Part shown: piece by piece, positions 1 to 60,771 of the stretch
Layout of the letters: each line of letters opens with the position of its first letter
Position numbering within the stretch: position 1 is the stretch's first letter
Notes under the pieces: generated by a model
Seen by the model: the letters and a program-made list of their open reading frames with translations, nothing else
What the model was told of the DNA's origin: nothing
Database searches by the model: none
Position numbers and translations under genes: made by a program
DNA from: a virus
IMG/VR virus record: IMGVR_UViG_3300024265_000051
Location: 1-60,771 of that record
Length of the DNA: 60,771 nt
Direction: 5' to 3' (one strand)

Positions 1-275
1 AAAGTGCCATAAAAATATTCCAGTATTGGGCTTTAGGTATAGCACCTGTAGTTTCTGCTATTGATGAATATTCAGACAAAATTGAAGATAATGTTGATGG
101 TTTTCTTGTGCATAATAAAAATGAATGGTATGATCACATAGAAAAACTTGTATTAGAAAACGACTTTAGAAGAATAATGGGAGCACATGGAAGAAGAAAG
201 CTTTTATCTAAATATGATATAAGAAATAACGCAAATAGATTAGTTAATACATTTGTTAAGATATTGACATCATAA
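1..275 (+). CDS. Glycosyltransferase (GT4-like), C-terminal part, continues from the window end
   Basis: This is the 3' part of a gene whose 5' part is at 59891-60771. Frame is kept across the circular joint, giving one protein of 342 aa. The translated stretch carries the C-terminal GT-B pattern of family 4 glycosyltransferases: a conserved K-S-A-I-K-I-F-Q-Y-W-A-L-G-I-A-P-V-V-S block, then E-Y-S-D and D-G-F-L-V, which in this family contact the sugar nucleotide. It likely transfers a sugar to a virion or host-surface component; the acceptor is unknown. The stop at 273-275 is followed by an AAGGAG site for the next gene, so both are probably co-transcribed. Confidence 0.85.
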   Translation, partial: SAIKIFQYWALGIAPVVSAIDEYSDKIEDNVDGFLVHNKNEWYDHIEKLVLENDFRRIMGAHGRRKLLSKYDIRNNANRLVNTFVKILTS

Positions 276-284
276 GGAGTTAAC

Positions 285-3200
285 ATGCCACCTGATATAT
301 CAACACAAGAAACAATAGATGATAAAATAAGAAAAGCAAAAGATTTTAAGCAGAGACAAATTGACGAACGATTTAGAATAAGAACTGAAGTAGATGAACA
401 GTTCTTCGGAGGCCCTACAGAAGAAGGCGAAACTGATGCAGATATAAGAGCAAGGATTAACTTATCCCATCAGGCTGAAGAAGAAGCCCTCGATGCCGCA
501 AGAGCTTCAGGGACGCTACAGGATCAATCAGGTGTTACGAGTTTACAGATAGAAGGTGAAGAACAGATCAGACCAGGTGCTATAGCATCAGTAGATCAAG
601 TAGGAGACAGGCTGTCTCAGCCATTTCCTATTAAAAGTGACGAAGAAATAGCTTTTGCAATAGCTAGTGTCAGACCAGCTATAATAAGAGCAGACCCCGA
701 TAAACTTAACGTCAACAGAGAAAGGCTTATTGCTTTCGAACGTAAACAGTCGGAAGATAGAGGGTTTACAGCTGCAGTAAAAGGTACAATTAAAGACGAT
801 GTAGTAGGACTCACAGGTAGACGCAGAAGAAGAGGAGAGGCTCAGAATTCATTGCCAGCAAGCAGGATAGGTGACACAGCAGAAAAGATAAATGCTATAC
901 TTGCTGATCCCGCAAATGCTGTAGCTCTTGATGAAGACGAATTTCAGGCAATAGAGCCACAACTTTCAGCATCTTCTGCAGGTAGACAATATCTTGAAAT
1001 GAGAGATGAAGCAGAATCTCAGTTTAATTCCGATTTCACCGAAGTATTGCCTAATATTCAATCATCTGATGATGTAGACGATTTTCTTAAGAAGTATAAA
1101 AGTAATCCAGTCATAAGCGGATATGCTTCAGAAGTAGTAGCTAGAGAAGTTAATAAGCCTCTTTATCAGCGAAGATTCAGAGCCAGTGCAGTTCTCGAAG
1201 CAAAACAAAGCGCATTAGATAAAAAAGAAGTATTGGCTTCCAAGATGCTCGGTCTTGAAAAATCTATAAATGAGCCTAAATTTCTTACTTTTCTTTCTGA
1301 GAAAAACTCAGACATGACTGAAGAAGAATTCAGTAAAGTTAAAGAGCAATGGCTTGACGGATCTAATATAAGATACACTGAAGACTATGAAAGATGGAAA
1401 GCTGTTTTTGGTGTCACTGTAGAACAAAAAGGAGAGAATGCAGGAAGAATGAAGGTTGCAAAGCCTTCAGAAGCAGAGCTTAAAAAAGCTGAAGAAGATC
1501 ATGCTATATCTACAATCAATGCAGGTAACTATGATATAGAAAGTCCAGATGTTCAGAAAATAATGATCAAGACAGGTTCGGTAAATGAAGACGAACTTGA
1601 TATACTCAATAATAAAGATACAATACAGGAAACCGCAGAACTTCCTACAGGCATAATATTGGCAACAATAGACGAAACACAGTCTGTTCAATCAATGGCA
1701 ACTAAATCTATTGATAGAGTTACAGAAGGTAAAGACATAGAGTCAGCAATAAAATCAGTTATAGATGAATTAGATCAGAATGAAGAGGGTGATAAGATAG
1801 TTTACAGGGAGATCCTTGATCAGGTATTTCTTCAGATTGACGAAAAAGTAGTAAACGCTAGAGCTGTAGTTGTTGAGGATCAAGACAAGGCTCATAAAGC
1901 TGTGAGAGATTTTGTATCTGATTTTAATGATACATTTGATATAGCAGAAGCTTCGAGAGATTCATCATTTGTGGAAGGTGTTGAAAAAGCAGGAGGACTT
2001 GCTAATTATATAGTAGGCAATGAATTCAAACCTGGAATACTCGGAACGCTGACGAAAGAAGATAGGGAATATGTTCATGAAGGAATTGCTTTTGCTATAT
2101 CAGGTAATAAAGAAGCAGCAAGGAAATACGGACCTATAAATGATCTATACAACAGCATGCGTTTAACTCTAGACGGAAGCAATAAAGCAAGAGCATTTGA
2201 ATTTGAGGCTCAACAGAAGAATGATAATATAGCAAAGAATGATGCATTGATTTCAATGAATGATGTTTCTAGGAAAAACGTGATTCTTGATGAGATGAAA
2301 GTTATTGATTACAGCGGCAATGACATAGTTATAGCAAACAAAGACACTGAAGATTTTATAGAAAAGATTAATGGACTACCTGAAGATGATCCATTGAGGC
2401 TTAAATTTGATAGTACTCAGAGTGAGTATAAAGACGGAAAAGTTTGGGGCGGAAAAAAGACTCCTAAATTATCTGATTTTGGATATCAGAGATCATCAGT
2501 ACCAAATGTATTATCTCAAACAGATGTTGATCCAACAAATAAAGCAGGTCTTATTGATTTATATAGAAGAACCACACAGAGCAGCGTAATTTCTGCTTTA
2601 GATGGTACTGATAGAGATTTCCAAAATGAATCTATAGTAGCAGATCCTAATGCTATTCAATCAAGACTAGGCAGATCTTTAACAGATGATGAATTATCTG
2701 AAATAAATACGGGTAATCAAACAAGAACAGATGAACTTAATAATGCTCTAAACACATATGCTCAGTCATCGGTAATAACTGTAGGAGAAGATGGAAGTAA
2801 AGACATCAACACTCTAAAAGATCTCAGAAAGATTGAGAACGCAGTTACAGGCGCAAAGATTGGTGAGTCTTATGTAAGGGCTATAGAGGACGGTCTTAGC
2901 AGTAACGAGCCAGTAATACAGGAATTGCTTCAGTCAGGAGACGGATCATTAAGAAGAATAGGAGTTAAACTTGCAGTAGCTCAATACATAGCAAGCAACT
3001 CAGATACAATCAAAAATTCCGACACGACTGCAAGAGTCAATATAGATCAGATATTTAACAAGCAGCCAATTGACTTAAAAATTGATGAAGTTAGTAAAGG
3101 ACAAATAGAGGATGGAGGAATAGCAAAGGATCAGTTAATAGAAGATCTTAGAGTTGCTAAAGGACAGGTATCAGAAGAATCCAGAATTGCTATGGAAAAT

Positions 3201-3668
3201 CTTGAAGGACTTGTTGAATCAAAAGGTTTATTGACTGTGAATACTAAAAAGATAGATGATGCTATTCTTAAATTGGGTCAAGATCCTGAATGGATTAGCG
3301 TTCCTTCAGATATAAAGAAAGATGCAAAACTTAATGCTACAACAAAATTAGATGCAGAATTAACAGGAAAGAGGACTGTAGATTTAAGAAGAAGCAAGAT
3401 AGTATCTGACAGAGCATCAAGAAGAATGCTGATACCTTTTGTAGATAGGTATGGACAAGTGACAGGACGTAAAATATTAGATAGAATGAGCACTGAAGAT
3501 CCTGCCAAATTTATAGAACTGTTTAATGATTCACTGGATAAGGAATGGCAGAAGGAATATGTAGAAGAGGCAAAGAAGATTACAGATTTTAAAAAACTTA
3601 ATGATAAGCAAAAAATTACAAAACAAGACTTCGATAAGGTCTATACAGATGCATTGAGGGAGATTTAA
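285..3668 (+). CDS. Giant hypothetical virion/ejection-type protein, 1127 aa
   Basis: No family is recognised. The protein is hydrophilic, rich in Glu, Asp, Lys and Ile, with long helical stretches and no signal peptide or membrane segment. The start is set by AAGGAG seven bases before the ATG. The stop codon abuts the ATG of the 1792-aa gene without a gap, so the two are translated as a pair. Size, late-strand position and lack of enzymatic motifs fit an internal virion or ejection protein of a short-tailed phage, but this rests on position only. Confidence 0.6.
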   Translation: MPPDISTQETIDDKIRKAKDFKQRQIDERFRIRTEVDEQFFGGPTEEGETDADIRARINLSHQAEEEALDAARASGTLQDQSGVTSLQIEGEEQIRPGAIASVDQVGDRLSQPFPIKSDEEIAFAIASVRPAIIRADPDKLNVNRERLIAFERKQSEDRGFTAAVKGTIKDDVVGLTGRRRRRGEAQNSLPASRIGDTAEKINAILADPANAVALDEDEFQAIEPQLSASSAGRQYLEMRDEAESQFNSDFTEVLPNIQSSDDVDDFLKKYKSNPVISGYASEVVAREVNKPLYQRRFRASAVLEAKQSALDKKEVLASKMLGLEKSINEPKFLTFLSEKNSDMTEEEFSKVKEQWLDGSNIRYTEDYERWKAVFGVTVEQKGENAGRMKVAKPSEAELKKAEEDHAISTINAGNYDIESPDVQKIMIKTGSVNEDELDILNNKDTIQETAELPTGIILATIDETQSVQSMATKSIDRVTEGKDIESAIKSVIDELDQNEEGDKIVYREILDQVFLQIDEKVVNARAVVVEDQDKAHKAVRDFVSDFNDTFDIAEASRDSSFVEGVEKAGGLANYIVGNEFKPGILGTLTKEDREYVHEGIAFAISGNKEAARKYGPINDLYNSMRLTLDGSNKARAFEFEAQQKNDNIAKNDALISMNDVSRKNVILDEMKVIDYSGNDIVIANKDTEDFIEKINGLPEDDPLRLKFDSTQSEYKDGKVWGGKKTPKLSDFGYQRSSVPNVLSQTDVDPTNKAGLIDLYRRTTQSSVISALDGTDRDFQNESIVADPNAIQSRLGRSLTDDELSEINTGNQTRTDELNNALNTYAQSSVITVGEDGSKDINTLKDLRKIENAVTGAKIGESYVRAIEDGLSSNEPVIQELLQSGDGSLRRIGVKLAVAQYIASNSDTIKNSDTTARVNIDQIFNKQPIDLKIDEVSKGQIEDGGIAKDQLIEDLRVAKGQVSEESRIAMENLEGLVESKGLLTVNTKKIDDAILKLGQDPEWISVPSDIKKDAKLNATTKLDAELTGKRTVDLRRSKIVSDRASRRMLIPFVDRYGQVTGRKILDRMSTEDPAKFIELFNDSLDKEWQKEYVEEAKKITDFKKLNDKQKITKQDFDKVYTDALREI

Positions 3669-6600
3669 ATGAGTAAGATATTTGATGATATTATTGATTT
3701 AGAGAATCCTATTGATGATGAATTCGTAACCGGCACAGGAACTAGTATTTTACAAAGAGAGAAAACCGGAGAAACTGACCCTATAAACAGAGGTATAGGT
3801 GAAGAGTTTAAAAAAGGAATGAAATCAGGATTCAGAGATTCTTTTATAGAGGGTCCTCTTCAAACTCTCGGAGAATTAGGGTTTCAGCCAGCTAAAGAAG
3901 CATCAGACATATCAAGAGGAAGACAGCTTTCCAGAGGTGAAGAACGTCCTTCAAAAGGATTTGCTAATAAAGCTGCATACTTCACAGGTACTGGTATACC
4001 TGAACTCGTCACTATGGTTGCATCTCAATATTCAGGAGCTGGAGTAGGTGCTTTAGCCGGAAAGCTTTTTAAAGCAGGCAGTAGTATGCAGAAATTTGTA
4101 TCATTAGGTCGTAGCGCAGGACTGCTTACAAGCGTTGGTATGCGATCCTGGGGAGCAAACAAAGCTGAACTTGAAGATATGGGTGCAACACCCGAAATGG
4201 CTTCATTAGGAGCTACTGTAAGGACAGGTGTTACGTTCATGCTTGAGAAGATGGCCGGTCCTGAAAGGTTTTACGGTAAAGGCATAGAGAATAAGGTTAC
4301 ATCATGGGCTTTAAACGGTATTGACAATATTGATGATGCTGTTGTTCGTACAGGACTCATGGCTAAAATGTCAAGATGGCCTAAAAGTTATCTTGGTAGA
4401 GTTGCTGCTTCAGTTGGTGAAGAAACTTTTCTTGAGGAAATCCCTGATCTAGCTTTCAAAGCAATATCAGATATAGCCTTAACAGGCAATACAGATGTAA
4501 ATCCTAAAGACTTTGTTGAAACCATGATAGCTACTCCATTCGCTACTGCACCTACTGCAATATTAATGGGAGCTTTCGGAGGAAGTAACCAGGCTAGAAG
4601 ACTAGCAGATAGAAAGAAAAGAATAGCTCAGAAACCAGATTCTAAAACATTAGATGCAGCAGCTACAGTTGAAGGCAAAACTGACATTGTATTAATTGAG
4701 GAACTAGCTTTCCAAACGAGTCAGATAGCTGAAAGTGTTTCACCTATAATTGGTGAAGAAGCATCTCAGCAGGCAGGAAATATCATATTTAATATATCTG
4801 TTAATCTAGCTGCAAACGATACAGAACGATCTCCGTTGGATTATGTCGAGACTTTTAAGACAGCAATAGTGAAAGGTGATATCAATCAGAACGTATTAAG
4901 AGAGACTATGAAGCAAGGAGAAGAAGCTGTAATAAATATGCTGTCTGAAACTGTGCCTGAGTTTAATACTCAACTTATAAGCATGTCGCAAAGAGAAGAT
5001 CTTAATTCACTTATAGACGACAATGACATGCAGGTTAAAGCGATAAGAAAACAAACTGGCCAATGGTATGATGAAGACACAACAGGTCTTGCAGAGGTGC
5101 TTGCAATAAGTTTGAAGAGTAATATCCCTGAAGAGGGAGGTGTAAAACTAGATTCAGTAAAAGCTAAAGGAATCTTAAATAAATCAGTTTACAAGGCTTT
5201 GTTTGTCCATGAAGAAATAAAGGATGTAAGTATATCAGGAAAAACATATTCAGTATCAATGGATGGTGACGGAGTAATAAACGTGACTCCTGAGGAAGTC
5301 AAAGAACCTGTTGAGCCTGCAGAAGGTGAAGAACCAGTAGTAGATGAAGAAGTTGAAACAGAAGAAAAGGAAGAAATAAACCCATTTACTGATCAAACAT
5401 TGAGAAGACTTAAATTGATGCGTCACGAATCAAGATCAGCACTTGCTGAAGAAAAGTATAAGCTTAACATAGATGATAGCACAGATGAAATTTCTAAAGA
5501 AACTTCTGACTTAGTTAATAAAAGATTGTCTGATGCTTCACTTAAAGGCGATAAAATACTAACAGAATTACGAGATAAAATAAGCAGGGATTTAGATGTT
5601 TCTGATGGAGAAAAGAGAACAGCTCTTTACGATTCTATAGTATCCAGAAATCCTAGCTTGACTAAAGCTGAGAGAAAGAAGGTTCAGCAAGATATAGCAA
5701 AACTCAGAAGCAAAGTAGATTTTATTGAAAATAGTGACGGTCTTTTAGTCCCTCAACCTGTATCAGAGTTAGATGCAATTGTTTTTGGTCATGATGTAGA
5801 ACAGCCTGCAGCTAGCACAGAAGAAATGACACAAGCTCAAAGAGATTCTGCCAACGTTCAGAAGTGGTTAGAGAAAAGAGAAAGATTTGAAAGAATTAAA
5901 GGAACGCCTACTCTTGAAAAAAGACCTGCTGGAGGATTTTTTCTTTCAGAAGAGAACGCAAAAGAAACATCAAATAAAATAAATGCAATGTATTTGCAGG
6001 ATAATAAGCTTGCTATTTTTTATAAAGGTTCCACAGCAGAGACTATCGTACATGAATGGGTTCACCATATAGTATCTGAAGAACTTTTACCTGTTTCTCA
6101 TGCTGATATTCTTCTAAAGAATTACGGTACAGAAGGAAAATGGGATGATAGCTCACATGAAAGAATGGTCACAGCATTTTTCCAATATATTCAAACTGGT
6201 TTACTGCCTGAAAATTCTAACAGATCCCTAGTTGATTCATTCGAATATATAAAAGCTTCAATGTCTGAGTCGGTAAAGAACCATGAAGATATACTTACTG
6301 ATGATGTTAAGAAAGTATTTGACGTCTGGTTTAGTGATACAATAACTGACACCTCTTCTATTCAAACAGGAGAAGCTATAGCAGAAGCAACTGAAATGGC
6401 TCAATCCTTTAATAGCATACTTCTTGAGCAGGACATTATAGATCAGATCAATGCTATACCTGACGATGGTGAAAGGCAGAAGAAACTCAGGAACGCTTTA
6501 TATAAGACAGGAAAAATAAAGCCTGTAGATCTTGATGGCTTTGCAAAACAATTAGACTTAGCTAATAGGAACGAAATACCAACAGAAAAATTGCTTCCTC

Positions 6601-9047
6601 TTCTTAGAGGCCAGTCAGATATAAACACAATATCAACAAGGCTTTTCGGTCATGAACCAGATAGAGGCGATTTAGGTAATGTTCAACGTCAGCTAGATAT
6701 AAAGGATAGCGCACAGAAAGATTCTCCTGAAAGCTTTTTAAATGATAAAATTACTAGGAAGAAAGCTATAAAAGATAATGCAAAGCTGATTGCATCTGAT
6801 TTAGATTTGAGGCCAAACGATATAGATTCAAGATCAAGAGCATTAGGCGGTCATGATGTGCAATCAAGTATCATCAATACGGCTAATAGAGTTATTGAAG
6901 GGGCTCAGAAATTTAAGAACGGATTATTCAGAGGCATGGTTCTTAGAGTTACTGGTTTTGAAGCCTTGCTTGCTAAAATAGTTGATGGTGATCCGAATTC
7001 TAATCTCACAAAGATAGTCGGAGGTTTATGGTACAAGATGCAGAGGGATCATTCGGAAGAAGTACAAAACCATAGAGAGTGGCTAGAACAAAAAACAGAA
7101 GAAGATGGAGCTATTCCCCAAGTACTCAGACGCAACGCAATATTAGGAGATAGAAACTATACATGGAATGATGCTCTAGGAATAGCTTTAATTACTAGAG
7201 GACGTACAGAATTGAATGAAGACGGTTTATTTGCTAACCATGAGTCAGAAGCTTTGTTTCAGTCCAATAGGGATATAGGGGAAGGAAGCAGAGAACAGTT
7301 TTCTAAAGTAGTTAATGATGCATTCGAATTAATGAATAGCACTCCAGAGCTTAAATTAATACAAAAAAGGGTTGATGATTATTTTAAATGGATTCTGCCT
7401 AGAATCAACGAAGTAAAAGTAAACCTTACTGGTGAACCAGTAGGAGAGATAAAGTTTTACTTTCCCATGATAAGAGAAGGTGGGTTGTTCGTAGATACTG
7501 ATTACCTGGCAAACCAGCTCGGGATAAGTCCAAGCAAGATAGAAGGAAGAATTGGAGACCAGAGCAGGCATAAGTCTAGAAGTGCAGGTACTCTCGGACA
7601 AAAGATCAATCTTAATGTTATGGCTATATTCGATTCATACATGATGCAGGCGCAAACATATATTTCTAAGGCCGATAACATAGACTACCTGGCAAACCTT
7701 CTGAATGAACAGCCCATAGTAGAATCAATGCTGAAAAAAGGTCTTACGAAGGAACATGACACTCTCAAGACTATGGTAGAGCGTGAACGATATGCAACGG
7801 GAAGAATGCATAACATGACCGATGCAGAGATAGCTACTAAATTTGTGACCAGCAGGTTTAAGCTTTCGGTATTAGCTGGTAACGTGCCTTCAATAATGAG
7901 ACAGGCTATATCTGGTTTCAATGGTGCTTCAGAACTACCTTTCTTTGATGGTTTGAAGATTGGTGTTAATATGATGCAGAAATTCCAGTATGCAATGACT
8001 CATAATGCTAATTTCAAAACAAACGGAGAAGTTCTTTCCGGAGATCCAGTATGGGAAAAAATGAAAGAAGGCCATTCAGTACATACGCAATCTAGGCATG
8101 ACCCTGCTGAAGTGGACATAATGAATGCTCACGGAGGCATTATAAACATGAGAGTACTGGGTTTACCTATCAAAGAGGCCGCTGTACTACCTCAACGCAC
8201 AGTCGATCAGATCACACGTACATCGGTGTGGGGAGCTTCATACGACTTCAAGTATAGGCAGAACAAAGCTGAAGGTATGGGCGATTCTGAGGCCGATGCG
8301 GATGCATTTAAGTTTGCTGATGAAGTTACGAGTAGATCTCAGCCCGCAGCCAACACCAGTGAACGCAATTTAATGCAGACAGGCAACGAGTTTGAACGTG
8401 CTATGATACCATTTACAGGTCAATTAATGAAGAATTTCGACTATTTCAGGACTCAAATGGCATTACCACTGCAGCAAGCCTTCAAGAATGGCGGCATAAA
8501 CGAGCTGATAAGCGTTGCTTTCTCTACCAATACAGAGACTTTAAGGCGGTACGGGCTTAATACTAATGTTGGGCACAAGGTAGCAATGAGCATGATTATG
8601 CCTACAATAGGATTAGGATTGATAGCAAAGGGCCGGTTGCCTGAGAGTTACGAGGAGTTCATAAAAGACTTTATAGTATACAACCTGGCTATGATGCCTG
8701 TGATAGGACCAGCGATAACAACTAAATTGCTGTACGATTCATGGAGAAACGAATCATCTCCGCTGTATTTCGATTTGATAAACTCTATTTCCGATGCAGC
8801 GACAGACACTTACAATGCATTATCTAAAACAGATCCTAAAGCAGCTAAAGCCGTAAGCAGGGATTTAATTGATATTATGAAGTTTGGGGGATTCCCTAAT
8901 AAGATTATCCAGTTACACAGGGACTGGGATCAAGACTATTTCGAAGAGAATGGTATTGATATGGATTCCATAGTAAAGCATTGGATAATGAGATGGGACC
9001 CGCTGGACGACAGTATTATTGATCAATTCAAAACAGTGACGCAATAA
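3669..9047 (+). CDS. Giant virion protein with HEWVH metalloprotease-like motif, 1792 aa
   Basis: The longest gene in the genome. An N-terminal region with Gly/Ala-rich hydrophobic stretches (about residues 110-175) is followed by an acidic Pro/Glu linker (about 540-575). An HEWVHH motif lies at residues 795-800, matching the HExxH zinc-binding signature, and Glu831 in an S-H-E-R context is a possible third ligand. The C-terminal third has hydrophobic segments (about 1635-1690) that could insert in a membrane. Such mosaics occur in large internal virion or polyvalent proteins of podovirus-like phages that enter the cell with DNA. A role in DNA ejection, or in cutting a host protein early, is inference. 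It is the last gene of the plus-strand block and meets the early block convergently at 9048-9085, where I see no strong terminator. Confidence 0.6.
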   Translation: MSKIFDDIIDLENPIDDEFVTGTGTSILQREKTGETDPINRGIGEEFKKGMKSGFRDSFIEGPLQTLGELGFQPAKEASDISRGRQLSRGEERPSKGFANKAAYFTGTGIPELVTMVASQYSGAGVGALAGKLFKAGSSMQKFVSLGRSAGLLTSVGMRSWGANKAELEDMGATPEMASLGATVRTGVTFMLEKMAGPERFYGKGIENKVTSWALNGIDNIDDAVVRTGLMAKMSRWPKSYLGRVAASVGEETFLEEIPDLAFKAISDIALTGNTDVNPKDFVETMIATPFATAPTAILMGAFGGSNQARRLADRKKRIAQKPDSKTLDAAATVEGKTDIVLIEELAFQTSQIAESVSPIIGEEASQQAGNIIFNISVNLAANDTERSPLDYVETFKTAIVKGDINQNVLRETMKQGEEAVINMLSETVPEFNTQLISMSQREDLNSLIDDNDMQVKAIRKQTGQWYDEDTTGLAEVLAISLKSNIPEEGGVKLDSVKAKGILNKSVYKALFVHEEIKDVSISGKTYSVSMDGDGVINVTPEEVKEPVEPAEGEEPVVDEEVETEEKEEINPFTDQTLRRLKLMRHESRSALAEEKYKLNIDDSTDEISKETSDLVNKRLSDASLKGDKILTELRDKISRDLDVSDGEKRTALYDSIVSRNPSLTKAERKKVQQDIAKLRSKVDFIENSDGLLVPQPVSELDAIVFGHDVEQPAASTEEMTQAQRDSANVQKWLEKRERFERIKGTPTLEKRPAGGFFLSEENAKETSNKINAMYLQDNKLAIFYKGSTAETIVHEWVHHIVSEELLPVSHADILLKNYGTEGKWDDSSHERMVTAFFQYIQTGLLPENSNRSLVDSFEYIKASMSESVKNHEDILTDDVKKVFDVWFSDTITDTSSIQTGEAIAEATEMAQSFNSILLEQDIIDQINAIPDDGERQKKLRNALYKTGKIKPVDLDGFAKQLDLANRNEIPTEKLLPLLRGQSDINTISTRLFGHEPDRGDLGNVQRQLDIKDSAQKDSPESFLNDKITRKKAIKDNAKLIASDLDLRPNDIDSRSRALGGHDVQSSIINTANRVIEGAQKFKNGLFRGMVLRVTGFEALLAKIVDGDPNSNLTKIVGGLWYKMQRDHSEEVQNHREWLEQKTEEDGAIPQVLRRNAILGDRNYTWNDALGIALITRGRTELNEDGLFANHESEALFQSNRDIGEGSREQFSKVVNDAFELMNSTPELKLIQKRVDDYFKWILPRINEVKVNLTGEPVGEIKFYFPMIREGGLFVDTDYLANQLGISPSKIEGRIGDQSRHKSRSAGTLGQKINLNVMAIFDSYMMQAQTYISKADNIDYLANLLNEQPIVESMLKKGLTKEHDTLKTMVERERYATGRMHNMTDAEIATKFVTSRFKLSVLAGNVPSIMRQAISGFNGASELPFFDGLKIGVNMMQKFQYAMTHNANFKTNGEVLSGDPVWEKMKEGHSVHTQSRHDPAEVDIMNAHGGIINMRVLGLPIKEAAVLPQRTVDQITRTSVWGASYDFKYRQNKAEGMGDSEADADAFKFADEVTSRSQPAANTSERNLMQTGNEFERAMIPFTGQLMKNFDYFRTQMALPLQQAFKNGGINELISVAFSTNTETLRRYGLNTNVGHKVAMSMIMPTIGLGLIAKGRLPESYEEFIKDFIVYNLAMMPVIGPAITTKLLYDSWRNESSPLYFDLINSISDAATDTYNALSKTDPKAAKAVSRDLIDIMKFGGFPNKIIQLHRDWDQDYFEENGIDMDSIVKHWIMRWDPLDDSIIDQFKTVTQ

Positions 9048-9085
9048 TAAGCGCAAGTAATATGAAGATAAACCAGAGTGATAAG

Positions 9086-9472
9086 CTAGGCATCATTGTG
9101 AGTTTCTATAAACCTCTTAAGTTCTGATCGTATTTCAATTAATTCATGCTTTAAAAAAACATGTGTGTTTCTTCTTGCGAGAGGCCAGAATTTAGCATGA
9201 TAGTTAAAAATATGGGGCCATTTATTACGTATGTGTTCGAGTAGTTCTTTATCAGCATGCTCATCATCGTGAACTTTCCTATGACAATCATCGCATAATC
9301 CTATTCCGTTTAGAAGTTTCCACGCAGTTAGCTTGTAATTCCTAATTATGATGTGATGCCCTGTTATAGGCCCTGGCTTCATACACCATCCGCAACCATG
9401 CTTCCATATTATAGCCTGGCATTCCTGCCACAGTCTAAACAATTCTTTTTTAAGTCTTGAGTTCTTATTCAT
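9086..9472 (-). CDS. HNH/NinG-like zinc nuclease, 128 aa
   Basis: The protein has C-G-W-C, then G-H-H-I-I-I about 12 residues later, then L-C-D-D-C-H-R-K-V-H. This is the Cys-Cys/His-His/Cys-x-x-C-H arrangement of HNH or NinG-type nucleases, where His residues form the active site and the Cys pairs bind structural zinc. It is the most promoter-distal gene of the minus block and overlaps the upstream DUF559-like nuclease gene by 4 bases (ATGA). Together the two could resolve recombination or replication intermediates; this is inference. One of four HNH-type genes in the genome. Confidence 0.75.
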   Translation of the reverse strand: MNKNSRLKKELFRLWQECQAIIWKHGCGWCMKPGPITGHHIIIRNYKLTAWKLLNGIGLCDDCHRKVHDDEHADKELLEHIRNKWPHIFNYHAKFWPLARRNTHVFLKHELIEIRSELKRFIETHNDA

Positions 9473-9927
9473 TTAAGTTTTTGGTATGTATCTGCCGCTT
9501 CCCATGCAGACTTAGCTAAATCATAAGCTTCTGGCGTAGGCTGCTGGAAGCAGGTTTGTTTTAGCCAGTATTCAAAATCGAGTTGACACTTTTTCTCTTG
9601 TCCGTAAATGGTTATAACTTTCTTAACCATTTCAATAGTGTCCAGCATGCAAACTTCATCAGGAATGCATCTAACAACAACCCACCCTAGAGTAGCCGCT
9701 GAATTATATTTCTCCATGTCCTTTACAAAGCCTTTGCCCCTAGTATGTCTACCGCCTGTAAAAACACCGCCCTCGACCTCCAAGGCTATCTTTAGTTTTG
9801 GCCATGCTATGTCAAACTTCCACCTTCTAGTATCATGGAATTTATGTTCGTATACTGGTTCAGGCAAGCCTTGCTGTACATAATAAGCAGTGACTATAAG
9901 CTTATTGTATTCTTTATACTTACTCAT
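9469..9927 (-). CDS. DUF559/VSR-like PD-(D/E)XK endonuclease, 152 aa
   Basis: The core reads F-D-I-A-W-P then K-I-A-L-E-V-E-G-G, giving Asp39 and Glu50/Glu52 in the beta-hairpin layout of very-short-patch-repair-like and DUF559 nucleases. G-G-R-H-T-R-G-K-G-F and E-K-Y-N-x-A-x-x-L-G-W follow, as is usual in the phage branch of this family. It is expected to cut DNA, probably branched or host DNA; the substrate is not known. It overlaps its neighbours by 4 bases on both sides, so it is part of one translationally coupled string. Confidence 0.7.
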   Translation of the reverse strand: MSKYKEYNKLIVTAYYVQQGLPEPVYEHKFHDTRRWKFDIAWPKLKIALEVEGGVFTGGRHTRGKGFVKDMEKYNSAATLGWVVVRCIPDEVCMLDTIEMVKKVITIYGQEKKCQLDFEYWLKQTCFQQPTPEAYDLAKSAWEAADTYQKLK

Positions 9928-10172
9928 GAAACCCTTACGACTCTAACAGCCAAGCGGCCTTTATCAGTTATTCGCTTGCCATTCGCATCGTGAATACCAC
10001 TAGCAAACATTTTAGGAGCAAGCAATTTATTCCAATAGGATATAGTACCGTGCAAATCTCTTGAAGTCTTACCTGGCACTGTGAAGCTGTCGCCTGCTTC
10101 AAGAGCTTCAAACGGATACTTAGCAGTCCTTCCTCTTTTTTTTCTGAGAGTTTTTCCTTTTTCTATTTTCAT
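9924..10172 (-). CDS. Hypothetical basic protein, 82 aa
   Basis: Small basic protein with an N-terminal K/R-rich stretch (K-K-R-G-R-T) and a central Y-P-F-E-A-L-E-A-G-D-S-F segment of a kind often seen in small phage proteins of unknown role. It could bind nucleic acid. It overlaps both neighbours by 4 bases. No function assigned. Confidence 0.6.
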   Translation of the reverse strand: MKIEKGKTLRKKRGRTAKYPFEALEAGDSFTVPGKTSRDLHGTISYWNKLLAPKMFASGIHDANGKRITDKGRLAVRVVRVS

Positions 10173-10399
10173 TTATCCTCCTGATTCTTCTCAACAGTTA
10201 CCGTCATAACAACGTTACTTTCTAAAGCTAAGCTCTTTATGATTGATTCTAATAGTGCTTTATTTTGATATTCGAGCTGAAAAATTCTCTCTTCAGCAAT
10301 TTGGCACTTTCTGTTAAATATTTCACGCTCATGCTTCATATCCTTATGAAGTCCATCAATTTCCTTGTCTCTTTCTATACATTCAGCGCAATGCCTCAT
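10169..10399 (-). CDS. Hypothetical coiled-coil protein, 76 aa
   Basis: Begins M-R-H-C-A-E-C, a single CxxC pair, then a heptad-like run of Leu/Ile with Glu and Lys to about residue 55, suggesting a short coiled coil. Coupled by 4-base overlaps to both neighbours. Function unknown. Confidence 0.55.
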   Translation of the reverse strand: MRHCAECIERDKEIDGLHKDMKHEREIFNRKCQIAEERIFQLEYQNKALLESIIKSLALESNVVMTVTVEKNQEDK

Positions 10400-10836
10400 G
10401 CATTCACCTTATTAGCCCTTTCGTCTTTATCTTCGAGCTGTATATCCAGAAAGCAACCTAGCTTCATATCAATGCCGTCCTTTTTTCTGTTGATAGATTT
10501 ATTTATTAAAATGGGTGTGGGATCTACTTCGAATATGATCTGGTAAACACATCCTCGTTGATCGCTATCCGTGTAGATCCATCCACACCACATATAATTT
10601 TTAATTAATGAGTCATCTTTTAAATACTCTCCAGTGCTTATCATTATGTCGCCCTTAAGATAAGGCGGGTCAACAATCTTGTTATAAGGAATGCAGAAAC
10701 TTTGGCCGAATCGGAAACCATGCAGCAAAATAGATGCGTTATGCGTTTCCTCATCGTACCAAATACGTCCGAAATTCTTATGCTTATTTTCTTCTAAGCA
10801 ACTTACTCTTTCGAATGCTATGCCTCCTATAAACAT
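10396..10836 (-). CDS. Hypothetical protein, 146 aa
   Basis: No recognised family. A mixed alpha/beta composition with many aromatic residues in the middle (Y-M-W-C-G-W-I-Y-T). The ATG at 10836 directly follows the stop of the nuclease gene at 10837, so translation is likely continuous. Function unknown. Confidence 0.55.
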   Translation of the reverse strand: MFIGGIAFERVSCLEENKHKNFGRIWYDEETHNASILLHGFRFGQSFCIPYNKIVDPPYLKGDIMISTGEYLKDDSLIKNYMWCGWIYTDSDQRGCVYQIIFEVDPTPILINKSINRKKDGIDMKLGCFLDIQLEDKDERANKVNA

Positions 10837-11628
10837 TTATACATCAAGCTCCATAGGGAAAAAGTTCTTTTGAATGCACCAGTTTCTATATAGATTTCTG
10901 AAATGCTCTTGCCAGTTTTCTATATTTTTATGCTCTAAGAAAATAACATCTCCGTGATCTCTGTCAGCTATTGCCTGCATAAGTCTTATAGGCTTGTCGG
11001 TGATCAGTGTTCCTGAGTACCCACCAAGCTGAGTCATCCAGCTATCGTAAGGCTTGAACTTCTGAGACTTACCCTTGAACGATGTAGTTTTTAGATCATA
11101 GAATATAATGTATTCTGGTGTCTCAAGATATATATCAGTAGTTCCTACGTAACCAATATGAACGCCGCCTACAGCCATTTCAGTTGCAAGCTCAGTTATA
11201 TCATGCTTCGAAAACTCCTTCTCGAAATAAGATATAATCTTCAGACCAACCGGATCATCAGGTTTTACTGTCCTGCCTGACTTAGCCCATGTATGGACAT
11301 GATCATGAAGTTCATTGCCTCTATTGGCTGTGTAGTCCCTGAACTCATTAGCTTTAGCCCTTATCATCTTCTTGTATTCAGAAACATCAATATCAATGTT
11401 AGGATTGCGGTCAAAGGGAAAAGCTATACAAGCCTTCAAATTCTGATCTACTATCCAGTCTAAAAGCTGTTCACCTTTAGCCATTGTATCAGCAATGATT
11501 GTCGTAACGCTAGGCAGAAAGCCTTGTTTACGAGCGTGGGCCAGCGTTGTCTTAACCATCTTCTTTCCATCAGCACTTTTGACTTCCGGAACCAACTCTA
11601 GTGTTTCTCTATCGTACCATCTTGACAT
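10837..11628 (-). CDS. RecB/Cas4-like PD-(D/E)XK exonuclease, 263 aa
   Basis: Motifs occur in the order expected for RecB-family nucleases: G-N-E-L-H-D-H-V-H at 104-112 (motif I His), Glu150, Gly-x-x-Asp at 162-165, Asp178-Leu-Lys180-Thr, and Q-L-G-G-Y starting at Gln200. These give the metal-binding D...D-x-K core plus the Q-x-x-x-Y helix. Length of about 260 aa is typical for phage members, which chew DNA ends for recombination. With the nearby Rad50/RecF-like ATPase and ssDNA-binding protein it could form a recombination set; this is inference from synteny. Overlaps the upstream gene by one base (TAATG type). Confidence 0.8.
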   Translation of the reverse strand: MSRWYDRETLELVPEVKSADGKKMVKTTLAHARKQGFLPSVTTIIADTMAKGEQLLDWIVDQNLKACIAFPFDRNPNIDIDVSEYKKMIRAKANEFRDYTANRGNELHDHVHTWAKSGRTVKPDDPVGLKIISYFEKEFSKHDITELATEMAVGGVHIGYVGTTDIYLETPEYIIFYDLKTTSFKGKSQKFKPYDSWMTQLGGYSGTLITDKPIRLMQAIADRDHGDVIFLEHKNIENWQEHFRNLYRNWCIQKNFFPMELDV

Positions 11629-11954
11629 TATTTCTTCTCCTGTTTCTTTTTAGGTTTTGTAGCGCAAGCTTTACAGTAGTACACTTCCCTTATTCTTTCT
11701 TCTCTTATTTTCCTAATGATAATGTAAAAAGCAAGAAATTCTACTTCCTCTATGACACTTTCACCTTTTACAGCGTAAGGACTAAGAATAGCACACCCGC
11801 ATTCTTCACATGTAACTAAAATTTCACATGGAGTATGTTTTGTTTCTTCTAAAAGAGAAATGTCATTACTATTAATTTTTACTTCTCGCATAATGAACAC
11901 TGCTGTAGAAATAAAAATTATAAGTAAAAAAATATTAATTATTAGCTTCATCAT
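11628..11954 (-). CDS. Membrane-anchored zinc-ribbon protein, 108 aa
   Basis: Residues about 5-22 are a hydrophobic helix (L-I-I-N-I-F-L-L-I-I-F-I). After it come two Cys pairs, C-E-E-C-G-C and C-K-A-C, separated by about 40 residues, as in a split zinc ribbon. The C-terminus is very basic. Likely an inner-membrane anchored cytoplasmic zinc protein. AAGGAG precedes the ATG. One of many small zinc proteins in this block; function unknown. Confidence 0.6.
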   Translation of the reverse strand: MMKLIINIFLLIIFISTAVFIMREVKINSNDISLLEETKHTPCEILVTCEECGCAILSPYAVKGESVIEEVEFLAFYIIIRKIREERIREVYYCKACATKPKKKQEKK

Positions 11955-11971
11955 TATCTTTTTCTCCTTAT

Positions 11972-12190
11972 TTACGGCACCATTGGAATATCAACATCAG
12001 GAGATATATCAGCTCCCCCTGTGGTTGCGTTATCGGCCCATGCTTCGCCTTCGCCTACGTTTATAGGCTGGCTTGACCTGTTGTTAAGCAGATTAAGCGA
12101 TAGAGTCAACGAACAGCCAGAACTAAGTATTAATCCTGCTGCTATTATTGATGTTAATGCTAGCGTTATTGCTGTTAATGTCTTTTTCAT
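11972..12190 (-). CDS. Putative small lipoprotein, 72 aa
   Basis: Starts M-K-K-T-L-T, followed by a hydrophobic stretch and L-S-S-G-C, a near-consensus lipobox with Cys at residue 26. The mature part is short (46 aa), ending acidic and Pro-rich. Export and lipid attachment are predicted. Its ATG overlaps the TGA of the next exported protein by 4 bases, so two envelope-directed products are made together. It might be a spanin-like or host-envelope protein, but no such family is recognised. Confidence 0.6.
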   Translation of the reverse strand: MKKTLTAITLALTSIIAAGLILSSGCSLTLSLNLLNNRSSQPINVGEGEAWADNATTGGADISPDVDIPMVP

Positions 12191-12705
12191 TTATCACTTC
12201 CTTTCTTGGTAGTTTCCACCGTAACGACAGTATTCGTCTTTCGCTCCATTCCAACCGTGTCCACCGTCGTAATCTTCTTGTGAGGATACTTATACTCAAC
12301 AAAAGAAGTCACAACCTCGCCGTCCTTATAAATCTCGGTGGTCAATTTCATCTGCTCGCCCGTTATCCAGGTACTAGATTTGGGGTAGTCTGATATATGC
12401 TTCTTAGTGCATTTCGGGCATTTGTGCTCATGCCATCCGATATAGGAGATCCTATTTGTCATACCATTTGTCGCATAGAACCTAAAACCTCCCCTAGCGG
12501 AAAAGAACACCCTCTCTTCAACCCTCCCAGCCTCATAATTACTCATGCACTGATCCCATGAAGCCTCGACAACCTCTTCTTTTTCGATATACCCCACAGC
12601 AGGTTCAAGCTTTACAACCTTCTTCCTGCCAAACCAGCTACCAGCCTCAGCACCTACAGCAATCACCACACATAACACCAACAACATAACTTTCCTATTT
12701 CTCAT
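12187..12705 (-). CDS. Secreted hypothetical protein, 172 aa
   Basis: N-terminus M-R-N-R-K followed by V-M-L-L-V-L-C-V-V-I-A-V-G-A-E-A, with A-E-A as a good signal-peptidase site near residue 21. The mature protein has a C-P-K-C pair (H-K-C-P-K-C-T-K-K-H), a possible zinc site, and a Thr/Val-rich C-terminal strand region. Predicted periplasmic or outer-envelope. Coupled to the small lipoprotein gene downstream. The leader carries the RNA structure at 12727-12869. Role unknown; exported early phage proteins can alter host envelope or exclude other phages, which is inference here. Confidence 0.6.
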   Translation of the reverse strand: MRNRKVMLLVLCVVIAVGAEAGSWFGRKKVVKLEPAVGYIEKEEVVEASWDQCMSNYEAGRVEERVFFSARGGFRFYATNGMTNRISYIGWHEHKCPKCTKKHISDYPKSSTWITGEQMKLTTEIYKDGEVVTSFVEYKYPHKKITTVDTVGMERKTNTVVTVETTKKGSDK

Positions 12706-12726
12706 CGTCTTTCCTTTTTTAAATTA

Positions 12727-12869
12727 AAGCAACGGGCAGGTATAGCCTTTGATATTATCTCACTCTTCCCCTGCTTTTTAACGGGTAGATCAATGCTCTC
12801 TGCTTTCACAGTTCTTGATGAGCTAGCTAGCCGCTTATCGTTCAGTTGAATACAAGTCCACCGTTGCTT
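12727..12869 (-). ncRNA. Structured leader/ncRNA candidate in the 170-base gap
   Basis: The gap 12706-12875 has no ORF with a ribosome site. It is closed by a perfect 9-bp inverted repeat, AAGCAACGG (12727-12735) with CCGTTGCTT (12861-12869). Inside, GCAGG pairs with CCTGC and there is a GCTAGCTAGC palindrome. On the minus strand the structure ends about 20 bases before the ATG of the secreted protein, so it could be a leader element or a processed RNA. No known RNA family is recognised. Confidence 0.4.
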
Positions 12870-12875
12870 GCTGTG

Positions 12876-14141
12876 TTAGCTCTTAATTTCTCCGTCTTCT
12901 ATTACTACGCTTGTTTCTGATCCAGTAGAAACGCGTTCCATCCATACTTGCATACCGCTCTCGTTAGCCATTTGAGCTACCATGCGGAGGCTTTGATTAT
13001 CAAGTAGCGATCCATCCCTTATAAGCAGGATCTTCAACTGAGGATTCAAAGCCACACCCATAGCTATGCTTATCCTGAGTTGTTCAGCACTTGAGCATTG
13101 ATCAAAAGGAATGTTGTTGAATACAACGCCATCATCACTAAGCCCCAGGCCGTCTACAGGCATAGGTGCATCGTGAATTATCATGGCCTTCTCTTTGTCA
13201 ATGTTTTTGATTTCAGCGTCGATAACAGAATGTTCTTTTGTTTTTTCGTCCATCTCAGTCATTAGCCTTGAGATTTCGTTATTCTGTTGTATCTTGGTGT
13301 TGGTTTCATGAGCGTTATTAATTTGATTTTCTATCTCTGAATTATCAGGCATTACAAAGGCATCGTTGATTGCCTTTATTTTCGCTCCTTCACTCATCAT
13401 CTCTTCAGACTGCTTGCGAAGTGTAAGAATCCTTTCTTCAAACTCTGATATTTCATCCATTGTCGATGTGTATGATTCAGCAAGTGCTTCACATTCATCA
13501 AGATTTGATCTGTGCTCAGATATTGCATCGTTATTGCTGCTCAGAGATTCCATCAATTCAGAGACGTTGACAGGATCTTTTGGAATGCCGTCAAAATGTT
13601 CCATCCCTGAAAGCCTTGCGTTTATGGAATCCACTTCTTTCTTTATGAATTTCCTGTTTTCTTTCTTGCTCTTCTGGTCTGCATTCATTTTAGTGAAATC
13701 AATGCCCACAAGCTTAGTCAATGTAGCATTTTGATTTGTATCACTCATATTCGAAAACCTAAGAGGATCGAAAGTCAGTTCCCCTGTTAGTCTGTCGAGT
13801 ATGCCCTGAGGAGATGACAGTATCATGCCATTCTCTTTATCTGTTACAACAAGCTTACTGCCTGCCGGTGTAAACTTTCTGCTGATAACCAAGCTTTCTG
13901 TTTCTATGACTACGTAACCCTCATCCTCTCCGTTCCTTAAAGGCTTAGAAGGTATACTCTTTCCTCCGTTTAAAGCGTATTCAATGCTATCGAGAATACT
14001 TGATTTACCAGCTCCGTTGTCGCCGCCTATAACAATCATATTGCCATCGGGCTCAATCCTGATAGCCTTTATCCTTTTGATATTAGAGGCTTCTAAGGAT
14101 ATTATTTTTGTGTTTACTTTGTCTTCCATTAATTCTGACAT
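12876..14141 (-). CDS. Rad50/RecF-like AAA ATPase, 421 aa
   Basis: Walker A G-G-D-N-G-A-G-K-S at 39-47 follows an N-terminal I-x-x-I-x-x-I-R-I strand pattern typical of SMC/Rad50/RecF ATPases. A central region of about 200 residues (about 150-330) is coiled-coil-like and rich in Glu, Asn and Met. A signature-like S-S-A-E-Q-L-R-I-S segment and a Walker B-like I-L-L-I-R-D-G at 371-377 follow; the usual Asp-Glu pair is Arg-Asp here, which is a little unusual. ATP hydrolysis in DNA-end processing is expected, with the RecB-like nuclease as a candidate partner. GGAG nine bases upstream supports the start. Confidence 0.75.
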   Translation of the reverse strand: MSELMEDKVNTKIISLEASNIKRIKAIRIEPDGNMIVIGGDNGAGKSSILDSIEYALNGGKSIPSKPLRNGEDEGYVVIETESLVISRKFTPAGSKLVVTDKENGMILSSPQGILDRLTGELTFDPLRFSNMSDTNQNATLTKLVGIDFTKMNADQKSKKENRKFIKKEVDSINARLSGMEHFDGIPKDPVNVSELMESLSSNNDAISEHRSNLDECEALAESYTSTMDEISEFEERILTLRKQSEEMMSEGAKIKAINDAFVMPDNSEIENQINNAHETNTKIQQNNEISRLMTEMDEKTKEHSVIDAEIKNIDKEKAMIIHDAPMPVDGLGLSDDGVVFNNIPFDQCSSAEQLRISIAMGVALNPQLKILLIRDGSLLDNQSLRMVAQMANESGMQVWMERVSTGSETSVVIEDGEIKS

Positions 14142-14155
14142 TACAACTCCTGTTT

Positions 14156-14241
14156 TGGTACGGTTGCCCGGATTTGAACCGGCCTTCAGGTTACATTTTA
14201 TTAGCTAGCTCCTGCGTGCTGCCTGGCTACACTACAACCGT
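14156..14241 (-). tRNA. tRNA-like gene with abnormal anticodon arm, CCA encoded
   Basis: On the minus strand a perfect 7-bp acceptor stem (ACGGTTG with CAACCGT) is followed by A-CCA. The D arm GTGT/GCAC has a GG-containing loop. A T arm with TTCAAAT loop is closed by CCGG/CCGG. The anticodon region is odd: only CAGG/CCTG pairs, leaving a 20-nt loop instead of 7. I therefore cannot assign an anticodon. It may be a tRNA with an insertion, a degenerate tRNA, or a tRNA-like RNA with another role. It sits between the ATPase gene and a small ORF. Confidence 0.65.
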
Positions 14242-14248
14242 AATCATA

Positions 14249-14518
14249 TTAACTGAATTTTGCTATTTTTTGAACTACCCTTGTGATCGGTACGTTAAGG
14301 CGTGCTGCATATACAGTTCCTAACATATCGTTTTCATTCATGTATTCTTTGACATCTTTTGATGTTCTTATTGCTTCGTTTTCTGAAGCAATCCTTACAT
14401 ACACTTCATCGTATTCTACGTCATCAATTACAATTTTCTGATCTGCACATTTCATAAGAATGGCACATGTTCCGCGTTTCTTTTTAACTGCGCTTTCTCT
14501 CCTGTCTTCTGTTGTCAT
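14249..14518 (-). CDS. Hypothetical protein, 89 aa
   Basis: No family recognised. Basic N-terminus, then strand-rich segments ending in a short helix. Its ATG overlaps the stop of the ssDNA-binding-like gene (TAATG) and an AAGGAG lies inside that gene end, so translation is coupled; a link with the ssDNA-binding protein is possible. Confidence 0.55.
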   Translation of the reverse strand: MTTEDRRESAVKKKRGTCAILMKCADQKIVIDDVEYDEVYVRIASENEAIRTSKDVKEYMNENDMLGTVYAARLNVPITRVVQKIAKFS

Positions 14519-15294
14519 TATGCTCCTTTGCTGAATAGTTCTTGATTTATACGAGATGCGAATGTATTGCTATCTGCGTTACATTGATTCCATACGTCAA
14601 TAAGGAAATCATTTTGCATTTTACCTGTAGCAACTCTTTGAGCAAGGCCGGTCTTTGACAGACAATCATTAATAGCAATCATTAATGTGTTCTGCATATT
14701 GTTATTATTCGTTCCGCCTTGATTACCTTGCTGCTGAACATTAACTACTTCTGCCTTCAAGTGTTCGTGTGTTGCTGCTATGTACAGTGTTGCTGCCAGT
14801 TTCTGAGCTATATCATCATTTTCAGAAAGCTCAGTGTTACAGAAGATCCAACAGTCTTGAAGCAATGCCTTCAGATCTTCCAAGCTATAGCTGTTGCTAG
14901 TCTGTGGTTGAAACTGAGTTGTAGCAGGCGGTGTGAAGGGTGGAGGCTGTTGAGTGTTATTCTGAGGCGGCTGTTGATAGCCTTGAGTGTTATTCTGTTG
15001 ATTGCCTTGTTGCTGATCGTTAGCGTACATTTCTCTAGGCACTTTGTAAGTAGTTGTATTTTGAAATACATCTATTTCGGCAGGAAAATCTTTCAATTGT
15101 CCTGATTTAATCCATCCAGCAGCTTTGCCGCTCAATGTCTTCACAAGAAAATGATCTACAGAGCTACCGTTAATAAAACCCTCGCAATCGAATTCCCATA
15201 CACTGTAATCTTTGCCCGACTGCTTAGCTGTGTGAGTTTCTCCGTCTTTGTTCACTCTGTTAATTCTATTTATTTGTACATTCGCTCTATCCAT
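14518..15294 (-). CDS. Putative ssDNA-binding protein with OB-like fold and Gln/Asn-rich linker, 258 aa
   Basis: I place the start at the internal ATG 15294 (M-D-R-A-N-V-Q) because AAAGGAG lies five bases before it; the longer frame has no site. The N-terminal 85 residues (V-W-E-F-D-C-E-G-F-I-N-G, then V-K-T-L-S-G-K-A-A-G-W-I-K) look like a phage OB-fold ssDNA-binding domain. A low-complexity Gln/Asn/Pro linker follows (about 90-140), then a helical C-terminal domain. Position next to DnaB and its own promoter (15321-15349) support a replication role. It could instead be a recombination mediator. Confidence 0.5.
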   Translation of the reverse strand: MDRANVQINRINRVNKDGETHTAKQSGKDYSVWEFDCEGFINGSSVDHFLVKTLSGKAAGWIKSGQLKDFPAEIDVFQNTTTYKVPREMYANDQQQGNQQNNTQGYQQPPQNNTQQPPPFTPPATTQFQPQTSNSYSLEDLKALLQDCWIFCNTELSENDDIAQKLAATLYIAATHEHLKAEVVNVQQQGNQGGTNNNNMQNTLMIAINDCLSKTGLAQRVATGKMQNDFLIDVWNQCNADSNTFASRINQELFSKGA

Positions 15295-15320
15295 TAGAAC
15301 TCCTTTGTTTAATTTCACAT

Positions 15321-15349
15321 AATTTAAGCTATTGTTTCTACAATGTCAA
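15321..15349 (-). promoter_or_regulatory. Sigma70-type promoter, minus strand
   Basis: Minus strand reads TTGACA (complement of 15344-15349), a 17-base spacer, then TAAATT (complement of 15321-15326). Predicted start is near 15314, about 20 bases before the SSB-like ATG. It would give this protein its own supply beyond read-through from upstream genes. Confidence 0.6.
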
Positions 15350-15355
15350 TACTAT

Positions 15356-16723
15356 TTATCTATTTTTCTCTATCTCAATTATTGTCCTCCTTTGGTCGCC
15401 TTGGTTTCTGCTCATAAACCTATGATATCTAGGTTCGTATGAAAGATTTATTACTCCTGTAGGACCGTTCCTGGCCTTATCTAAATTAAGTCCCATATCC
15501 CATACAGGATACTTAAATGTAAAATGTTCTGTAGGCATATCAGGCTCTTTACCTATAAGAATTACAATGTCAGCATTGTTCTCTATGTCGCCGGATTCTT
15601 TGAGGGCTTCTTTATTAGGTAAAGCAGGTGTAACATCAGAAGTTTTTTCGCCATATCTTGATAACTGACTCAATAAGAATGTAGTCATGTCATGCCTCTT
15701 TCCAAGACTTTTAATTTTTTTAGAATGCTCTCCTATTACTACTCTGTAGTTTTGTTTATACTCTTCTTTGGTCATAGCTATTTGCTGAAGAAAATCCATT
15801 CCAAAAGCTTTGCAATCGTATTTAAGAGCGCATATCATTCCGAAAAACATGATATCATTTATGTTAGCGTCAGGATTATCATTTATATATATAGGTAAGC
15901 TGTTGAGAATCTCGTATGCTGCATCAATATCATCTGCTTCTTTCTGCGTCCAATACGGCATTCTCATTCTAAAAGTATTTACTTTTGCTATGTGGCTAGC
16001 CATTCGTTCTCTTAGCAGGAACTCGCTCATGTCAGTTTCAAATATCCCGATAGGAACATTATTTTTCCATGACTGGGGAAGCATTTCACATATCATAGCA
16101 TCTGTTTTACCATTACTACTTTTCCCTGCTATAACAACGTTGTCTTGAGGAAGCCAAGATCCAACTAAATCTTTAAGCCCTTCAGTGAAAACTTCAAGCC
16201 CTACTATGCCTTCAGTTTTAGCCTTGTTTCTTCTTTCGATATGCTCTAGATGGTAATCTTCAGGAGATTGTTTTTCAGGGGCTAATTCTCTAAGAGCTTC
16301 ATTAACTATTGTTGCCAGTATTTCATCAGCATCAAAATCTTTAGAGTCTATCATGTCAGAAGTTTTGTTTATTAATCCCCTTGCTCTCCTGAACTTTTCG
16401 CATTTTTGGAGAGTTTCTATATAAGTATCTATGTATTGAATACTTACAACTGAATCAACACAGCGATCCAAATAAGTCCTTCCTACTTTTTCAAGCTGGT
16501 TGTTGTCTTCAAGGATATCGGCTATCATTATTATATCTACAGGTTTCCCGGTCTTAAATCTTTTAAGCAATGTTTCCCACAGTATTATATGTTTTGGAAT
16601 AAAGAAATGTTCAGAGCATAAATTATGTTCCAGGCAATTACTTATCATTAGATCGGAATTCGTTGATAAACAACAGCCAAGAACAAATTTTTCAGCTTCT
16701 TCTGAAAACCTTATACTACTCAT
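15356..16723 (-). CDS. dnaB: Replicative DNA helicase, DnaB family, 455 aa
   Basis: The N-terminal 90 residues match the DnaB N domain (S-E-E-A-E-K-x-V-L-G, P-V-D-I-I-M-I-A-D). The RecA-like motor has Walker A G-K-S-S-N-G-K-T at 200-207, then a Walker B region and L-L-S-Q-L-S-R before a polar loop. It unwinds DNA ahead of the replication fork as a hexamer. The displayed longer frame begins at TTG; ATG at 16723 is the better start. It overlaps a 50-aa gene by 8 bases. The phage encodes helicase but no visible polymerase, so host polymerase III is probably recruited. Confidence 0.9.
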   Translation of the reverse strand: MSSIRFSEEAEKFVLGCCLSTNSDLMISNCLEHNLCSEHFFIPKHIILWETLLKRFKTGKPVDIIMIADILEDNNQLEKVGRTYLDRCVDSVVSIQYIDTYIETLQKCEKFRRARGLINKTSDMIDSKDFDADEILATIVNEALRELAPEKQSPEDYHLEHIERRNKAKTEGIVGLEVFTEGLKDLVGSWLPQDNVVIAGKSSNGKTDAMICEMLPQSWKNNVPIGIFETDMSEFLLRERMASHIAKVNTFRMRMPYWTQKEADDIDAAYEILNSLPIYINDNPDANINDIMFFGMICALKYDCKAFGMDFLQQIAMTKEEYKQNYRVVIGEHSKKIKSLGKRHDMTTFLLSQLSRYGEKTSDVTPALPNKEALKESGDIENNADIVILIGKEPDMPTEHFTFKYPVWDMGLNLDKARNGPTGVINLSYEPRYHRFMSRNQGDQRRTIIEIEKNR

Positions 16724-16868
16724 CAATTATCCCACCATATATTTCCAAAGCCCTATTGATTATACGCTGCAACCATTCGCCATTAACTCTTTCCGTCAGA
16801 CGTAGCTCAAACTTGTCATGCAGCATTCTGTCCGGCTCGTCTACAGGCTTTACATCTGCTTTAATCAT
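16716..16868 (-). CDS. Small hypothetical protein, 50 aa
   Basis: Short gene read between DnaB and a zinc protein. It begins M-I-K-A-D-V-K-P and ends in a helical R-I-I-N-R-A-L-E-I-Y segment. A GAGGAGCAGGG site is upstream. It overlaps the zinc-protein gene before it and DnaB after it, so it belongs to the string. A role with DnaB (loader-like or regulatory) is only suggested by position. Confidence 0.6.
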   Translation of the reverse strand: MIKADVKPVDEPDRMLHDKFELRLTERVNGEWLQRIINRALEIYGGIIDE

Positions 16869-17175
16869 TTCCCTGCTCCTCATCAAGCCCGTTGCTGCCT
16901 TTCTGCCTAATCTGCATTAAAGAACCATCATCGTAAGCCGCCCACCAACAGCGGCAACCCTCACAGATATAACCGTCAATATCGGATACCATTATATCAT
17001 CACATCCGCATTCTGGACATTCGTTGTGAAAGTTCTTGCTTGTGCTTTTCTTACGCATCGGTTGCGAATCTTTAGTGCAACAAGTATCGCAAATGCAATT
17101 CGGGAACTGACAAGAATCATGCAAGCATGTCTTGCACTGTCCTGCAAATGACCCTTCGGTTTTAATCGGTTTCAA
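16861..17175 (-). CDS. Cysteine-rich double zinc-finger protein, 104 aa
   Basis: About thirteen cysteines. An N-terminal cluster (C-K-T-C-L-H-D-S-C, then C-I-C-D-T-C-C) is followed by a basic hinge and a clean zinc ribbon C-P-E-C-G-C-D / Y-I-C-E-G-C, then aromatic W-W. Resembles phage or host zinc-ribbon adaptors; partner unknown. Overlaps the downstream 50-aa gene by 8 bases. Confidence 0.6.
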   Translation of the reverse strand: MKPIKTEGSFAGQCKTCLHDSCQFPNCICDTCCTKDSQPMRKKSTSKNFHNECPECGCDDIMVSDIDGYICEGCRCWWAAYDDGSLMQIRQKGSNGLDEEQGND

Positions 17176-17193
17176 TTTGACCTCCTTTTGTCG

Positions 17194-17445
17194 TTAGTCA
17201 TCCTTTACCGGCTCCTGGCTTCCGCGACGATAAGCTAATTCCGTTTTGCCAATAACCGATTGAATGACTGAAAAAATCTGTCCTATCAAACCAATGGCAC
17301 CGTCACTCTCGCCACACAATATTCCTTTTACACCGTCTGGAACTTTAGGGTTTTGTCTGACCCACGTCCTGAGGGCTATCTGAATCATCGTTGGAGTTAA
17401 GCTACCGTCCGATAAATCAGAAACAAGCTGGTCGAATTTATTCAT
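17194..17445 (-). CDS. Hypothetical protein, 83 aa
   Basis: ATG at 17445 is preferred over an upstream GTG because AAAGGT precedes it and it overlaps the stop of the gene before it by 8 bases. Helical protein with a Gly/Ile-rich middle segment (G-L-I-G-Q-I-F-S-V-I-Q) that might be weakly membrane-active or part of a helix bundle. Function unknown. Confidence 0.5.
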   Translation of the reverse strand: MNKFDQLVSDLSDGSLTPTMIQIALRTWVRQNPKVPDGVKGILCGESDGAIGLIGQIFSVIQSVIGKTELAYRRGSQEPVKDD

Positions 17446-17710
17446 CTTTGGCACCTTTACTTGTCGTTAGTCGTCCAAACCGTTGATTCATCTGTTCTGG
17501 CGACAGGATTGTTGCCTTTAGAATACCGCCTTGCTGTCCGCAGTGAATGCAATTGCCGCCATCTTCTTCGTATACACACTGGCACGATTTATGTCTCAGT
17601 TTTTCATCAAACTTCTTTTGCTCTTGCTGGCATGAATAACATACCCTCTCGTGCACGCTCATGCTCTTACCGCAAGGTATTCCGTTCCATCCTGGACATA
17701 GATTACTCAT
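17438..17710 (-). CDS. Zinc-ribbon-type protein, 90 aa
   Basis: Cysteines occur as C-P-G-W-N-G-I-P-C-G-K near the start, C-Y-S-C at about residue 24, and C-x-C plus C-I-H-C-G in the middle, enough for two zinc sites. The C-terminal part is helical. Coupled to the gene after it. Function unknown; one of the block's many zinc proteins. Confidence 0.55.
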   Translation of the reverse strand: MSNLCPGWNGIPCGKSMSVHERVCYSCQQEQKKFDEKLRHKSCQCVYEEDGGNCIHCGQQGGILKATILSPEQMNQRFGRLTTSKGAKDE

Positions 17711-17716
17711 TATTAT

Positions 17717-17992
17717 TCAAGCCTCCTCTGTAGTTTGCGGGAGATTACCTGTCTCCGCAAAATGCGTAAGTACCGGCAAAAGGTCTTTCACCATGTCCTG
17801 TGTTAAATGCATTCTCGTGGTCAGGCTGACGCCATCTGGTAGCCCGTTGTGCATTGCCATTGATTCGCTCATTTCTTGCCTTTCTATTTTAATTGTTTCC
17901 GCATCCTTCTCTGCCCTTGCACAAGCATCACACTTGCCTTTAGTCTTCAGCCGTTTCCCTCCGCATCTGTGGCAATAGCTGTAGTCAGTCAT
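17717..17992 (-). CDS. Zinc-ribbon protein with helical tail, 91 aa
   Basis: N-terminal C-H-R-C-G-G-K-R followed by C-D-A-C-A-R makes a compact four-Cys zinc ribbon within 25 residues, then a charged helix and a C-terminal region ending T-T-E-E-A. The same T-T-E-E-A ending occurs in the protein at 19966-20151. Function unknown. Confidence 0.6.
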   Translation of the reverse strand: MTDYSYCHRCGGKRLKTKGKCDACARAEKDAETIKIERQEMSESMAMHNGLPDGVSLTTRMHLTQDMVKDLLPVLTHFAETGNLPQTTEEA

Positions 17993-17996
17993 TTGA

Positions 17997-18302
17997 TCAC
18001 TTGCCCCATTTGGGTTGATGATATCTTGCTGGTTGCCTCCATGTTATATCTCTCGGAAAATGATTGTAAAACCAGTTCCATTTCCACCACCGTCTATCTT
18101 CCTGCCAGAGAACCCATTTCGCCCAGTCTTGTTGAGGCCCACCAAGTACAGGGTATTCCAGCCCCCACGAAATACACCAGCGAAGACAAGACCAGCGATA
18201 TAACGATGCTTGGAATTTCCAAATCTGGATATAGATAGCATACGGTGGATGACCTATACGTGGATGTTGGCACATAGTAAACATAAACTTCCTATATTTC
18301 AT
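17997..18302 (-). CDS. Trp-rich hypothetical protein, 101 aa
   Basis: Unusually rich in Trp and aromatic residues (for example R-R-W-W-K-W-N-W-F-Y-N and F-P-R-D-I-T-W), basic, with several Pro. An AAAGGGT site lies just before the ATG. Another 65-aa frame overlaps it and cannot be fully excluded, but this frame fits the gap between neighbours exactly. Function unknown. Confidence 0.45.
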   Translation of the reverse strand: MKYRKFMFTMCQHPRIGHPPYAIYIQIWKFQASLYRWSCLRWCISWGLEYPVLGGPQQDWAKWVLWQEDRRWWKWNWFYNHFPRDITWRQPARYHQPKWGK

Positions 18303-18331
18303 TTTACCCTTTCTGTTAGTTGTTAAATTGG

Positions 18332-18350
18332 GGCCGGACTCTCACCGGCC
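18332..18350. terminator. GC-rich hairpin between minus-strand genes
   Basis: GGCCGG (18332-18337) and CCGGCC (18345-18350) form a perfect 6-bp stem with a 7-base loop, in the short gap between two minus-strand genes. It lacks a clear T tract on the minus strand, so it may be a pause, processing or stability element rather than a full terminator. Confidence 0.35.
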
Positions 18351-18358
18351 ATACAGTT

Positions 18359-18685
18359 TTATGCTCCGGTTTCCTCGCATTTGTAATGTTCAGGTACGAG
18401 TTTGAAGCGGATCTTCAGATGCTTTGCCAGAGCATCCATTTTCATGGACATTGCGGTTATGCCAAGCAACCGTTTGATAGTGCTCACTGTTTTGCCTCCC
18501 AATATAACAGGATTCACACACCCCATAATGGCGCACGTTAAAAGAAATCCTGGTATTAAATTTATTGCATTGCTGAATATAAAGAAAATCGTCATGGTGG
18601 GGCACAGTACAACGAATGAACATTGCCAACCCATGCGATATTGGAAGGCCAACTCTCTACGTCTATGCCTTGATAATTCTTTCAT
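18359..18685 (-). CDS. Small membrane protein, two predicted helices, 108 aa
   Basis: The start is placed at ATG 18685 (M-K-E-L-S-R) because GGAAAGGA lies upstream; the longer frame would overlap the previous gene without a site. Two hydrophobic segments (about residues 22-40 and 42-62) are linked by few residues, flanked by basic ends, like a helical hairpin. Could be a holin-like or host-membrane-acting early protein; position among early genes makes lysis less likely. Confidence 0.5.
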   Translation of the reverse strand: MKELSRHRRRELAFQYRMGWQCSFVVLCPTMTIFFIFSNAINLIPGFLLTCAIMGCVNPVILGGKTVSTIKRLLGITAMSMKMDALAKHLKIRFKLVPEHYKCEETGA

Positions 18686-18708
18686 CTCATCCTTTCCGCC
18701 CTGTTGGG

Positions 18709-18960
18709 CTATTCCCTCAAACCAGTTCCTTTGCAACTATCGCAATCGACAAGTCTAGACTCATCTTGTGCTATAATTTCTCTGAGTATCCCAGAACCCT
18801 TGCATCTATCGCAGAACTCACCAGCCATTTGTTTTTTAAAGCTTTCGAGTAATGTTATTCTTGATGTAAGGACCTCAGCCTTACGCAGGTATTCGTTTTT
18901 CTCTCTTTCCATGCAGCTAATAAAGCCCATAGTGGCCTGATATTTTTCAAGATTATTCAT
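18709..18960 (-). CDS. DnaJ-type zinc-finger protein, 83 aa
   Basis: The N-terminal 45 residues form a charged helix. Then two C-x-x-C-x-G-x-G repeats occur (C-D-R-C-K-G-S-G and C-D-S-C-K-G-T-G), the exact pattern of the DnaJ central zinc finger. There is no J domain. It may act as a free zinc finger binding protein or nucleic acid. Immediately downstream of the radical SAM gene with a 2-base gap. Confidence 0.7.
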   Translation of the reverse strand: MNNLEKYQATMGFISCMEREKNEYLRKAEVLTSRITLLESFKKQMAGEFCDRCKGSGILREIIAQDESRLVDCDSCKGTGLRE

Positions 18961-18962
18961 AA

Positions 18963-19829
18963 CTATTTCCTCCGGTTAATTCTAAGTGTTGGTGAATATT
19001 TTGGTTTAGCTGCCCTACCATAAGACCAGCGCATAGTATCTATTCTTAGCCTGTCTGACCATCCGTAAGCAGCCTGATTTTCCGTTGTTACATTACTTTT
19101 CACTGCGTCTAACTCATGGAACCACATAGCATTGACACATGCCGGACTAAGAATATTCTTTGCAAACTGTATTCTGTCTATATCCCTTGCAGGTTCGTCG
19201 CCATATCCGATCATGACATACGAATGTATCCGCCTCTTTGGGAATCCGGCTTCTCTCAAAAGGTTGATAGCTTTAACCCATGAGCCAGCAACACTCCATC
19301 CGTCAAGAGCTATCCTTGCAATCGGTTTGCCTATGGAGTTAAGCTCCGAGGCTATCTCGGGCGTTATTTTTCGACAGTCCAGCCCTTGATTAAAGTCAGC
19401 CCATCCCCACCAGCGCAAACGCTCAAACACTCTTTGTAAATGCCTTTCTGATGCACCGAGTAAATTATTGTCGCAAATGATAGGCAAATCAGGCCAGTCG
19501 TCAAGCTCATCAAAAAACGGCTCTATCAGTTTCTGTCCTATTCCGCAGAATTGGCAACTGTTCGGGCATCCTGTAGTTGTGCGTGTTGCATGCGGATTAA
19601 GCTTTTGCAGGATCCCGGAAAATCCACCCCCGGCCATTACGTTCTGCATATCAGAAAAGGCGAACGGAATTAAATCACACGCTGGGCCCCCAATAGACCA
19701 TAAGCCGCCGTGCTTGGCTATGAACTTGCGTACTGGCTTAATATTCCATGTGAACGGAATACTGCAATAGTTGCGTGATTCACCACGCCAGAAAAACGGG
19801 CCTTTAGGCCATGATATTTTAGTCTGCAT
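18963..19829 (-). CDS. Radical SAM enzyme, 288 aa
   Basis: A T-G-C-P-N-S-C-Q-F-C block gives the CX3CX2C cluster at Cys88, Cys92 and Cys95, the hallmark site for the 4Fe-4S cluster that cleaves S-adenosylmethionine. A later G-G-G-F-S-G... and L-R-E-A-G-F-P-K-R region fits the TIM-barrel, and Y-V-M-I-G-Y-G-D-E-P is like the usual beta6 region. Substrate is unknown; phage members exist but are rare. ATG at 19829 is used because the longer frame begins with TTG. Neighbours are small zinc proteins and give no pathway. Confidence 0.8.
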   Translation of the reverse strand: MQTKISWPKGPFFWRGESRNYCSIPFTWNIKPVRKFIAKHGGLWSIGGPACDLIPFAFSDMQNVMAGGGFSGILQKLNPHATRTTTGCPNSCQFCGIGQKLIEPFFDELDDWPDLPIICDNNLLGASERHLQRVFERLRWWGWADFNQGLDCRKITPEIASELNSIGKPIARIALDGWSVAGSWVKAINLLREAGFPKRRIHSYVMIGYGDEPARDIDRIQFAKNILSPACVNAMWFHELDAVKSNVTTENQAAYGWSDRLRIDTMRWSYGRAAKPKYSPTLRINRRK

Positions 19830-19855
19830 ACTCAATCTCTTTCAAATTCGTTACT

Positions 19856-19963
19856 TTAAGATTCAAGCCCTGCCCATGTCCTGCAAGACCAGCAAAAATA
19901 GTCGCCATACTCATCTATGATATTGACCCACTCTATTTGATTCCTGCAATATGGGCAATTCAT
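19856..19963 (-). CDS. Minimal zinc-ribbon protein, 35 aa
   Basis: Very short gene found in the gap: M-N-C-P-Y-C-R-N at the start and F-C-W-S-C-R near residue 24 make a complete four-Cys zinc ribbon and little else. A strong GAGGAGG site lies eight bases before the ATG. Size and motif suggest an adaptor peptide. Function unknown. Confidence 0.6.
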   Translation of the reverse strand: MNCPYCRNQIEWVNIIDEYGDYFCWSCRTWAGLES

Positions 19964-19965
19964 GT

Positions 19966-20151
19966 TCAAGCCTCCTCTGTCGTTTTGTTGCCCAATACAG
20001 GTTTAACCATTATTTTTTTACGACAAAACCCACACCAGCAAAAACCTACTTCACCATTCTTGTTTGGCTCGTTGAATTTATACTTTTCAAGAAACAGATG
20101 CCCGCAATTACATTGTGCTGGATATGTAACTTCACTCATAACTTCGCTCAT
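19966..20151 (-). CDS. Zinc-ribbon protein, 61 aa
   Basis: Start chosen at ATG 20151 (M-S-E-V-M-S-E) with AAGGA upstream. C-N-C-G-H then C-W-C-G-F-C-R-K gives five Cys for a zinc site. The C-terminus T-T-E-E-A matches the 17717-17992 protein, hinting at shared origin. Two bases before the next minimal zinc-ribbon gene. Function unknown. Confidence 0.55.
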   Translation of the reverse strand: MSEVMSEVTYPAQCNCGHLFLEKYKFNEPNKNGEVGFCWCGFCRKKIMVKPVLGNKTTEEA

Positions 20152-20161
20152 GGTTGTTTCC

Positions 20162-20398
20162 TTAAATTCTTGGAGTATCTCCGTTACTTCTGCACACATC
20201 ACGTTTATACCTGCTTGGCCTTCTCAATCCTGCGCCAACCCATTCCTCATAAGTTTTAAATATCCTCGCATCATCACAAAGATCATGTATTTTCGATAGT
20301 TTATCCGGTTTATCGCTTACAAAAACTCTATCAATAGCTTTGAATATTTCATGCATAACAAGTATATTATTTGTTATTGGTCTCTGATCTTCATTCAT
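20162..20398 (-). CDS. Hypothetical protein, 78 aa
   Basis: Mostly helical, begins M-N-E-D-Q-R-P and has a basic C-terminus. Overlaps the stop of the upstream zinc protein by 4 bases (ATGA). No family recognised. Confidence 0.5.
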   Translation of the reverse strand: MNEDQRPITNNILVMHEIFKAIDRVFVSDKPDKLSKIHDLCDDARIFKTYEEWVGAGLRRPSRYKRDVCRSNGDTPRI

Positions 20399-20649
20399 GA
20401 TTTAACCTCCCATTCCTCGCAAACCTGCATATCGCAATCGCCTATTATCTTCCACCTTTTCACGCAACTGTACCGCCCCTCCAAGAAATCACACGTTAAA
20501 CAGCAGTACTCCCCATCCTGGTTGTGCCTATCCAGGTGACCCGACATGCAGCATAGGCCAACCTGATCGCCGCATACAGGGCATTCTCGCAGTTCTGAGC
20601 TATCAAGGCCGCATTGTGTGCATTTGTCTGTTTCGGCGGGGTTTTGCAT
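20395..20649 (-). CDS. Zinc-finger protein, 84 aa
   Basis: Twelve cysteines in a chain: C-T-Q-C, C-P-V-C-G, C-C-M-S-G-H, C-C-L-T-C, then C near the end. The C-P-V-C / H-L-D-R-H / C-L-T-C layout is B-box or cross-brace-like. Coupled to the following gene by a 4-base overlap. Function unknown. Confidence 0.55.
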   Translation of the reverse strand: MQNPAETDKCTQCGLDSSELRECPVCGDQVGLCCMSGHLDRHNQDGEYCCLTCDFLEGRYSCVKRWKIIGDCDMQVCEEWEVKS

Positions 20650-20699
20650 ATTAAATCCTCTCTGGTCAATATCTCCACCAGCTAAATCTTTTCCATGGT

Positions 20700-20816
20700 C
20701 TACGTTGCCACAATGCCCATTAACTCAATCCAATAATGCCAGCCTTCCGCAAACTCAATCTCATCCTCCGGCACTCCCGCCGCTATCAGCTTGTCTGTCA
20801 GTTCCTGCTTTTCCAT
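20700..20816 (-). CDS. Small hypothetical protein, 38 aa
   Basis: Short gene in a 190-base gap. M-E-K-Q-E-L-T-D-K-L-I-A-A-G-V-P is an amphipathic helix and the rest contains W-H-Y-W. AAAGGAA lies nine bases upstream. Modest support because of size; no function. Confidence 0.45.
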   Translation of the reverse strand: MEKQELTDKLIAAGVPEDEIEFAEGWHYWIELMGIVAT

Positions 20817-20837
20817 TTTTGTTGGTTCCTTTCTGGC

Positions 20838-21536
20838 TTATAATATCCAGTGCTCAGCCTCTTCTTTTGTCATGAAAAAATGAATTCCGCCGGAACATTC
20901 GTTTTCAAAGCTTTCATCCCACTTATCACAGGTCACAGTTTTCCCTTTCTTATACATAAAGTTAGGATCGTGAGAAGAAAAAACTTCTTTTTCATCGGAC
21001 AGTATGTCAACAACTTCTGCAAATTCAGCACGACATTTACGACCGAATGCATTTGACCTTTTTGCGTTTATCGGGATTTTCAATTTTACAATAACGTTAC
21101 CATTGCACTTTTTCCAGCCTGTAAATGATCCTTCCAGAGGTGCCACTCTCGTTACAGCAATGGCCAAGGAAGAATTTTTCGCAGAGCTTAGGTTCGCATA
21201 GCTTAGGTTCGCAGAGCGTAGGTTCGCAGAGCTTAGGTTCGCATAGCTTAGGTTCGCAGAGCTTAGGTTCGCAGAGCTTAGGTTCGCATAGCTTAGGTTC
21301 GCAGAGCGTAGGTTCGCAGAGCTTAGGTTCGCATAGCTTAGGTTCGCAGAGCTTAGGTCCGCAGAGCTTAGGTTCGCATAGCTTAGGTTCGCAGAGCGTA
21401 GGTCCGCAGAGCTTAGGTTCGCAGAGCGTAGGTTCGCAGAGCGTTCAATTGCTAGCTCTATTGCTAGCTTCCAGCTTTTAGATTCACACTCAAACAATAT
21501 CTTGCCGCTTATCTTATGTTTTATTTCAAACTTCAT
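20838..21536 (-). CDS. Pentapeptide-repeat protein, 232 aa
   Basis: Start at ATG 21536 (M-K-F-E-I-K-H) with AGGATCAGG upstream. After about 30 residues come roughly 17 perfect A-(N/D)-L-x-x pentapeptides, which form a right-handed quadrilateral beta-helix. A C-terminal domain of about 110 residues follows and is not recognised. Pentapeptide proteins such as Qnr and MfpA mimic DNA and shield gyrase, and some phage ones act on host topoisomerase; that role is possible but not shown. The DNA itself is a 15-bp tandem array, see the repeat entry. Confidence 0.8.
   Translation of the reverse strand: MKFEIKHKISGKILFECESKSWKLAIELAIERSANLRSANLSSADLRSANLSYANLSSADLSSANLSYANLSSANLRSANLSYANLSSANLSSANLSYANLSSANLRSANLSYANLSSAKNSSLAIAVTRVAPLEGSFTGWKKCNGNVIVKLKIPINAKRSNAFGRKCRAEFAEVVDILSDEKEVFSSHDPNFMYKKGKTVTCDKWDESFENECSGGIHFFMTKEEAEHWIL
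21187..21445. repeat. 15-bp tandem array coding for pentapeptides
   Basis: About 17 near-identical 15-base units of the form GAGCTTAGGTTCGCA, varying mainly at two positions. There is a higher-order order of units (R-type, S-type, Y-type), so the array probably grew by slippage and copying of multi-unit blocks. Copy number is likely variable between relatives. Confidence 0.9.
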
Positions 21537-21563
21537 GCCTGATCCTTTCTTATTGTTAAATAA

Positions 21564-21635
21564 CCCCGGCCCGCAGGCATTCATCATTGCTAATCCAACA
21601 AAGCGCAGATCTCAACCAGTAAGGCGTGGCCGGGG
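21564..21635 (-). promoter_or_regulatory. Long inverted repeat in the leader of the pentapeptide gene
   Basis: CCCCGGCC (21564-21571) and GGCCGGGG (21628-21635) are perfectly complementary with a 56-base loop, occupying the 109-base gap between two minus-strand genes. On the minus strand the 3' arm is followed by TTATTT, so it could end transcription from the upstream gene or shape the leader of the pentapeptide gene. Confidence 0.4.
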
Positions 21636-21645
21636 GTAAAGTTAT

Positions 21646-22425
21646 TTACTCAAACTGCATTCCTTCCGTCACCACAGAATTCCTTTGTTTTGATGTCTTA
21701 TCCTTCACAACCCACATCAGCGGTTTACTAGCAAAATAGACAGGAGAAGCGAATTTACCTTCTTTCTTGCAATGTTCCTCCCATGCCGGAACAGCTTTCT
21801 CTCTGCCAATCGAAGTCTCAACGCTCTTAAACGCCTTTGCTGCCGCTCCCATGTTCTTTATGCTGCCGCCCATGTATTTAATGTGTAGATCGTTGTAGGC
21901 TGTTAACCAAGTCTCTTTGCGTGCTTTGGCCTGGGCTGGTGGCTTGTCGCCTTGTGGGGCTATTTGAGGCTTTTCTGATTGAGGGGGGGTAGGGGGGGTG
22001 TTTTCTTCTGAAACTTGGCTTTTAAGGGGAAAAACTGAATTACCTTTCTTTTCTTTTTTCTTACTTATATCTTTGTTCACCTGTGGGTGAATGCTGCCCT
22101 CCCTGTTGGAGTGAATGCAGGGTTCACTTGTAGGTGAAAGCAGCTTCCAGTTGACAGATATCCATCTTTGTCTACCGTTAAATTTCCTGTTTATTATGTA
22201 ACACCTTGATCTTAAGCCACTTATAACATTACTCATAGAACTTGTAGTGGATTGGAATATCTTAGCAAAATGACCATTGCTAGCCCAACATCCATTCCCA
22301 TCATCTAGCGAATCTATTTCTGCTAGTACGCAACGTTCAGTAATAGTCAAATCATTATTCAGCCACAGCTCTTTAGGTATCCATATACCTTTGAAATCTC
22401 TATTTAGCTTTTTAGTATTACTCAT
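21646..22425 (-). CDS. Helix-turn-helix replication-type protein, 259 aa
   Basis: The first 95 residues (W-I-P-K-E-L-W, L-T-I-T-E-R-C-V-L-A-E-I, S-N-G-H-F-A-K-I-F) match the winged-helix domain found at the start of phage replisome-organiser and DnaD-like proteins. A Lys-rich and Pro/Gln-rich linker (about 125-170) leads to a helical C-terminal domain. Such proteins bind the origin and help load DnaB. A plain transcription regulator is the alternative. AAGGATG upstream supports the start; the gene lies three bases after the HNH gene. Confidence 0.65.
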   Translation of the reverse strand: MSNTKKLNRDFKGIWIPKELWLNNDLTITERCVLAEIDSLDDGNGCWASNGHFAKIFQSTTSSMSNVISGLRSRCYIINRKFNGRQRWISVNWKLLSPTSEPCIHSNREGSIHPQVNKDISKKKEKKGNSVFPLKSQVSEENTPPTPPQSEKPQIAPQGDKPPAQAKARKETWLTAYNDLHIKYMGGSIKNMGAAAKAFKSVETSIGREKAVPAWEEHCKKEGKFASPVYFASKPLMWVVKDKTSKQRNSVVTEGMQFE

Positions 22426-22428
22426 TAT

Positions 22429-22803
22429 TCATCCTTTATAGGTTTCATATGATAACTCATAAAAATTATATTCGTATTTACCAAGTAAAAAGTTACGAAA
22501 AAATAACCATCTTTGGCATTCGTCATACAAAGCAGCAAGATTTGTCATTTGAGCTATAAGTATAGATACCATTCCGTTATTACCGCTACTAAGAAGCATG
22601 AAATCTTTATTAAGTGTACATTCATATGCATCATCAAAACATAGACTGTACGCGGCGTGAAACTTCATATGTAGCGAGTTTGGGAGAGCTACTAGGTTAT
22701 GAATTGAATTATTTTCCTTGCAGTGATCCATATGGTGAACATGGAATTGAGAGGGTAAATCTATACCAGTTAGTGTGATGTATTTTTGACGGTAATAGAT
22801 CAT
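22429..22803 (-). CDS. HNH homing-type endonuclease, 124 aa
   Basis: F-H-V-H-H-M-D-H followed by N-N-S-I-H-N-L-V-A-L-P-N-S-L-H and F-H-A is a textbook HNH core (His-His, Asn, His) at residues about 20-50. The rest is helical with no extra DNA-binding repeats. Free-standing HNH genes in phages often move by homing or nick at cos sites. It is preceded by a promoter and hairpin leader (22815-22959), unlike most genes here. Confidence 0.75.
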   Translation of the reverse strand: MIYYRQKYITLTGIDLPSQFHVHHMDHCKENNSIHNLVALPNSLHMKFHAAYSLCFDDAYECTLNKDFMLLSSGNNGMVSILIAQMTNLAALYDECQRWLFFRNFLLGKYEYNFYELSYETYKG

Positions 22804-22814
22804 AATTTAGTCCT

Positions 22815-22924
22815 TAAAAAAACCCCTCGCCAATGCGCTGCTATGACTTAGAGATATAATCTGAAAGTACGCAATGGTTTGGGGTTCGAATTTACTAGAT
22901 TTAATATCTCTATTTGTCATAGCG
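22815..22924 (-). ncRNA. Leader RNA / small RNA with competing hairpins and terminator
   Basis: On the minus strand the predicted transcript starts at a long hairpin arm. P1 pairs GCTATGAC+AGAGATAT (22840-22857) with ATATCTCT+GTCATAGC (22904-22923). Inside its loop lies the first arm of P2, AACCCC+CCAATGCG at 22821-22837 pairing with CGCAATGG+GGGGTT at 22870-22886 with one mismatch. P2 is followed by seven T (22816-22822), a classic intrinsic terminator. The two helices interleave, so they compete or form a pseudoknot. This is the layout of an attenuator or riboswitch, or of a 110-nt small RNA with its own promoter. Confidence 0.65.
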
Positions 22925-22930
22925 ATTTAA

Positions 22931-22959
22931 ACTTTATGTTATTAGCTTTTCCCTGTCAA
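22931..22959 (-). promoter_or_regulatory. Sigma70-type promoter for the leader RNA
   Basis: Minus strand TTGACA (complement of 22954-22959), 17-base spacer, TAAAGT (complement of 22931-22936). The predicted start, seven bases on, is at 22923-22924, exactly where the first hairpin arm begins. Confidence 0.65.
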
Positions 22960-22966
22960 CACTTTT

Positions 22967-23203
22967 TTATGAATAAGTTATTTGAGGGTCTTCGCCCAGT
23001 GATAGAGGCTTTCCGGCTGGCTTATCAACAGCTTTATCAACAGGCTTTGCTTCAAAAGCATAGATCATAACACCCTCGGGATTTTTAATTTTGCGCACAC
23101 AGGTATCATCTTTAAATCTGGACTCATTGCCTGTATGAGGACATCTACCGCCTGCAAGCTTGGGTGACGGGTGGTATAAAGCACATTCGATACATTTGTT
23201 CAT
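22967..23203 (-). CDS. Cys-containing hypothetical protein, 78 aa
   Basis: N-terminal M-N-K-C-I-E-C-A-L-Y-H, then G-G-R-C-P-H and D-T-C-V give a possible zinc site. The C-terminal part is a Lys/Pro repeat (K-P-V-D-K-A-V-D-K-P-A-G-K-P). Its ATG overlaps the previous stop by 4 bases. Function unknown. Confidence 0.55.
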   Translation of the reverse strand: MNKCIECALYHPSPKLAGGRCPHTGNESRFKDDTCVRKIKNPEGVMIYAFEAKPVDKAVDKPAGKPLSLGEDPQITYS

Positions 23204-23544
23204 AGTGTTCTACCTTTGTTTAGTGGTGTTTTTTTGATGAAAGCTCTTACTTTTTTTGCAGCTACTATCCATGTGCCCCATGTTGGTGCTTGTTGCATAA
23301 CAGACCAAAGGGCACCACAGCAATTTTTTCCTCTGCAATATGTGTACATTAGATTCAAAGGACATGTTTTTTCGGGATTAAATAAAAATATATCACAGTA
23401 ATAACAATATCTACTATCCCATGACTCTCCTATGTCGTGGAGCATAAGGAGAGTCATGGGCATAGTGTCATGAGGTTGTTTCTCAGCCCAGGTAATCATC
23501 CGGTCGTAATGCTCTATAGTTTCTTTTTTAATACCTCGTTTCAT
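23200..23544 (-). CDS. Cys-rich hypothetical protein, 114 aa
   Basis: A helical N-terminus leads into Y-C-Y-Y-C, then C-P-L and C-R-G-K-N-C-C in the middle. The Cys pattern suggests metal or disulfide binding. W-T-W-I-like aromatic cluster and a basic C-terminus follow. Coupled to both neighbours by overlap. No family recognised. Confidence 0.55.
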   Translation of the reverse strand: MKRGIKKETIEHYDRMITWAEKQPHDTMPMTLLMLHDIGESWDSRYCYYCDIFLFNPEKTCPLNLMYTYCRGKNCCGALWSVMQQAPTWGTWIVAAKKVRAFIKKTPLNKGRTL

Positions 23545-23789
23545 GATTTCATCCTTTCTAGTTTACGTTTCATTTCAATTTTTTTCTTATCTTTCCTGCT
23601 TTTGCCTGATATTTCCCAGAAAGGATCATGCCAGACGATGCCACACCACGTTCCTTTGGCATAAGGCACATTATCCTTGCATTCGATACCCTGCCAGGAA
23701 CAATGTGTTTCTTGCTTGTATTTACATATTCTGCACTGATTCGGTATCGTATTCATGTATAATAGCTGTAATCCTTTCTGAAACTTCAT
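23541..23789 (-). CDS. Small zinc-binding hypothetical protein, up to 82 aa
   Basis: Contains C-R-I-C-K-Y, H-C-S-W and C-K, with a strongly basic C-terminal helix. The start is uncertain: ATG 23789 lies inside the SNF2 gene, ATG 23756 would give 71 aa; neither has a clear ribosome site, so it may be translated by coupling. Function unknown. Confidence 0.45.
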   Translation of the reverse strand: MKFQKGLQLLYMNTIPNQCRICKYKQETHCSWQGIECKDNVPYAKGTWCGIVWHDPFWEISGKSRKDKKKIEMKRKLERMKS

Positions 23790-25758
23790 CCGGCAACTGT
23801 TTCCTGTATTTGTTTGCTATTTTCAATGCCAGCCATGCCTGCTTTTGACTCAAGCTACTTTGTGAGGCAAAGCTATGCCCTATACCGGCATCAATCTTGC
23901 TGAATCCTGTACCATCTAATGTCCTTGCACCGTTACAGGCATTAGATACTAGCTTTATTGCTTTTAATATAATGTGCACGTATTGAGGATTTAATGCCGG
24001 AGCCTTTGCAACTATTTCTTTCCTGGTAGTGTTACCGCATGCAGAATCATCGACTTCAAAAACTTCCTCCTCGAATTCTGTTGTATCATCTAAGGCCATT
24101 TTAATCATGCCCTGTTTTGCTATAACCCGTTTAGCCATAACGGAATCTAGACTTCCTTCAAGGACTAAATGCTGAATAAGTACGTTATCTTTCTGTCCGA
24201 TTCGGTGCGTTCTGTCCTCGGCTTGACTGAGATTAGCAGGTACCCAGTCAAGCTCTCCGAATATTACATGACAAGAGGCGGTGAGTGTAAGCCCCACGCC
24301 AGCGGCTTTCATATTCCCTACAAAAAGCAATACTTTAGGATCTTTTTGGAACGAATCAACAGCTTTTTGCCGGTTGGTAAGAGATGTTTTTCCGGTTATG
24401 ACTACGCAGCCTTTGAATTTATCTTTAACAGCATCTATCATTATATGATGATGAGCAAAGAATACTATTTTATTGCCTGATTCAAGGGCTTCTTTCAGGT
24501 GAGTAATTATATAAGGTGTTTTCTTCTCTGCTATTTCTACTCTTATTCTAGCCATTTCCGTGAATGCTGCATTTCTGCCTTCCTTTAGCTTGGCAACGGC
24601 ATTGCTGTAGTCTTCATCATTTTCTGAAGTCTTGGCAAGCTGCACGGCTATCTTTAAGTTTTCTATTGATGCTTCAAGATTCTTATGAGCTTCCCATTCT
24701 TCCTTGATAGCACCCTCCAGGCCAGCGGCAGGCAGTTCTATTACTTGCCTGAATTTGGGCGGTAGATCCTTTAGAACGTCCTTCTTAAGCCGTCTGATCA
24801 TGAGCGATTGACGCATCTTTTTCTGTAGTTCTGGAAGATTTGAGGCTCCGTCCATGTGCATACCGTATTGATCTTTGTACATGCCGCAATATCTATTTGC
24901 GAAAGCCCACCGGTTTCCCCATGTTTTTTTATCAAGCCATGAAAGAATTGTCTGTATCTCAATAGGCTTGTTGAGTATAGGAGTACCTGTCAGAGCAAGT
25001 TTGATTCTACCATCAAGCCTCATAAACATCTTTGTTCTGTTGGTTTGAGGGTTTTTGCACGTGTGGCACTCATCTGCTATTATTACGTCCCACATATTAA
25101 GTAATTCAGGAAAGATGATTTTACTGCCTTTGCCTTTGCATTTCAAACAGGCTTTTTTAACCTCTTTAGGCTTGCCTTTGCAAAATTTACAGGGTTGAGT
25201 CAGTATATCATAATTGATTATAATCACGTCTGTTCTAGGCCAAGGCAGATTAGAGAATGCAACACCAATGCTCATGTTTTTATTTACAAGCCATTTCCTC
25301 ATTTCATTACGCCAATTAAGTTTTAGGGATGCAGGGCAGAGGACAAGTATTTTCCTGTATGGCGTAGAATTGATTACGCCTATGGCTTGTATTGTTTTCC
25401 CGAGTCCCATTTCATCAGCTATAAGAACACCGTCACCATCATGCATCATTTGCAAGGCAAGGTTAATGCCTGCTTTTTGGAAAGGCAAATATTCTAGTCC
25501 TGCGGGGATAGGTATTTCTGCATCTGAAGTGCCTGACCTGCTGAGAGTTTCCATCTCTTCAGCCTTAGACTTTGACTCTTGCAGTCTTGCCTTGACATCG
25601 GGTATAGCAAAATTAATCAATTTCCTAGCATTGAATTCATCGTTAGTATGCCATCGTTTATTTTTTGCATCCCACGTAAAACCGGCTTGCTTTGGTATGT
25701 GTTTGTTTTGGAAAGTGCACACACACACGAAGCTGTTATCTAGGTAGAGTAGTTTCAT
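23722..25758 (-). CDS. SNF2-family DNA helicase/translocase, 678 aa
   Basis: Start at ATG 25758, with GGAGG eight bases upstream. Motif I D-E-M-G-L-G-K-T at 115-122, motif II D-E-C-H at 229-232, L-T-G-T-P motif III, and motif VI Q-A-E-D-R-T-H-R-I-G-Q at 512-522 define an SNF2 superfamily-2 motor, nearest in layout to HARP/SMARCAL1-like phage helicases. A DnaJ-like zinc finger (C-K-F-C-K-G ... C-L-K-C-K-G) is inserted between motifs Ia and II at about 190-210, which is unusual. Likely remodels forks or clears proteins from DNA during replication. Confidence 0.9.
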   Translation of the reverse strand: MKLLYLDNSFVCVCTFQNKHIPKQAGFTWDAKNKRWHTNDEFNARKLINFAIPDVKARLQESKSKAEEMETLSRSGTSDAEIPIPAGLEYLPFQKAGINLALQMMHDGDGVLIADEMGLGKTIQAIGVINSTPYRKILVLCPASLKLNWRNEMRKWLVNKNMSIGVAFSNLPWPRTDVIIINYDILTQPCKFCKGKPKEVKKACLKCKGKGSKIIFPELLNMWDVIIADECHTCKNPQTNRTKMFMRLDGRIKLALTGTPILNKPIEIQTILSWLDKKTWGNRWAFANRYCGMYKDQYGMHMDGASNLPELQKKMRQSLMIRRLKKDVLKDLPPKFRQVIELPAAGLEGAIKEEWEAHKNLEASIENLKIAVQLAKTSENDEDYSNAVAKLKEGRNAAFTEMARIRVEIAEKKTPYIITHLKEALESGNKIVFFAHHHIMIDAVKDKFKGCVVITGKTSLTNRQKAVDSFQKDPKVLLFVGNMKAAGVGLTLTASCHVIFGELDWVPANLSQAEDRTHRIGQKDNVLIQHLVLEGSLDSVMAKRVIAKQGMIKMALDDTTEFEEEVFEVDDSACGNTTRKEIVAKAPALNPQYVHIILKAIKLVSNACNGARTLDGTGFSKIDAGIGHSFASQSSLSQKQAWLALKIANKYRKQLPDEVSERITAIIHEYDTESVQNM

Positions 25759-26011
25759 TGATAACATCCTCCATCAAGCTGGTCGCGGTTTTTTGAGCTT
25801 CTACAAACTCCATATTGGCTCTTCTCATTTTTTTCCAAAAATCAAAATTCATCCATAAAATAGAAACATCAGTCTTTATCATAGAATCACAATCGTTTAA
25901 CAACCTGTAGATCAAAGATTTATTATTGTAAAATTCTACTATTTTTCTACATTCTTCGGCTGTTTGTTCTAATTTTTTGTCTATCTCTTTGTCTAAGCAT
26001 TCTAAGTACAT
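25736..26011 (-). CDS. Hypothetical helical protein, 91 aa
   Basis: Charged helical protein with two Cys and an aromatic middle (W-M-N-F-D-F-W-K-K-M). The 3' end overlaps the start of the SNF2 helicase by 23 bases, so the two are coupled. Function unknown. Confidence 0.5.
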   Translation of the reverse strand: MYLECLDKEIDKKLEQTAEECRKIVEFYNNKSLIYRLLNDCDSMIKTDVSILWMNFDFWKKMRRANMEFVEAQKTATSLMEDVINETTLPR

Positions 26012-26026
26012 GATATCTCCTTAAGG

Positions 26027-26120
26027 TGTAGTGGGTAGGATTCGAACCTACAATATTGAGTATCGCAAACTTACTCAAAACCGCTTGCAACGGCATGTCT
26101 TCCAATTCCATCACCACTAC
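26027..26120 (-). tRNA. Class II tRNA with long variable arm, apparent anticodon GCA (Cys)
   Basis: Perfect 7-bp acceptor (GTAGTGG/CCACTAC), D arm with GAATTGG as in tRNA-Leu, perfect T arm (GTAGG/CCTAC with TTCGAAT), and a 28-nt variable region with a 7-bp stem TTGAGTA/TACTCAA. Discriminator is A; only CC of CCA is encoded. The anticodon arm is short, 4 bp (GCCG/CGGT) around TTGCAAG, which reads as GCA after U33. Long variable arms belong to Leu, Ser, Sec and some Tyr tRNAs, so a Cys anticodon on this body is unexpected. Reading CAA (Leu) would place G at position 33. Confidence 0.75.
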
Positions 26121-26129
26121 ATAATTTTC

Positions 26130-26486
26130 TCACATTGGTAAAAGCATGTTGCCGTTACCGTCCACGTTTAATAGTTTTGAAGAGATGCTATTGACTGCAT
26201 TCTCAGCCTTATATCTTTCTTCCAGCGACCAGACGTGCACACGCCTGCCATGCCCTTTTTTGTTTGTATTTGCTATGCGTTTATCAAGCTGCTTAAAGCC
26301 CATCCTCTTAAGAATCTTGAATGTGGCTCCTATGCATTGAGGCTTGCTGTAGTCTCTGTCTCGTATGTCATTGGCAGAGCATTGCCCCCTGGCAAGACCA
26401 GCTTTCAGTAGATCGCCTAGCACCTGCAACACATCAAGAGGATGTTTACGTATGACGCCAACCAGCCAAGATTCATAATCATTCAT
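26130..26486 (-). CDS. Putative winged-helix protein, 118 aa
   Basis: Start taken at ATG 26486 because it overlaps the stop of the preceding tiny gene as ATGA; an in-frame ATG 12 bases earlier is the alternative. Residues 15-85 (L-Q-V-L-G-D-L-L, S-A-N-D-I-R, I-G-A-T-F-K-I-L-K-R-M-G-F) look like a winged helix of the type that checks replication or transcription signals. DNA binding is likely; target unknown. Confidence 0.5.
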   Translation of the reverse strand: MNDYESWLVGVIRKHPLDVLQVLGDLLKAGLARGQCSANDIRDRDYSKPQCIGATFKILKRMGFKQLDKRIANTNKKGHGRRVHVWSLEERYKAENAVNSISSKLLNVDGNGNMLLPM

Positions 26487-26596
26487 TTGTCGATCCATTC
26501 TATTTTAGTTTTCTTATTGCATTTGCTGCAATATGGCCTAACAGCTTTTGTTTTGAATTCATGGCCGCATTCGCACCTTACTTTTCTGGCTGTCAT
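26483..26596 (-). CDS. Minimal zinc-ribbon protein, 37 aa
   Basis: A gene this short is easy to miss. It reads R-C-E-C-G-H-E-F then Y-C-S-K-C-N-K-K, a complete zinc ribbon. Its ATG overlaps the stop of the sugar-nucleotide reductase (ATGA at 26593-26596), and its own TGA overlaps the next ATG, so it sits in a chain of coupled genes. Function unknown. Confidence 0.65.
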   Translation of the reverse strand: MTARKVRCECGHEFKTKAVRPYCSKCNKKTKIEWIDK

Positions 26597-27381
26597 ATTT
26601 TCCTCATCATTTTTGCCCATGCATTTGATACAGAGTCTACAAAAAACGCAGGTTTATAGTAGTATAGAAGTTTGTCAAGATTCATGGTGCAATTTACTAG
26701 ATGGATATTCTCTTGTTTTCTCAGAACTTCTATTCTTGTTTTTTCTTTATGTATTTTACAAATAGCGCATAAACCATGCACGGAAGCAATGCCTGTCTGA
26801 GCAACATTAAAAACTCCTGATACTTTCGCATCAAGCAATTTTTTAGTAGCTTCTACTACTGTGTGTGTATGAGTAAAAGAATCAAGAGCATTTATTACTG
26901 CTGAATCAAATGACTGCATCCTAAATAGGAAATTTTTAGGCGTGCGCTCTGAATTAAATAAAAGCCTGGGTCTAAGGATCAAGTCTCTTTCTTTATCTAT
27001 AGATAGTTCTCCCATCCATTTAGAGAGCGTGTAGACACAATGTGCGGAAATATGGTCTGTCTCTTTTGCTTGAGCAAGGTCGTAAAGGCATCCCGTCGAG
27101 ATGTGAACGTATTTCTTATTATTTAAGGCGCACCAGTCGCTGATTCTTGCAGGAACAACTCCGTTCACAAACATTGCCATTTCAGGCGTTCCCTCGCATA
27201 GCCTAGTATTAGCCCATCCAGTGCAATTAACTATCACGTCCGCAAACAAGCAAAGCGCACGTAATGACGCGAATGTGGCTGATATAGTCTCGTGCAACAC
27301 GAACCGTGGTTCCACATGCTCATAGCCACGGGCCTGATATGCTCTGCTCAAAAAGCCGTTGCCTAGTATGATGATTTTCAT
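26593..27381 (-). CDS. RmlD-like NAD(P)-dependent sugar-nucleotide reductase, 262 aa
   Basis: Extended SDR fold: G-N-G-F-L near residues 7-11 as the dinucleotide-binding turn, V-N-C-T-G-W at 51-56, the S-T-x-x-L-Y-D motif at 95-101, and the catalytic Y-T-L-S-K at 117-121. This is the layout of dTDP-4-dehydrorhamnose reductase and relatives, which make deoxysugar nucleotides. At 262 aa it is slightly shorter than usual. With the GT4 glycosyltransferase it may build or alter a glycan on the virion or host surface; substrate not shown. Confidence 0.8.
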   Translation of the reverse strand: MKIIILGNGFLSRAYQARGYEHVEPRFVLHETISATFASLRALCLFADVIVNCTGWANTRLCEGTPEMAMFVNGVVPARISDWCALNNKKYVHISTGCLYDLAQAKETDHISAHCVYTLSKWMGELSIDKERDLILRPRLLFNSERTPKNFLFRMQSFDSAVINALDSFTHTHTVVEATKKLLDAKVSGVFNVAQTGIASVHGLCAICKIHKEKTRIEVLRKQENIHLVNCTMNLDKLLYYYKPAFFVDSVSNAWAKMMRKI

Positions 27382-27390
27382 CTCATTCCT

Positions 27391-27558
27391 TTATAGTTGA
27401 TGCAATGCATCTTTTGCATAGCGATAGGTTTTTGCCTTCTCGTGCTTTTTTATCTCTACAACTTTACAGCAAAGCGGACACACCGCAATGCAATGCTTGA
27501 TGTTATATTCTTTTAATCTGATCGTTGTTGTACATCTAGGGCATATAGTTGTTTGCAT
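27391..27558 (-). CDS. Zinc-ribbon protein, 55 aa
   Basis: Short gene read in a 200-base gap. I-C-P-R-C at residues 5-9 and C-P-L-C-C at 27-31 make a zinc ribbon; the C-terminal half is a basic helix. AGAAAG precedes the ATG. It ends ten bases before the reductase gene. Function unknown. Confidence 0.6.
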   Translation of the reverse strand: MQTTICPRCTTTIRLKEYNIKHCIAVCPLCCKVVEIKKHEKAKTYRYAKDALHQL

Positions 27559-27579
27559 ATTTAATCTTTCTGGTTGGCG

Positions 27580-27864
27580 TTAGTCATCAAAACTGGGATG
27601 ACAGTAGCAAGGCAGTTCAGAAGATCCGCAAAGTCCACAATAATCCTTCATACAAGAATCAATGAAATCAATTCGCTGCTCTTCTGTTAATGATTTTAGA
27701 TGGTTTTTAACATGTGCCAAGGTAAAAGTACCGGCAAAGTTATACCTGTCTTTTATGAACGACCCGTCAGGGGAGAGTATAAAATCAGCGTTGCTTGATA
27801 CATCTATACTGATGGTGTCCATATTTTCTTTTCCTTCCAACCTTAATATTCTGTAAAACATCAT
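27580..27864 (-). CDS. Hypothetical protein with C-terminal Cys cluster, 94 aa
   Basis: The N-terminal half is strand-rich; the C-terminal part has a helix and C-G-L-C-G-S-S-E-L-P-C-Y-C-H, a possible zinc site. GAAAGG supports the ATG at 27864; an internal ATG (27822) also has a possible site. Function unknown. Confidence 0.5.
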   Translation of the reverse strand: MMFYRILRLEGKENMDTISIDVSSNADFILSPDGSFIKDRYNFAGTFTLAHVKNHLKSLTEEQRIDFIDSCMKDYCGLCGSSELPCYCHPSFDD

Positions 27865-27877
27865 ATGACTGGCCTTT

Positions 27878-28030
27878 CTAGCTTAATATTTTGTTGTAGA
27901 ATTTCCGGGTGCGTTCTTTAGTTTTCGACTGCCTTTTGAATGCAGCCTCACTCCTGAAATAAGCAACCATCAAAGTACATACAAAAGACAGGAACATAAA
28001 CATTATCATGTTAGAGAGGAGCTTATCCAT
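27878..28030 (-). CDS. Small single-pass membrane protein, 50 aa
   Basis: Gene read in a 170-base gap. Residues about 4-24 (L-L-S-N-M-I-M-F-M-F-L-S-F-V) form one membrane helix, followed by a basic cytoplasmic tail (K-R-Q-S-K-T-K-E-R-T-R-K). AAAGGATAATA before the ATG is a good ribosome site. Function unknown; tiny membrane proteins in phages often affect the host envelope. Confidence 0.6.
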   Translation of the reverse strand: MDKLLSNMIMFMFLSFVCTLMVAYFRSEAAFKRQSKTKERTRKFYNKILS

Positions 28031-28032
28031 TA

Positions 28033-28302
28033 TTATCCTTTCAAGTATATAGCTGCATCAGGGAAAGGCTCAACAAAGGTACTTAGGCTTATCTTGCTTT
28101 TACTTCCTGGCTGCATAGTGAGTCTTAATGCGTTGAATGTCAGTATCTTTTGATAGTCATTTCTGTCTGCAACCTTTACCCAACTTGTTTTTATAAGCAC
28201 CCTACCGCTGTGTTTAAATACATCACCTTTTAGTAATTGAGAGAACCGTACTTTATCACTTGTTCCATTGCTAGAGCCGCCATGTTCTTTATATGCTTCC
28301 AT
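28033..28302 (-). CDS. Hypothetical protein, 89 aa
   Basis: Strand-rich basic protein with K-G-D-V-F-K-H-S-G-R-V-L-I-K-T-S-W, a small beta-barrel-like pattern. Overlaps the upstream stop by one base. No family recognised. Confidence 0.5.
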   Translation of the reverse strand: MEAYKEHGGSSNGTSDKVRFSQLLKGDVFKHSGRVLIKTSWVKVADRNDYQKILTFNALRLTMQPGSKSKISLSTFVEPFPDAAIYLKG

Positions 28303-28505
28303 TATTTAACCTCCTGCGTTGATTCAGTTTTCTCCTTAACTTGATTCTTAAGCTCAACTATCCTTAAACACATACCCGTAAGCAACACCACTACGCCTAT
28401 CGTAAAAACAATAATGCCTGCATAGTCTATAATGCTTCTCCTCGGGTATGGGATAAAAATAGGCTCCGGTATGCGGTTTGATGTTCTTGTGGTTGGTTTA
28501 TTCAT
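28302..28505 (-). CDS. Small membrane protein, 67 aa
   Basis: Single hydrophobic helix (about residues 25-48, I-I-V-F-T-I-G-V-V-V-L-L-T-G) preceded by a Pro-rich R-I-P-E-P-I-F-I-P-Y-P-R-R segment and followed by a Lys/Glu tail. Likely an inner-membrane protein with short ends. Coupled to its neighbours by tiny overlaps. Confidence 0.55.
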   Translation of the reverse strand: MNKPTTRTSNRIPEPIFIPYPRRSIIDYAGIIVFTIGVVVLLTGMCLRIVELKNQVKEKTESTQEVK

Positions 28506-28508
28506 GGT

Positions 28509-28637
28509 TCATCCTTTATGCTCCTTTAGTTTGTATATTTCCGCCGTTTCCGCGATAGTTTTTCTCAGCTTGGCACTTGCCGCCTGATTCGCTCGGATGT
28601 TGAATTTAAGCCTTATCAGTTCTGTTTGCAGGGTCAT
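28509..28637 (-). CDS. Small helical protein, 42 aa
   Basis: Short gene in a 130-base gap, almost entirely one amphipathic helix (L-Q-T-E-L-I-R-L-K-F-N-I-R, A-S-A-K-L-R-K-T-I-A-E-T). GAGGATAG precedes the ATG. Its 3' end contains an AAAGGAG used by the next gene. Function unknown. Confidence 0.5.
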   Translation of the reverse strand: MTLQTELIRLKFNIRANQAASAKLRKTIAETAEIYKLKEHKG

Positions 28638-28638
28638 G

Positions 28639-28815
28639 CTATCCTCGTGCAGAAAGGGTTATTTTCAAATCTTCCCGCGATTGAAATACTTTCCTTTCGA
28701 AATCGCTGAGTTCTTGCATGCTGCCTTGATGGTGTTCGCACTCATGAGCCTTCATCGAATAGATAACCTCCACTGTGATGTGGTACATAAGTGCGTCTAT
28801 TTGTTCTTCACTCAT
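28639..28815 (-). CDS. Hypothetical helical protein, 58 aa
   Basis: Start set at ATG 28815 (M-S-E-E-Q) by GGAGGGGG upstream; the frame is open 18 bases further. Helical with an H-E-C-E-H-H run that could bind metal. Overlaps the upstream exported protein gene by 8 bases. Function unknown. Confidence 0.5.
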   Translation of the reverse strand: MSEEQIDALMYHITVEVIYSMKAHECEHHQGSMQELSDFERKVFQSREDLKITLSARG

Positions 28816-29110
28816 AACATTCCCCCTCCTCAATGCGTGAATTCAGAACCCTTTTTGCGCGTTCCATTTGAGATTTCATCTCAACGTAGAAAGGGAAACA
28901 GTGTTCAGAAAGTTCATACTGTCTGCACCCTGCAATTGATGCGGTTATCCCGTAGAGCAAGGACGCTTCTATGTGATAACCTGCCTTATCGATCTTAGCG
29001 GCCAATACCCTTATTTCATCTACCGGTGTCTTTGTGCTTGGCACTTCGATAAACAAACCGATTGTAATGCCTACAGCTATAAGCATTATTGCTATTAATG
29101 TTTTCTTCAT
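28808..29110 (-). CDS. Membrane-anchored or exported small protein, 100 aa
   Basis: M-K-K-T-L-I-A-I-M-L-I-A-V-G-I-T-I-G-L is an uncleaved anchor or signal sequence. The remaining about 75 residues are helical with three Cys, compatible with a periplasmic domain. No lipobox. One of four envelope-directed early products with 11972-12190, 12187-12705 and 28302-28505. Function unknown. Confidence 0.55.
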   Translation of the reverse strand: MKKTLIAIMLIAVGITIGLFIEVPSTKTPVDEIRVLAAKIDKAGYHIEASLLYGITASIAGCRQYELSEHCFPFYVEMKSQMERAKRVLNSRIEEGECYE

Positions 29111-29152
29111 GACCTTATCCTCCTCAATGCCTGGCTATCGCTGCCAGGGCGG

Positions 29153-29407
29153 TTATTGTTGCGTGTTGATACGAGTTCCGGGCAGACCTCTAAGAACCAT
29201 CATTTTTCGCCCCATAGATTCTATCCTGAAATCACCACCCTTAACGGTCACTGTCTCGCCAACATTGAAAACAAGATCAGGATTTCTTTCTACACAATCT
29301 AGGAATGGTTTTGTACTCTCTTTTTCAATCATCTCTAAATGTCCATCATCCATCTGCATTACATATCCTCCTTTTTTTACTTCTCTCTTTATGCGGATTG
29401 TCCGCAT
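29153..29407 (-). CDS. Hypothetical beta-rich protein, 84 aa
   Basis: The frame opens at 29425, but the ATG at 29407 (M-R-T-I-R-I-K-R) is the more likely start given the preceding sequence. The C-terminal part, V-G-E-T-V-T-V-K-G-G-D-F-R-I-E-S-M-G, looks like a small beta-barrel. Function unknown. Confidence 0.5.
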   Translation of the reverse strand: MRTIRIKREVKKGGYVMQMDDGHLEMIEKESTKPFLDCVERNPDLVFNVGETVTVKGGDFRIESMGRKMMVLRGLPGTRINTQQ

Positions 29408-29436
29408 TGTTGTTTGTTGTTGCACCGTTAAGTAAA

Positions 29437-29454
29437 CTCGGTTCCCTCACCGAG
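29437..29454. terminator. Small perfect hairpin between minus-strand genes
   Basis: CTCGGT and ACCGAG (29437-29442, 29449-29454) form a perfect 6-bp stem with a 6-base loop in a 50-base gap. No strong T tract, so it may slow polymerase or protect RNA ends rather than terminate. Confidence 0.3.
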
Positions 29455-29474
29455 AGCTGTCCCCGCAATTTAAA

Positions 29475-29666
29475 TTATATTTCGATAATAGCGTTCAAAT
29501 TCTTTGCAAGGTCACTGAATACTTGTGCCTGATTTGGACTCAAGCGCCTTTCGTCTATCTTTTTTACCATATCTTCAAGTTCGCGGAATCCATCTGTTTC
29601 AGCTACAGGAAGATTCTGTTCCCTCATGATGTTAAAGTCTTCCAACAGCTCTTGTTTAGTCGTCAT
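29475..29666 (-). CDS. Hypothetical helical protein, 63 aa
   Basis: Charged, Glu/Leu-rich, probably a helical pair (E-D-F-N-I-M-R-E and E-L-E-D-M-V-K-K-I). Coupled to the HNH gene before it by an 11-base overlap. Function unknown. Confidence 0.5.
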   Translation of the reverse strand: MTTKQELLEDFNIMREQNLPVAETDGFRELEDMVKKIDERRLSPNQAQVFSDLAKNLNAIIEI

Positions 29667-30135
29667 TGTTTTTTCCTTTTTTTTGGTGTTTAAGAATATC
29701 TTCTATCAATTGCACAAACTCAGCTAACAACAGGCTGTGCTTGCTCATATTGCAATCAGCGTGTGTCCATGCCACATTATCCAATGTTGGCGAACCTCCT
29801 TTTGACAGAGGGATAATATGGTCAGGGCTTGCGTCAGCCCAGCTCAACGGTTTTCCACAGAGGTAACAAACGCTTGGCTCACCGAGGTGGTCCTTGACTT
29901 CCTGTAGGCCAATATTTATGACACCTCTGCGCCGCAATGATCCAGCTATGCGTCTCCATTTCAAGTTGACGTTCGTTTCCTCTCTGATTTTCAGACATTT
30001 TCTACATATAGATCCATACTTTCCGCCTTCGGTCCGCGCCTTTGCTTGATCTTTTTTAGATCTCAAGTAAAAGCCCGTAGATAAGGGAAACGGATTTTTG
30101 CAATCACCGCACTGCTTTGTTTCTTCTTTATCCAT
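29656..30135 (-). CDS. HNH endonuclease with N-terminal zinc ribbon, 159 aa (paralogue 1)
   Basis: An N-terminal C-G-D-C / C-R-K-C zinc ribbon is followed by C-Y-L-C-G-K and the HNH core S-P-D-H-I-I-P-L-S-K-G-G, L-D-N-V, W-T-H-A-D-C-N. The next gene upstream has the same order of motifs. Homing or DNA-modifying nucleases of this type nick or cut one site; target unknown. Confidence 0.8.
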   Translation of the reverse strand: MDKEETKQCGDCKNPFPLSTGFYLRSKKDQAKARTEGGKYGSICRKCLKIREETNVNLKWRRIAGSLRRRGVINIGLQEVKDHLGEPSVCYLCGKPLSWADASPDHIIPLSKGGSPTLDNVAWTHADCNMSKHSLLLAEFVQLIEDILKHQKKGKNNDD

Positions 30136-30595
30136 CGCTCTTGTTCCTTTGGTAGGTCTGAATTTTTTTCATCCATTCCATAAACTCTTCCATCGGCAAG
30201 CCATGTTTCATCATATTGCAATCCCTATGCGCCCATTTGACATTATCAAGAGTCCTGGCCCCGCCTCTGGACAAAGGAACTACATGATCGGGGGATGCTT
30301 CTTTCCATGTTATAAGTGCACCAGATATATGGCATTTTTCCGGGTCTCCAAGCTGCTCTATAATCCCGTTTATGGTTACATTTTTATGCCCTGCTTTTCT
30401 GAGTGAGGAAGCAATTCCGCCTAGCCATGCCCGATAATTGTCTCTCTGCTGCTGCTTCATGCACTTCTTACAAACAGCTCTCCTCTGAGAAGCCGCCGTC
30501 TTATACATATGCATCCGCGTGCTTGGTTGCATAAAGTAATCAGACAACGGCAACGGCTTACCGCAACACGTGCATATTTTGGTCTCTTCGCTCAT
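30128..30595 (-). CDS. HNH endonuclease with N-terminal zinc ribbon, 155 aa (paralogue 2)
   Basis: Start at ATG 30595 (M-S-E-E-T-K), because it overlaps the stop of the 41-aa gene before it (ATGA) and then aligns with paralogue 1. C-T-C-C-G-K / C-K-K-C lead to S-P-D-H-V-V-P-L-S-R-G-G, L-D-N-V, W-A-H-R-D-C-N. Very similar motifs and order to paralogue 1 show a tandem duplication. The two overlap by 8 bases. Confidence 0.8.
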   Translation of the reverse strand: MSEETKICTCCGKPLPLSDYFMQPSTRMHMYKTAASQRRAVCKKCMKQQQRDNYRAWLGGIASSLRKAGHKNVTINGIIEQLGDPEKCHISGALITWKEASPDHVVPLSRGGARTLDNVKWAHRDCNMMKHGLPMEEFMEWMKKIQTYQRNKSDG

Positions 30596-30717
30596 GATGG
30601 CCTTTGCTTGCTCCAGCTTTTCAACTTCTTTACAAAGTGGCAATTCGCGCATCTTACCCATATCCTGTTGCCTGTTGGTTTTCCGCAGTCTCTGCATACT
30701 TTTTCCTGTTCAATCAT
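30592..30717 (-). CDS. Minimal zinc-ribbon protein, 41 aa
   Basis: Hidden under the longer frame of the HNH gene. It reads C-R-D-C-G-K then V-R-C-A-N-C-H-F, a complete ribbon, with a basic tail. ATGA overlaps link it to the 81-aa gene before it and to the HNH gene after it, so its frame, not the extended HNH frame, is the real one. Function unknown. Confidence 0.7.
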   Translation of the reverse strand: MIEQEKVCRDCGKPTGNRIWVRCANCHFVKKLKSWSKQRPS

Positions 30718-30959
30718 TTCTTGCCCCTGTTTTTGCGTTTCTTTGTAACTCTATAAATTTTATCAACCTGAATTATGTCACCCTTTTTGACTTTGATTGG
30801 ACATTCGCAACGCACGAAGTCCTCTCTCCAATTGCAACCTCTTCCCCACTTACAAAAAAGACATCTATCAAGACATGGCGACCAGTCTGAGGCTGTTTGG
30901 TTGTCACTATTCCCTACTTTGCACTTAAAGTCATAGCGTTCATTTGTGATTAATGGCAT
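30714..30959 (-). CDS. Basic Cys-rich protein, 81 aa
   Basis: Seven Cys in the middle third (C-L-D-R-C-L-F-C-K, C-N-W, C-E-C) suggest a metal site. The C-terminus is K-R-K-N-R-G-K-K, identical in its last eight residues to the next gene upstream (30959-31105), a sign of local duplication. Function unknown. Confidence 0.55.
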   Translation of the reverse strand: MPLITNERYDFKCKVGNSDNQTASDWSPCLDRCLFCKWGRGCNWREDFVRCECPIKVKKGDIIQVDKIYRVTKKRKNRGKK

Positions 30960-31105
30960 TATTTCTTCCCCCTATTCTTGCGTTTAGCCGCTCTTGCCGA
31001 TTTGCGTTTGCTTTTCTTCTGTCTGGCTGTAAGGTAGGTCACAGTTCCAGATTTTCCTTTTTTCTTGCTAAGCCATTGGCCTCCCATAGTGTGTAGCCAG
31101 CGCAT
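30959..31105 (-). CDS. Small very basic protein, 48 aa
   Basis: Start at 31105, where TAATG joins it to the upstream zinc gene; the longer frame would run inside that gene. About 40 percent Lys and Arg, ending A-A-K-R-K-N-R-G-K-K. Likely binds DNA or RNA, like a small histone-like or ribosome-like tail. Shares its end with the next gene. Confidence 0.55.
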   Translation of the reverse strand: MRWLHTMGGQWLSKKKGKSGTVTYLTARQKKSKRKSARAAKRKNRGKK

Positions 31106-31386
31106 TATTTGCCTTTCGCTTTGTCCATTGCTCGCTTTACTTTTCCACATATTTTGCAACTGTAGTCTGCACAAGGCATATGTAATTCCTTGGTGACAGC
31201 CTCCAATGCCTCAAGCATTTCCGGTGCTGCGGCCATTATTTGAGCGTTGGCCCTGTCTTCCTCGGTGAGGCCAGCCCATTTGCAGGCGGTGCATGTCTTC
31301 ACAGGTGCGCAATGACCGCATCTCGCAACATGCCCGTTTATTATCCACGCCTGAATATCGTAGTTGTAATGAGCTTCTTTCTTCAT
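31105..31386 (-). CDS. Zinc-finger protein with central helix, 93 aa
   Basis: C-G-H-C and C-T-A-C near residues 23-36 and C-K-I-C-G near 80 are separated by a long acidic helix (E-M-L-E-A-L-E-A-V). The A-A-A-P-E-M-L-E-A-L block is common in small phage proteins. TAATG coupling downstream. Function unknown. Confidence 0.6.
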   Translation of the reverse strand: MKKEAHYNYDIQAWIINGHVARCGHCAPVKTCTACKWAGLTEEDRANAQIMAAAPEMLEALEAVTKELHMPCADYSCKICGKVKRAMDKAKGK

Positions 31387-31420
31387 TTGTCCGCTCCTTA
31401 TCTATGTTTTGGTCAAATGA

Positions 31421-31627
31421 TTATCTACAGTCATCATGATCAATTATAGCGTCAACACTGTAATCAACATCTTCCGGCAGTTGATCCATGCCAATATCCC
31501 AGTATATGTAGTAAGCGGCTACCACCTCCATTCGCATCGCGCAACCAGCTCCATAATTAATCAACACTGCGTCTGCCGCGGGGTTATTGATCATCTCATC
31601 CGTAATCTGTAATTCGGTGTTTGTCAT
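31421..31627 (-). CDS. Hypothetical acidic protein, 68 aa
   Basis: Acidic, with I-D-H-D-D-C at the end. No family recognised. About 10 bases before it lies the 220-aa gene. Function unknown. Confidence 0.5.
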   Translation of the reverse strand: MTNTELQITDEMINNPAADAVLINYGAGCAMRMEVVAAYYIYWDIGMDQLPEDVDYSVDAIIDHDDCR

Positions 31628-31637
31628 GATCCGCTCC

Positions 31638-32300
31638 TTATATTAACGGCATTACTAGAGCAAGCCTGCCGTCTCTCCATAACATTACCAATGGGCTGAT
31701 GGTATGAGTAGTGCTGCAGATATAAGTAACATCCGGATTACCCATAGAACAAGCTTCTTTGATATGTTTTAGATCGTAGAATTTAGATTCTATTTTAGTT
31801 GCTTTTTTCCCGGATGAACAGGCATCAATTTTCAAGTTTTCAGTAATCAATGTTATTTGTTTATAGTCGCCGCCTTTGTAATCTGGAAGAGCCTGTTTAT
31901 AATTGGGATAAGTTCCAACGTCTTTGACATCGGTTACATTTGTTTTATTGTTTGGGTCTATGAAACCTTTCAAGCTATCGGTGTTAGGCATGAGGTGTAG
32001 GCGTTTGCCACAAGTAGCAACAACGTTTTCTGCATCGGCGTGTACGTGTGTCAGAACGTATCTTCCCACATCAGTGCTAACAGCTTGTGCCAGCCAAGCG
32101 TATCTATCCGTTTTAGCCTTCTTTTTATTTTTAGGCTCATAGATATGTATAAGCTCAGTCAAGGCAATAGCGTGATTTGATGCAAACTCATCTGGCAGTA
32201 ATTCAATTAGCTGCGACAAATGCGAGAATGCTTCATCCTTCTTAATATTTTTCCGCGCTTTTCCTGCCATACCTCTTGTTGTCACTTCAGACAGTTTCAT
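31638..32300 (-). CDS. Hypothetical protein, 220 aa
   Basis: Alpha/beta protein; an N-terminal Lys-rich helix, then a middle with repeated strand pattern (L-I-H-I-Y, Y-V-L-T-H-V-H-A-D) and a C-terminal segment V-T-Y-I-C-S-T-T-H-T. Loosely resembles clamp-like replication proteins in its two-part layout, but I cannot assign it. One of the first genes read from the early promoter, so made early. Confidence 0.5.
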   Translation of the reverse strand: MKLSEVTTRGMAGKARKNIKKDEAFSHLSQLIELLPDEFASNHAIALTELIHIYEPKNKKKAKTDRYAWLAQAVSTDVGRYVLTHVHADAENVVATCGKRLHLMPNTDSLKGFIDPNNKTNVTDVKDVGTYPNYKQALPDYKGGDYKQITLITENLKIDACSSGKKATKIESKFYDLKHIKEACSMGNPDVTYICSTTHTISPLVMLWRDGRLALVMPLI

Positions 32301-32315
32301 AATTTCATACCCTTC

Positions 32316-32444
32316 TTATTTATACCTTAATTCTCTTACAATGCCCTGCCAGTGCCATTTAACGCGCTTATCTCTCTTTATGCAGCAAGCAATGTGCAAA
32401 AGCACCCTGCCGAATCTAGTTTCAGTCATTTCGATAGCAGTCAT
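32316..32444 (-). CDS. Small hypothetical protein, 42 aa
   Basis: Gene in a 280-base gap. M-T-A-I-E-M-T-E-T-R-F-G, then helical with C-C and a basic end (K-R-D-K-R-V-K-W-H-W-Q). Preceded two bases after the stop of the 45-aa gene. Function unknown. Confidence 0.5.
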   Translation of the reverse strand: MTAIEMTETRFGRVLLHIACCIKRDKRVKWHWQGIVRELRYK

Positions 32445-32446
32445 AG

Positions 32447-32584
32447 CTAGCCTCTGTTTACGTACTTCTTATTAACATCACACCATACTATATCATAATC
32501 TATGACTGTAGCTATGATAGGGCCTCTTGCCCTGGGTTTGCGGCGACCAAAGTATCTTCCTAATATACCTAATAACTCTCTCAT
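32447..32584 (-). CDS. Small basic protein, 45 aa
   Basis: M-R-E-L-L-G-I-L-G-R-Y-F-G-R-R-K is a basic amphipathic helix, followed by a strand-like tail. ATG overlaps the stop of the first early gene by 4 bases. Function unknown; early position fits a host-takeover or regulatory peptide. Confidence 0.55.
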   Translation of the reverse strand: MRELLGILGRYFGRRKPRARGPIIATVIDYDIVWCDVNKKYVNRG

Positions 32585-32787
32585 GATCCATTCCTTATAA
32601 AGCTATTAATGATCGAGGAATTGCTTATATCTCCATCGTTAACATCCCATCTATCAGTCCAGTCAGCATGTTGTATTATTGCGTCCAACGCTTCTTCTTC
32701 ATCGTCGAAACCTAGGCAATCCAAGGCTGATAAGGCGTCAAGTACTGGCTGCGGTATTGTTTCTAACTGTCTGCTGTTGGTTATCAT
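32581..32787 (-). CDS. First early gene, acidic protein, 68 aa
   Basis: Start at ATG 32787 (M-I-T-N-S-R-Q) because AAAGGAG lies seven bases upstream; the frame is open further but would begin at the predicted transcription start. Acidic helix pair with D-D-E-E-E-A-L-D and W-T-D-R-W-D. First gene after the minus-strand promoter, so likely the most abundant early product. Small acidic early proteins can mimic DNA, which is inference. Confidence 0.55.
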   Translation of the reverse strand: MITNSRQLETIPQPVLDALSALDCLGFDDEEEALDAIIQHADWTDRWDVNDGDISNSSIINSFIRNGS

Positions 32788-32838
32788 GTTATGCTCCTTT
32801 CCTGTCATATTCTTAAGATATCTCTCACTCATAAGACT

Positions 32839-32867
32839 AAGTTAGCAAAAGGCCTGATAGTTGTCAA
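32839..32867 (-). promoter_or_regulatory. Sigma70-type early promoter, minus strand
   Basis: Minus strand TTGACA (complement of 32862-32867), 17-base spacer, TAACTT (complement of 32839-32844). The -35 is perfect, the -10 is weak. Transcription would start near 32832 and give a leader of about 45 bases before the first early gene. Confidence 0.55.
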
Positions 32868-33618
32868 GCTCATTTCAAGCTTTTCTTTCACTTTTTTTCA
32901 CGCAGCAAAAAGGGTGTGAAAAAAACCGTTGCAGGATTCAGTTTATGGAGGGCGGGAAAGAAAGAGAAACAAAGACCCTGAGAATGAATCAACGTGTACT
33001 ACAGGACGGTAAGAGATCAAGCGTTGCACTCACAGCGAGTTGTTAGGCTTGATCTGTTGCGATGCAGGGCCAAGCAGGCAGCAAAAGCTTGGTTTCAGTC
33101 AATGGCGCTGGTTCGCCCGGAACACTAAGTTTTCGAAAACCTCACTAACACATACTACTACATAACAACAATCAACCAATAGCATATCAATCAACCAATG
33201 CTACGCTAGCCAGAGCAAGGGCTAGCCGCTAGGCCAGTGCCAACGCTATGCCTCTAACGCAAGCGCAGCAGCATAGCGTTATCCAAAGCAATTTCAGCTA
33301 AGCAGCGGAGGGGGACAGCACCATACATTTTATGCACATCGACCCGCAAAGCACTCTGCACTGCAAAGCCTGGCAGCCGCATTGTTTCACACTGCAAACA
33401 CCGGGCAAAGCGGGCCGCAAGGCCTGGCTAGCAACCAGTGCAAACGGAAAGGCAAGCATTGCAAAAGGGGTGGGGGGAGCCCCATGGCGAAATGCGTGTG
33501 CATAGAGGGAGAGAGAAGGATTGTCCCCATCCCGCCTGTTCATCATTAAAAGCCCCTGCCAGCCTTGAATTTGTATTATTCCGTAGCCTTGAATCATAAT
33601 ACTGCAAGGATAAGCCTC
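32868..33618. other. 750-base non-coding control region, possible origin
   Basis: Frames here look spurious (no ribosome sites, odd composition). The stretch is visibly less AT-rich than the coding regions. It holds the palindrome GTTTTCGAAAAC, a 12-bp direct repeat, two perfect inverted repeats and several GCAAAGC copies, between the early and late blocks. This is where a phage origin or a control switch is expected; no known origin type is recognised. Confidence 0.4.
33129..33280. repeat. Cluster of palindromes and direct repeats
   Basis: Seen directly: palindrome GTTTTCGAAAAC (33129-33140); CAATCAACCAAT twice (33169-33180 and 33188-33199, period 19); inverted repeat GCTAGCC/GGCTAGC (33205-33211, 33220-33226); inverted repeat AACGCTATGC/GCATAGCGTT (33242-33251, 33271-33280). 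Direct repeats of this length could be iteron-like protein sites. Function unproven. Confidence 0.6.
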
Positions 33619-33625
33619 TTGACAA
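33561..33625. promoter_or_regulatory. Operator-like direct repeats overlapping a promoter
   Basis: AGCCTTGAAT at 33561-33570 and 33586-33595 (25-base period), and a degenerate third copy from about 33613 that overlaps the -35 TTGACA. The even spacing, on one DNA face every 2.5 turns, suggests protein binding sites controlling the promoter. Confidence 0.4.
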
Positions 33626-33646
33626 TATTTTTATATCTGGTAGTAT
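33619..33646 (+). promoter_or_regulatory. Sigma70-type promoter for structured RNA
   Basis: TTGACA (33619-33624), 16-base spacer, TAGTAT (33641-33646) with TGG just before as an extended -10. A second -10 (TATTAT) lies three bases on. Transcription is expected near 33653. Confidence 0.55.
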
Positions 33647-33652
33647 TATTTA

Positions 33653-33838
33653 TATTAATGGTGGAAGTGAAGGGGGCTGCACCCTTGGCGTTAAGGTTGT
33701 AAAGGCCCACGCCGCACTAAGCTACTCCCTCATTAATATTGTTGCCCCTTATTGGGGATGGATCACGTGGCCTACGGAAAGTTGGCGTTCAAATCAATCT
33801 TTCCGTAGGCTTTCGTCCATCCCGCCCCCCTTGCTTTT
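33653..33838 (+). ncRNA. Structured RNA candidate, about 185 nt
   Basis: No ORF fits. A closing stem AAGGGGGC (33670-33677) with GCCCCCCTT (33824-33832) encloses a side hairpin TGC/GCA+GGCGT/ACGCC (33678-33716) and a long arm GGGATGGA/TCCATCCC (33755-33762, 33816-33823) capped by CCTACGGAAAG/CTTTCCGTAGG (33771-33781, 33799-33809). The 17-base loop contains GGCGT, which could also pair with ACGCC (33709-33713) as a pseudoknot. TTTT after the closing stem hints at an end. Not a family I recognise. Confidence 0.55.
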
Positions 33839-33908
33839 AAACGCCCCGGCCTTACCCCCTGCATTGTTTTTGCTGATGTATTGCATATTAATTTTGCTAA
33901 AAAAGCTA

Positions 33909-33937
33909 TTGACAAATGTGCTTATACGCTGGATAAT
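33909..33937 (+). promoter_or_regulatory. Near-consensus sigma70 promoter for plus-strand genes
   Basis: TTGACA (33909-33914), 17-base spacer, GATAAT (33932-33937): ten of twelve or better consensus bases and ideal spacing. Start near 33944, about 70 bases before the small HTH gene. The strongest promoter seen in the window. Confidence 0.7.
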
Positions 33938-34012
33938 GTATAGAAATGGTCAATTAGCGGCCTTAATTGACGGAAAGCCTACATTATGAAAAAGCGGAGT
34001 TGGAGATACGGG

Positions 34013-34165
34013 ATGAATGATGTGGCTGTGGCTGTTGATGAGAGTATACATACTGTTAGGGATCATAAGAGGAGAGGGGTATTTGATCCTAGTGATTTGC
34101 TTAGTGTTAGCCGGTATGTATGTGGTGTGGTGCTGAAGAAGGAAGCGGGTAAGGATGAAATGTAG
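34013..34165 (+). CDS. Small HTH protein, 50 aa (or 59 aa from 33986)
   Basis: M-N-D-V-A-V-A-V-D-E-S-I-H-T-V-R-D-H-K-R-R-G-V-F is read here in short form; it matches a MerR/excisionase-like HTH pattern (D-V-A...S-x-x-T-V-R...R-G). ATG 34013 has GGAG with a 7-base spacer and is preferred; ATG 33986 adds nine residues with a poor site. First gene behind the strongest promoter, so a good candidate for the regulator of this region, perhaps acting at the repeats upstream. It overlaps the next gene by 11 bases. Confidence 0.55.
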   Translation: MNDVAVAVDESIHTVRDHKRRGVFDPSDLLSVSRYVCGVVLKKEAGKDEM

Positions 34166-34376
34166 AGATTGCAATGATGGTGAGAGGCTTGGTGCATTGT
34201 CATATGCTCAAGGGTTGAGTGATCACGGAGGTTATTTCAGATGGAGTATATCATGTAGTGAATGTGGTAAGTCTACTTTGAGGCATATAAATTTACATGA
34301 TGCGCTTGATGCTTGGAACAGGATAAATAATATTCCTGGTCTGAATTGGTTTTTTCATAATAGGAGCAAGCTATGA
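34155..34376 (+). CDS. Lar-like zinc-ribbon protein, 73 aa
   Basis: C-R-D-C near the start, then W-S-I-S-C-S-E-C-G-K and D-A-L-D-A-W-N-R-I-N. The order zinc ribbon, then A-x-x-A-W-N-R is the pattern of the restriction-alleviation Lar family. Lar proteins protect phage DNA by changing host type I restriction enzyme activity. Assignment is by pattern only. Overlaps both neighbours. Confidence 0.55.
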   Translation: MKCRDCNDGERLGALSYAQGLSDHGGYFRWSISCSECGKSTLRHINLHDALDAWNRINNIPGLNWFFHNRSKL

Positions 34377-34780
34377 GTGAAGACTTGTGTGGATGTGGAA
34401 AGCCTGTCAGATACACTACAACGGATGGGAGAGGTGCTTGCAATAAATATGGCAGATGCCCTACATACGAAGAACTTAGCGATAAGCTGGCAGACGCTAA
34501 AGCTGATTTGCATGTATTGAAGGAACGTATTTCTGATATTTTAAATGCAAGAGAGGTCAGCATATCCTCATTTAACAAGAACAATGAATATAGTTTGCAA
34601 GATTTAGCTTTTCCTATTGATGTAAAGTGCAGTGATTGCGGATGTGGTGCAATACTTGTTGTTGCTTTTAAAAGGGAACGTATATATTGCCATAAATGCA
34701 AGAAGTCTACATTAAATCACAGGCTTTGGATTCGAGAAGGTATGGCTTTACATTGCTGGAGGAAGATGAATGAAAAGTGA
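34373..34780 (+). CDS. Double zinc-ribbon protein, 135 aa
   Basis: First Cys set C-G-C-G-K ... C-N-K ... C, then a helix, then a second ribbon C-S-D-C-G-C-G / Y-C-H-K-C-K-K followed by A-L-H-C-W-R-K-M-N, a Lar-like ending. Possibly a fusion of a short zinc unit with a Lar-like domain. Start supported by GGAGCAAG; coupled by 4-base overlap to the gene before it. Confidence 0.5.
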   Translation: MSEDLCGCGKPVRYTTTDGRGACNKYGRCPTYEELSDKLADAKADLHVLKERISDILNAREVSISSFNKNNEYSLQDLAFPIDVKCSDCGCGAILVVAFKRERIYCHKCKKSTLNHRLWIREGMALHCWRKMNEK

Positions 34781-35177
34781 AATCACGCCAGAAGTAATTG
34801 AAACGTATAACAAGATTAACGTACCTATAGAAGAAATACCTAGTTACAGCATCAAGCGTTTCCTCGAAAGAAGAAGGGATATGTGCGTTATATTTTCAAC
34901 ACATACTGAAAATGAAGTCTGGACAAAATCGATATTGCAGATAAAAAATAATTCTAGTGGTCCAAATGATGATTTACTTAATCCTAGTGAAACTTTGTTT
35001 GATTCGTGTAATGAGATAGACGTACAGAAAGAAAAAAATATGAAAAGCCCTAGAGAGCCTAGTCTTGAGGAACTGAATTCTATCAGAGCGGAATTATTTA
35101 CTGCTGAAAGCACTGACGAGAATATGAGGAAGATAAAAGCTATTGATATTCAGATTGCGAGGTTGACAAATGAATGA
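34770..35177 (+). CDS. Hypothetical protein, 135 aa
   Basis: Two parts: an N-terminal alpha/beta region with R-R-R-D, and a C-terminal helix (S-L-E-E-L-N-S-I-R-A-E-L). GGAGG before the ATG. No family recognised. Confidence 0.5.
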   Translation: MKSEITPEVIETYNKINVPIEEIPSYSIKRFLERRRDMCVIFSTHTENEVWTKSILQIKNNSSGPNDDLLNPSETLFDSCNEIDVQKEKNMKSPREPSLEELNSIRAELFTAESTDENMRKIKAIDIQIARLTNE

Positions 35178-35397
35178 CATATGCTTTGCAGTGTTTACTG
35201 AGTACGAGGAAATCAGGCCGTATACTATTGCCAAGACAGCTAGCGAAGCTTTCTTGAGACATATTAGTTACAAAGAATTGACTGTATATCCAATTGATCT
35301 TTCTGGCGGAGATTGCATTGGTAAGTTTAATTTTTCTGATATAAAGGCTGGAGAAGTTGAGAATGTTGAATGGGTGGCAGGATGGAGAGCGAAATGA
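35170..35397 (+). CDS. Hypothetical protein, 75 aa
   Basis: Small alpha/beta protein, F-A-V-F-T-E-Y-E-E-I at the start and W-V-A-G-W-R-A-K at the end. GAGG before the start, 8-base overlap with the previous gene. Function unknown. Confidence 0.5.
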   Translation: MNDICFAVFTEYEEIRPYTIAKTASEAFLRHISYKELTVYPIDLSGGDCIGKFNFSDIKAGEVENVEWVAGWRAK

Positions 35398-35600
35398 AGA
35401 AATATATGTTATGTACTGTAGACGGAATTAATGGTTATATTTTTGCAACAGGACTTAGGGTAACTGAATCAGGAGCAGTGATTTTTTATGATAATACTGA
35501 TGATCCCGATAATATTAATAATGATAATATAGTGAGAGTAGTACCTGCTCACATATACAGAAAGATAGTATTAGAAAAGGAAACAGAAAATGCAGAATGA
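35394..35600 (+). CDS. Hypothetical protein, 68 aa
   Basis: Start at ATG 35394 because it overlaps the previous stop as ATGA. Strand-rich; acidic [13 protein letters not shown] stretch may bind metal. Function unknown. Confidence 0.5.
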
Positions 35601-35739
35601 CTCTTACGAGAAAGTTAAGAAACGGCATTGGTCAGGCGGCACGCTTGTCAGGGAAGAGAAGAAAATAGGCAGGAATGACAGATGCCCATGCGGATCAGGC
35701 AGGAAATACAAGAAGTGTTGCTTAATAGGAAATAGATAA
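35590..35739 (+). CDS. SEC-C motif zinc protein, 49 aa
   Basis: Short gene. It ends [19 protein letters not shown], which is the SEC-C motif that ends SecA and many other proteins and binds one zinc. The N-terminal 25 residues are basic with no other domain. It overlaps both neighbours, 11 bases on the 5' side and a TAATG join on the 3' side. It may bind SecB, ribosomes or RNA as other SEC-C units do; in a phage with many signal-peptide genes the export link deserves attention but is not shown. Confidence 0.8.
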
Positions 35740-36101
35740 TGATTGATATTGATACATGTAAATTTGAGGACAGTACATTCATACAGCAGGGGAAAACGTG
35801 GTCAGCTCCTTATCTTTATAAATGCGCTGAAGAACAAAAATGCAAGACTTTTAAACTTAATCTTGATCACTACGATTTAACATATAAAAGGTTTGCTGGT
35901 TGTACCAGAGTTGTTGATATAGCGTATCACTGCAAAAGAATAAATGATAGTGATTTGAGTCATCCTATTCTTTTGGGTCCTTACGGAGCACTTGTAGATG
36001 GATATCATAGAATTGCTAAAGCATTAATGATTAGACAAAAGACTATACTTGCAATCAAATTAAAAGATTGGCCTGAACCTGACGGAGTTGATAATGATTA
36101 A
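35739..36101 (+). CDS. ParB/Srx-like protein, 120 aa
   Basis: The C-terminal half has H-P-I-L-L-G-P-Y-G-A-L-V-D-G-Y-H-R-I-A-K-A-L, close to the D-G-x-H-R core of the ParB/sulfiredoxin-like nuclease fold. The first half is alpha/beta with several Cys. ParB-fold proteins act as CTP-dependent clamps, nucleases or nucleotide enzymes; here the role is unknown. Start by TAATG coupling. Confidence 0.6.
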   Translation: MIDIDTCKFEDSTFIQQGKTWSAPYLYKCAEEQKCKTFKLNLDHYDLTYKRFAGCTRVVDIAYHCKRINDSDLSHPILLGPYGALVDGYHRIAKALMIRQKTILAIKLKDWPEPDGVDND

Positions 36102-36471
36102 TATAATTGTAAAGGACGGAACGCTTCCAAGCCATGTTAAGAATATTTGCAATGACCCCATAGAGGCTGACGGCATAGCTCCTGAAGAAGTGCTTAAAAG
36201 GGAGTTGTTTGAGCTTGAAAAAGATATAATGCTGAAAGAGTATGACGAACTAAGGAAATTGAAAGTCAAGTGTGATATCGTATATAATGAAAAGATAAGT
36301 AAGAAGACTGTTGTAAGAGGCGTGTATAAGAATGAGATTTTTGTTGTTTATATGAATTGGATTGTTAATGAGAAAACTATGGAACATGCAGGGCTTTTAA
36401 CTACGAGATTCAAAGGAGAGGATCACGAATATAGAAAACCATCGGAGGTGTTGAATGTCAAAAGATTGTGA
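36094..36471 (+). CDS. Hypothetical protein, 125 aa
   Basis: ATG 36094 with GGAG upstream is preferred over a TTG start. An N-terminal strand and a charged helix (L-F-E-L-E-K-D-I-M-L-K-E-Y) lead to a strand-rich region. No family recognised; 8-base overlap with the ParB-like gene. Confidence 0.5.
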   Translation: MINIIVKDGTLPSHVKNICNDPIEADGIAPEEVLKRELFELEKDIMLKEYDELRKLKVKCDIVYNEKISKKTVVRGVYKNEIFVVYMNWIVNEKTMEHAGLLTTRFKGEDHEYRKPSEVLNVKRL

Positions 36472-36643
36472 TATAAAGATTAGAGCCAAGAACTCTATGT
36501 ATATTATAAGTGCTGAAAGCCATAGAGCAAAATTATTTATGGGTAACCTTTACAAAGAAGATATGATCAGAATTGATCCGTCTTGTATAGAGATTTATGT
36601 TGATATGATTACAAACGAAGGATTTGAAATCTGCCATGAATGA
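36455..36643 (+). CDS. Hypothetical protein, 62 aa
   Basis: Small alpha/beta protein with a GGAGG site before it; ends I-C-H-E. It overlaps the next gene by 8 bases. Function unknown. Confidence 0.5.
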   Translation: MSKDCDIKIRAKNSMYIISAESHRAKLFMGNLYKEDMIRIDPSCIEIYVDMITNEGFEICHE

Positions 36644-37658
36644 AAAATGTATCCGAAAGCCATACATTGCAAACAGAAACAAGCCATGTATTTGGCAGCA
36701 GCATTTTAAGAAATATAATCCTAGTATAGGTCCAACATCTAAGGCGCAGATAATGGCTGTTAGAAGAATTTTATTCTGGCCTCCAGACTCACCTTTACCT
36801 AGATGTCATGCAAAGGTGAGATCATTTGTTAAGAAGAGAGAAGCGCAGGGCGACTATTCGCATTCTGCCAGAAACCATATTTGTGACGTATGTAGATGCA
36901 CTAAAACTGCTGGATCAAAAACTAAAGGTAATTTCTACGGGCTAGGCCCTGAGACAGGACACCTCGGAGTAGGATATTGTTTAAGGTGTGAGAATTCCAG
37001 ACAGCACAGGTCTTACAGTTTTGCAAAGAATCAATTAAGAGATCTACAAATATACGGAAAGGCAAGTATGGATAGCGAAAGATATCTAGCAGTTACAAAG
37101 GAAGAAGCTGAAATAGCTGAAGTTAGTCTCAGAGCAAAGGAAGATATAGCATTGATGGCTGAGACCCTTCATGAATTTAAGCGTAGCCTTGATCAGGAAA
37201 AAGCTGACGAACTTGCAACGCTTCCAATACTTAGAGAGATATTAGATAGGTTGCAGAATGTTGAATGTATAGATAAAGAGACTGGTGAATATCTCAGAGA
37301 CCAATTGTTTGACGCAATACTGGTTAGGGAACAACTGACAGAAATGACTAAAGTGGGTCCTGTTCCCATGACTGATAAAACAAAAATAGATATTAAACTT
37401 AAAATGGCTGATATAATATCTAAGTGCTCAATGAGGCATTTTAAAATGGATTCATCTGATTATGTTCATTACGATGAACTCGCAGCCAGAATGCATAAAA
37501 TGATTTCACTTTGCAAGAGATTAGTATTCAAAGCATTTGAGCTTGGTAAAAATGAGAAAGCTGGAAAAGAAATAGAGCCTATTGGAGTGATTCAGGAGGA
37601 CGTAGTTAAAGGCCTGAAAGATATATGGAAGAATACAAAAACAGGAATGAGGGAATAA
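36636..37658 (+). CDS. Zinc-finger and helical protein, possible small terminase or regulator, 340 aa
   Basis: Start at ATG 36636 rather than the upstream TTG. The first 130 residues contain a zinc module (H-I-C-D-V-C-R-C, then Y-C-L-R-C-E-N). The rest is helical with a long acidic/leucine region. It lies close before the large terminase, separated by one methyltransferase gene, so it could be a small terminase subunit, but no HTH is clear. TAATG joins it to the methyltransferase gene. Confidence 0.45.
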   Translation: MNEKCIRKPYIANRNKPCIWQQHFKKYNPSIGPTSKAQIMAVRRILFWPPDSPLPRCHAKVRSFVKKREAQGDYSHSARNHICDVCRCTKTAGSKTKGNFYGLGPETGHLGVGYCLRCENSRQHRSYSFAKNQLRDLQIYGKASMDSERYLAVTKEEAEIAEVSLRAKEDIALMAETLHEFKRSLDQEKADELATLPILREILDRLQNVECIDKETGEYLRDQLFDAILVREQLTEMTKVGPVPMTDKTKIDIKLKMADIISKCSMRHFKMDSSDYVHYDELAARMHKMISLCKRLVFKAFELGKNEKAGKEIEPIGVIQEDVVKGLKDIWKNTKTGMRE

Positions 37659-38146
37659 TGCATGCTGAATCATTAGAACTTATGAAAGGGTTTGTAGGCA
37701 CTTATATAGACAATAATTTTGATGAAAACGTATTAGATGTAGGTTCATTTGATGTTAATGGAAGTTATAGAGAACTCTTTAACCATTTCGAAGCTTATAC
37801 AGGAGTTGACATTGTAGAAGGCCCTAACGTTGACAAAGTTGTTCCTGCAGGATTATTCAGTCAGTACCTTGATAAATATGATATAGTGGTATCTGGTAAC
37901 ACTATAGAACATTGTATTAATCCATTTTCATTTATAGAAGATATAGATTCTGTTTTGAAGTCTGGTGGATATTGTTGTATAATAACTCCTACTAAGATTG
38001 ACATACATAGTCATCCGATAGATTGCTGGAGGATTTTGCCTGACGGAATGAAAATATTGTTTAAGCACGTCGGGTGGGAAATAGAGGTTTGTGAAATCTA
38101 TAAAGGCCAGCATGATGATTGCATAGGCATAGCAAGGAAACCTTAA
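37658..38146 (+). CDS. SAM-dependent methyltransferase, 162 aa
   Basis: Start at 37658 by TAATG coupling and a GAGGG site. V-L-D-V-G-S-F (motif I), Y-T-G-V-D-I (acidic end of strand 2), and I-V-V-S-G-N-T-I-E-H (motif IV region) mark a class I methyltransferase of the type 11 kind, though shorter than usual. Such enzymes often modify sugars or small molecules. It lies between a zinc protein and the terminase, not near DNA-modification genes. With the glycosyltransferase and reductase it may act on glycans; this is speculation. Confidence 0.7.
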   Translation: MHAESLELMKGFVGTYIDNNFDENVLDVGSFDVNGSYRELFNHFEAYTGVDIVEGPNVDKVVPAGLFSQYLDKYDIVVSGNTIEHCINPFSFIEDIDSVLKSGGYCCIITPTKIDIHSHPIDCWRILPDGMKILFKHVGWEIEVCEIYKGQHDDCIGIARKP

Positions 38147-40098
38147 TGGACGTATTTGACAGGCTAAATGAAGATCTAGATAGGATCGCAGATGGCGATC
38201 AAGAGGCTCATGCTTTTTACTTCTTCGAACCATGGGATGTAGAGAAGAGACCTGAAGAAATAATTGCAAAGGCTCTCGAAGACGGAATAGACCTCAGAGA
38301 TCCGGACTTCATAAGATATGTAGGACAAGACCCGCACCAATTTCAGTCAGGTTACATGTTATCTATAAATAAGTTAAGGATAATGCTTGGTGGTTCTCAG
38401 ATAGGAAAATCATTTGCTCCTAAAATAGAAACAGCAATAATGACTACCGGAGAAATTCCATTTTCTTTAAGGTATGATTTAGGTGTAGATACAAAGATAA
38501 AGAGAAAAACAACTAAAGAGAATATTTTAAGGTTCGGTAGATTTGATTCAAGTTCGGGAGAATTTATAGATTTCAATTGGAAGTCTCCTGAATCAAAAGG
38601 TTGGAAGGAATGGGATTGCGGTAATATAATTGGTGTAGGTGTATATCCTCAAGAAAAGATAGCTCCTCCTGGCTCTCAAATATGGATAGGAACATTCAAA
38701 GAGGCAAAGGTTAATTATTGGTGGCCTAGTGTTGCGGAAAATTTATATAAAGAATTTCCTGAATCATTTTACGACAGGACAAGAGGGAATAAAGGAACAA
38801 ACAAACAAGATGGAATTGTATACGCAGATAGAGACTGCCTAGTAAAATTTATAACTTATGAGCAGGGTCATGATAGATTTGAAGCTAAAATGGCATGGAG
38901 CTATATCGGTGATGAGGAAATGCCTAACTCAGACATTTGGCATTCAGCACAGGAGCATGCCAAATTCAGAAGCATTGTTATGACACCTCTTAACGGTATA
39001 ACGTGGTCAAAGAAATTGATCTTTCCTAAGAACAGAAATAAAGACATACAAGTTTTTCACGCAACTCAATATGATTCACCCTACCAAGATAAAGAAGATA
39101 TAGAAATAAAACGAAAAGGTATGGAGTCTTGGTACAGGGGTTCAAGGTGTTGGGGATTCTTCACAGAAATAAAGGGTGAGCCTTTTTATGACAGAAAGAA
39201 AATATTAAAATGGATAGCGTCTTATAGTAGAGTTTACGAATGGAAGAAATTTCAACCATCTAAAACTTATCATGAAATGATTAGCAAGCCTCATATAACT
39301 CATTTGCCTGGTTTAATGGATACTCCAGTTAATTCTGTATTGTGTTCTCAAACAAATAAAATGAATACTTGGAGAGTTTACGAAGACCCTATACCGGGCG
39401 TGGGTTATGTATTAACTATAGATCCTTCTGAAGGAGCAGAGACACCTGAAGCAGTAGGAGACATATGTGCTGCTACAATGTCAAGACCACCTATGAAGGA
39501 AAAGGAAGAAATAAAGCCTGTCATGGTAGCCACTATAAGATCCACTCTGGAAACGATTCAGTTTGCTAGAGTATGTTCATACGGATTAAGACATTATAAC
39601 AACGCATTACTTGCTCCTGAACATGGCAGAGGATCAGCAAATGCTACTCTAAAGCTTGAATTAGATGAATACCCGTACTGGTATTTCCTTACAACAACTC
39701 AAGACTCTACAGGCAAGCAGAGAGAGAAAAAAGGATTCGATGTAAACTCAGCAACAAGAGACATTATATTTGAATTAGTGAGAGATTGGCTTGACGATTT
39801 CGAAGAAGATGAATATCCTTATATACCAGACGAACCATTGTTAAAGGAACTTGCTGCAGCTGTACTTTCAGTTAAAGGAGAAAAAAAACGTTGTGATCAT
39901 ACGAGTGAAGGAACACTTGATTCTGCTATAACTTTTGGAATAATGTGTTATATTTATAAATTCGATGCAAATCAAATAAGATGTAATGTTGAGTACACTG
40001 CAAAGAAGAAAGCCATCTCTAGGTTTAAAAAACAACCTCTTCAGCAGAAAGCTCCTTGCGGAATGAGTTCAATAGGATATAGAAACGGAGGAACCTGA
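38146..40098 (+). CDS. terL: Terminase large subunit, 650 aa
   Basis: ATPase motor with Walker A G-G-S-Q-I-G-K-S at 82-89 and Walker B region Y-I-G-D-E-E-M ending in Asp256-Glu257. The RNase H-like nuclease domain has Asp426 (T-I-D-P-S-E-G), Glu492 (A-P-E-H-G) and Asp592 (L-D-S-A-I-T). These cut and pump DNA into the procapsid. 650 aa is on the long side for TerL. TAATG and TGATG joins link it with the methyltransferase and the portal. Confidence 0.9.
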   Translation: MDVFDRLNEDLDRIADGDQEAHAFYFFEPWDVEKRPEEIIAKALEDGIDLRDPDFIRYVGQDPHQFQSGYMLSINKLRIMLGGSQIGKSFAPKIETAIMTTGEIPFSLRYDLGVDTKIKRKTTKENILRFGRFDSSSGEFIDFNWKSPESKGWKEWDCGNIIGVGVYPQEKIAPPGSQIWIGTFKEAKVNYWWPSVAENLYKEFPESFYDRTRGNKGTNKQDGIVYADRDCLVKFITYEQGHDRFEAKMAWSYIGDEEMPNSDIWHSAQEHAKFRSIVMTPLNGITWSKKLIFPKNRNKDIQVFHATQYDSPYQDKEDIEIKRKGMESWYRGSRCWGFFTEIKGEPFYDRKKILKWIASYSRVYEWKKFQPSKTYHEMISKPHITHLPGLMDTPVNSVLCSQTNKMNTWRVYEDPIPGVGYVLTIDPSEGAETPEAVGDICAATMSRPPMKEKEEIKPVMVATIRSTLETIQFARVCSYGLRHYNNALLAPEHGRGSANATLKLELDEYPYWYFLTTTQDSTGKQREKKGFDVNSATRDIIFELVRDWLDDFEEDEYPYIPDEPLLKELAAAVLSVKGEKKRCDHTSEGTLDSAITFGIMCYIYKFDANQIRCNVEYTAKKKAISRFKKQPLQQKAPCGMSSIGYRNGGT

Positions 40099-41966
40099 TG
40101 GCTAAAGATAAAAGAAAAAGTACTAAAGATAAAAGAAAAAGTACTAAAGATGGCATAACTGATGAAATGATGGCAAGGTTCGATCATGCTTATGGAGAGG
40201 CTTTAGAGAGATTTACAGTTTTCCAGAGACTACAAAATGCTTATGATAACAACCCTAGTACTGTAAACTGGCCAACTATATCTGAGATTACGTTTCCTAT
40301 AACATTTAATTCAGTCGAAGAACAATTGCCGTTTTCTATGCGTTATCTCTTTCCTGAAAATAGGTTTATACAGTTGCTTCCAAATAAAGTAATGGATGAG
40401 AAAAGCGTCAGAAGTGTAGAGGACAGTCTTCTTTATACTGTCAGGAGCCAGATAGATCTTGAGAACGCAGCTTTCCCTTCTATAAAGGATTCATGGAAGT
40501 TTGGTGTAGGGTACGGACTTATAGACACGGAAAGAATAACACCTCCTAAAGTTATCCAAAGTAGAGTTCAGAAGGATGGAGCCATACTTAAACAGACTCC
40601 AAATATAGTTTTCGGTAGACCTGTAACAGTCCCTGTTTATAAATATTTATCAGTAATTCAAGTCATACCTATGCCTGGAGGAGCAAATGTTGAAGGCGCA
40701 AATAAAGCATCAGGACATTTCGTTATAGACTTTAAGACTGAATCTGAGTTCAGAGACATGATGGATGAAAAAGATCCTTTGACTAATGATAAGGTTTATA
40801 AAGGAGATGTTGATACTATAGTAAAAGAAGCAAGGTCAATGAACTTTGATGCAAGAGCTATAATGTCTGACAATATATGGATACTTGCAGGGAAAAGACT
40901 TTCATCTACAAATACGAATGACAAAAGAATACCTGTATTAATACCTATAGTAAGATGCTATTTTGATCATGAACAGCATTGGATAGCAAATGGTAAGCAT
41001 CGTATATGGTCAGCTAAAGACACTTATCAGACTTACATGAGCGATTTAGTAAAATGGTCTGCTTGCGCCGATGGATCAAGATGGTTTCCGCAGAACGTCA
41101 CAGAGGCTTCAGAACGTACAGCAACAGGACAGAATATATGGTATAATGGATTAGTAGATTTGGCTATGTATATGATGAATCCTACAAGAATTATTAATAC
41201 TACAGCAGTAGATAATCCTGACTCTTTAGGAAGAGGTCCTGGTTCAGATATACGAGTTAATAGAAATATTGGTGAATCTGTTCAATATATGGATCTACCT
41301 CAGTTCCCTCAACCGTTGTTTGGGATTGGTGATATTATTGAGAAGTTCCATGCCCAAACGAATTCACAGGTATCAAGTGTTAGGAATGGTCAGGCAGGGC
41401 TTGTCAGGGGTGGAGCGAATGCTCTTGAAACTATGCTTTCTTCAACCACTGGAAGGCAATTCTTAGCAAGTAAGATACTTAAGCTCGGAGGACTCAAACC
41501 AACAATAGAGAAGATACTTATTAAAAAGCAGTTACTGATTGATGATGACGGAGACAAATTTATAGATGTAGATTTTGATGCAGATACTGGAGACAGGAAG
41601 TTTGTTGAAAAGAGTGTCACAATCCAAGACATGAGAAACGTTTACAAAGTAGATCTTAACCTTCCTGCAGCAAGACTTAACTCTGCTTCAGATTTTGCAG
41701 AAAGAGCTGCATATTTTGACAGAACTGAAAGGAAGCCAGAGTTATTTGATGACAGGGCTAGATATGAAGAATTGACTGGAGATGTAGGACTTGTAAGACG
41801 CACAATGCTTCCTGAAAATGTAGTGAAAGAAAGAGCTGCAAGAAGGGCAGAGGCCGAAGTAAGAAACATTGAGAATGGAGGTTCTCAGTCAGGAACAGGA
41901 GAGGCGCAACAAACACAAGGCCAGCAGGCTCTTGCAGGTTCTGCAGGTATTAGCGGGTCACAATAA
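40098..41966 (+). CDS. Portal protein, 622 aa
   Basis: Follows TerL with a one-base overlap and precedes the head genes, in the usual order. Size and overall pattern (long helical stem, beta-rich wing, Gln/Ala/Gly tail) fit a podovirus-type portal, the ring through which DNA enters and leaves the head. The N-terminus is a 7-residue repeat K-D-K-R-K-S-T twice, coded by a perfect 21-base duplication (40104-40145). Confidence 0.7.
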   Translation: MAKDKRKSTKDKRKSTKDGITDEMMARFDHAYGEALERFTVFQRLQNAYDNNPSTVNWPTISEITFPITFNSVEEQLPFSMRYLFPENRFIQLLPNKVMDEKSVRSVEDSLLYTVRSQIDLENAAFPSIKDSWKFGVGYGLIDTERITPPKVIQSRVQKDGAILKQTPNIVFGRPVTVPVYKYLSVIQVIPMPGGANVEGANKASGHFVIDFKTESEFRDMMDEKDPLTNDKVYKGDVDTIVKEARSMNFDARAIMSDNIWILAGKRLSSTNTNDKRIPVLIPIVRCYFDHEQHWIANGKHRIWSAKDTYQTYMSDLVKWSACADGSRWFPQNVTEASERTATGQNIWYNGLVDLAMYMMNPTRIINTTAVDNPDSLGRGPGSDIRVNRNIGESVQYMDLPQFPQPLFGIGDIIEKFHAQTNSQVSSVRNGQAGLVRGGANALETMLSSTTGRQFLASKILKLGGLKPTIEKILIKKQLLIDDDGDKFIDVDFDADTGDRKFVEKSVTIQDMRNVYKVDLNLPAARLNSASDFAERAAYFDRTERKPELFDDRARYEELTGDVGLVRRTMLPENVVKERAARRAEAEVRNIENGGSQSGTGEAQQTQGQQALAGSAGISGSQ

Positions 41967-41975
41967 AGGAGTTGT

Positions 41976-42188
41976 ATGGAAGATCTAGAATTAAAAGCTA
42001 TGAACGAAGAACTTCAAGTATTTTACAAACTAGAACAAAAGGAGGAAATAAAAAAAAGACTGGAACAAATGAGAAAAAAGCATGGAGGAAAATTACCTCC
42101 TGTACTTAAATCAAGAGTTAATCAATTAAAAGCAACTGCGGAAAAACATGGTTTCAAAGTAGTTGATGCAAGGAGAATAAAATGTTAG
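41976..42188 (+). CDS. Small basic helical protein, 70 aa
   Basis: Lys/Glu-rich helix, then a basic part (K-S-R-V-N-Q-L-K). AAAGGAG before ATG. Between portal and scaffold, it could be a head accessory protein. Function unknown. Confidence 0.5.
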   Translation: MEDLELKAMNEELQVFYKLEQKEEIKKRLEQMRKKHGGKLPPVLKSRVNQLKATAEKHGFKVVDARRIKC

Positions 42189-42430
42189 CAGAATTCACTT
42201 ACATAATACCAGAAAACAAAGAGATGGAAAAAGATATAGTAAATGTAATGGAGAAGCATGGATATGATGCATATTCAAAAGGATCGTCGTGCACTCCGAA
42301 AACAAAAGAAATAGGATTCAAGAAAGACCCATCTATAAAAGCTAAAGATCCAGAAGAAATAAATCATAAAGTCAAGAAGAAGACAACCAAGAAGAAGACA
42401 ACCAAGAAGAAGACAACCAAGAAGAAATAA
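42182..42430 (+). CDS. Protein with lysine-rich repeat tail, 82 aa
   Basis: About 55 residues of ordinary sequence, then four copies of K-K-K-T-T coded by 15-base tandem units (about 42369-42426). Such tails resemble histone H1 ends and probably bind DNA without sequence preference. AAGGAG upstream. May be packaged with DNA; not proven. Confidence 0.6.
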   Translation: MLAEFTYIIPENKEMEKDIVNVMEKHGYDAYSKGSSCTPKTKEIGFKKDPSIKAKDPEEINHKVKKKTTKKKTTKKKTTKKK

Positions 42431-42438
42431 AGGTTTGT

Positions 42439-42843
42439 ATGAATTATCATGGATTCGATATAAAAGGATTAGAAAATGAGATATCTCAACTTTCTAAAAT
42501 AAGGACCAGACAGAAATTCTATACATCTCTGAATCATCATGAAGAAGGAAAACTATTTATTCAGGAACTCAGAGACCGTAGAAATTTTGCAAGAGAACAG
42601 TACATACATATTGATCCAACTTCAGAAAATTCTAATATTCTTTTAGCTGTTATACAGGGAAGAGAATTTGAGGCAGAAACTTGGCTGAAAAGATTTTCTG
42701 ATGCTGAAGCAGCTGATAAACAAATAGAAGAAAAGATAAAAGAAATAAAGGATGTTATTAAACACAAACAAAAAAATACAGGAAGGCAAGAACAAATAAT
42801 TCCTACCCCTGTATTAGCGGAGGTTAAAAATGCCCTGGGATGA
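42439..42843 (+). CDS. Hypothetical helical protein, 134 aa
   Basis: Mostly helical, with Glu/Lys-rich C-terminal half. Located before the scaffold-like gene and overlapping it by 14 bases. Function unknown; may be a head assembly accessory. Confidence 0.5.
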   Translation: MNYHGFDIKGLENEISQLSKIRTRQKFYTSLNHHEEGKLFIQELRDRRNFAREQYIHIDPTSENSNILLAVIQGREFEAETWLKRFSDAEAADKQIEEKIKEIKDVIKHKQKNTGRQEQIIPTPVLAEVKNALG

Positions 42844-43489
42844 TGACAAAGAAGAAGTATTAAAAAGCATTAAGGCCGCTACTGACGCAGTAGCAGTAAT
42901 GACTACTAAAGTCGATGGCCAGGAAAAAATAACACAAGAATTCAAGCAAGAGATAGGTGATGCCAGAAAACAGGCTGAAAGTGTTCTCGAAACTATGAAG
43001 AAAATGGATGGGTATGATCCTGAAAAAATAAAAGACTTAGAAAAAACAGTTGACAGTCTGAAGAAAAAAGCAGAAAATATAGAAAATCAGGGTGGCACTG
43101 ACGAAGAAGGTTCTGAGCCTGTACTTTCTAAAGAGGAGCAAAAAGTTGCAGATGATGTATACAAAAAGCTGTCTCAAGAGGAAAAAGCAGTAATAGTATC
43201 AGATCCTGAAAAAAAGAAGGCGTTTTTGATAGCTGCTAAAGCTTCTACCCCTCAGTCAGTTCCTGAAAGTTTATTTATTGATCACCAGGTTAACACGCCC
43301 GATGCTAATGAGTTCGTAGAACTTTTTAAACGGGCAAATAGATCTGCTAGTCATGTGAATGCAACTGGTAATAGATCTGCTAATAATTTTGATGGAGCAG
43401 ATGACAGGACCAATGTAGATGTTCAAAAAGGAAACTTGCCACGCTGTATAGGTGGAAAGATACCTTCTAGATCTCCTTCACAAGATTAG
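42830..43489 (+). CDS. Scaffold-like head protein, 219 aa
   Basis: Acidic and coiled-coil-rich (about residues 10-90), directly before the major capsid gene, which is the usual place and style of a scaffold protein that shapes the procapsid. C-terminal part is polar and probably flexible. GGAGG precedes the ATG. No protease motif seen. Confidence 0.6.
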   Translation: MPWDDDKEEVLKSIKAATDAVAVMTTKVDGQEKITQEFKQEIGDARKQAESVLETMKKMDGYDPEKIKDLEKTVDSLKKKAENIENQGGTDEEGSEPVLSKEEQKVADDVYKKLSQEEKAVIVSDPEKKKAFLIAAKASTPQSVPESLFIDHQVNTPDANEFVELFKRANRSASHVNATGNRSANNFDGADDRTNVDVQKGNLPRCIGGKIPSRSPSQD

Positions 43490-43515
43490 TATAACAATTA
43501 ATCAAGGAGAGTATT

Positions 43516-44742
43516 ATGTACAGGGTAACTTTACCTTATACTACTAGAACTACTGGCGTAGATGTCTTTGACACAGACAATTTATTCAGACAGAGAGAGT
43601 TAGACAATCAATTAGATATGCTTAATGATGATGATGGCACACTTCTTAAAGCTCTTGAGTTATGGAGCAGAAAAGAGCCTGTAAATCAGCCTGTTTATAG
43701 TTGGGTAGAAGATGAAATTCTTCCTATTCATACTAATGTTAACAACTCAGGTGGATATTCGTCATCTGCTACATCTATAGTTGTAGATGAGGCAAAACTA
43801 TTTATTGTCAATTCAGAAGTTCATAATACGCGTACACTAGAAAATATGCGTGTTACAGCAGTCAATTATACAACAAACGCAATAACTGTTACTCGTGGAT
43901 GGAATGGTACGCCTCAAGCAGCACTTCTTGACAACGAAATACTTGTAGCTGGTATTGCGCATCTTCCTGAACTTGGTGATGCTAATGAAGGAACCGGACG
44001 TATTCCTGATGTAGAGAAATCAAACTTCGTATCTTATTTTTCTGAAACATTCAAGATTTCACATCTTCAGGATGTTGCAGCAATGATACAAGTTGGTATT
44101 GGCGCACCCGCTACTATAGAATGGGAAGTTGTAAATAAGATGCTTGAGATCAAGCGTAAAGTTAATAAAGCTCTTATTTTTCAACATAAAGGTACTACTG
44201 TAACTGCCGATGGTACTATTTACGTTTCTCAGGGATTCATTCATTATGTTGAAGAAAATGTACTTAATGTAGGAAACAAGAACGAAAACCTTACATGGCC
44301 TATTCTTAGTGAATTCTTTGACCAGTGCTTTGATGCTACTGCGAGTTCTTCTCAGAAATTCGTCAATGCAGGAAATAGATTGTATGGTGCTCTTAACAGG
44401 ATGTCTCGCATAATGTCTACGCCTCCTGTTAAGTACTTCCAACCAGATCTTAATACTGATATGCTTGAGATCACTACTGAAGAAGGCAACCTTGTTAAAG
44501 TTGCAAGGGACAAACGTGGATTCCCTGCTTCTGAAGGTCTTGCTGGATGGGGTCTTGTGGTTGATATGGGCCATGCGTTCCATAGAGAATATGTAGATAC
44601 ACCAATGACGTGGAGACAGAATATCCAAGAAGGTAGATCTCATTACAGGCAAGATGAATATTGGGGTAGTTTCTCTCTTGAAGCACGTCATCCTGAAACT
44701 CATGGTTTCGTTCGCGGCGCAGGAAAAACTATTGTTGACTAA
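43516..44742 (+). CDS. Major capsid protein, 408 aa
   Basis: Strong AAGGAG site, isolated by a short gap on each side, at the place for the most abundant head protein. Contains a beta-rich insertion (G-W-N-G-T, V-T-R) at 115-140 and a long helix (E-W-E-V-V-N-K-M-L-E-I-K) like the HK97-fold spine. The pattern is closest to my memory of DUF5309-type head proteins. Assembles the icosahedral shell. Confidence 0.75.
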   Translation: MYRVTLPYTTRTTGVDVFDTDNLFRQRELDNQLDMLNDDDGTLLKALELWSRKEPVNQPVYSWVEDEILPIHTNVNNSGGYSSSATSIVVDEAKLFIVNSEVHNTRTLENMRVTAVNYTTNAITVTRGWNGTPQAALLDNEILVAGIAHLPELGDANEGTGRIPDVEKSNFVSYFSETFKISHLQDVAAMIQVGIGAPATIEWEVVNKMLEIKRKVNKALIFQHKGTTVTADGTIYVSQGFIHYVEENVLNVGNKNENLTWPILSEFFDQCFDATASSSQKFVNAGNRLYGALNRMSRIMSTPPVKYFQPDLNTDMLEITTEEGNLVKVARDKRGFPASEGLAGWGLVVDMGHAFHREYVDTPMTWRQNIQEGRSHYRQDEYWGSFSLEARHPETHGFVRGAGKTIVD

Positions 44743-44789
44743 AATAATAATGACTAACGCTTACTGTAAGCTTAACTAGGAATGTCATA

Positions 44790-45359
44790 ATGACGGATGA
44801 AATAACTATTAAAAAAGCTGATAAAAAAGAAGATCTGACTGACGTGTTTTCTTCCAATTCTAACGATGAAGTAGAACAGATAGAAGATTCTACAGAAGAA
44901 TCTATTGTTTCTACTCATCGTCAGGAAGAAAATAAAGAAGAAAAAGTAGATGATGATCTTATAACGATCCAATTTAGGTATAAGAAATACCAAATGATAT
45001 TGGATATTCTTGATGATCTTAAGTCTGAAGAGCATGGAACTCCGCAAGGTAGAGTACTTCATGCTCGTAACTGGAGACTGGTTCTTAATTTAAAAGTTCC
45101 AGAAGATAAAGAAGTTTATGAAGAACTTCTTAAATCTCAACAGTACAAAGCAGACTTCTGGATTCTTAGAAAGGTTGACAAACACGACAGGATAAAGGAC
45201 AGGGCTCAGACGCTTAAAAAACTTCAGAGCATGTCAAGGGCTCAACTGATGTCATTCTTGACTCAAAAAGAAATGATTGATGCTGGCTTACTTCCTGGCG
45301 AACCAGATCCTTCTGAACTTATTATGCTTATAATTGACAATAAAAGATTAGAAATGTAA
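44790..45359 (+). CDS. Hypothetical acidic-start protein, 189 aa
   Basis: An acidic, low-complexity first third (D-E-V-E-Q-I-E-D-S-T-E-E-S), then a helical domain. Just after the capsid gene, so a head accessory, decoration or connector role is possible. A short GCTTACTGTAAGC palindrome precedes it (44760-44772). Confidence 0.5.
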   Translation: MTDEITIKKADKKEDLTDVFSSNSNDEVEQIEDSTEESIVSTHRQEENKEEKVDDDLITIQFRYKKYQMILDILDDLKSEEHGTPQGRVLHARNWRLVLNLKVPEDKEVYEELLKSQQYKADFWILRKVDKHDRIKDRAQTLKKLQSMSRAQLMSFLTQKEMIDAGLLPGEPDPSELIMLIIDNKRLEM

Positions 45360-45368
45360 GGAAAAATT

Positions 45369-46169
45369 ATGAATAAATATATCGTAATATTAATGACTTG
45401 TGTTTGCGTAATTGCAAATTTTTCTATGGCAGAGACTATAGAAGATATTCTGAACAACCAGATAAGAGAAGAGGTTAGGAAAAGTACTGCTAATTGGCAC
45501 AGACTCTATGATGGAGCAACTCTGCCTAATGGTCTTACTGTAACAGGAGCCTTTACTAATTCTGGTGATCTTACTACTTCTGCTGGTGATATAACTGCCA
45601 GTGCAGGAGATATATCAGCAACTCAGACAGCAAGCGGCATAGTATCTGTTGCAACGTTTACAGCAGGAGAGAATGCAGATGCAAAACTTATTCTTGACGC
45701 TGACGATGGCGATGATAATGCAGATACGTGGACAGTTGAATCTGAAGCTACTGGTAATGATCTATCAGTACTTAATCATACTACAGAGGTACTGAATCTA
45801 ACTTCTGCAGGTGCGTTATCTGTCATTTCTACTTTTGATGCTGATAGCGTAACTGTAGATGCAAGCGCAGGTCTTGACACTCAAGCTGCAGGTTCATTGC
45901 TTATAGGTGCTGCTACTGCTACATCTGTAGAGATTGCTGACACTGCTGTAGCTACAGATATACAAGGAACTTTATCTGTAGACGAAGCCGCTGTTTTTGA
46001 CACTACTCTAGAGATTACAGGCCTTCCTATAGTTACAGTGACTAACGCTCCAGGAAGTAGCACCATGGCAATAAATGATTTGCCTGCAGCAACAACTAAT
46101 GCTCTGTACTTCAAGATAAGGTTGACTGGAGCAACTAATGAATATGTTATTCCTGCGTTCAAAATGTAA
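45369..46169 (+). CDS. Signal-peptide fibre-like protein, 266 aa
   Basis: M-N-K-Y-I-V-I-L-M-T-C-V-C-V-I-A-N-F-S-M-A is read as a Sec signal peptide, with S-M-A as the cleavage site near residue 21. The mature part has repeated Gly/Asp/Ala/Ser strands (T-A-S-A-G-D-I, then S-A-G-D-I-S) as in phage head fibres and tail fibres. First of six signal-peptide genes in the late block. Secretion signals on virion proteins are rare, so a host-surface role is also possible. Confidence 0.65.
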   Translation: MNKYIVILMTCVCVIANFSMAETIEDILNNQIREEVRKSTANWHRLYDGATLPNGLTVTGAFTNSGDLTTSAGDITASAGDISATQTASGIVSVATFTAGENADAKLILDADDGDDNADTWTVESEATGNDLSVLNHTTEVLNLTSAGALSVISTFDADSVTVDASAGLDTQAAGSLLIGAATATSVEIADTAVATDIQGTLSVDEAAVFDTTLEITGLPIVTVTNAPGSSTMAINDLPAATTNALYFKIRLTGATNEYVIPAFKM

Positions 46170-46187
46170 TAAAAAAAATAAAGGAGA

Positions 46188-47009
46188 ATGAATATGAATA
46201 TGGTTGAAAAACTTCCTGTAAGAACTGCTGAGATACAAAAAGCTGATACAAAAAATCCTTTATTCCGTCTTAAGTTTAAGGATATCAGAAAAGGCAGTGG
46301 AGAAACTCAAGATCTGTATGCTGCAATAACTATAGATAATAATGGGTCTGACGATAGCAAACTTATAATATTGCTGAATATAGGTGTGAGCGCAACTAGT
46401 TATACTCAGTATCAGTTTTCTGCTGCTGCTGCTGCTGTAGCAGATCCTAGTGCTGTTGATTCGTCTCCTACTCATGCACAAGTAACTACACTTGGGGCAC
46501 TGATAGATGCTGTCAATGCATTGAGATTAAACACAACTCCGGTAGGTTTGTGGATGGTCAGGCTTGATGCTGCTGCTGATTACTCTATTGATACAGATGA
46601 TTTCATTGATCTTACTGAAGAGACAATGAGCCCTCTGTTTACTGATTATCTGTACAGAGATGCTTCAGAACTTACTTATATGTCTATGCGTCTCGGAAAC
46701 CCTGACGACCTTAATGGTAAGAGAGCAGGCGGAGAGATTGATATAGTGTCTATACAGGCTCTTGTAGATTCTAACTCAGGAACGGATTGTGAATTCAAGA
46801 TGAGTTACGATCCTGAAGAGACTGATTATACCCAAGAAGAAGAACTGGGTTATACAAGATTAGTTCCTGATAACTCATGGACTACTCTATGGGATTGGTC
46901 AACAAGACCTCTGAGAGTTAAAGGACCGATTCTTATTGAACTTACATCTACTGTATCAATGGCAGATGGCGCTAAATGTCTCATAAATTACCGTAACGCT
47001 GAAGTCTAA
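46188..47009 (+). CDS. Hypothetical structural protein, 273 aa
   Basis: Beta-rich protein with a low-complexity Ala run (about residues 78-90) and no signal sequence. Three in-frame ATGs follow AAAGGAG; the second (46194) has best spacing. Sits between two signal-peptide genes; probably a structural component. A perfect 14-bp hairpin follows. Confidence 0.5.
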   Translation: MNMNMVEKLPVRTAEIQKADTKNPLFRLKFKDIRKGSGETQDLYAAITIDNNGSDDSKLIILLNIGVSATSYTQYQFSAAAAAVADPSAVDSSPTHAQVTTLGALIDAVNALRLNTTPVGLWMVRLDAAADYSIDTDDFIDLTEETMSPLFTDYLYRDASELTYMSMRLGNPDDLNGKRAGGEIDIVSIQALVDSNSGTDCEFKMSYDPEETDYTQEEELGYTRLVPDNSWTTLWDWSTRPLRVKGPILIELTSTVSMADGAKCLINYRNAEV

Positions 47010-47017
47010 AAAATTGA

Positions 47018-47058
47018 TGTGGAGGTCTGCATTAGGTATGGCCGTGCAGGCTTCCACA
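47018..47058 (+). terminator. Strong hairpin, possible terminator or processing site
   Basis: TGTGGAGGTCTGCA (47018-47031) pairs over 14 bp, two of them G-U, with TGCAGGCTTCCACA (47045-47058), loop 13 bases, followed by a T-rich GTTTCTAATTT. It could reduce read-through into the fibre genes, or act as an RNA processing or leader element for 47080-47595. Confidence 0.55.
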
Positions 47059-47079
47059 GTTTCTAATTTGGAGTGTATC

Positions 47080-47595
47080 ATGAAAAAAATATCTATATTC
47101 TTCGTCTGTATATTAATGATATGCATTAATATGATGGGAGAATCTCAACCTGAAAGGCGTGAGTACGCTCAAGATCTTATAGCCGGTGAACTTTATTTTA
47201 TTGAATGGAAAAACGTTATTGGTGGATCGTATTCATTTACTAATAATTTGACGTACATGTGGTACCCTGCAGAAATTGAAACATGGTATACTGCTGCATC
47301 TACTAGCACAAATTCAATGAGTCATGTTTTCAGACATACAGAAGAACAGTTTGAGGAAACTCGTGTAGTTACAAATGAATTCGGAAATATTCAAACGAAT
47401 TATCTTCATGGGCTTACAAACACTGTGACTACACTCATAACTAACAGTATTGTATCATGGACTAATACTAGCGAAACAAGAAAGCAAGCAGATGTATCAG
47501 CTCTGAGCAATCACTATATACAGCGTGGAGATATTATTCCTTTCGTTTTCAGCAATACTAATTCAGTATGGCTAAGACTAGTCGGAAGGAGATAA
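47080..47595 (+). CDS. Secreted hypothetical protein, 171 aa
   Basis: Start at ATG 47080 (M-K-K-I-S-I-F-F-V-C) with GGAG upstream; the longer frame runs through the hairpin. Hydrophobic core to about residue 20 suggests a signal peptide; the cleavage site is weak. Mature part is Thr/Asn-rich beta strands. Second signal-peptide gene of the cluster. Confidence 0.6.
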   Translation: MKKISIFFVCILMICINMMGESQPERREYAQDLIAGELYFIEWKNVIGGSYSFTNNLTYMWYPAEIETWYTAASTSTNSMSHVFRHTEEQFEETRVVTNEFGNIQTNYLHGLTNTVTTLITNSIVSWTNTSETRKQADVSALSNHYIQRGDIIPFVFSNTNSVWLRLVGRR

Positions 47596-47596
47596 T

Positions 47597-50500
47597 ATGA
47601 AGAAACAGTTTATTTTTGCTTTATGCTTTATTGCATGTTCTTTTTGCTATTCAGCTCCACCTACAAAACCTATAAATGCTAATTTTCAACTCACTGGACA
47701 ACAATGGGATTTAAGGACTAAGGTTGGAAATACTCCAAATATAGTTGCCACAATGTATGATGGTGATGATTTATGGGATGCTACAGGATGGACTTTTACT
47801 TTCAAGTTTGGAAGGAATAGAAATTCTGACAACATGGTAAGCATAGCAGGAGTAGTCACATCAAATACTGTAAGTTTCCAGGCAATGACAAACACATTCG
47901 GCTCTCCTATTGAAAAATGGTATTGCGCTATAACAGCATCTCATACTAATAATTACGTAAATTCAGACCCTGAAGGAATAATAACTATTAAAAGGGCTCC
48001 TGAAGTTGATTCAGGAACTCTAAGTTTTGTTAGAAGTATAAATCCAAGTTTATATACATTTTCTGGATCTACAGCAACATGGCCTTTTCTTTCAGATCAA
48101 GATGGTTCTGCAGTAGGAGACTTAACCTATTTTAATGGAACAAACTGGATAAGCATATCAGCAGGAACTTCAGGTTATATTCTCTTATCTCAAGGTTTAG
48201 CTGCGCCTATATGGACAAATATTACTTCAGTAGTAAATATTAATGGTGGCGATGGTATTGATGTTACTGTGTCTGGAGGTACAAATACAATTGCAGTCGA
48301 TGCTACAGTCATACGTCGTGACGGCATCATTGATTTCACAGGCGATCAGGATCACGGTAGCAATGCTGTTACGGGCGTAGAATATCAAGATTTTGAGCCC
48401 TTGTCGGCAGATCCAGCACACCAGGCAGGCCGTGTATTTTATAATGCTACAGACGATTCCTGGAAAATGTATTTTGAAAGCTCTGAAGTCACAATGAACG
48501 TAGGAGAAGAGTTATGGTTTCCCGGCAGAAATAATACTGGATCTACAATAACAAATGGTCAGGTAGTGTATGTTACCGGACAAATAGGTCAAAAGGAAAC
48601 AGTTGCCCTTGCACGAGCAAATAATGAAACAACAGCGAAGGCGTTAGCTTTTGCGACAGAGGAAATACTCAATAATGAAAATGGAAAATGTACGATTTTT
48701 GGGTCTGTAGGCGGATTGAATACAACGGCTATAGGAAGTAACAGCGGATCAGATTTATTCTTGTCTGCAACGACGTTTGGCTTAGCGCAGACAAACGCTC
48801 CGACAGGAGAGACTAATTATATCGTGAGGCTTGGTAAACTCGGTATCATAAATCCTGTCACCGGTAATGTTAACATCAATATTCATCCGGCTATAATGGC
48901 AAACGAGATTTTTGGATTAAATAGTGAGATAGCAGCATCACAGGCATTTACAAACTTAGAGGCTCAGGTAACGGCGAACCTTGATACCAATACGATACAA
49001 CAGAATCTTATACTTACCAATCAATTTTGGATTTCGGCTAACTCAGATAGCAATGCCGTCAATACGTCCGGAGTTGCAAATAATATTGCTACAAACCTAG
49101 ATCAATGGGTTATAATATATTCAAATCAAGCTAACATTGCAATTTTAGATACCAACACATGGAAAATCTCAGAGAGCAACACGGCGGCGGCTGGAACTAC
49201 TAATACGCATGCAACCTCCAAGTTCCGGAGCGGCACAGAAACAGCTAATGGCTACTCTGATCTTGCGCTTGAGACTTTTAACGTTGGCACTAACTCGGTG
49301 ATTAATGTTGTGGACGGCGTAAACCCACAGGATGCAGCTACTATCTCGCAAATATCTACGGTGCGACAACTACTTAATGCTATGCCGACCAACAGGCCAG
49401 TACTTACATATTCTTCAGATGGGACAAACGTAACTATAGCAGTTACAACAACTGATGGATCAGGGTCTTTTGATGTATTTTTCGACGATACACTTGTGCA
49501 GTTTGCTACCCCGATAAATCTTACGCTTACACCCGGTACCACAAACAGTTTGCAAATGAATTATGTATATGCTCTCGCTGGCGGGGTCACGAATGGTACT
49601 ACATTCCCTACAGGAGAATATTCTCCGATGTTTGATATAGGTCTGCTTGACGCCCTGTTTACGCAGAATACTGGCCTATATTCGATACGCCGTCATACGG
49701 ATGAAGTATCGGGGCCAAACGGTGATGATAGATCGGCTGTACAAAGGTTAATGCATAGGGTTAGACTTGAGCCGTCTCGGTGGCTAGAAGGTGGAGATTT
49801 GGCGGCTGTTGTTACTACTCAGGGCGGCGCGAATGATGATGTATATTTAACCATTACGGCGGGAATTTCGGCACAATTGCATGAGCAAACATTCCCTGCT
49901 GTGACCGCTACTAATGGTAGCGTTTTTTACATAATAGATAATCATCCCGATGGTAAGCAGATGATCACTAATCTTAATCAGATCACCGTAGATGCTAATA
50001 GCAATGCTGTTCTTAGCAGTTCAGTAAGTTATTTTAATGTGGTGGTTATGAAGCATGTCAGCAGTGGTACAACTGGCAGTGTTGGGGAGGTCCATCTTAA
50101 TTTATCTACTGATGATTATGCCAGCCAAGCCAACGCACAGCAAGATGTTAATCAGCATGCCGTGTATTCGGTCTCTGACCCACGGTTACCCGGTCAATTC
50201 ATTGTTGTAGGTTTTGCTACCCTCCACCGGACCCCTGCTGGAGGCGGTACATTTGATGTCACGATTACACCTAAACTTGGTACTTCTGTTGGTTCGGCGG
50301 GGGGCGGGGCATCGAGTCCAGAGGCTAAAGTAAATTTTACAGATGCCGAGCTTACTATCTTTGATGCTGTCGCGCCCACAAACATCATACGTTTCAACGC
50401 GGACGCTACAGGCGGAGACATGACGTACACTATGCCCGAAGCTAATGGCGGTGCTGGTACGGTTGCGCTGACAACTCAGGACGAAACGTTTGATGCTGAT

Positions 50501-51664
50501 GTCGGAATAACAAGTAATTTGACAGTAACGCTAGATGTCAACATAAACGATGATTTATCCGTGGCCGATAATCTTAATGTCGGCACATCAGCGACTGCAA
50601 CGGGCGGCGATTCATTTGCGTCTGGAACATTGTCTGATGCTTCTGGTTCTGACTCTTGTGCAATTGGAAACAGTGCAGAGGCGAATGCTTTTAGGTCAAT
50701 CGCAATAGGAAACGATGCGACAGCTAGTTCGAGTGCTGCTATAGCTATTGGTGATACAACGGTTGCAAGTGGCGCAAGTTCTTTATCCCTTGGGGCTGGT
50801 AATAATGCATCTGGTTCAAGTGCTATTGTTTTGGGCAATAATTCAGGTGCAACCGCTACTGATTCCATGGCTTTGGGAGAAGGCGCAATATCTTCAAATG
50901 AGAATAGCGTTGTGTGGTCTGACGGCACTGCGCAAACTAGCTCTCTTGACGATCAGTGGACTTCGAGATTTGCGAGTGGATACAGAATTCTAGGTGCTGG
51001 TCCAATTACTCTTGATGGAAGCGTGCTTTCTAACTACGTAGCAGGCGCAGGATCTATAACCACTAACACACCTACAGACGGACAAATCGCTAAATGGAAT
51101 GCAACGGATCAAAGATGGCAGGCTGCTGCGGCAACGGCTTCATCGGGCGGTCCACTTGATAGCAGGGCTCAAACAAATAATGTGAACGGCAATAATTTTT
51201 CCTATACTAACATAAATGATCTTGCATCTACAAATGTTTCATTAACTCAGCCTCCATTTTTCACTGTGCATATGTCTACACAACAAAATATTACAAATGC
51301 AATAGCGACCAGAATGGAGGCAGATTTAATTATAGATGATAATTACTCTGGCTATGATACGAATTTATTTAGGTATAATCCTCAAGTGCCGGGAAGTTAT
51401 CATTTTGTCGCTAATATCAGGATGGATGCTGTTGCAGATCAAGCTTGGTGTTGGATCGCGCTATACAAAGCGGGTGCCATACAAAATCCATCTATGGCCA
51501 GGGTTACAGCTTCGGGTAGTTCTTTTAATACGCTGAGGGCAGTTTACTGCATGCATCTAGCAACTAATGAGTATATTGAGGTATTCCTTTTTAATAATGA
51601 TTCTACTGTCAGGGTGGCAAATGAAGCATTTGCATTATTCCAAGGCCATTACATAGGGGAGTGA
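47597..51664 (+). CDS. Signal-peptide tail-fibre/adhesin with YadA-like head repeats, 1355 aa
   Basis: M-K-K-Q-F-I-F-A-L-C-F-I-A-C-S-F-C-Y-S-A gives a signal peptide. The middle has phage-fibre modules (I-T-N-G-Q-V-V-Y-V-T-G). Residues about 1015-1105 hold short repeats of the S-x-A-I-G-x-x-A type, the YadA/Hep_Hag head of trimeric adhesins. The C-terminus may be a knob. DNA composition changes inside the gene near 48250, with more G and C after it, so it looks mosaic. Most likely receptor-binding fibre or exported adhesin. GGAAGGAG start. Confidence 0.7.
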   Translation: MKKQFIFALCFIACSFCYSAPPTKPINANFQLTGQQWDLRTKVGNTPNIVATMYDGDDLWDATGWTFTFKFGRNRNSDNMVSIAGVVTSNTVSFQAMTNTFGSPIEKWYCAITASHTNNYVNSDPEGIITIKRAPEVDSGTLSFVRSINPSLYTFSGSTATWPFLSDQDGSAVGDLTYFNGTNWISISAGTSGYILLSQGLAAPIWTNITSVVNINGGDGIDVTVSGGTNTIAVDATVIRRDGIIDFTGDQDHGSNAVTGVEYQDFEPLSADPAHQAGRVFYNATDDSWKMYFESSEVTMNVGEELWFPGRNNTGSTITNGQVVYVTGQIGQKETVALARANNETTAKALAFATEEILNNENGKCTIFGSVGGLNTTAIGSNSGSDLFLSATTFGLAQTNAPTGETNYIVRLGKLGIINPVTGNVNINIHPAIMANEIFGLNSEIAASQAFTNLEAQVTANLDTNTIQQNLILTNQFWISANSDSNAVNTSGVANNIATNLDQWVIIYSNQANIAILDTNTWKISESNTAAAGTTNTHATSKFRSGTETANGYSDLALETFNVGTNSVINVVDGVNPQDAATISQISTVRQLLNAMPTNRPVLTYSSDGTNVTIAVTTTDGSGSFDVFFDDTLVQFATPINLTLTPGTTNSLQMNYVYALAGGVTNGTTFPTGEYSPMFDIGLLDALFTQNTGLYSIRRHTDEVSGPNGDDRSAVQRLMHRVRLEPSRWLEGGDLAAVVTTQGGANDDVYLTITAGISAQLHEQTFPAVTATNGSVFYIIDNHPDGKQMITNLNQITVDANSNAVLSSSVSYFNVVVMKHVSSGTTGSVGEVHLNLSTDDYASQANAQQDVNQHAVYSVSDPRLPGQFIVVGFATLHRTPAGGGTFDVTITPKLGTSVGSAGGGASSPEAKVNFTDAELTIFDAVAPTNIIRFNADATGGDMTYTMPEANGGAGTVALTTQDETFDADVGITSNLTVTLDVNINDDLSVADNLNVGTSATATGGDSFASGTLSDASGSDSCAIGNSAEANAFRSIAIGNDATASSSAAIAIGDTTVASGASSLSLGAGNNASGSSAIVLGNNSGATATDSMALGEGAISSNENSVVWSDGTAQTSSLDDQWTSRFASGYRILGAGPITLDGSVLSNYVAGAGSITTNTPTDGQIAKWNATDQRWQAAAATASSGGPLDSRAQTNNVNGNNFSYTNINDLASTNVSLTQPPFFTVHMSTQQNITNAIATRMEADLIIDDNYSGYDTNLFRYNPQVPGSYHFVANIRMDAVADQAWCWIALYKAGAIQNPSMARVTASGSSFNTLRAVYCMHLATNEYIEVFLFNNDSTVRVANEAFALFQGHYIGE

Positions 51665-51665
51665 T

Positions 51666-51983
51666 ATGCATAGATACATAATTTCTTTTATAGTTTTATT
51701 TTTGGCCTTCGCAGCATATGCCGCAACTCCAGACGGCAAAGTACTGTGCGCAAACGAGGCCACAGCCAACAGCATACTAGCTGAACTCAATGCACTTCAC
51801 GGCCTCTCTCCGTCTACACCGCGTAAGATCATGGCGGGCAAACCAAAGACTACGTTTAGCACCGTGAAGGCCGTGCTTGATGATGACAATATCCCGACAG
51901 GGCAATACATGTTTATTGTTAGAGGATATTGCTATCATCTGCTTAACCAGCGGGCGAAAGATTCATGGGTGGCTAATGAGTAA
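51666..51983 (+). CDS. Secreted small protein, 105 aa
   Basis: Signal peptide M-H-R-Y-I-I-S-F-I-V-L-F-L-A-F-A-A-Y-A with a classic A-Y-A cleavage site, then a small alpha/beta domain with two Cys (V-L-C-A and Y-C-Y-H). AGGGGAG upstream. The next gene starts inside it. Could be a fibre accessory or a periplasmic chaperone for the adhesin; not shown. Confidence 0.6.
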   Translation: MHRYIISFIVLFLAFAAYAATPDGKVLCANEATANSILAELNALHGLSPSTPRKIMAGKPKTTFSTVKAVLDDDNIPTGQYMFIVRGYCYHLLNQRAKDSWVANE

Positions 51984-53238
51984 AAAGCTTATAGTACTTT
52001 TTTCTCTGCTTGTACATGTGGGTTATGTTCATAGCTATGAATACTCTATCGTGACAACGAATCGTATATGGTCAGATACGAATAATTGGACATCTGGAGT
52101 GGGTTTTCCTGATGATCCTACAGCGATTGCCACAAATAATACTGGGGCAGATTTATTTTTGTCTGAAGATATAACTATTTCCACATACATAAAAACCGCC
52201 GGCGGAAATAATGATATGGACCAAGAGGGTTTCAAATTTACTTATACGGGTTTGGGTATGAATGGTTTAACTGTATCCAACAGTTATGGGTCTATTATTT
52301 CGCACAAAGGCGGTATGATTGTTTTTGGCACAAATACACTTTCTTATATTAAGCCTAACTCCGAATTACGCGCATTCGCATCAATAACCAATATTACATT
52401 TTCTGGCGATTTATGTTTTTTCAGTGATAGAACAAACACAACGCTAACCGGGGGCGCAGATTTTCGTTTTGATGATACCGATAATTTTCATGGGACTGGA
52501 GATATAATCGCTTCTAATGCAATCATAAGATTTCAGGACGAACAAGACGATAACTGGTCAGGCAATCTACGTCTAGATGATGCCGCTATCAACGTTGAGG
52601 CCAACAGCGGGGTTTGGAAAAACACCATAATTCTCGGCATAGGCGGCGGCACGATAGGACAGAACTCGCAGAATGACCAGAATACATTTGCCTCTACAAT
52701 TAGCGGTGTGGGAGATTTACGTATACACCGTCGCAACGGATCTAATACAGGTAAAGAAACGTCTCTTACGACATCCAATAGTTACGGCGGTGCCACGCTT
52801 CTCATCGGTGGAGAAGGTTCCGGCGGTTTGGGATGGGGGCTAATTGCCGCAAAGGCTCCTGGTTGCCTGAGGAATGACGTGACGATTGATCCGTATGCCC
52901 GGCTACAATTATTTACCAATAATGTTTTTGATGTCAGTGCAACTGTCAATTTAGAGTCAAGCACAAATCTGCAAAATACCGCTGTGATCAGATTCATGAA
53001 TGCAAACTCGGGGCAAACAATAGCATCGCTGGAAATAGACGGCTGGCCGCAACGGTCCGGTACCTATGGTGCTATTGATTCTGGCGCAAAATTCCAAAGC
53101 GATATTTTCTTTGTCGGTACTGATGCAGTCTTGACGGTAACGGGCGTTATACCTAGAAAAATATTTATAACAGGCAGCAAGGTTTGGCGGACTGGCGGCA
53201 AAGAGTTTTTGACGCATCCCAATACCATTAAGGAATGA
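51976..53238 (+). CDS. Autotransporter-strand-like secreted protein, 420 aa
   Basis: Start at ATG 51976 (M-S-K-K-L-I-V-L-F), 8-base overlap with the gene before. Signal peptide ends V-H-S near residue 19. The mature part is a Gly/Asn/Thr-rich beta-helix with W-S-D-T-N-N-W near the start, N-S-Y-G-G-A-T repeats and a G-T-Y-G-A-I-D-S-G-A-K-F end. This closely follows autotransporter-associated beta-strand proteins, common in PVC bacteria. Likely a virion spike or an exported host-like surface protein, possibly host-derived. Confidence 0.65.
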   Translation: MSKKLIVLFSLLVHVGYVHSYEYSIVTTNRIWSDTNNWTSGVGFPDDPTAIATNNTGADLFLSEDITISTYIKTAGGNNDMDQEGFKFTYTGLGMNGLTVSNSYGSIISHKGGMIVFGTNTLSYIKPNSELRAFASITNITFSGDLCFFSDRTNTTLTGGADFRFDDTDNFHGTGDIIASNAIIRFQDEQDDNWSGNLRLDDAAINVEANSGVWKNTIILGIGGGTIGQNSQNDQNTFASTISGVGDLRIHRRNGSNTGKETSLTTSNSYGGATLLIGGEGSGGLGWGLIAAKAPGCLRNDVTIDPYARLQLFTNNVFDVSATVNLESSTNLQNTAVIRFMNANSGQTIASLEIDGWPQRSGTYGAIDSGAKFQSDIFFVGTDAVLTVTGVIPRKIFITGSKVWRTGGKEFLTHPNTIKE

Positions 53239-53239
53239 T

Positions 53240-53593
53240 ATGAAAAAAGAGGGGGATAATAAAATGGGAGTATTATCAGCAGAACAAATGCATGACAAGG
53301 TTTGTGAGCCTAAATTTGAAGCCTATGAAAAAGACCAGGAAGAAATAAAAATAATATTAAAGAAAACTCATAAAGCATTATGCGAATCAAATGGAAAGCC
53401 ATCTGTTTTAGCTAGGCTAAATAAATTAGAGGAACAGATAGATATTGGTGGCAAGAAGATGTGGGGAATAGTTTTCAAGCCTATAGAATCTCGGGATATA
53501 CCTAGAATAATCGTAGCATTAGGCATGACTATTATTCTGCTTGATTTTGCAGGAGTGCCTATAAAGGAATGGATATCTTTACTGAGAAAATAA
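53240..53593 (+). CDS. Putative holin-like or membrane-tethered protein, 117 aa
   Basis: A coiled-coil-like N-terminus (K-F-E-A-Y-E-K-D-Q-E-E-I-K) and a single C-terminal hydrophobic helix (I-I-V-A-L-G-M-T-I-I-L-L-D-F). This order is seen in some one-pass holin or spanin-like proteins, and the next gene is a DUF1353 family protein, which often travels with lysis genes. ATG 53264 with GAGGGGG before it is an alternative start (109 aa). Confidence 0.5.
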   Translation: MKKEGDNKMGVLSAEQMHDKVCEPKFEAYEKDQEEIKIILKKTHKALCESNGKPSVLARLNKLEEQIDIGGKKMWGIVFKPIESRDIPRIIVALGMTIILLDFAGVPIKEWISLLRK

Positions 53594-53594
53594 T

Positions 53595-54023
53595 ATGAAA
53601 TATATTCATTACAGAGGCGGGTACAAGTATCAGTTAGTAAGTGATTACAGCGTTATCATATCTATAAAACATGAAACAGACATTTATTCTCCTGATGGAT
53701 TTATAAAATTATCTAAAGATGGTATACTTGATATTAAAAGAGGATATGCGTGGGACGGTCCTTCAGGCCCTGCAATTGATACCAAAACATTCATGAGGGG
53801 ATCTTTAGTGCATGATGCTCTTTATCAGTTAATGAGAGAAGATTTAATTGATAAAAATATATACAGAAAAGAAGCTGACAAAATACTATTTAAGATATGC
53901 AGGGAAGACGGAATGATACTTATTAGAGCTTCATGGGTGTATACTGCTGTTGCATTAGGTGCGAAATGTGCTGCAGATCCTTGCAGTAAAAGGAGTATAA
54001 TAACAGCTCCAGAAACAAAATAA
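53595..54023 (+). CDS. DUF1353-family phage protein, 142 aa
   Basis: G-Y-A-W-D-G-P-S-G-P, then S-L-V-H-D-A-L-Y-Q-L and R-K-E-A-D-K-I-L matches the DUF1353 family. Its His-Asp pattern (L-V-H-D-A-L-Y) resembles an enzyme active site, but its role is not established. Often near holin or endolysin genes. No separate endolysin is seen here. Confidence 0.75.
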   Translation: MKYIHYRGGYKYQLVSDYSVIISIKHETDIYSPDGFIKLSKDGILDIKRGYAWDGPSGPAIDTKTFMRGSLVHDALYQLMREDLIDKNIYRKEADKILFKICREDGMILIRASWVYTAVALGAKCAADPCSKRSIITAPETK

Positions 54024-54049
54024 TATGCTTGGATGATTAAATCAAAAGA

Positions 54050-54070
54050 CCTATAATATTAAATATTAGG
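54050..54070. terminator. Weak AT hairpin
   Basis: CCTATAATATT followed by AAATATTAGG forms a weak stem, with AAAA before and TTTT after, in the 66-base gap between the DUF1353 gene and the adaptor gene. Could act as a modest terminator on either strand. Confidence 0.3.
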
Positions 54071-54095
54071 ATTTTACAAAAAGAAAGGCATGTTT

Positions 54096-55007
54096 ATGCA
54101 GTTATATAAAGCTTTTATTGATGAAATACTTACTGATGTTACAGGTGTTAATGATGATGATCTCAGGGAAAGAGTCGAGCTTCTTACAGGAACAATGTAC
54201 GAAAGAATAGTCAAAGAGATAAGTATATCAAATTTTAGGACAAATCTTGATTTAGATTTTACAGATATAGGAGAAAATGGAATCATATTGCCGTCTAATC
54301 TGTTTGGAATAGATGCAATAAAGGACGAAACTAATAATATAGAATTTATCTTAAGGAATAGTAGCGCAATAGAAGTTGATGAATACGCTTACAAAGCTTA
54401 TACATATCATCCATCTCAAGATCCTTTGTATTATTTTCAAGATCTATTGATAAATTCAGGTGGTACTACTTTTGAGTCTGACGATTTAGCAGCTATAGTA
54501 GCCGGTGGAGTTAGCGTTGTTGATGAATGGATACGCATTGGGGGAGAAAACGGTTATTATCAGATAACAGAAGAAGCAGCAAATGTATTTACAATATCTC
54601 CTAAGTATTACGGACGAGATAGGAGTGATGAAATTTTTGTTGTACGCCCTCCAGAAACGAACTATCTTGTTATTTTAGATCCTAATGATATAAAATTGCA
54701 GGACAGAGAGATAACACTTTATTACTGGACTGCTCCAAGACCACTTACAAAAGATACAGATACTATACTATTGGCAGACACAAAGCTTCTGAAACTTAAA
54801 GTATTAAGAGAAATGCCTGAAGCAAAGAAAAGAAGACCTGTATCAGATAGTGAGATAAGAGAAGCACGGTCAGCACTTATAAAACTAAATCCTTCTGATC
54901 CTAGAACGCAAAGCCCTAGAGATAAGCACAATAGATTGTTTGACTTCAGGACAAACATGTACACAGGAAGAGGTAGAAATGTCCAGAGAACTACTCCCAA
55001 CTTCTAG
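54096..55007 (+). CDS. Head-tail adaptor-like protein, 303 aa
   Basis: Start at ATG 54096, where AAAGG has better spacing than at 54090. The N-terminal helical part (F-I-D-E-I-L-T-D-V-T-G) and C-terminal L-Y-Y-W-T-A-P-R-P-L ... L-L-K-L-K-V-L-R-E-M resemble adaptor proteins that join portal and tail in short-tailed phages. The middle region is beta-rich. Overlaps the next gene by 29 bases. Confidence 0.55.
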   Translation: MQLYKAFIDEILTDVTGVNDDDLRERVELLTGTMYERIVKEISISNFRTNLDLDFTDIGENGIILPSNLFGIDAIKDETNNIEFILRNSSAIEVDEYAYKAYTYHPSQDPLYYFQDLLINSGGTTFESDDLAAIVAGGVSVVDEWIRIGGENGYYQITEEAANVFTISPKYYGRDRSDEIFVVRPPETNYLVILDPNDIKLQDREITLYYWTAPRPLTKDTDTILLADTKLLKLKVLREMPEAKKRRPVSDSEIREARSALIKLNPSDPRTQSPRDKHNRLFDFRTNMYTGRGRNVQRTTPNF

Positions 55008-57165
55008 CATTGAAGCTAACAAAATAAGAGAAAAGCTTAAGGATTCTGCTTCTGAATTTTTCATAAATGAAGATAATGTAACTGTTTCTGTAGATGGTGA
55101 TTCTCAGTTCACAAGATTATGGCAGTTAGGCGTAAAGGATGAATTTTCTCAGATAAGATATTTCCTTGATAGGTATACTGATGTAAAAAATAGCAATGCT
55201 TCAAAATTCGTAGTAGATCCGAAAGTAGGCAACACAGTTTTAAAAGGAAGATATAGACAAGCATTTGTAAGGAGAATTGAAAGGCTTGATCGGGGCACTA
55301 CTACTTACTGGGTAGCTCAGACATTAAGGCAAGGATGGGCTCTAGAGCTAGATTGGGAAGAGGCAAGGCTTTCTAAAGGTAATGACCTTCCAGGCAATGC
55401 TACTGGAACAGGAAACGAAACAAGCGATAGTCCAGAGAAGTATATATATGCAGAATTTAGCGGAGTATCTAATTCTGCGGTTCAAAGCTTTATGGCTAGC
55501 CTTTCTACAATTTACAATACTGTGATAATAGAGACTATGGAATATGGTAATAACTGGCACCTTGTACAGGCATTTCATGAAAAGCAAGATGATGGTAGTT
55601 CTACAATTACTGTCAAGTTGGCAAGACCACAATACACATTAGAGGCGTTTAGTAATGTTGGAGGATCGAGAGAAACAGACGATCTTTACTTATGGAACGT
55701 ACCAAAAGACTTAGCTCAGACAATTATAAATGCAAATGAAGCAGCTGGCAAAACTGCAAGACCTATGTACAGAGGAGAACTTGTAGATATTATTATAACT
55801 ACTGCTGTTTTTGATGATCTTGTAGCAAGATATGATTCATTAGAAACTCATCTAACAGAAGAAGACACTATAATATATGAGAATAAATCAACTCCTATTG
55901 ATGCTCTTGATTCCAGGGGGCAAGGATCAATCTACAGGGCTACTAATTCATTCAATTCTGTTGGTGGTTACGATGCTAGACTTGTATATACAAAAAGCAA
56001 AGCTGATATAATTGAATTTGCCTCCATGTCTTCAGCATTCAAAGCAATACAATCAACAATATACAAAAACTCAAACACGTCAATATCGGCCCCGGCTAAT
56101 TCAGGTTCAGGAATATATAGAGCTGCACAAAGCATAAATGAGGATGGAACTTACGATGGTAGGCAACAGTATACATACGGAACAGGTGCAGGCGTATACG
56201 AATATAAGTCATTAGATTCAGCATTAATGGAAGAGACCGAAACTATATATAAAGATAGCAATAATGCTATATCTGCAGATGATGATGTTCAGGGAGGGAT
56301 TTATAGAGCAAGTAATTCCATGACTGAAGATGGGCTTTATAATTCTAGAAAAATATACAGAGCAAGTGTTGAAAATGATGTAACCATAAATAGCCTTAAC
56401 TCTGCATTCAAGACTCAAAAATCAAGGATATATAAAAACAGCAGGACTCCTATATCTGCACCTTCTCCTTCTGGAGGCGCATCAATTTATCAGGCAACTA
56501 ATTCATTCAACCTTGATGGAACTTATGATGGACGTATAGCTTGGACTGAAAGTAACAATTCAGGAGTATACGAGTTTTCATCTACAAATACTTATCTGAA
56601 TGGTAATTTATCAACGATATATAAAAACGTTAGTAATCCAATAGCTGCAGAAGATAATTTACTAGGCGGTGTTTATCAAGCTTCAAATTCTATGCTTGAA
56701 GACGGAACATATAATGCAAACAGTGTTTATGCAGGAAGTAAAGCTGCTGCTCATTATTCTTACTGGCCTACAAGATACGGAGATGGGGAAGCTTATATAT
56801 ATAAGAATTGGAGATCTGCTATAAATTTCTCTTCGTTCCTTAATTCTGACAAGAGTAATAATGTATCACCATCTATTAATATTGACGGAACAAATAATTA
56901 TACTATCACAAGAACTCCTTATGTAGGAAGCGGTTCTACAGATTTTTGGGATGACTTCAGATACAAGTTTAGATATTATAGCACTGGAATAGCTAGCAGT
57001 ATTGGTGTGTATATATATCATACAAGAGATCTTGAAACTGCTGAAACCTGGCTTGCTCTCGCACATGCAGACGGAACGCTTGGAGGCAATAATTTAATAG
57101 CAGCTAATATGGATCATGCAGGGAAAGGAAGATTTGCTGCTCATTATAGATCTAAAATAACATGA
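54979..57165 (+). CDS. Tail protein with about 62-aa tandem repeats, 728 aa
   Basis: Start at ATG 54979 with GGAAGAGG. The first 300 residues look like a tail-tube or hub-like domain. From about residue 295 to 600 there are five to six units of about 62 residues, each with I-Y-K-N-S then I-x-A, G-I-Y-R-A-x-N-S and D-G-T-Y-D-x-R. The repeat probably forms a beta-rich fibre or spike. ATGA overlap with the next gene. Confidence 0.6.
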   Translation: MSRELLPTSSIEANKIREKLKDSASEFFINEDNVTVSVDGDSQFTRLWQLGVKDEFSQIRYFLDRYTDVKNSNASKFVVDPKVGNTVLKGRYRQAFVRRIERLDRGTTTYWVAQTLRQGWALELDWEEARLSKGNDLPGNATGTGNETSDSPEKYIYAEFSGVSNSAVQSFMASLSTIYNTVIIETMEYGNNWHLVQAFHEKQDDGSSTITVKLARPQYTLEAFSNVGGSRETDDLYLWNVPKDLAQTIINANEAAGKTARPMYRGELVDIIITTAVFDDLVARYDSLETHLTEEDTIIYENKSTPIDALDSRGQGSIYRATNSFNSVGGYDARLVYTKSKADIIEFASMSSAFKAIQSTIYKNSNTSISAPANSGSGIYRAAQSINEDGTYDGRQQYTYGTGAGVYEYKSLDSALMEETETIYKDSNNAISADDDVQGGIYRASNSMTEDGLYNSRKIYRASVENDVTINSLNSAFKTQKSRIYKNSRTPISAPSPSGGASIYQATNSFNLDGTYDGRIAWTESNNSGVYEFSSTNTYLNGNLSTIYKNVSNPIAAEDNLLGGVYQASNSMLEDGTYNANSVYAGSKAAAHYSYWPTRYGDGEAYIYKNWRSAINFSSFLNSDKSNNVSPSINIDGTNNYTITRTPYVGSGSTDFWDDFRYKFRYYSTGIASSIGVYIYHTRDLETAETWLALAHADGTLGGNNLIAANMDHAGKGRFAAHYRSKIT

Positions 57166-57887
57166 GTGATAACTTAACATTAGTAGATGAAAGAAACATG
57201 TCTGAAGCTAAAGGAGAATTATCATCCCTAACTTCTAAACTTGGAGAAAATAAAGAAGAAAACCAAATCCTTATTGAAACTTCAAGAAAAAGTAAATCTG
57301 AATTATTCAGAGAAAAATACTTTCCTGAAAATATTTTTGAAGCAACTACAGAGGAAGATAATGAAATAGAAGTAGAAATTGATATTGGCAATGCAGTAGA
57401 TATTCCTATCACACCAATAGAAGACATTACAACTCCTGCTATTGAGGTGGCTACTGCATTGCCGTTACCTGGCGAAATCACATCATCTAGACTAAATGAT
57501 ATAGAATCAAGGCTTGATAATGTAGAAGACGATGATATCCCATTTACTGTACCTGTTGAAGAAGTAATACCATCTTCAGGAGTTACAACGCTTAAACACT
57601 CTTTAAGCGGCACTACATGCACAATATCAGCAGGACGTATAAGATTAGGTGATACAACAATAATTTTTTCAGAAGACTCTGTGACTCTTACGGGTAGTGT
57701 AGAGGAGGTTTACATAAGTGTAGATATAAACAATGATTCAGCAACATTGTTACATGCATCAAGCGTATCAGACAATAATGCTGACACATTCTATATTCCT
57801 CTTGTCCAGTTTTTAGCAGTAGGAGCTGATTATATAATGACAGATATTAGACATGAGGGTGACTATAATGCGTTTGCTACTATATAG
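57162..57887 (+). CDS. Hypothetical coiled-coil and beta-domain protein, 241 aa
   Basis: Coiled-coil-like N-terminus (S-L-T-S-K-L-G-E-N-K-E-E-N), acidic middle, then a beta domain with T-T-C-T-I-S-A-G-R-I-R-L-G-D. Between the repeat tail protein and a signal-peptide protein; likely structural. No signal peptide. Confidence 0.5.
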   Translation: MSDNLTLVDERNMSEAKGELSSLTSKLGENKEENQILIETSRKSKSELFREKYFPENIFEATTEEDNEIEVEIDIGNAVDIPITPIEDITTPAIEVATALPLPGEITSSRLNDIESRLDNVEDDDIPFTVPVEEVIPSSGVTTLKHSLSGTTCTISAGRIRLGDTTIIFSEDSVTLTGSVEEVYISVDINNDSATLLHASSVSDNNADTFYIPLVQFLAVGADYIMTDIRHEGDYNAFATI

Positions 57888-59874
57888 TTTATGCTTTTTT
57901 CTAATATCTAATGCAGTGTTGTCTGACTTTCAAAATCTCCCAATATCTACAAACGGTGTCGATTGGAATATTGTAAATAAAACCAATAATTATATACGCG
58001 GTCAAATAGCTAGCAGTATTGTGGAAAAAACTTTTGCAGTTGGTTTGCCTCCAATCGAGATAGTCGAAACATGGAGCGTATTTGATACATGGGGTACAAA
58101 TATTATTCCATGGACGAACGGTTTAGATACAGGAATATACACAAATATATTCGAAACCAATATTCTTGTAACAACAACCAATGCAGGTAGAGCATTTGAA
58201 TATACAAAAACTGATTCATCTTTGGCTACTGGTCATACGTATATTACTCATTTTTATATGAGCGAATTAGATGGAGCCATTGACGATCTTTTCACTGCAA
58301 ACAAATTTGTTGCCGTAAATATTGCTACCAATGACATAACTAACTGGTTTTCTCAAAGTATGACTGCAACAAGTGTGCATACTGTTGCAGGAGCATTTAT
58401 CGTTAACACTACAAATATTTTTCAGCGTTACGCAACTAATGTATTTCTAGCTAGTAAGGCCAATATGTTCACAGTTCTAGATGTAGGGATTGTTCGTGAT
58501 CCTATTACTAACGAATGGGGATACATTGCGGGTGGTGATGCTTTTTTTACTAGGCGACCGTCAACAACTAATTCCTATATTTTATCAGAATTACATAGAC
58601 CATACGGATCTAACGTTTTCGTGGAGGCTAGAGGATTTGGTTCTAGTGGCGTAAACGGTCTTTACTCTGAAATAACAAATGGAATTTACTATACGCATAT
58701 GAATAACCCATCCATAAAAATACTACAAAACCCTGCATCAACAAATGAATATGCTATTACTCCGTTAGGCTTTTATAGTCCTATATTGTCATATTATACA
58801 AGTGCATCAGGAATATTTACTGCATCATGGACTGCGCAGTTTTTCGGTGTAAATCCGCCTGGAACAACAATAGCAAGAGGTTCTGAAGATGGTATATTTA
58901 TAGATATACAAGAATTTGATAAACGATATTATGATGAAAATAATTTTCCTGTATTACAGTATAGACTTCATGGAACAAATATTTTCTCATCATTAACTGT
59001 ATCAATAACAGGTTCTGTTTTAGTAGTAAGTAATCAAACTACAATAGCTGCAGGAGAAACTATAGTTATTGGAAGTACAAATCCTATATCACTTTCAGAG
59101 TTATGGTATGATATTAGCAATATTACTGTTGCCGCTAGTTGGGATAATCCAAGTGACGTTATAAATATTCAGTATAAAGGAAACTTTGCTCTTTACGGTG
59201 ATAGACCATATAGGCTTTACGCTTTAGATATCAATGAACGGTGGAAAATTCTGTCACACATGATAATGACAAAGGAAAACGAAACATTCGGGAATAGACA
59301 AACAAACGGATGGATTAGAACAGCAATTGCTTCATCAACAAACTTTCTTGCAGCAGAATCAACACAGAATGTATTATGGGCTGCAAGCACTTACTCTGCT
59401 ATTGACCCTGCATTTTACAGGATAGATGCTAAGCAGATCTACGATCATAATGCTATTAATAAATATGGGTATGATTCAGAACGAAGGTTGCCTGATAATC
59501 CACACACAATTACAGGTATAGATACAAACACCAGTCATACAACAGAATTATACATGAAAATGAATGTTCCGTTTGACGGACGAAGGTTTGAACCTGAATC
59601 AGGTCCATTTACTAATACTCATTATTATGATGTTTTTGATTTTGATTCTGTAGTAACTAATGACAGTATAGCTAGCAATAAGATGTCGCAAGTATTTGAA
59701 TCTACAAATATCCTTCAAAACTATGAGTTTAATATTATTTCAATTAGTTCAAATTCTGCTAATCCTGTTCAGTCAATATCATGGCCTGGAGATCCAGACG
59801 GAATAAGTAGAGACTATATATTTGAAGATGGAGGATCAGTCTGGATTTTAAGATGGGACTTTGATTGGAAATAA
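57868..59874 (+). CDS. Secreted large beta-rich protein, 668 aa
   Basis: Start at ATG 57868 (M-R-L-L-L-Y-S-L-C-F-F-L-I-S-N-A-V-L-S), with V-L-S as a cleavage site; a GAGGG lies before it. Long Asn/Thr/Tyr-rich beta pattern with F-G-S-S-G-V-N-G-L-Y-S, similar in style to fibre or capsule-binding proteins. Sixth signal-peptide gene of the late block and the last before the glycosyltransferase. Confidence 0.6.
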   Translation: MRLLLYSLCFFLISNAVLSDFQNLPISTNGVDWNIVNKTNNYIRGQIASSIVEKTFAVGLPPIEIVETWSVFDTWGTNIIPWTNGLDTGIYTNIFETNILVTTTNAGRAFEYTKTDSSLATGHTYITHFYMSELDGAIDDLFTANKFVAVNIATNDITNWFSQSMTATSVHTVAGAFIVNTTNIFQRYATNVFLASKANMFTVLDVGIVRDPITNEWGYIAGGDAFFTRRPSTTNSYILSELHRPYGSNVFVEARGFGSSGVNGLYSEITNGIYYTHMNNPSIKILQNPASTNEYAITPLGFYSPILSYYTSASGIFTASWTAQFFGVNPPGTTIARGSEDGIFIDIQEFDKRYYDENNFPVLQYRLHGTNIFSSLTVSITGSVLVVSNQTTIAAGETIVIGSTNPISLSELWYDISNITVAASWDNPSDVINIQYKGNFALYGDRPYRLYALDINERWKILSHMIMTKENETFGNRQTNGWIRTAIASSTNFLAAESTQNVLWAASTYSAIDPAFYRIDAKQIYDHNAINKYGYDSERRLPDNPHTITGIDTNTSHTTELYMKMNVPFDGRRFEPESGPFTNTHYYDVFDFDSVVTNDSIASNKMSQVFESTNILQNYEFNIISISSNSANPVQSISWPGDPDGISRDYIFEDGGSVWILRWDFDWK

Positions 59875-59890
59875 TTAAAAAGGAGTTGTA

Positions 59891-60771
59891 ATGAATGTAA
59901 AATGGTTTATGCAAGACGATTTTGCTTGTGGGTATGTTAGGGCAGAGGTTCCTGCACGAGAGATAAACAAAGATAATGGATCTTGCAGAATAGACTGCAA
60001 GGGAAAAGTATATATATCAGATTATCCTAACACTCATATAATGGTTTTTCAGAGATCTCATTCAGTAGATTTGTTAGAAAAAATGATATTTGCTAAAAAG
60101 CTAGGTATAAAAACAGTATATGAACTTGATGACGATCTACTTAATACTCCTAAAGAATTTATAGAGCCATATAAGTTATATTCAGATCCTAGAATACAGT
60201 CAAATATTGTATCATTCATGAACGAAGCCGATGCAGTCATGGTATCTACAGAAGTAATGGCTAAAAGAGTCAGGGAAGAAGCATGCAACGTACCTATTCA
60301 TATCGTAGAAAATTATCTTGATGTCGAAAGATGGGATAATTCTTATGCAGAAAAGCAAACAATATTAAAAGATAATATAACTATAGGTTATATGGGGTCA
60401 GGTTCACATGCTCATGACATGCCTTTGGTCACAGATTCTATATATGATATAATGGAAAAATATGACAATACTGAATTGCTTCTTATAGGATGGGTAGGAT
60501 GGGAACAATTAGGTAAAAAGTTTCAAAAATTTGAGGACAGAATAACTACCATAGAATGGGTTCCTATAGATGTATTGCCTGATTCTATGAAAAATATAGA
60601 TATAGGAATAGCGCCATTATTGATTAATAAATTTAATAAATGCAAAAGTGCCATAAAAATATTCCAGTATTGGGCTTTAGGTATAGCACCTGTAGTTTCT
60701 GCTATTGATGAATATTCAGACAAAATTGAAGATAATGTTGATGGTTTTCTTGTGCATAATAAAAATGAATG
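59891..60771 (+). CDS. Glycosyltransferase (GT4-like), N-terminal part, continues at the window start
   Basis: ATG with AAAAAGGAG twelve bases upstream. The product starts M-N-V-K-W-F-M-Q-D-D-F and has T-V-Y-E-L-D-D-D-L-L, a pattern in glycosyltransferase family 4 N-domains, then I-G-Y-M-G-S-G-S-H as the interdomain nucleotide-binding loop, and R-x-x-T-I-E-W-V-P. The reading frame continues into 1-275 after circularisation to give 342 aa. Likely adds a sugar to fibre, capsid or host polysaccharide. Confidence 0.85.
   Translation, partial: MNVKWFMQDDFACGYVRAEVPAREINKDNGSCRIDCKGKVYISDYPNTHIMVFQRSHSVDLLEKMIFAKKLGIKTVYELDDDLLNTPKEFIEPYKLYSDPRIQSNIVSFMNEADAVMVSTEVMAKRVREEACNVPIHIVENYLDVERWDNSYAEKQTILKDNITIGYMGSGSHAHDMPLVTDSIYDIMEKYDNTELLLIGWVGWEQLGKKFQKFEDRITTIEWVPIDVLPDSMKNIDIGIAPLLINKFNKCKSAIKIFQYWALGIAPVVSAIDEYSDKIEDNVDGFLVHNKNE
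60645..60771. repeat. 127-bp exact terminal overlap with positions 1-127
   Basis: The last 127 bases equal the first 127. They lie inside one gene and do not look like a packaging site. 127 is a common top k-mer size of short-read assemblers, so the overlap most likely marks a circular assembly rather than a biological terminal repeat. The true genome is then 60,644 bp and circularly permuted or circular. Confidence 0.9.

Follow-up and report, generated by a model that had tools for sequence, protein, structure and literature searches.

Sec signal peptides on late proteins of a phage suggest export of part of its attachment apparatus before lysis

Tailed phages are taken to assemble wholly in the cytoplasm. 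The locus studied here raises the question of why a phage would place Sec signal peptides on proteins encoded in its late region, including a fibre. An earlier note on this DNA had described six such signals, and proposed either that fibres are exported and added outside the inner membrane or that the phage covers the infected cell with adhesins. Our analysis of the sequences suggests that part of the attachment apparatus is exported before the cell bursts.

The window, i.e., the whole stretch of DNA analysed, has 60,771 bases. Its first 127 bases are identical to its last 127 (an exact direct repeat, 1-127 and 60645-60771), so the genome is complete at ~60.6 kb. Late genes occupy the plus strand from ~34.4 kb through the end of the record and on to 9.0 kb; a glycosyltransferase-like gene at 59891 crosses the junction of the genome ends and reaches into 1-275. 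Early genes are on the minus strand, and the early half encodes DnaB- and SNF2-type helicases. Three consecutive early genes (11628-12705, minus strand) encode envelope proteins, which by their sequences are a signal-peptide protein (12187-12705), a probable lipoprotein with an LSSG-C lipobox (11972-12190) and a membrane-anchored protein with Cys motifs (11628-11954). This trio is a possible lysis or exclusion cassette. Another minus-strand gene (20838-21587) encodes a pentapeptide-repeat protein (PF00805) with near-identical ANLSSANLRS units. Two scans of genome collections found neither a provirus nor a host for the phage.

All features of the window discussed from here on are on the plus strand. 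The terminase large subunit (38146..40098; phrog_24361, E=0.0022), a portal-type protein assigned by position (40098..41966) and the major capsid protein, or MCP (43516..44742; phrog_1328, E=9.7e-10), lack signals; the MCP also matches DUF5309-type capsids. Signal-bearing genes follow, interspersed with late proteins that have no signal (44790..45359 and 46188..47009). Further downstream is a small protein with one C-terminal hydrophobic span (53240..53593), which has no family match and could be holin-like, judging by its position. It adjoins a DUF1353 gene at 53595, and both are ahead of a gene for an SU10-type adaptor-like protein without a signal (54096..55007, with a longer ORF from 54090; PF24175, E=1.1e-4, below the curated cut-off). 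Among the SU10-type virion parts that we sought (adaptor, nozzle and needle), this adaptor domain alone matched, at that sub-threshold score. The next late protein (54979-57165) contains several repeats of an IYKNSNTPIS...GGIYRASNS unit and has no match in Pfam, PHROGs or a PDB sequence search; it is possibly a nozzle or stalk protein. The late protein at 57162, which has no signal, is fibre-like by eye and could be a true tail fibre. No endolysin was recognised with Pfam among the named late genes and 40 other proteins.

The ORFs reported to carry signals, at 45369, 47080, 47597, 51666, 51976 and 57868, are all present at these starts with the N-termini described. Each has K or R at its start, no D or E in residues 1-18, a hydrophobic core and A, G or S as the -1 residue at position 19-21, and none has a second membrane span. 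At the level of sequence, this confirms six Sec-type signals with a signal peptidase I pattern. We scored N-termini with a home-made sum of a cleavage-site matrix (from 36 E. coli signals), core hydrophobicity and N-terminal charge. In calibration, 16 of 18 exported E. coli proteins and 0 of 67 others scored at least 6, the top non-exported protein having 5.82. Its training set consisted of alanine-rich E. coli signals, and it may be too strict for an A+T-rich phage. The results were 15.4 (51666), 12.1 (45369), 6.9 (47597), 6.5 (51976), 5.75 (47080) and 4.98 (57868); thus, four of the six are within the range of exported E. coli proteins and two are borderline. All six rank in the top 10 of the 90 window genes. 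Cleavage sites had been called mostly good, which holds for the small -1 residue in every case but not for the poorly scoring sites of 47080 and 57868.

Such scores are rare elsewhere. In the neighbourhoods of 60 other phage MCPs, 7 of 878 ORFs (minimum length, 100 amino acids) reach 6 without a second hydrophobic span. The proteins that attain this score in T7, SU10 and N4 are all lysis or small membrane-type proteins, with no virion protein among them. By a simple rule written after the sequences had been seen, 6 of 13 genes are signal-positive in the module at 44790-59874, a region chosen post hoc, versus 4 of 77 elsewhere (Fisher p = 4e-4). Two of the six scores are in the grey zone, as could be expected if start codons were wrong or hydrophobic N-termini had arisen by chance, but we consider this explanation extremely improbable. 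Shine-Dalgarno-like sites are present at the signal starts (TAAGGA for 45369, GGAG for 47080 and 51666, AAGGAG for 47597, and a weaker GGTG for 51976 and 57868). Between residues 13 and 50, none of the six genes offers an in-frame start codon with such a site, which makes a form without the signal unlikely. Moreover, shuffled N-termini give 0.54 genes per genome with a score of at least 6, and counterparts in a related phage, described below, have the same pattern.

The most informative signal-bearing protein is the fibre of 1355 amino acids encoded at 47597..51664, whose signal is MKKQFIFALCFIACSFCYS^APPTK (^ marks the predicted cleavage site). In order, it consists of the signal, a BppU-like domain, a tail-fibre domain, YadA-type head repeats and a weakly C1q-like tip. 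The tail-fibre domain (residues 229-466) matches, at ~30% identity, tail fibres of Pseudomonas phage Rollin (E=3e-12), Roseobacter phage CRP-6 and others, and also occurs in phage phiAC-1, near the N terminus of a protein encoded beside the capsid gene. By domain homology, then, 47597 is a real tailed-phage fibre, and it is the only one of the six for which we found fibre-domain homology. The N termini of the homologs from Rollin, CRP-6 and the others showed no signal when read by eye, so the signal on 47597 appears special to this lineage.

A BppU-like fold directly behind the signal (47654..48130) is assigned with low confidence. Its model is a beta-sandwich with a mean pLDDT of 48, and its PDB neighbours are the TP901-1 baseplate, the ORF48 N-domain and the 80alpha baseplate, with E-values of 0.003-0.02 that are not significant alone. 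The values for 3uh8 and 4v96 are 0.003-0.004, and none is below 0.001. In the viral model library BFVD, “minor tail protein” and “BppU domain” models match with E-values of 1e-5 to 1e-4. The earlier note's report of YadA-like head repeats in a fibre proved correct: the repeats (50615..50920, residues ~1007-1108) match BpaC (7o23, E=7e-11) and YadA (1p9h, E=2.6e-5), while Pfam PF05658 (E=1.6e-4) is just below its cut-off. No YadA membrane anchor family was found in this protein in a Pfam scan at E<=0.1. The protein ends in 140 residues that are similar to C1q (51260..51649; Pfam C1q, E=0.02 across the full domain), and the PDB matches, although weak, are mostly of C1q type.

The five other genes are less uniform than the idea of six fibres would suggest. 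The gene at 45369..46169 (signal MNKYIVILMTCVCVIANFSMA^ETIED) encodes what looks like a short fibre or stalk protein, and that at 47080..47595 (MKKISIFFVCILMICINMMG^ESQPE) a small late protein. Those at 51666..51983 (105 amino acids, with the strong signal MHRYIISFIVLFLAFAAYA^ATPDG) and 51976..53238 (a beta-rich protein of 420 amino acids, MSKKLIVLFSLLVHVGYVHS^YEYSI) have raised third-position GC, at 0.47 and 0.38 versus 0.19-0.32 for the rest of the module. Therefore, they are probably later acquisitions, and they may be cargo separate from the virion. The protein of 668 amino acids encoded at 57868..59874 (MRLLLYSLCFFLISNAVLS^DFQNL) is the weakest case, with a low score and no ortholog found; its AlphaFold model has a mean pLDDT of 29. 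Together with 45369, 47080 and 47597, and more weakly than these, 57868 looks like a native signal gene. Searches of known phages and plasmids found no relatives of 51976, 57868, 46188 or 47080. The earlier note had mentioned an autotransporter-strand protein among these genes. Our searches do not support such strands in 51976, as PF12951 was matched neither anywhere in the genome at E<=1 nor in the Pfam scan. None of the six proteins has a membrane, wall or autotransporter anchor or other sorting domain in Pfam, and no lipobox or LPXTG motif was seen in their sequences.

We found a single relative, the contig IMGVR_UViG_3300031227_000322 (hereafter L016), by means of a profile in which the MCP was combined with distant phage capsids. 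When viral contigs were scanned with single proteins (MCP, portal, terminase and fibre), no relative was returned, and pair profiles of the MCP, 46188 and the portal returned this contig alone. It ends inside the fibre gene and has a GC content of ~50%, versus ~38% in the window. Identities to the window are 73% for the MCP (10001-11227), 52% for the portal (6545-8383) and 46% for the terminase (4615-6558). After the MCP, the gene order is that of the window, with types 44790, 45369 (twice), 46188, 47080 and 47597. The two tandem 45369 counterparts have signals ending AFA^GN and VFA^EN, the 47080 counterpart (14997-15497, 47% identical) one ending CHG^EG and the fibre counterpart at 15500 one ending SFG^AT; Shine-Dalgarno sites up to AAGGAGGT are located at these starts. 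The BppU-like domain of the fibre is 31% identical in the two phages. By contrast, the counterparts of 44790 (11282-11821, assigned by position) and of 46188 (14112-14933, 52% identical), the latter serving as an internal negative control, lack signals, just as in the window. Therefore, the signal follows the gene and not the genome. Among the native signal genes, the comparison with L016 covers 45369, 47080 and 47597.

The letters of these signals have changed considerably. Identity between window and relative is 7/22 for 47080, 5/22 for the fibre, and 6/22 and 8/22 for 45369. When DNA was allowed to drift neutrally to equal divergence, it attained the partner's score in 5.6% of runs for 47080, 0.5% for the fibre, and 0.2% and 0.7% for 45369, in a test that uses our home-made score and simple ungapped drift. 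That drift so rarely reaches this score argues for selection on the export property of these three signals. The tandem 45369-type genes of the relative (11818-14064) have similar signals, diverged C-terminal halves and, in one copy, YadA-type repeats (a weak YadA-head match). This duplication looks like diversification of an appendage tip. Downstream of six further MCP relatives (23-31% identity) we saw no signal genes like those of the window; hence, the capsid family as a whole does not share the trait.

These comparisons also bear on the idea that the hydrophobic N termini are uncleaved tethers, used in virion docking or inserted into the host membrane at entry, and that the proteins stay in the cytoplasm until lysis. 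N-terminal segments of fibres usually dock, as in SU10 gp12 (PMC9509320), and the cleavage sites of 47080 and 57868 are poor. However, all ten proteins (six in the window and four in L016) have K or R within residues 1-6, no D or E in residues 1-18 and A, G or S at -1 in position 19-21, and the -3 residue is A, S, C or V in nine of them (M in 47080). A tether would need none of these properties. In addition, core letters vary freely between the relatives, while the signal pattern stays. A tether function is thus improbable.

Sec export of the signal-bearing proteins is well supported by the predicted signals and their retention in a diverged relative. We give a nearly even chance to the explanation that the appendages are synthesised as Sec preproteins, pass into the periplasm of a diderm host and are attached to virions at the time of lysis or later. 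The phage is tailed, probably with a short tail, and short signals, here of 19-21 residues, suit the diderm host that we infer. According to this explanation, translation of the appendage module would yield Sec preproteins. The fibre, together with two or more companions, would cross the inner membrane, and signal peptidase would cut at residue 19-21. Folding of the appendages would take place in the periplasm, separately from the assembly of heads and tail cores in the cytoplasm. Because we found neither an outer-membrane anchor nor a lipobox or sorting domain, the exported proteins should stay in the periplasm, where they would remain soluble or loosely bound. Lysis would then mix the compartments, and the fibre could dock on virions via its BppU-like N-terminal domain. 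Fibres and tailspikes of T4 and P22 can join finished particles in lysates. Points against docking from the periplasm are the weak BppU-like model, the single relative, the possibility that 57162 is the true tail fibre and the absence of signals from SU10 fibres. The broader proposal, that virions of this lineage are finished outside the cytoplasm (within the periplasm or upon lysis), with receptor-binding appendages as Sec preproteins and with fibre folding and head assembly in different compartments, is a serious candidate that we nevertheless rate somewhat below even.

Alternatively, the exported proteins might not be virion parts and might function at the infected cell's envelope, with late synthesis as the reason for their place in the late operon. 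They could block or mask receptors, against superinfection or the loss of progeny to debris, or could make cells stick to each other. Taken together, these variants are a real possibility, but one we would not bet on. Phage lambda encodes Lom, a signal-bearing outer-membrane protein that may have such an envelope role, in its tail region (PMC12309495), YadA-type and C1q-like heads are general binding modules, and the apparent acquisition of 51666 and 51976 is as expected of cargo genes. Moreover, the 57162 protein could serve as a virion fibre without a signal. On the other hand, a membrane or wall anchor was found in none of the six proteins, 47597 combines a phage-type fibre domain with a BppU-like one, and few large receptor-binding candidates are left in this complete genome once the signal genes are set aside. 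As for the earlier note, its premise of export is well supported by the signals and their retention in L016. Of its two proposals, the coat of adhesins is the weaker half, since no anchor, sorting domain, lipobox or LPXTG motif was found and the largest protein has phage fibre domains.

Prior export of fibres would relocate part of virion assembly to the periplasm or delay it until lysis, and host range would then also depend on the host Sec pathway and on periplasmic folding factors. Exported fibres could also mask receptors on the producing cell. If action at the envelope is the correct explanation, the phage bears a multi-protein surface programme within its structural operon. The conserved signals provide a sequence feature for which other phages can be screened.

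Sec signals are common in phage lysis, exclusion and conversion proteins. In rumen phages, two of five have one or two predicted signals each. Filamentous phages have virion proteins with Sec signals (pIII and pVIII), but these phages are extruded, are not tailed and do not assemble a capsid in the cytoplasm. Kuravirus SU10 (PMC9509320; NC_027395) has a weakly similar adaptor (PF24175) and late-module fibre genes near the capsid gene. However, 0 of 50 scored SU10 proteins reach 7, and no virion protein resembles a signal-bearing one. Its adaptor gene directly precedes the fibre genes, whereas the adaptor-like gene of the window comes after them; the notion that the signal genes occupy the exact SU10 fibre slots was dropped for this reason. 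Trimeric autotransporter adhesins (YadA and BpaC) resemble 47597 in having YadA-type head repeats behind a signal peptide, but 47597 has a C1q-like C terminus and no YadA membrane anchor that we could find.

Among open-licence papers, we found no report of a tailed phage with signals on a set of fibres that are kept across relatives, and reports concerned only single genes or counts. The nearest precedents are Lom and PblB. Lom is likewise a signal-peptide protein encoded among tail genes (PMC12309495), but it is a single beta-barrel that inserts in the outer membrane, whereas the window encodes several proteins, one of them a multi-domain fibre, with no anchor found. PblB, from a Streptococcus pneumoniae prophage, is a tail-type phage protein that acts as an adhesin and has a predicted signal (PMC4508584), although it is a single protein of a temperate phage with a Gram-positive host.
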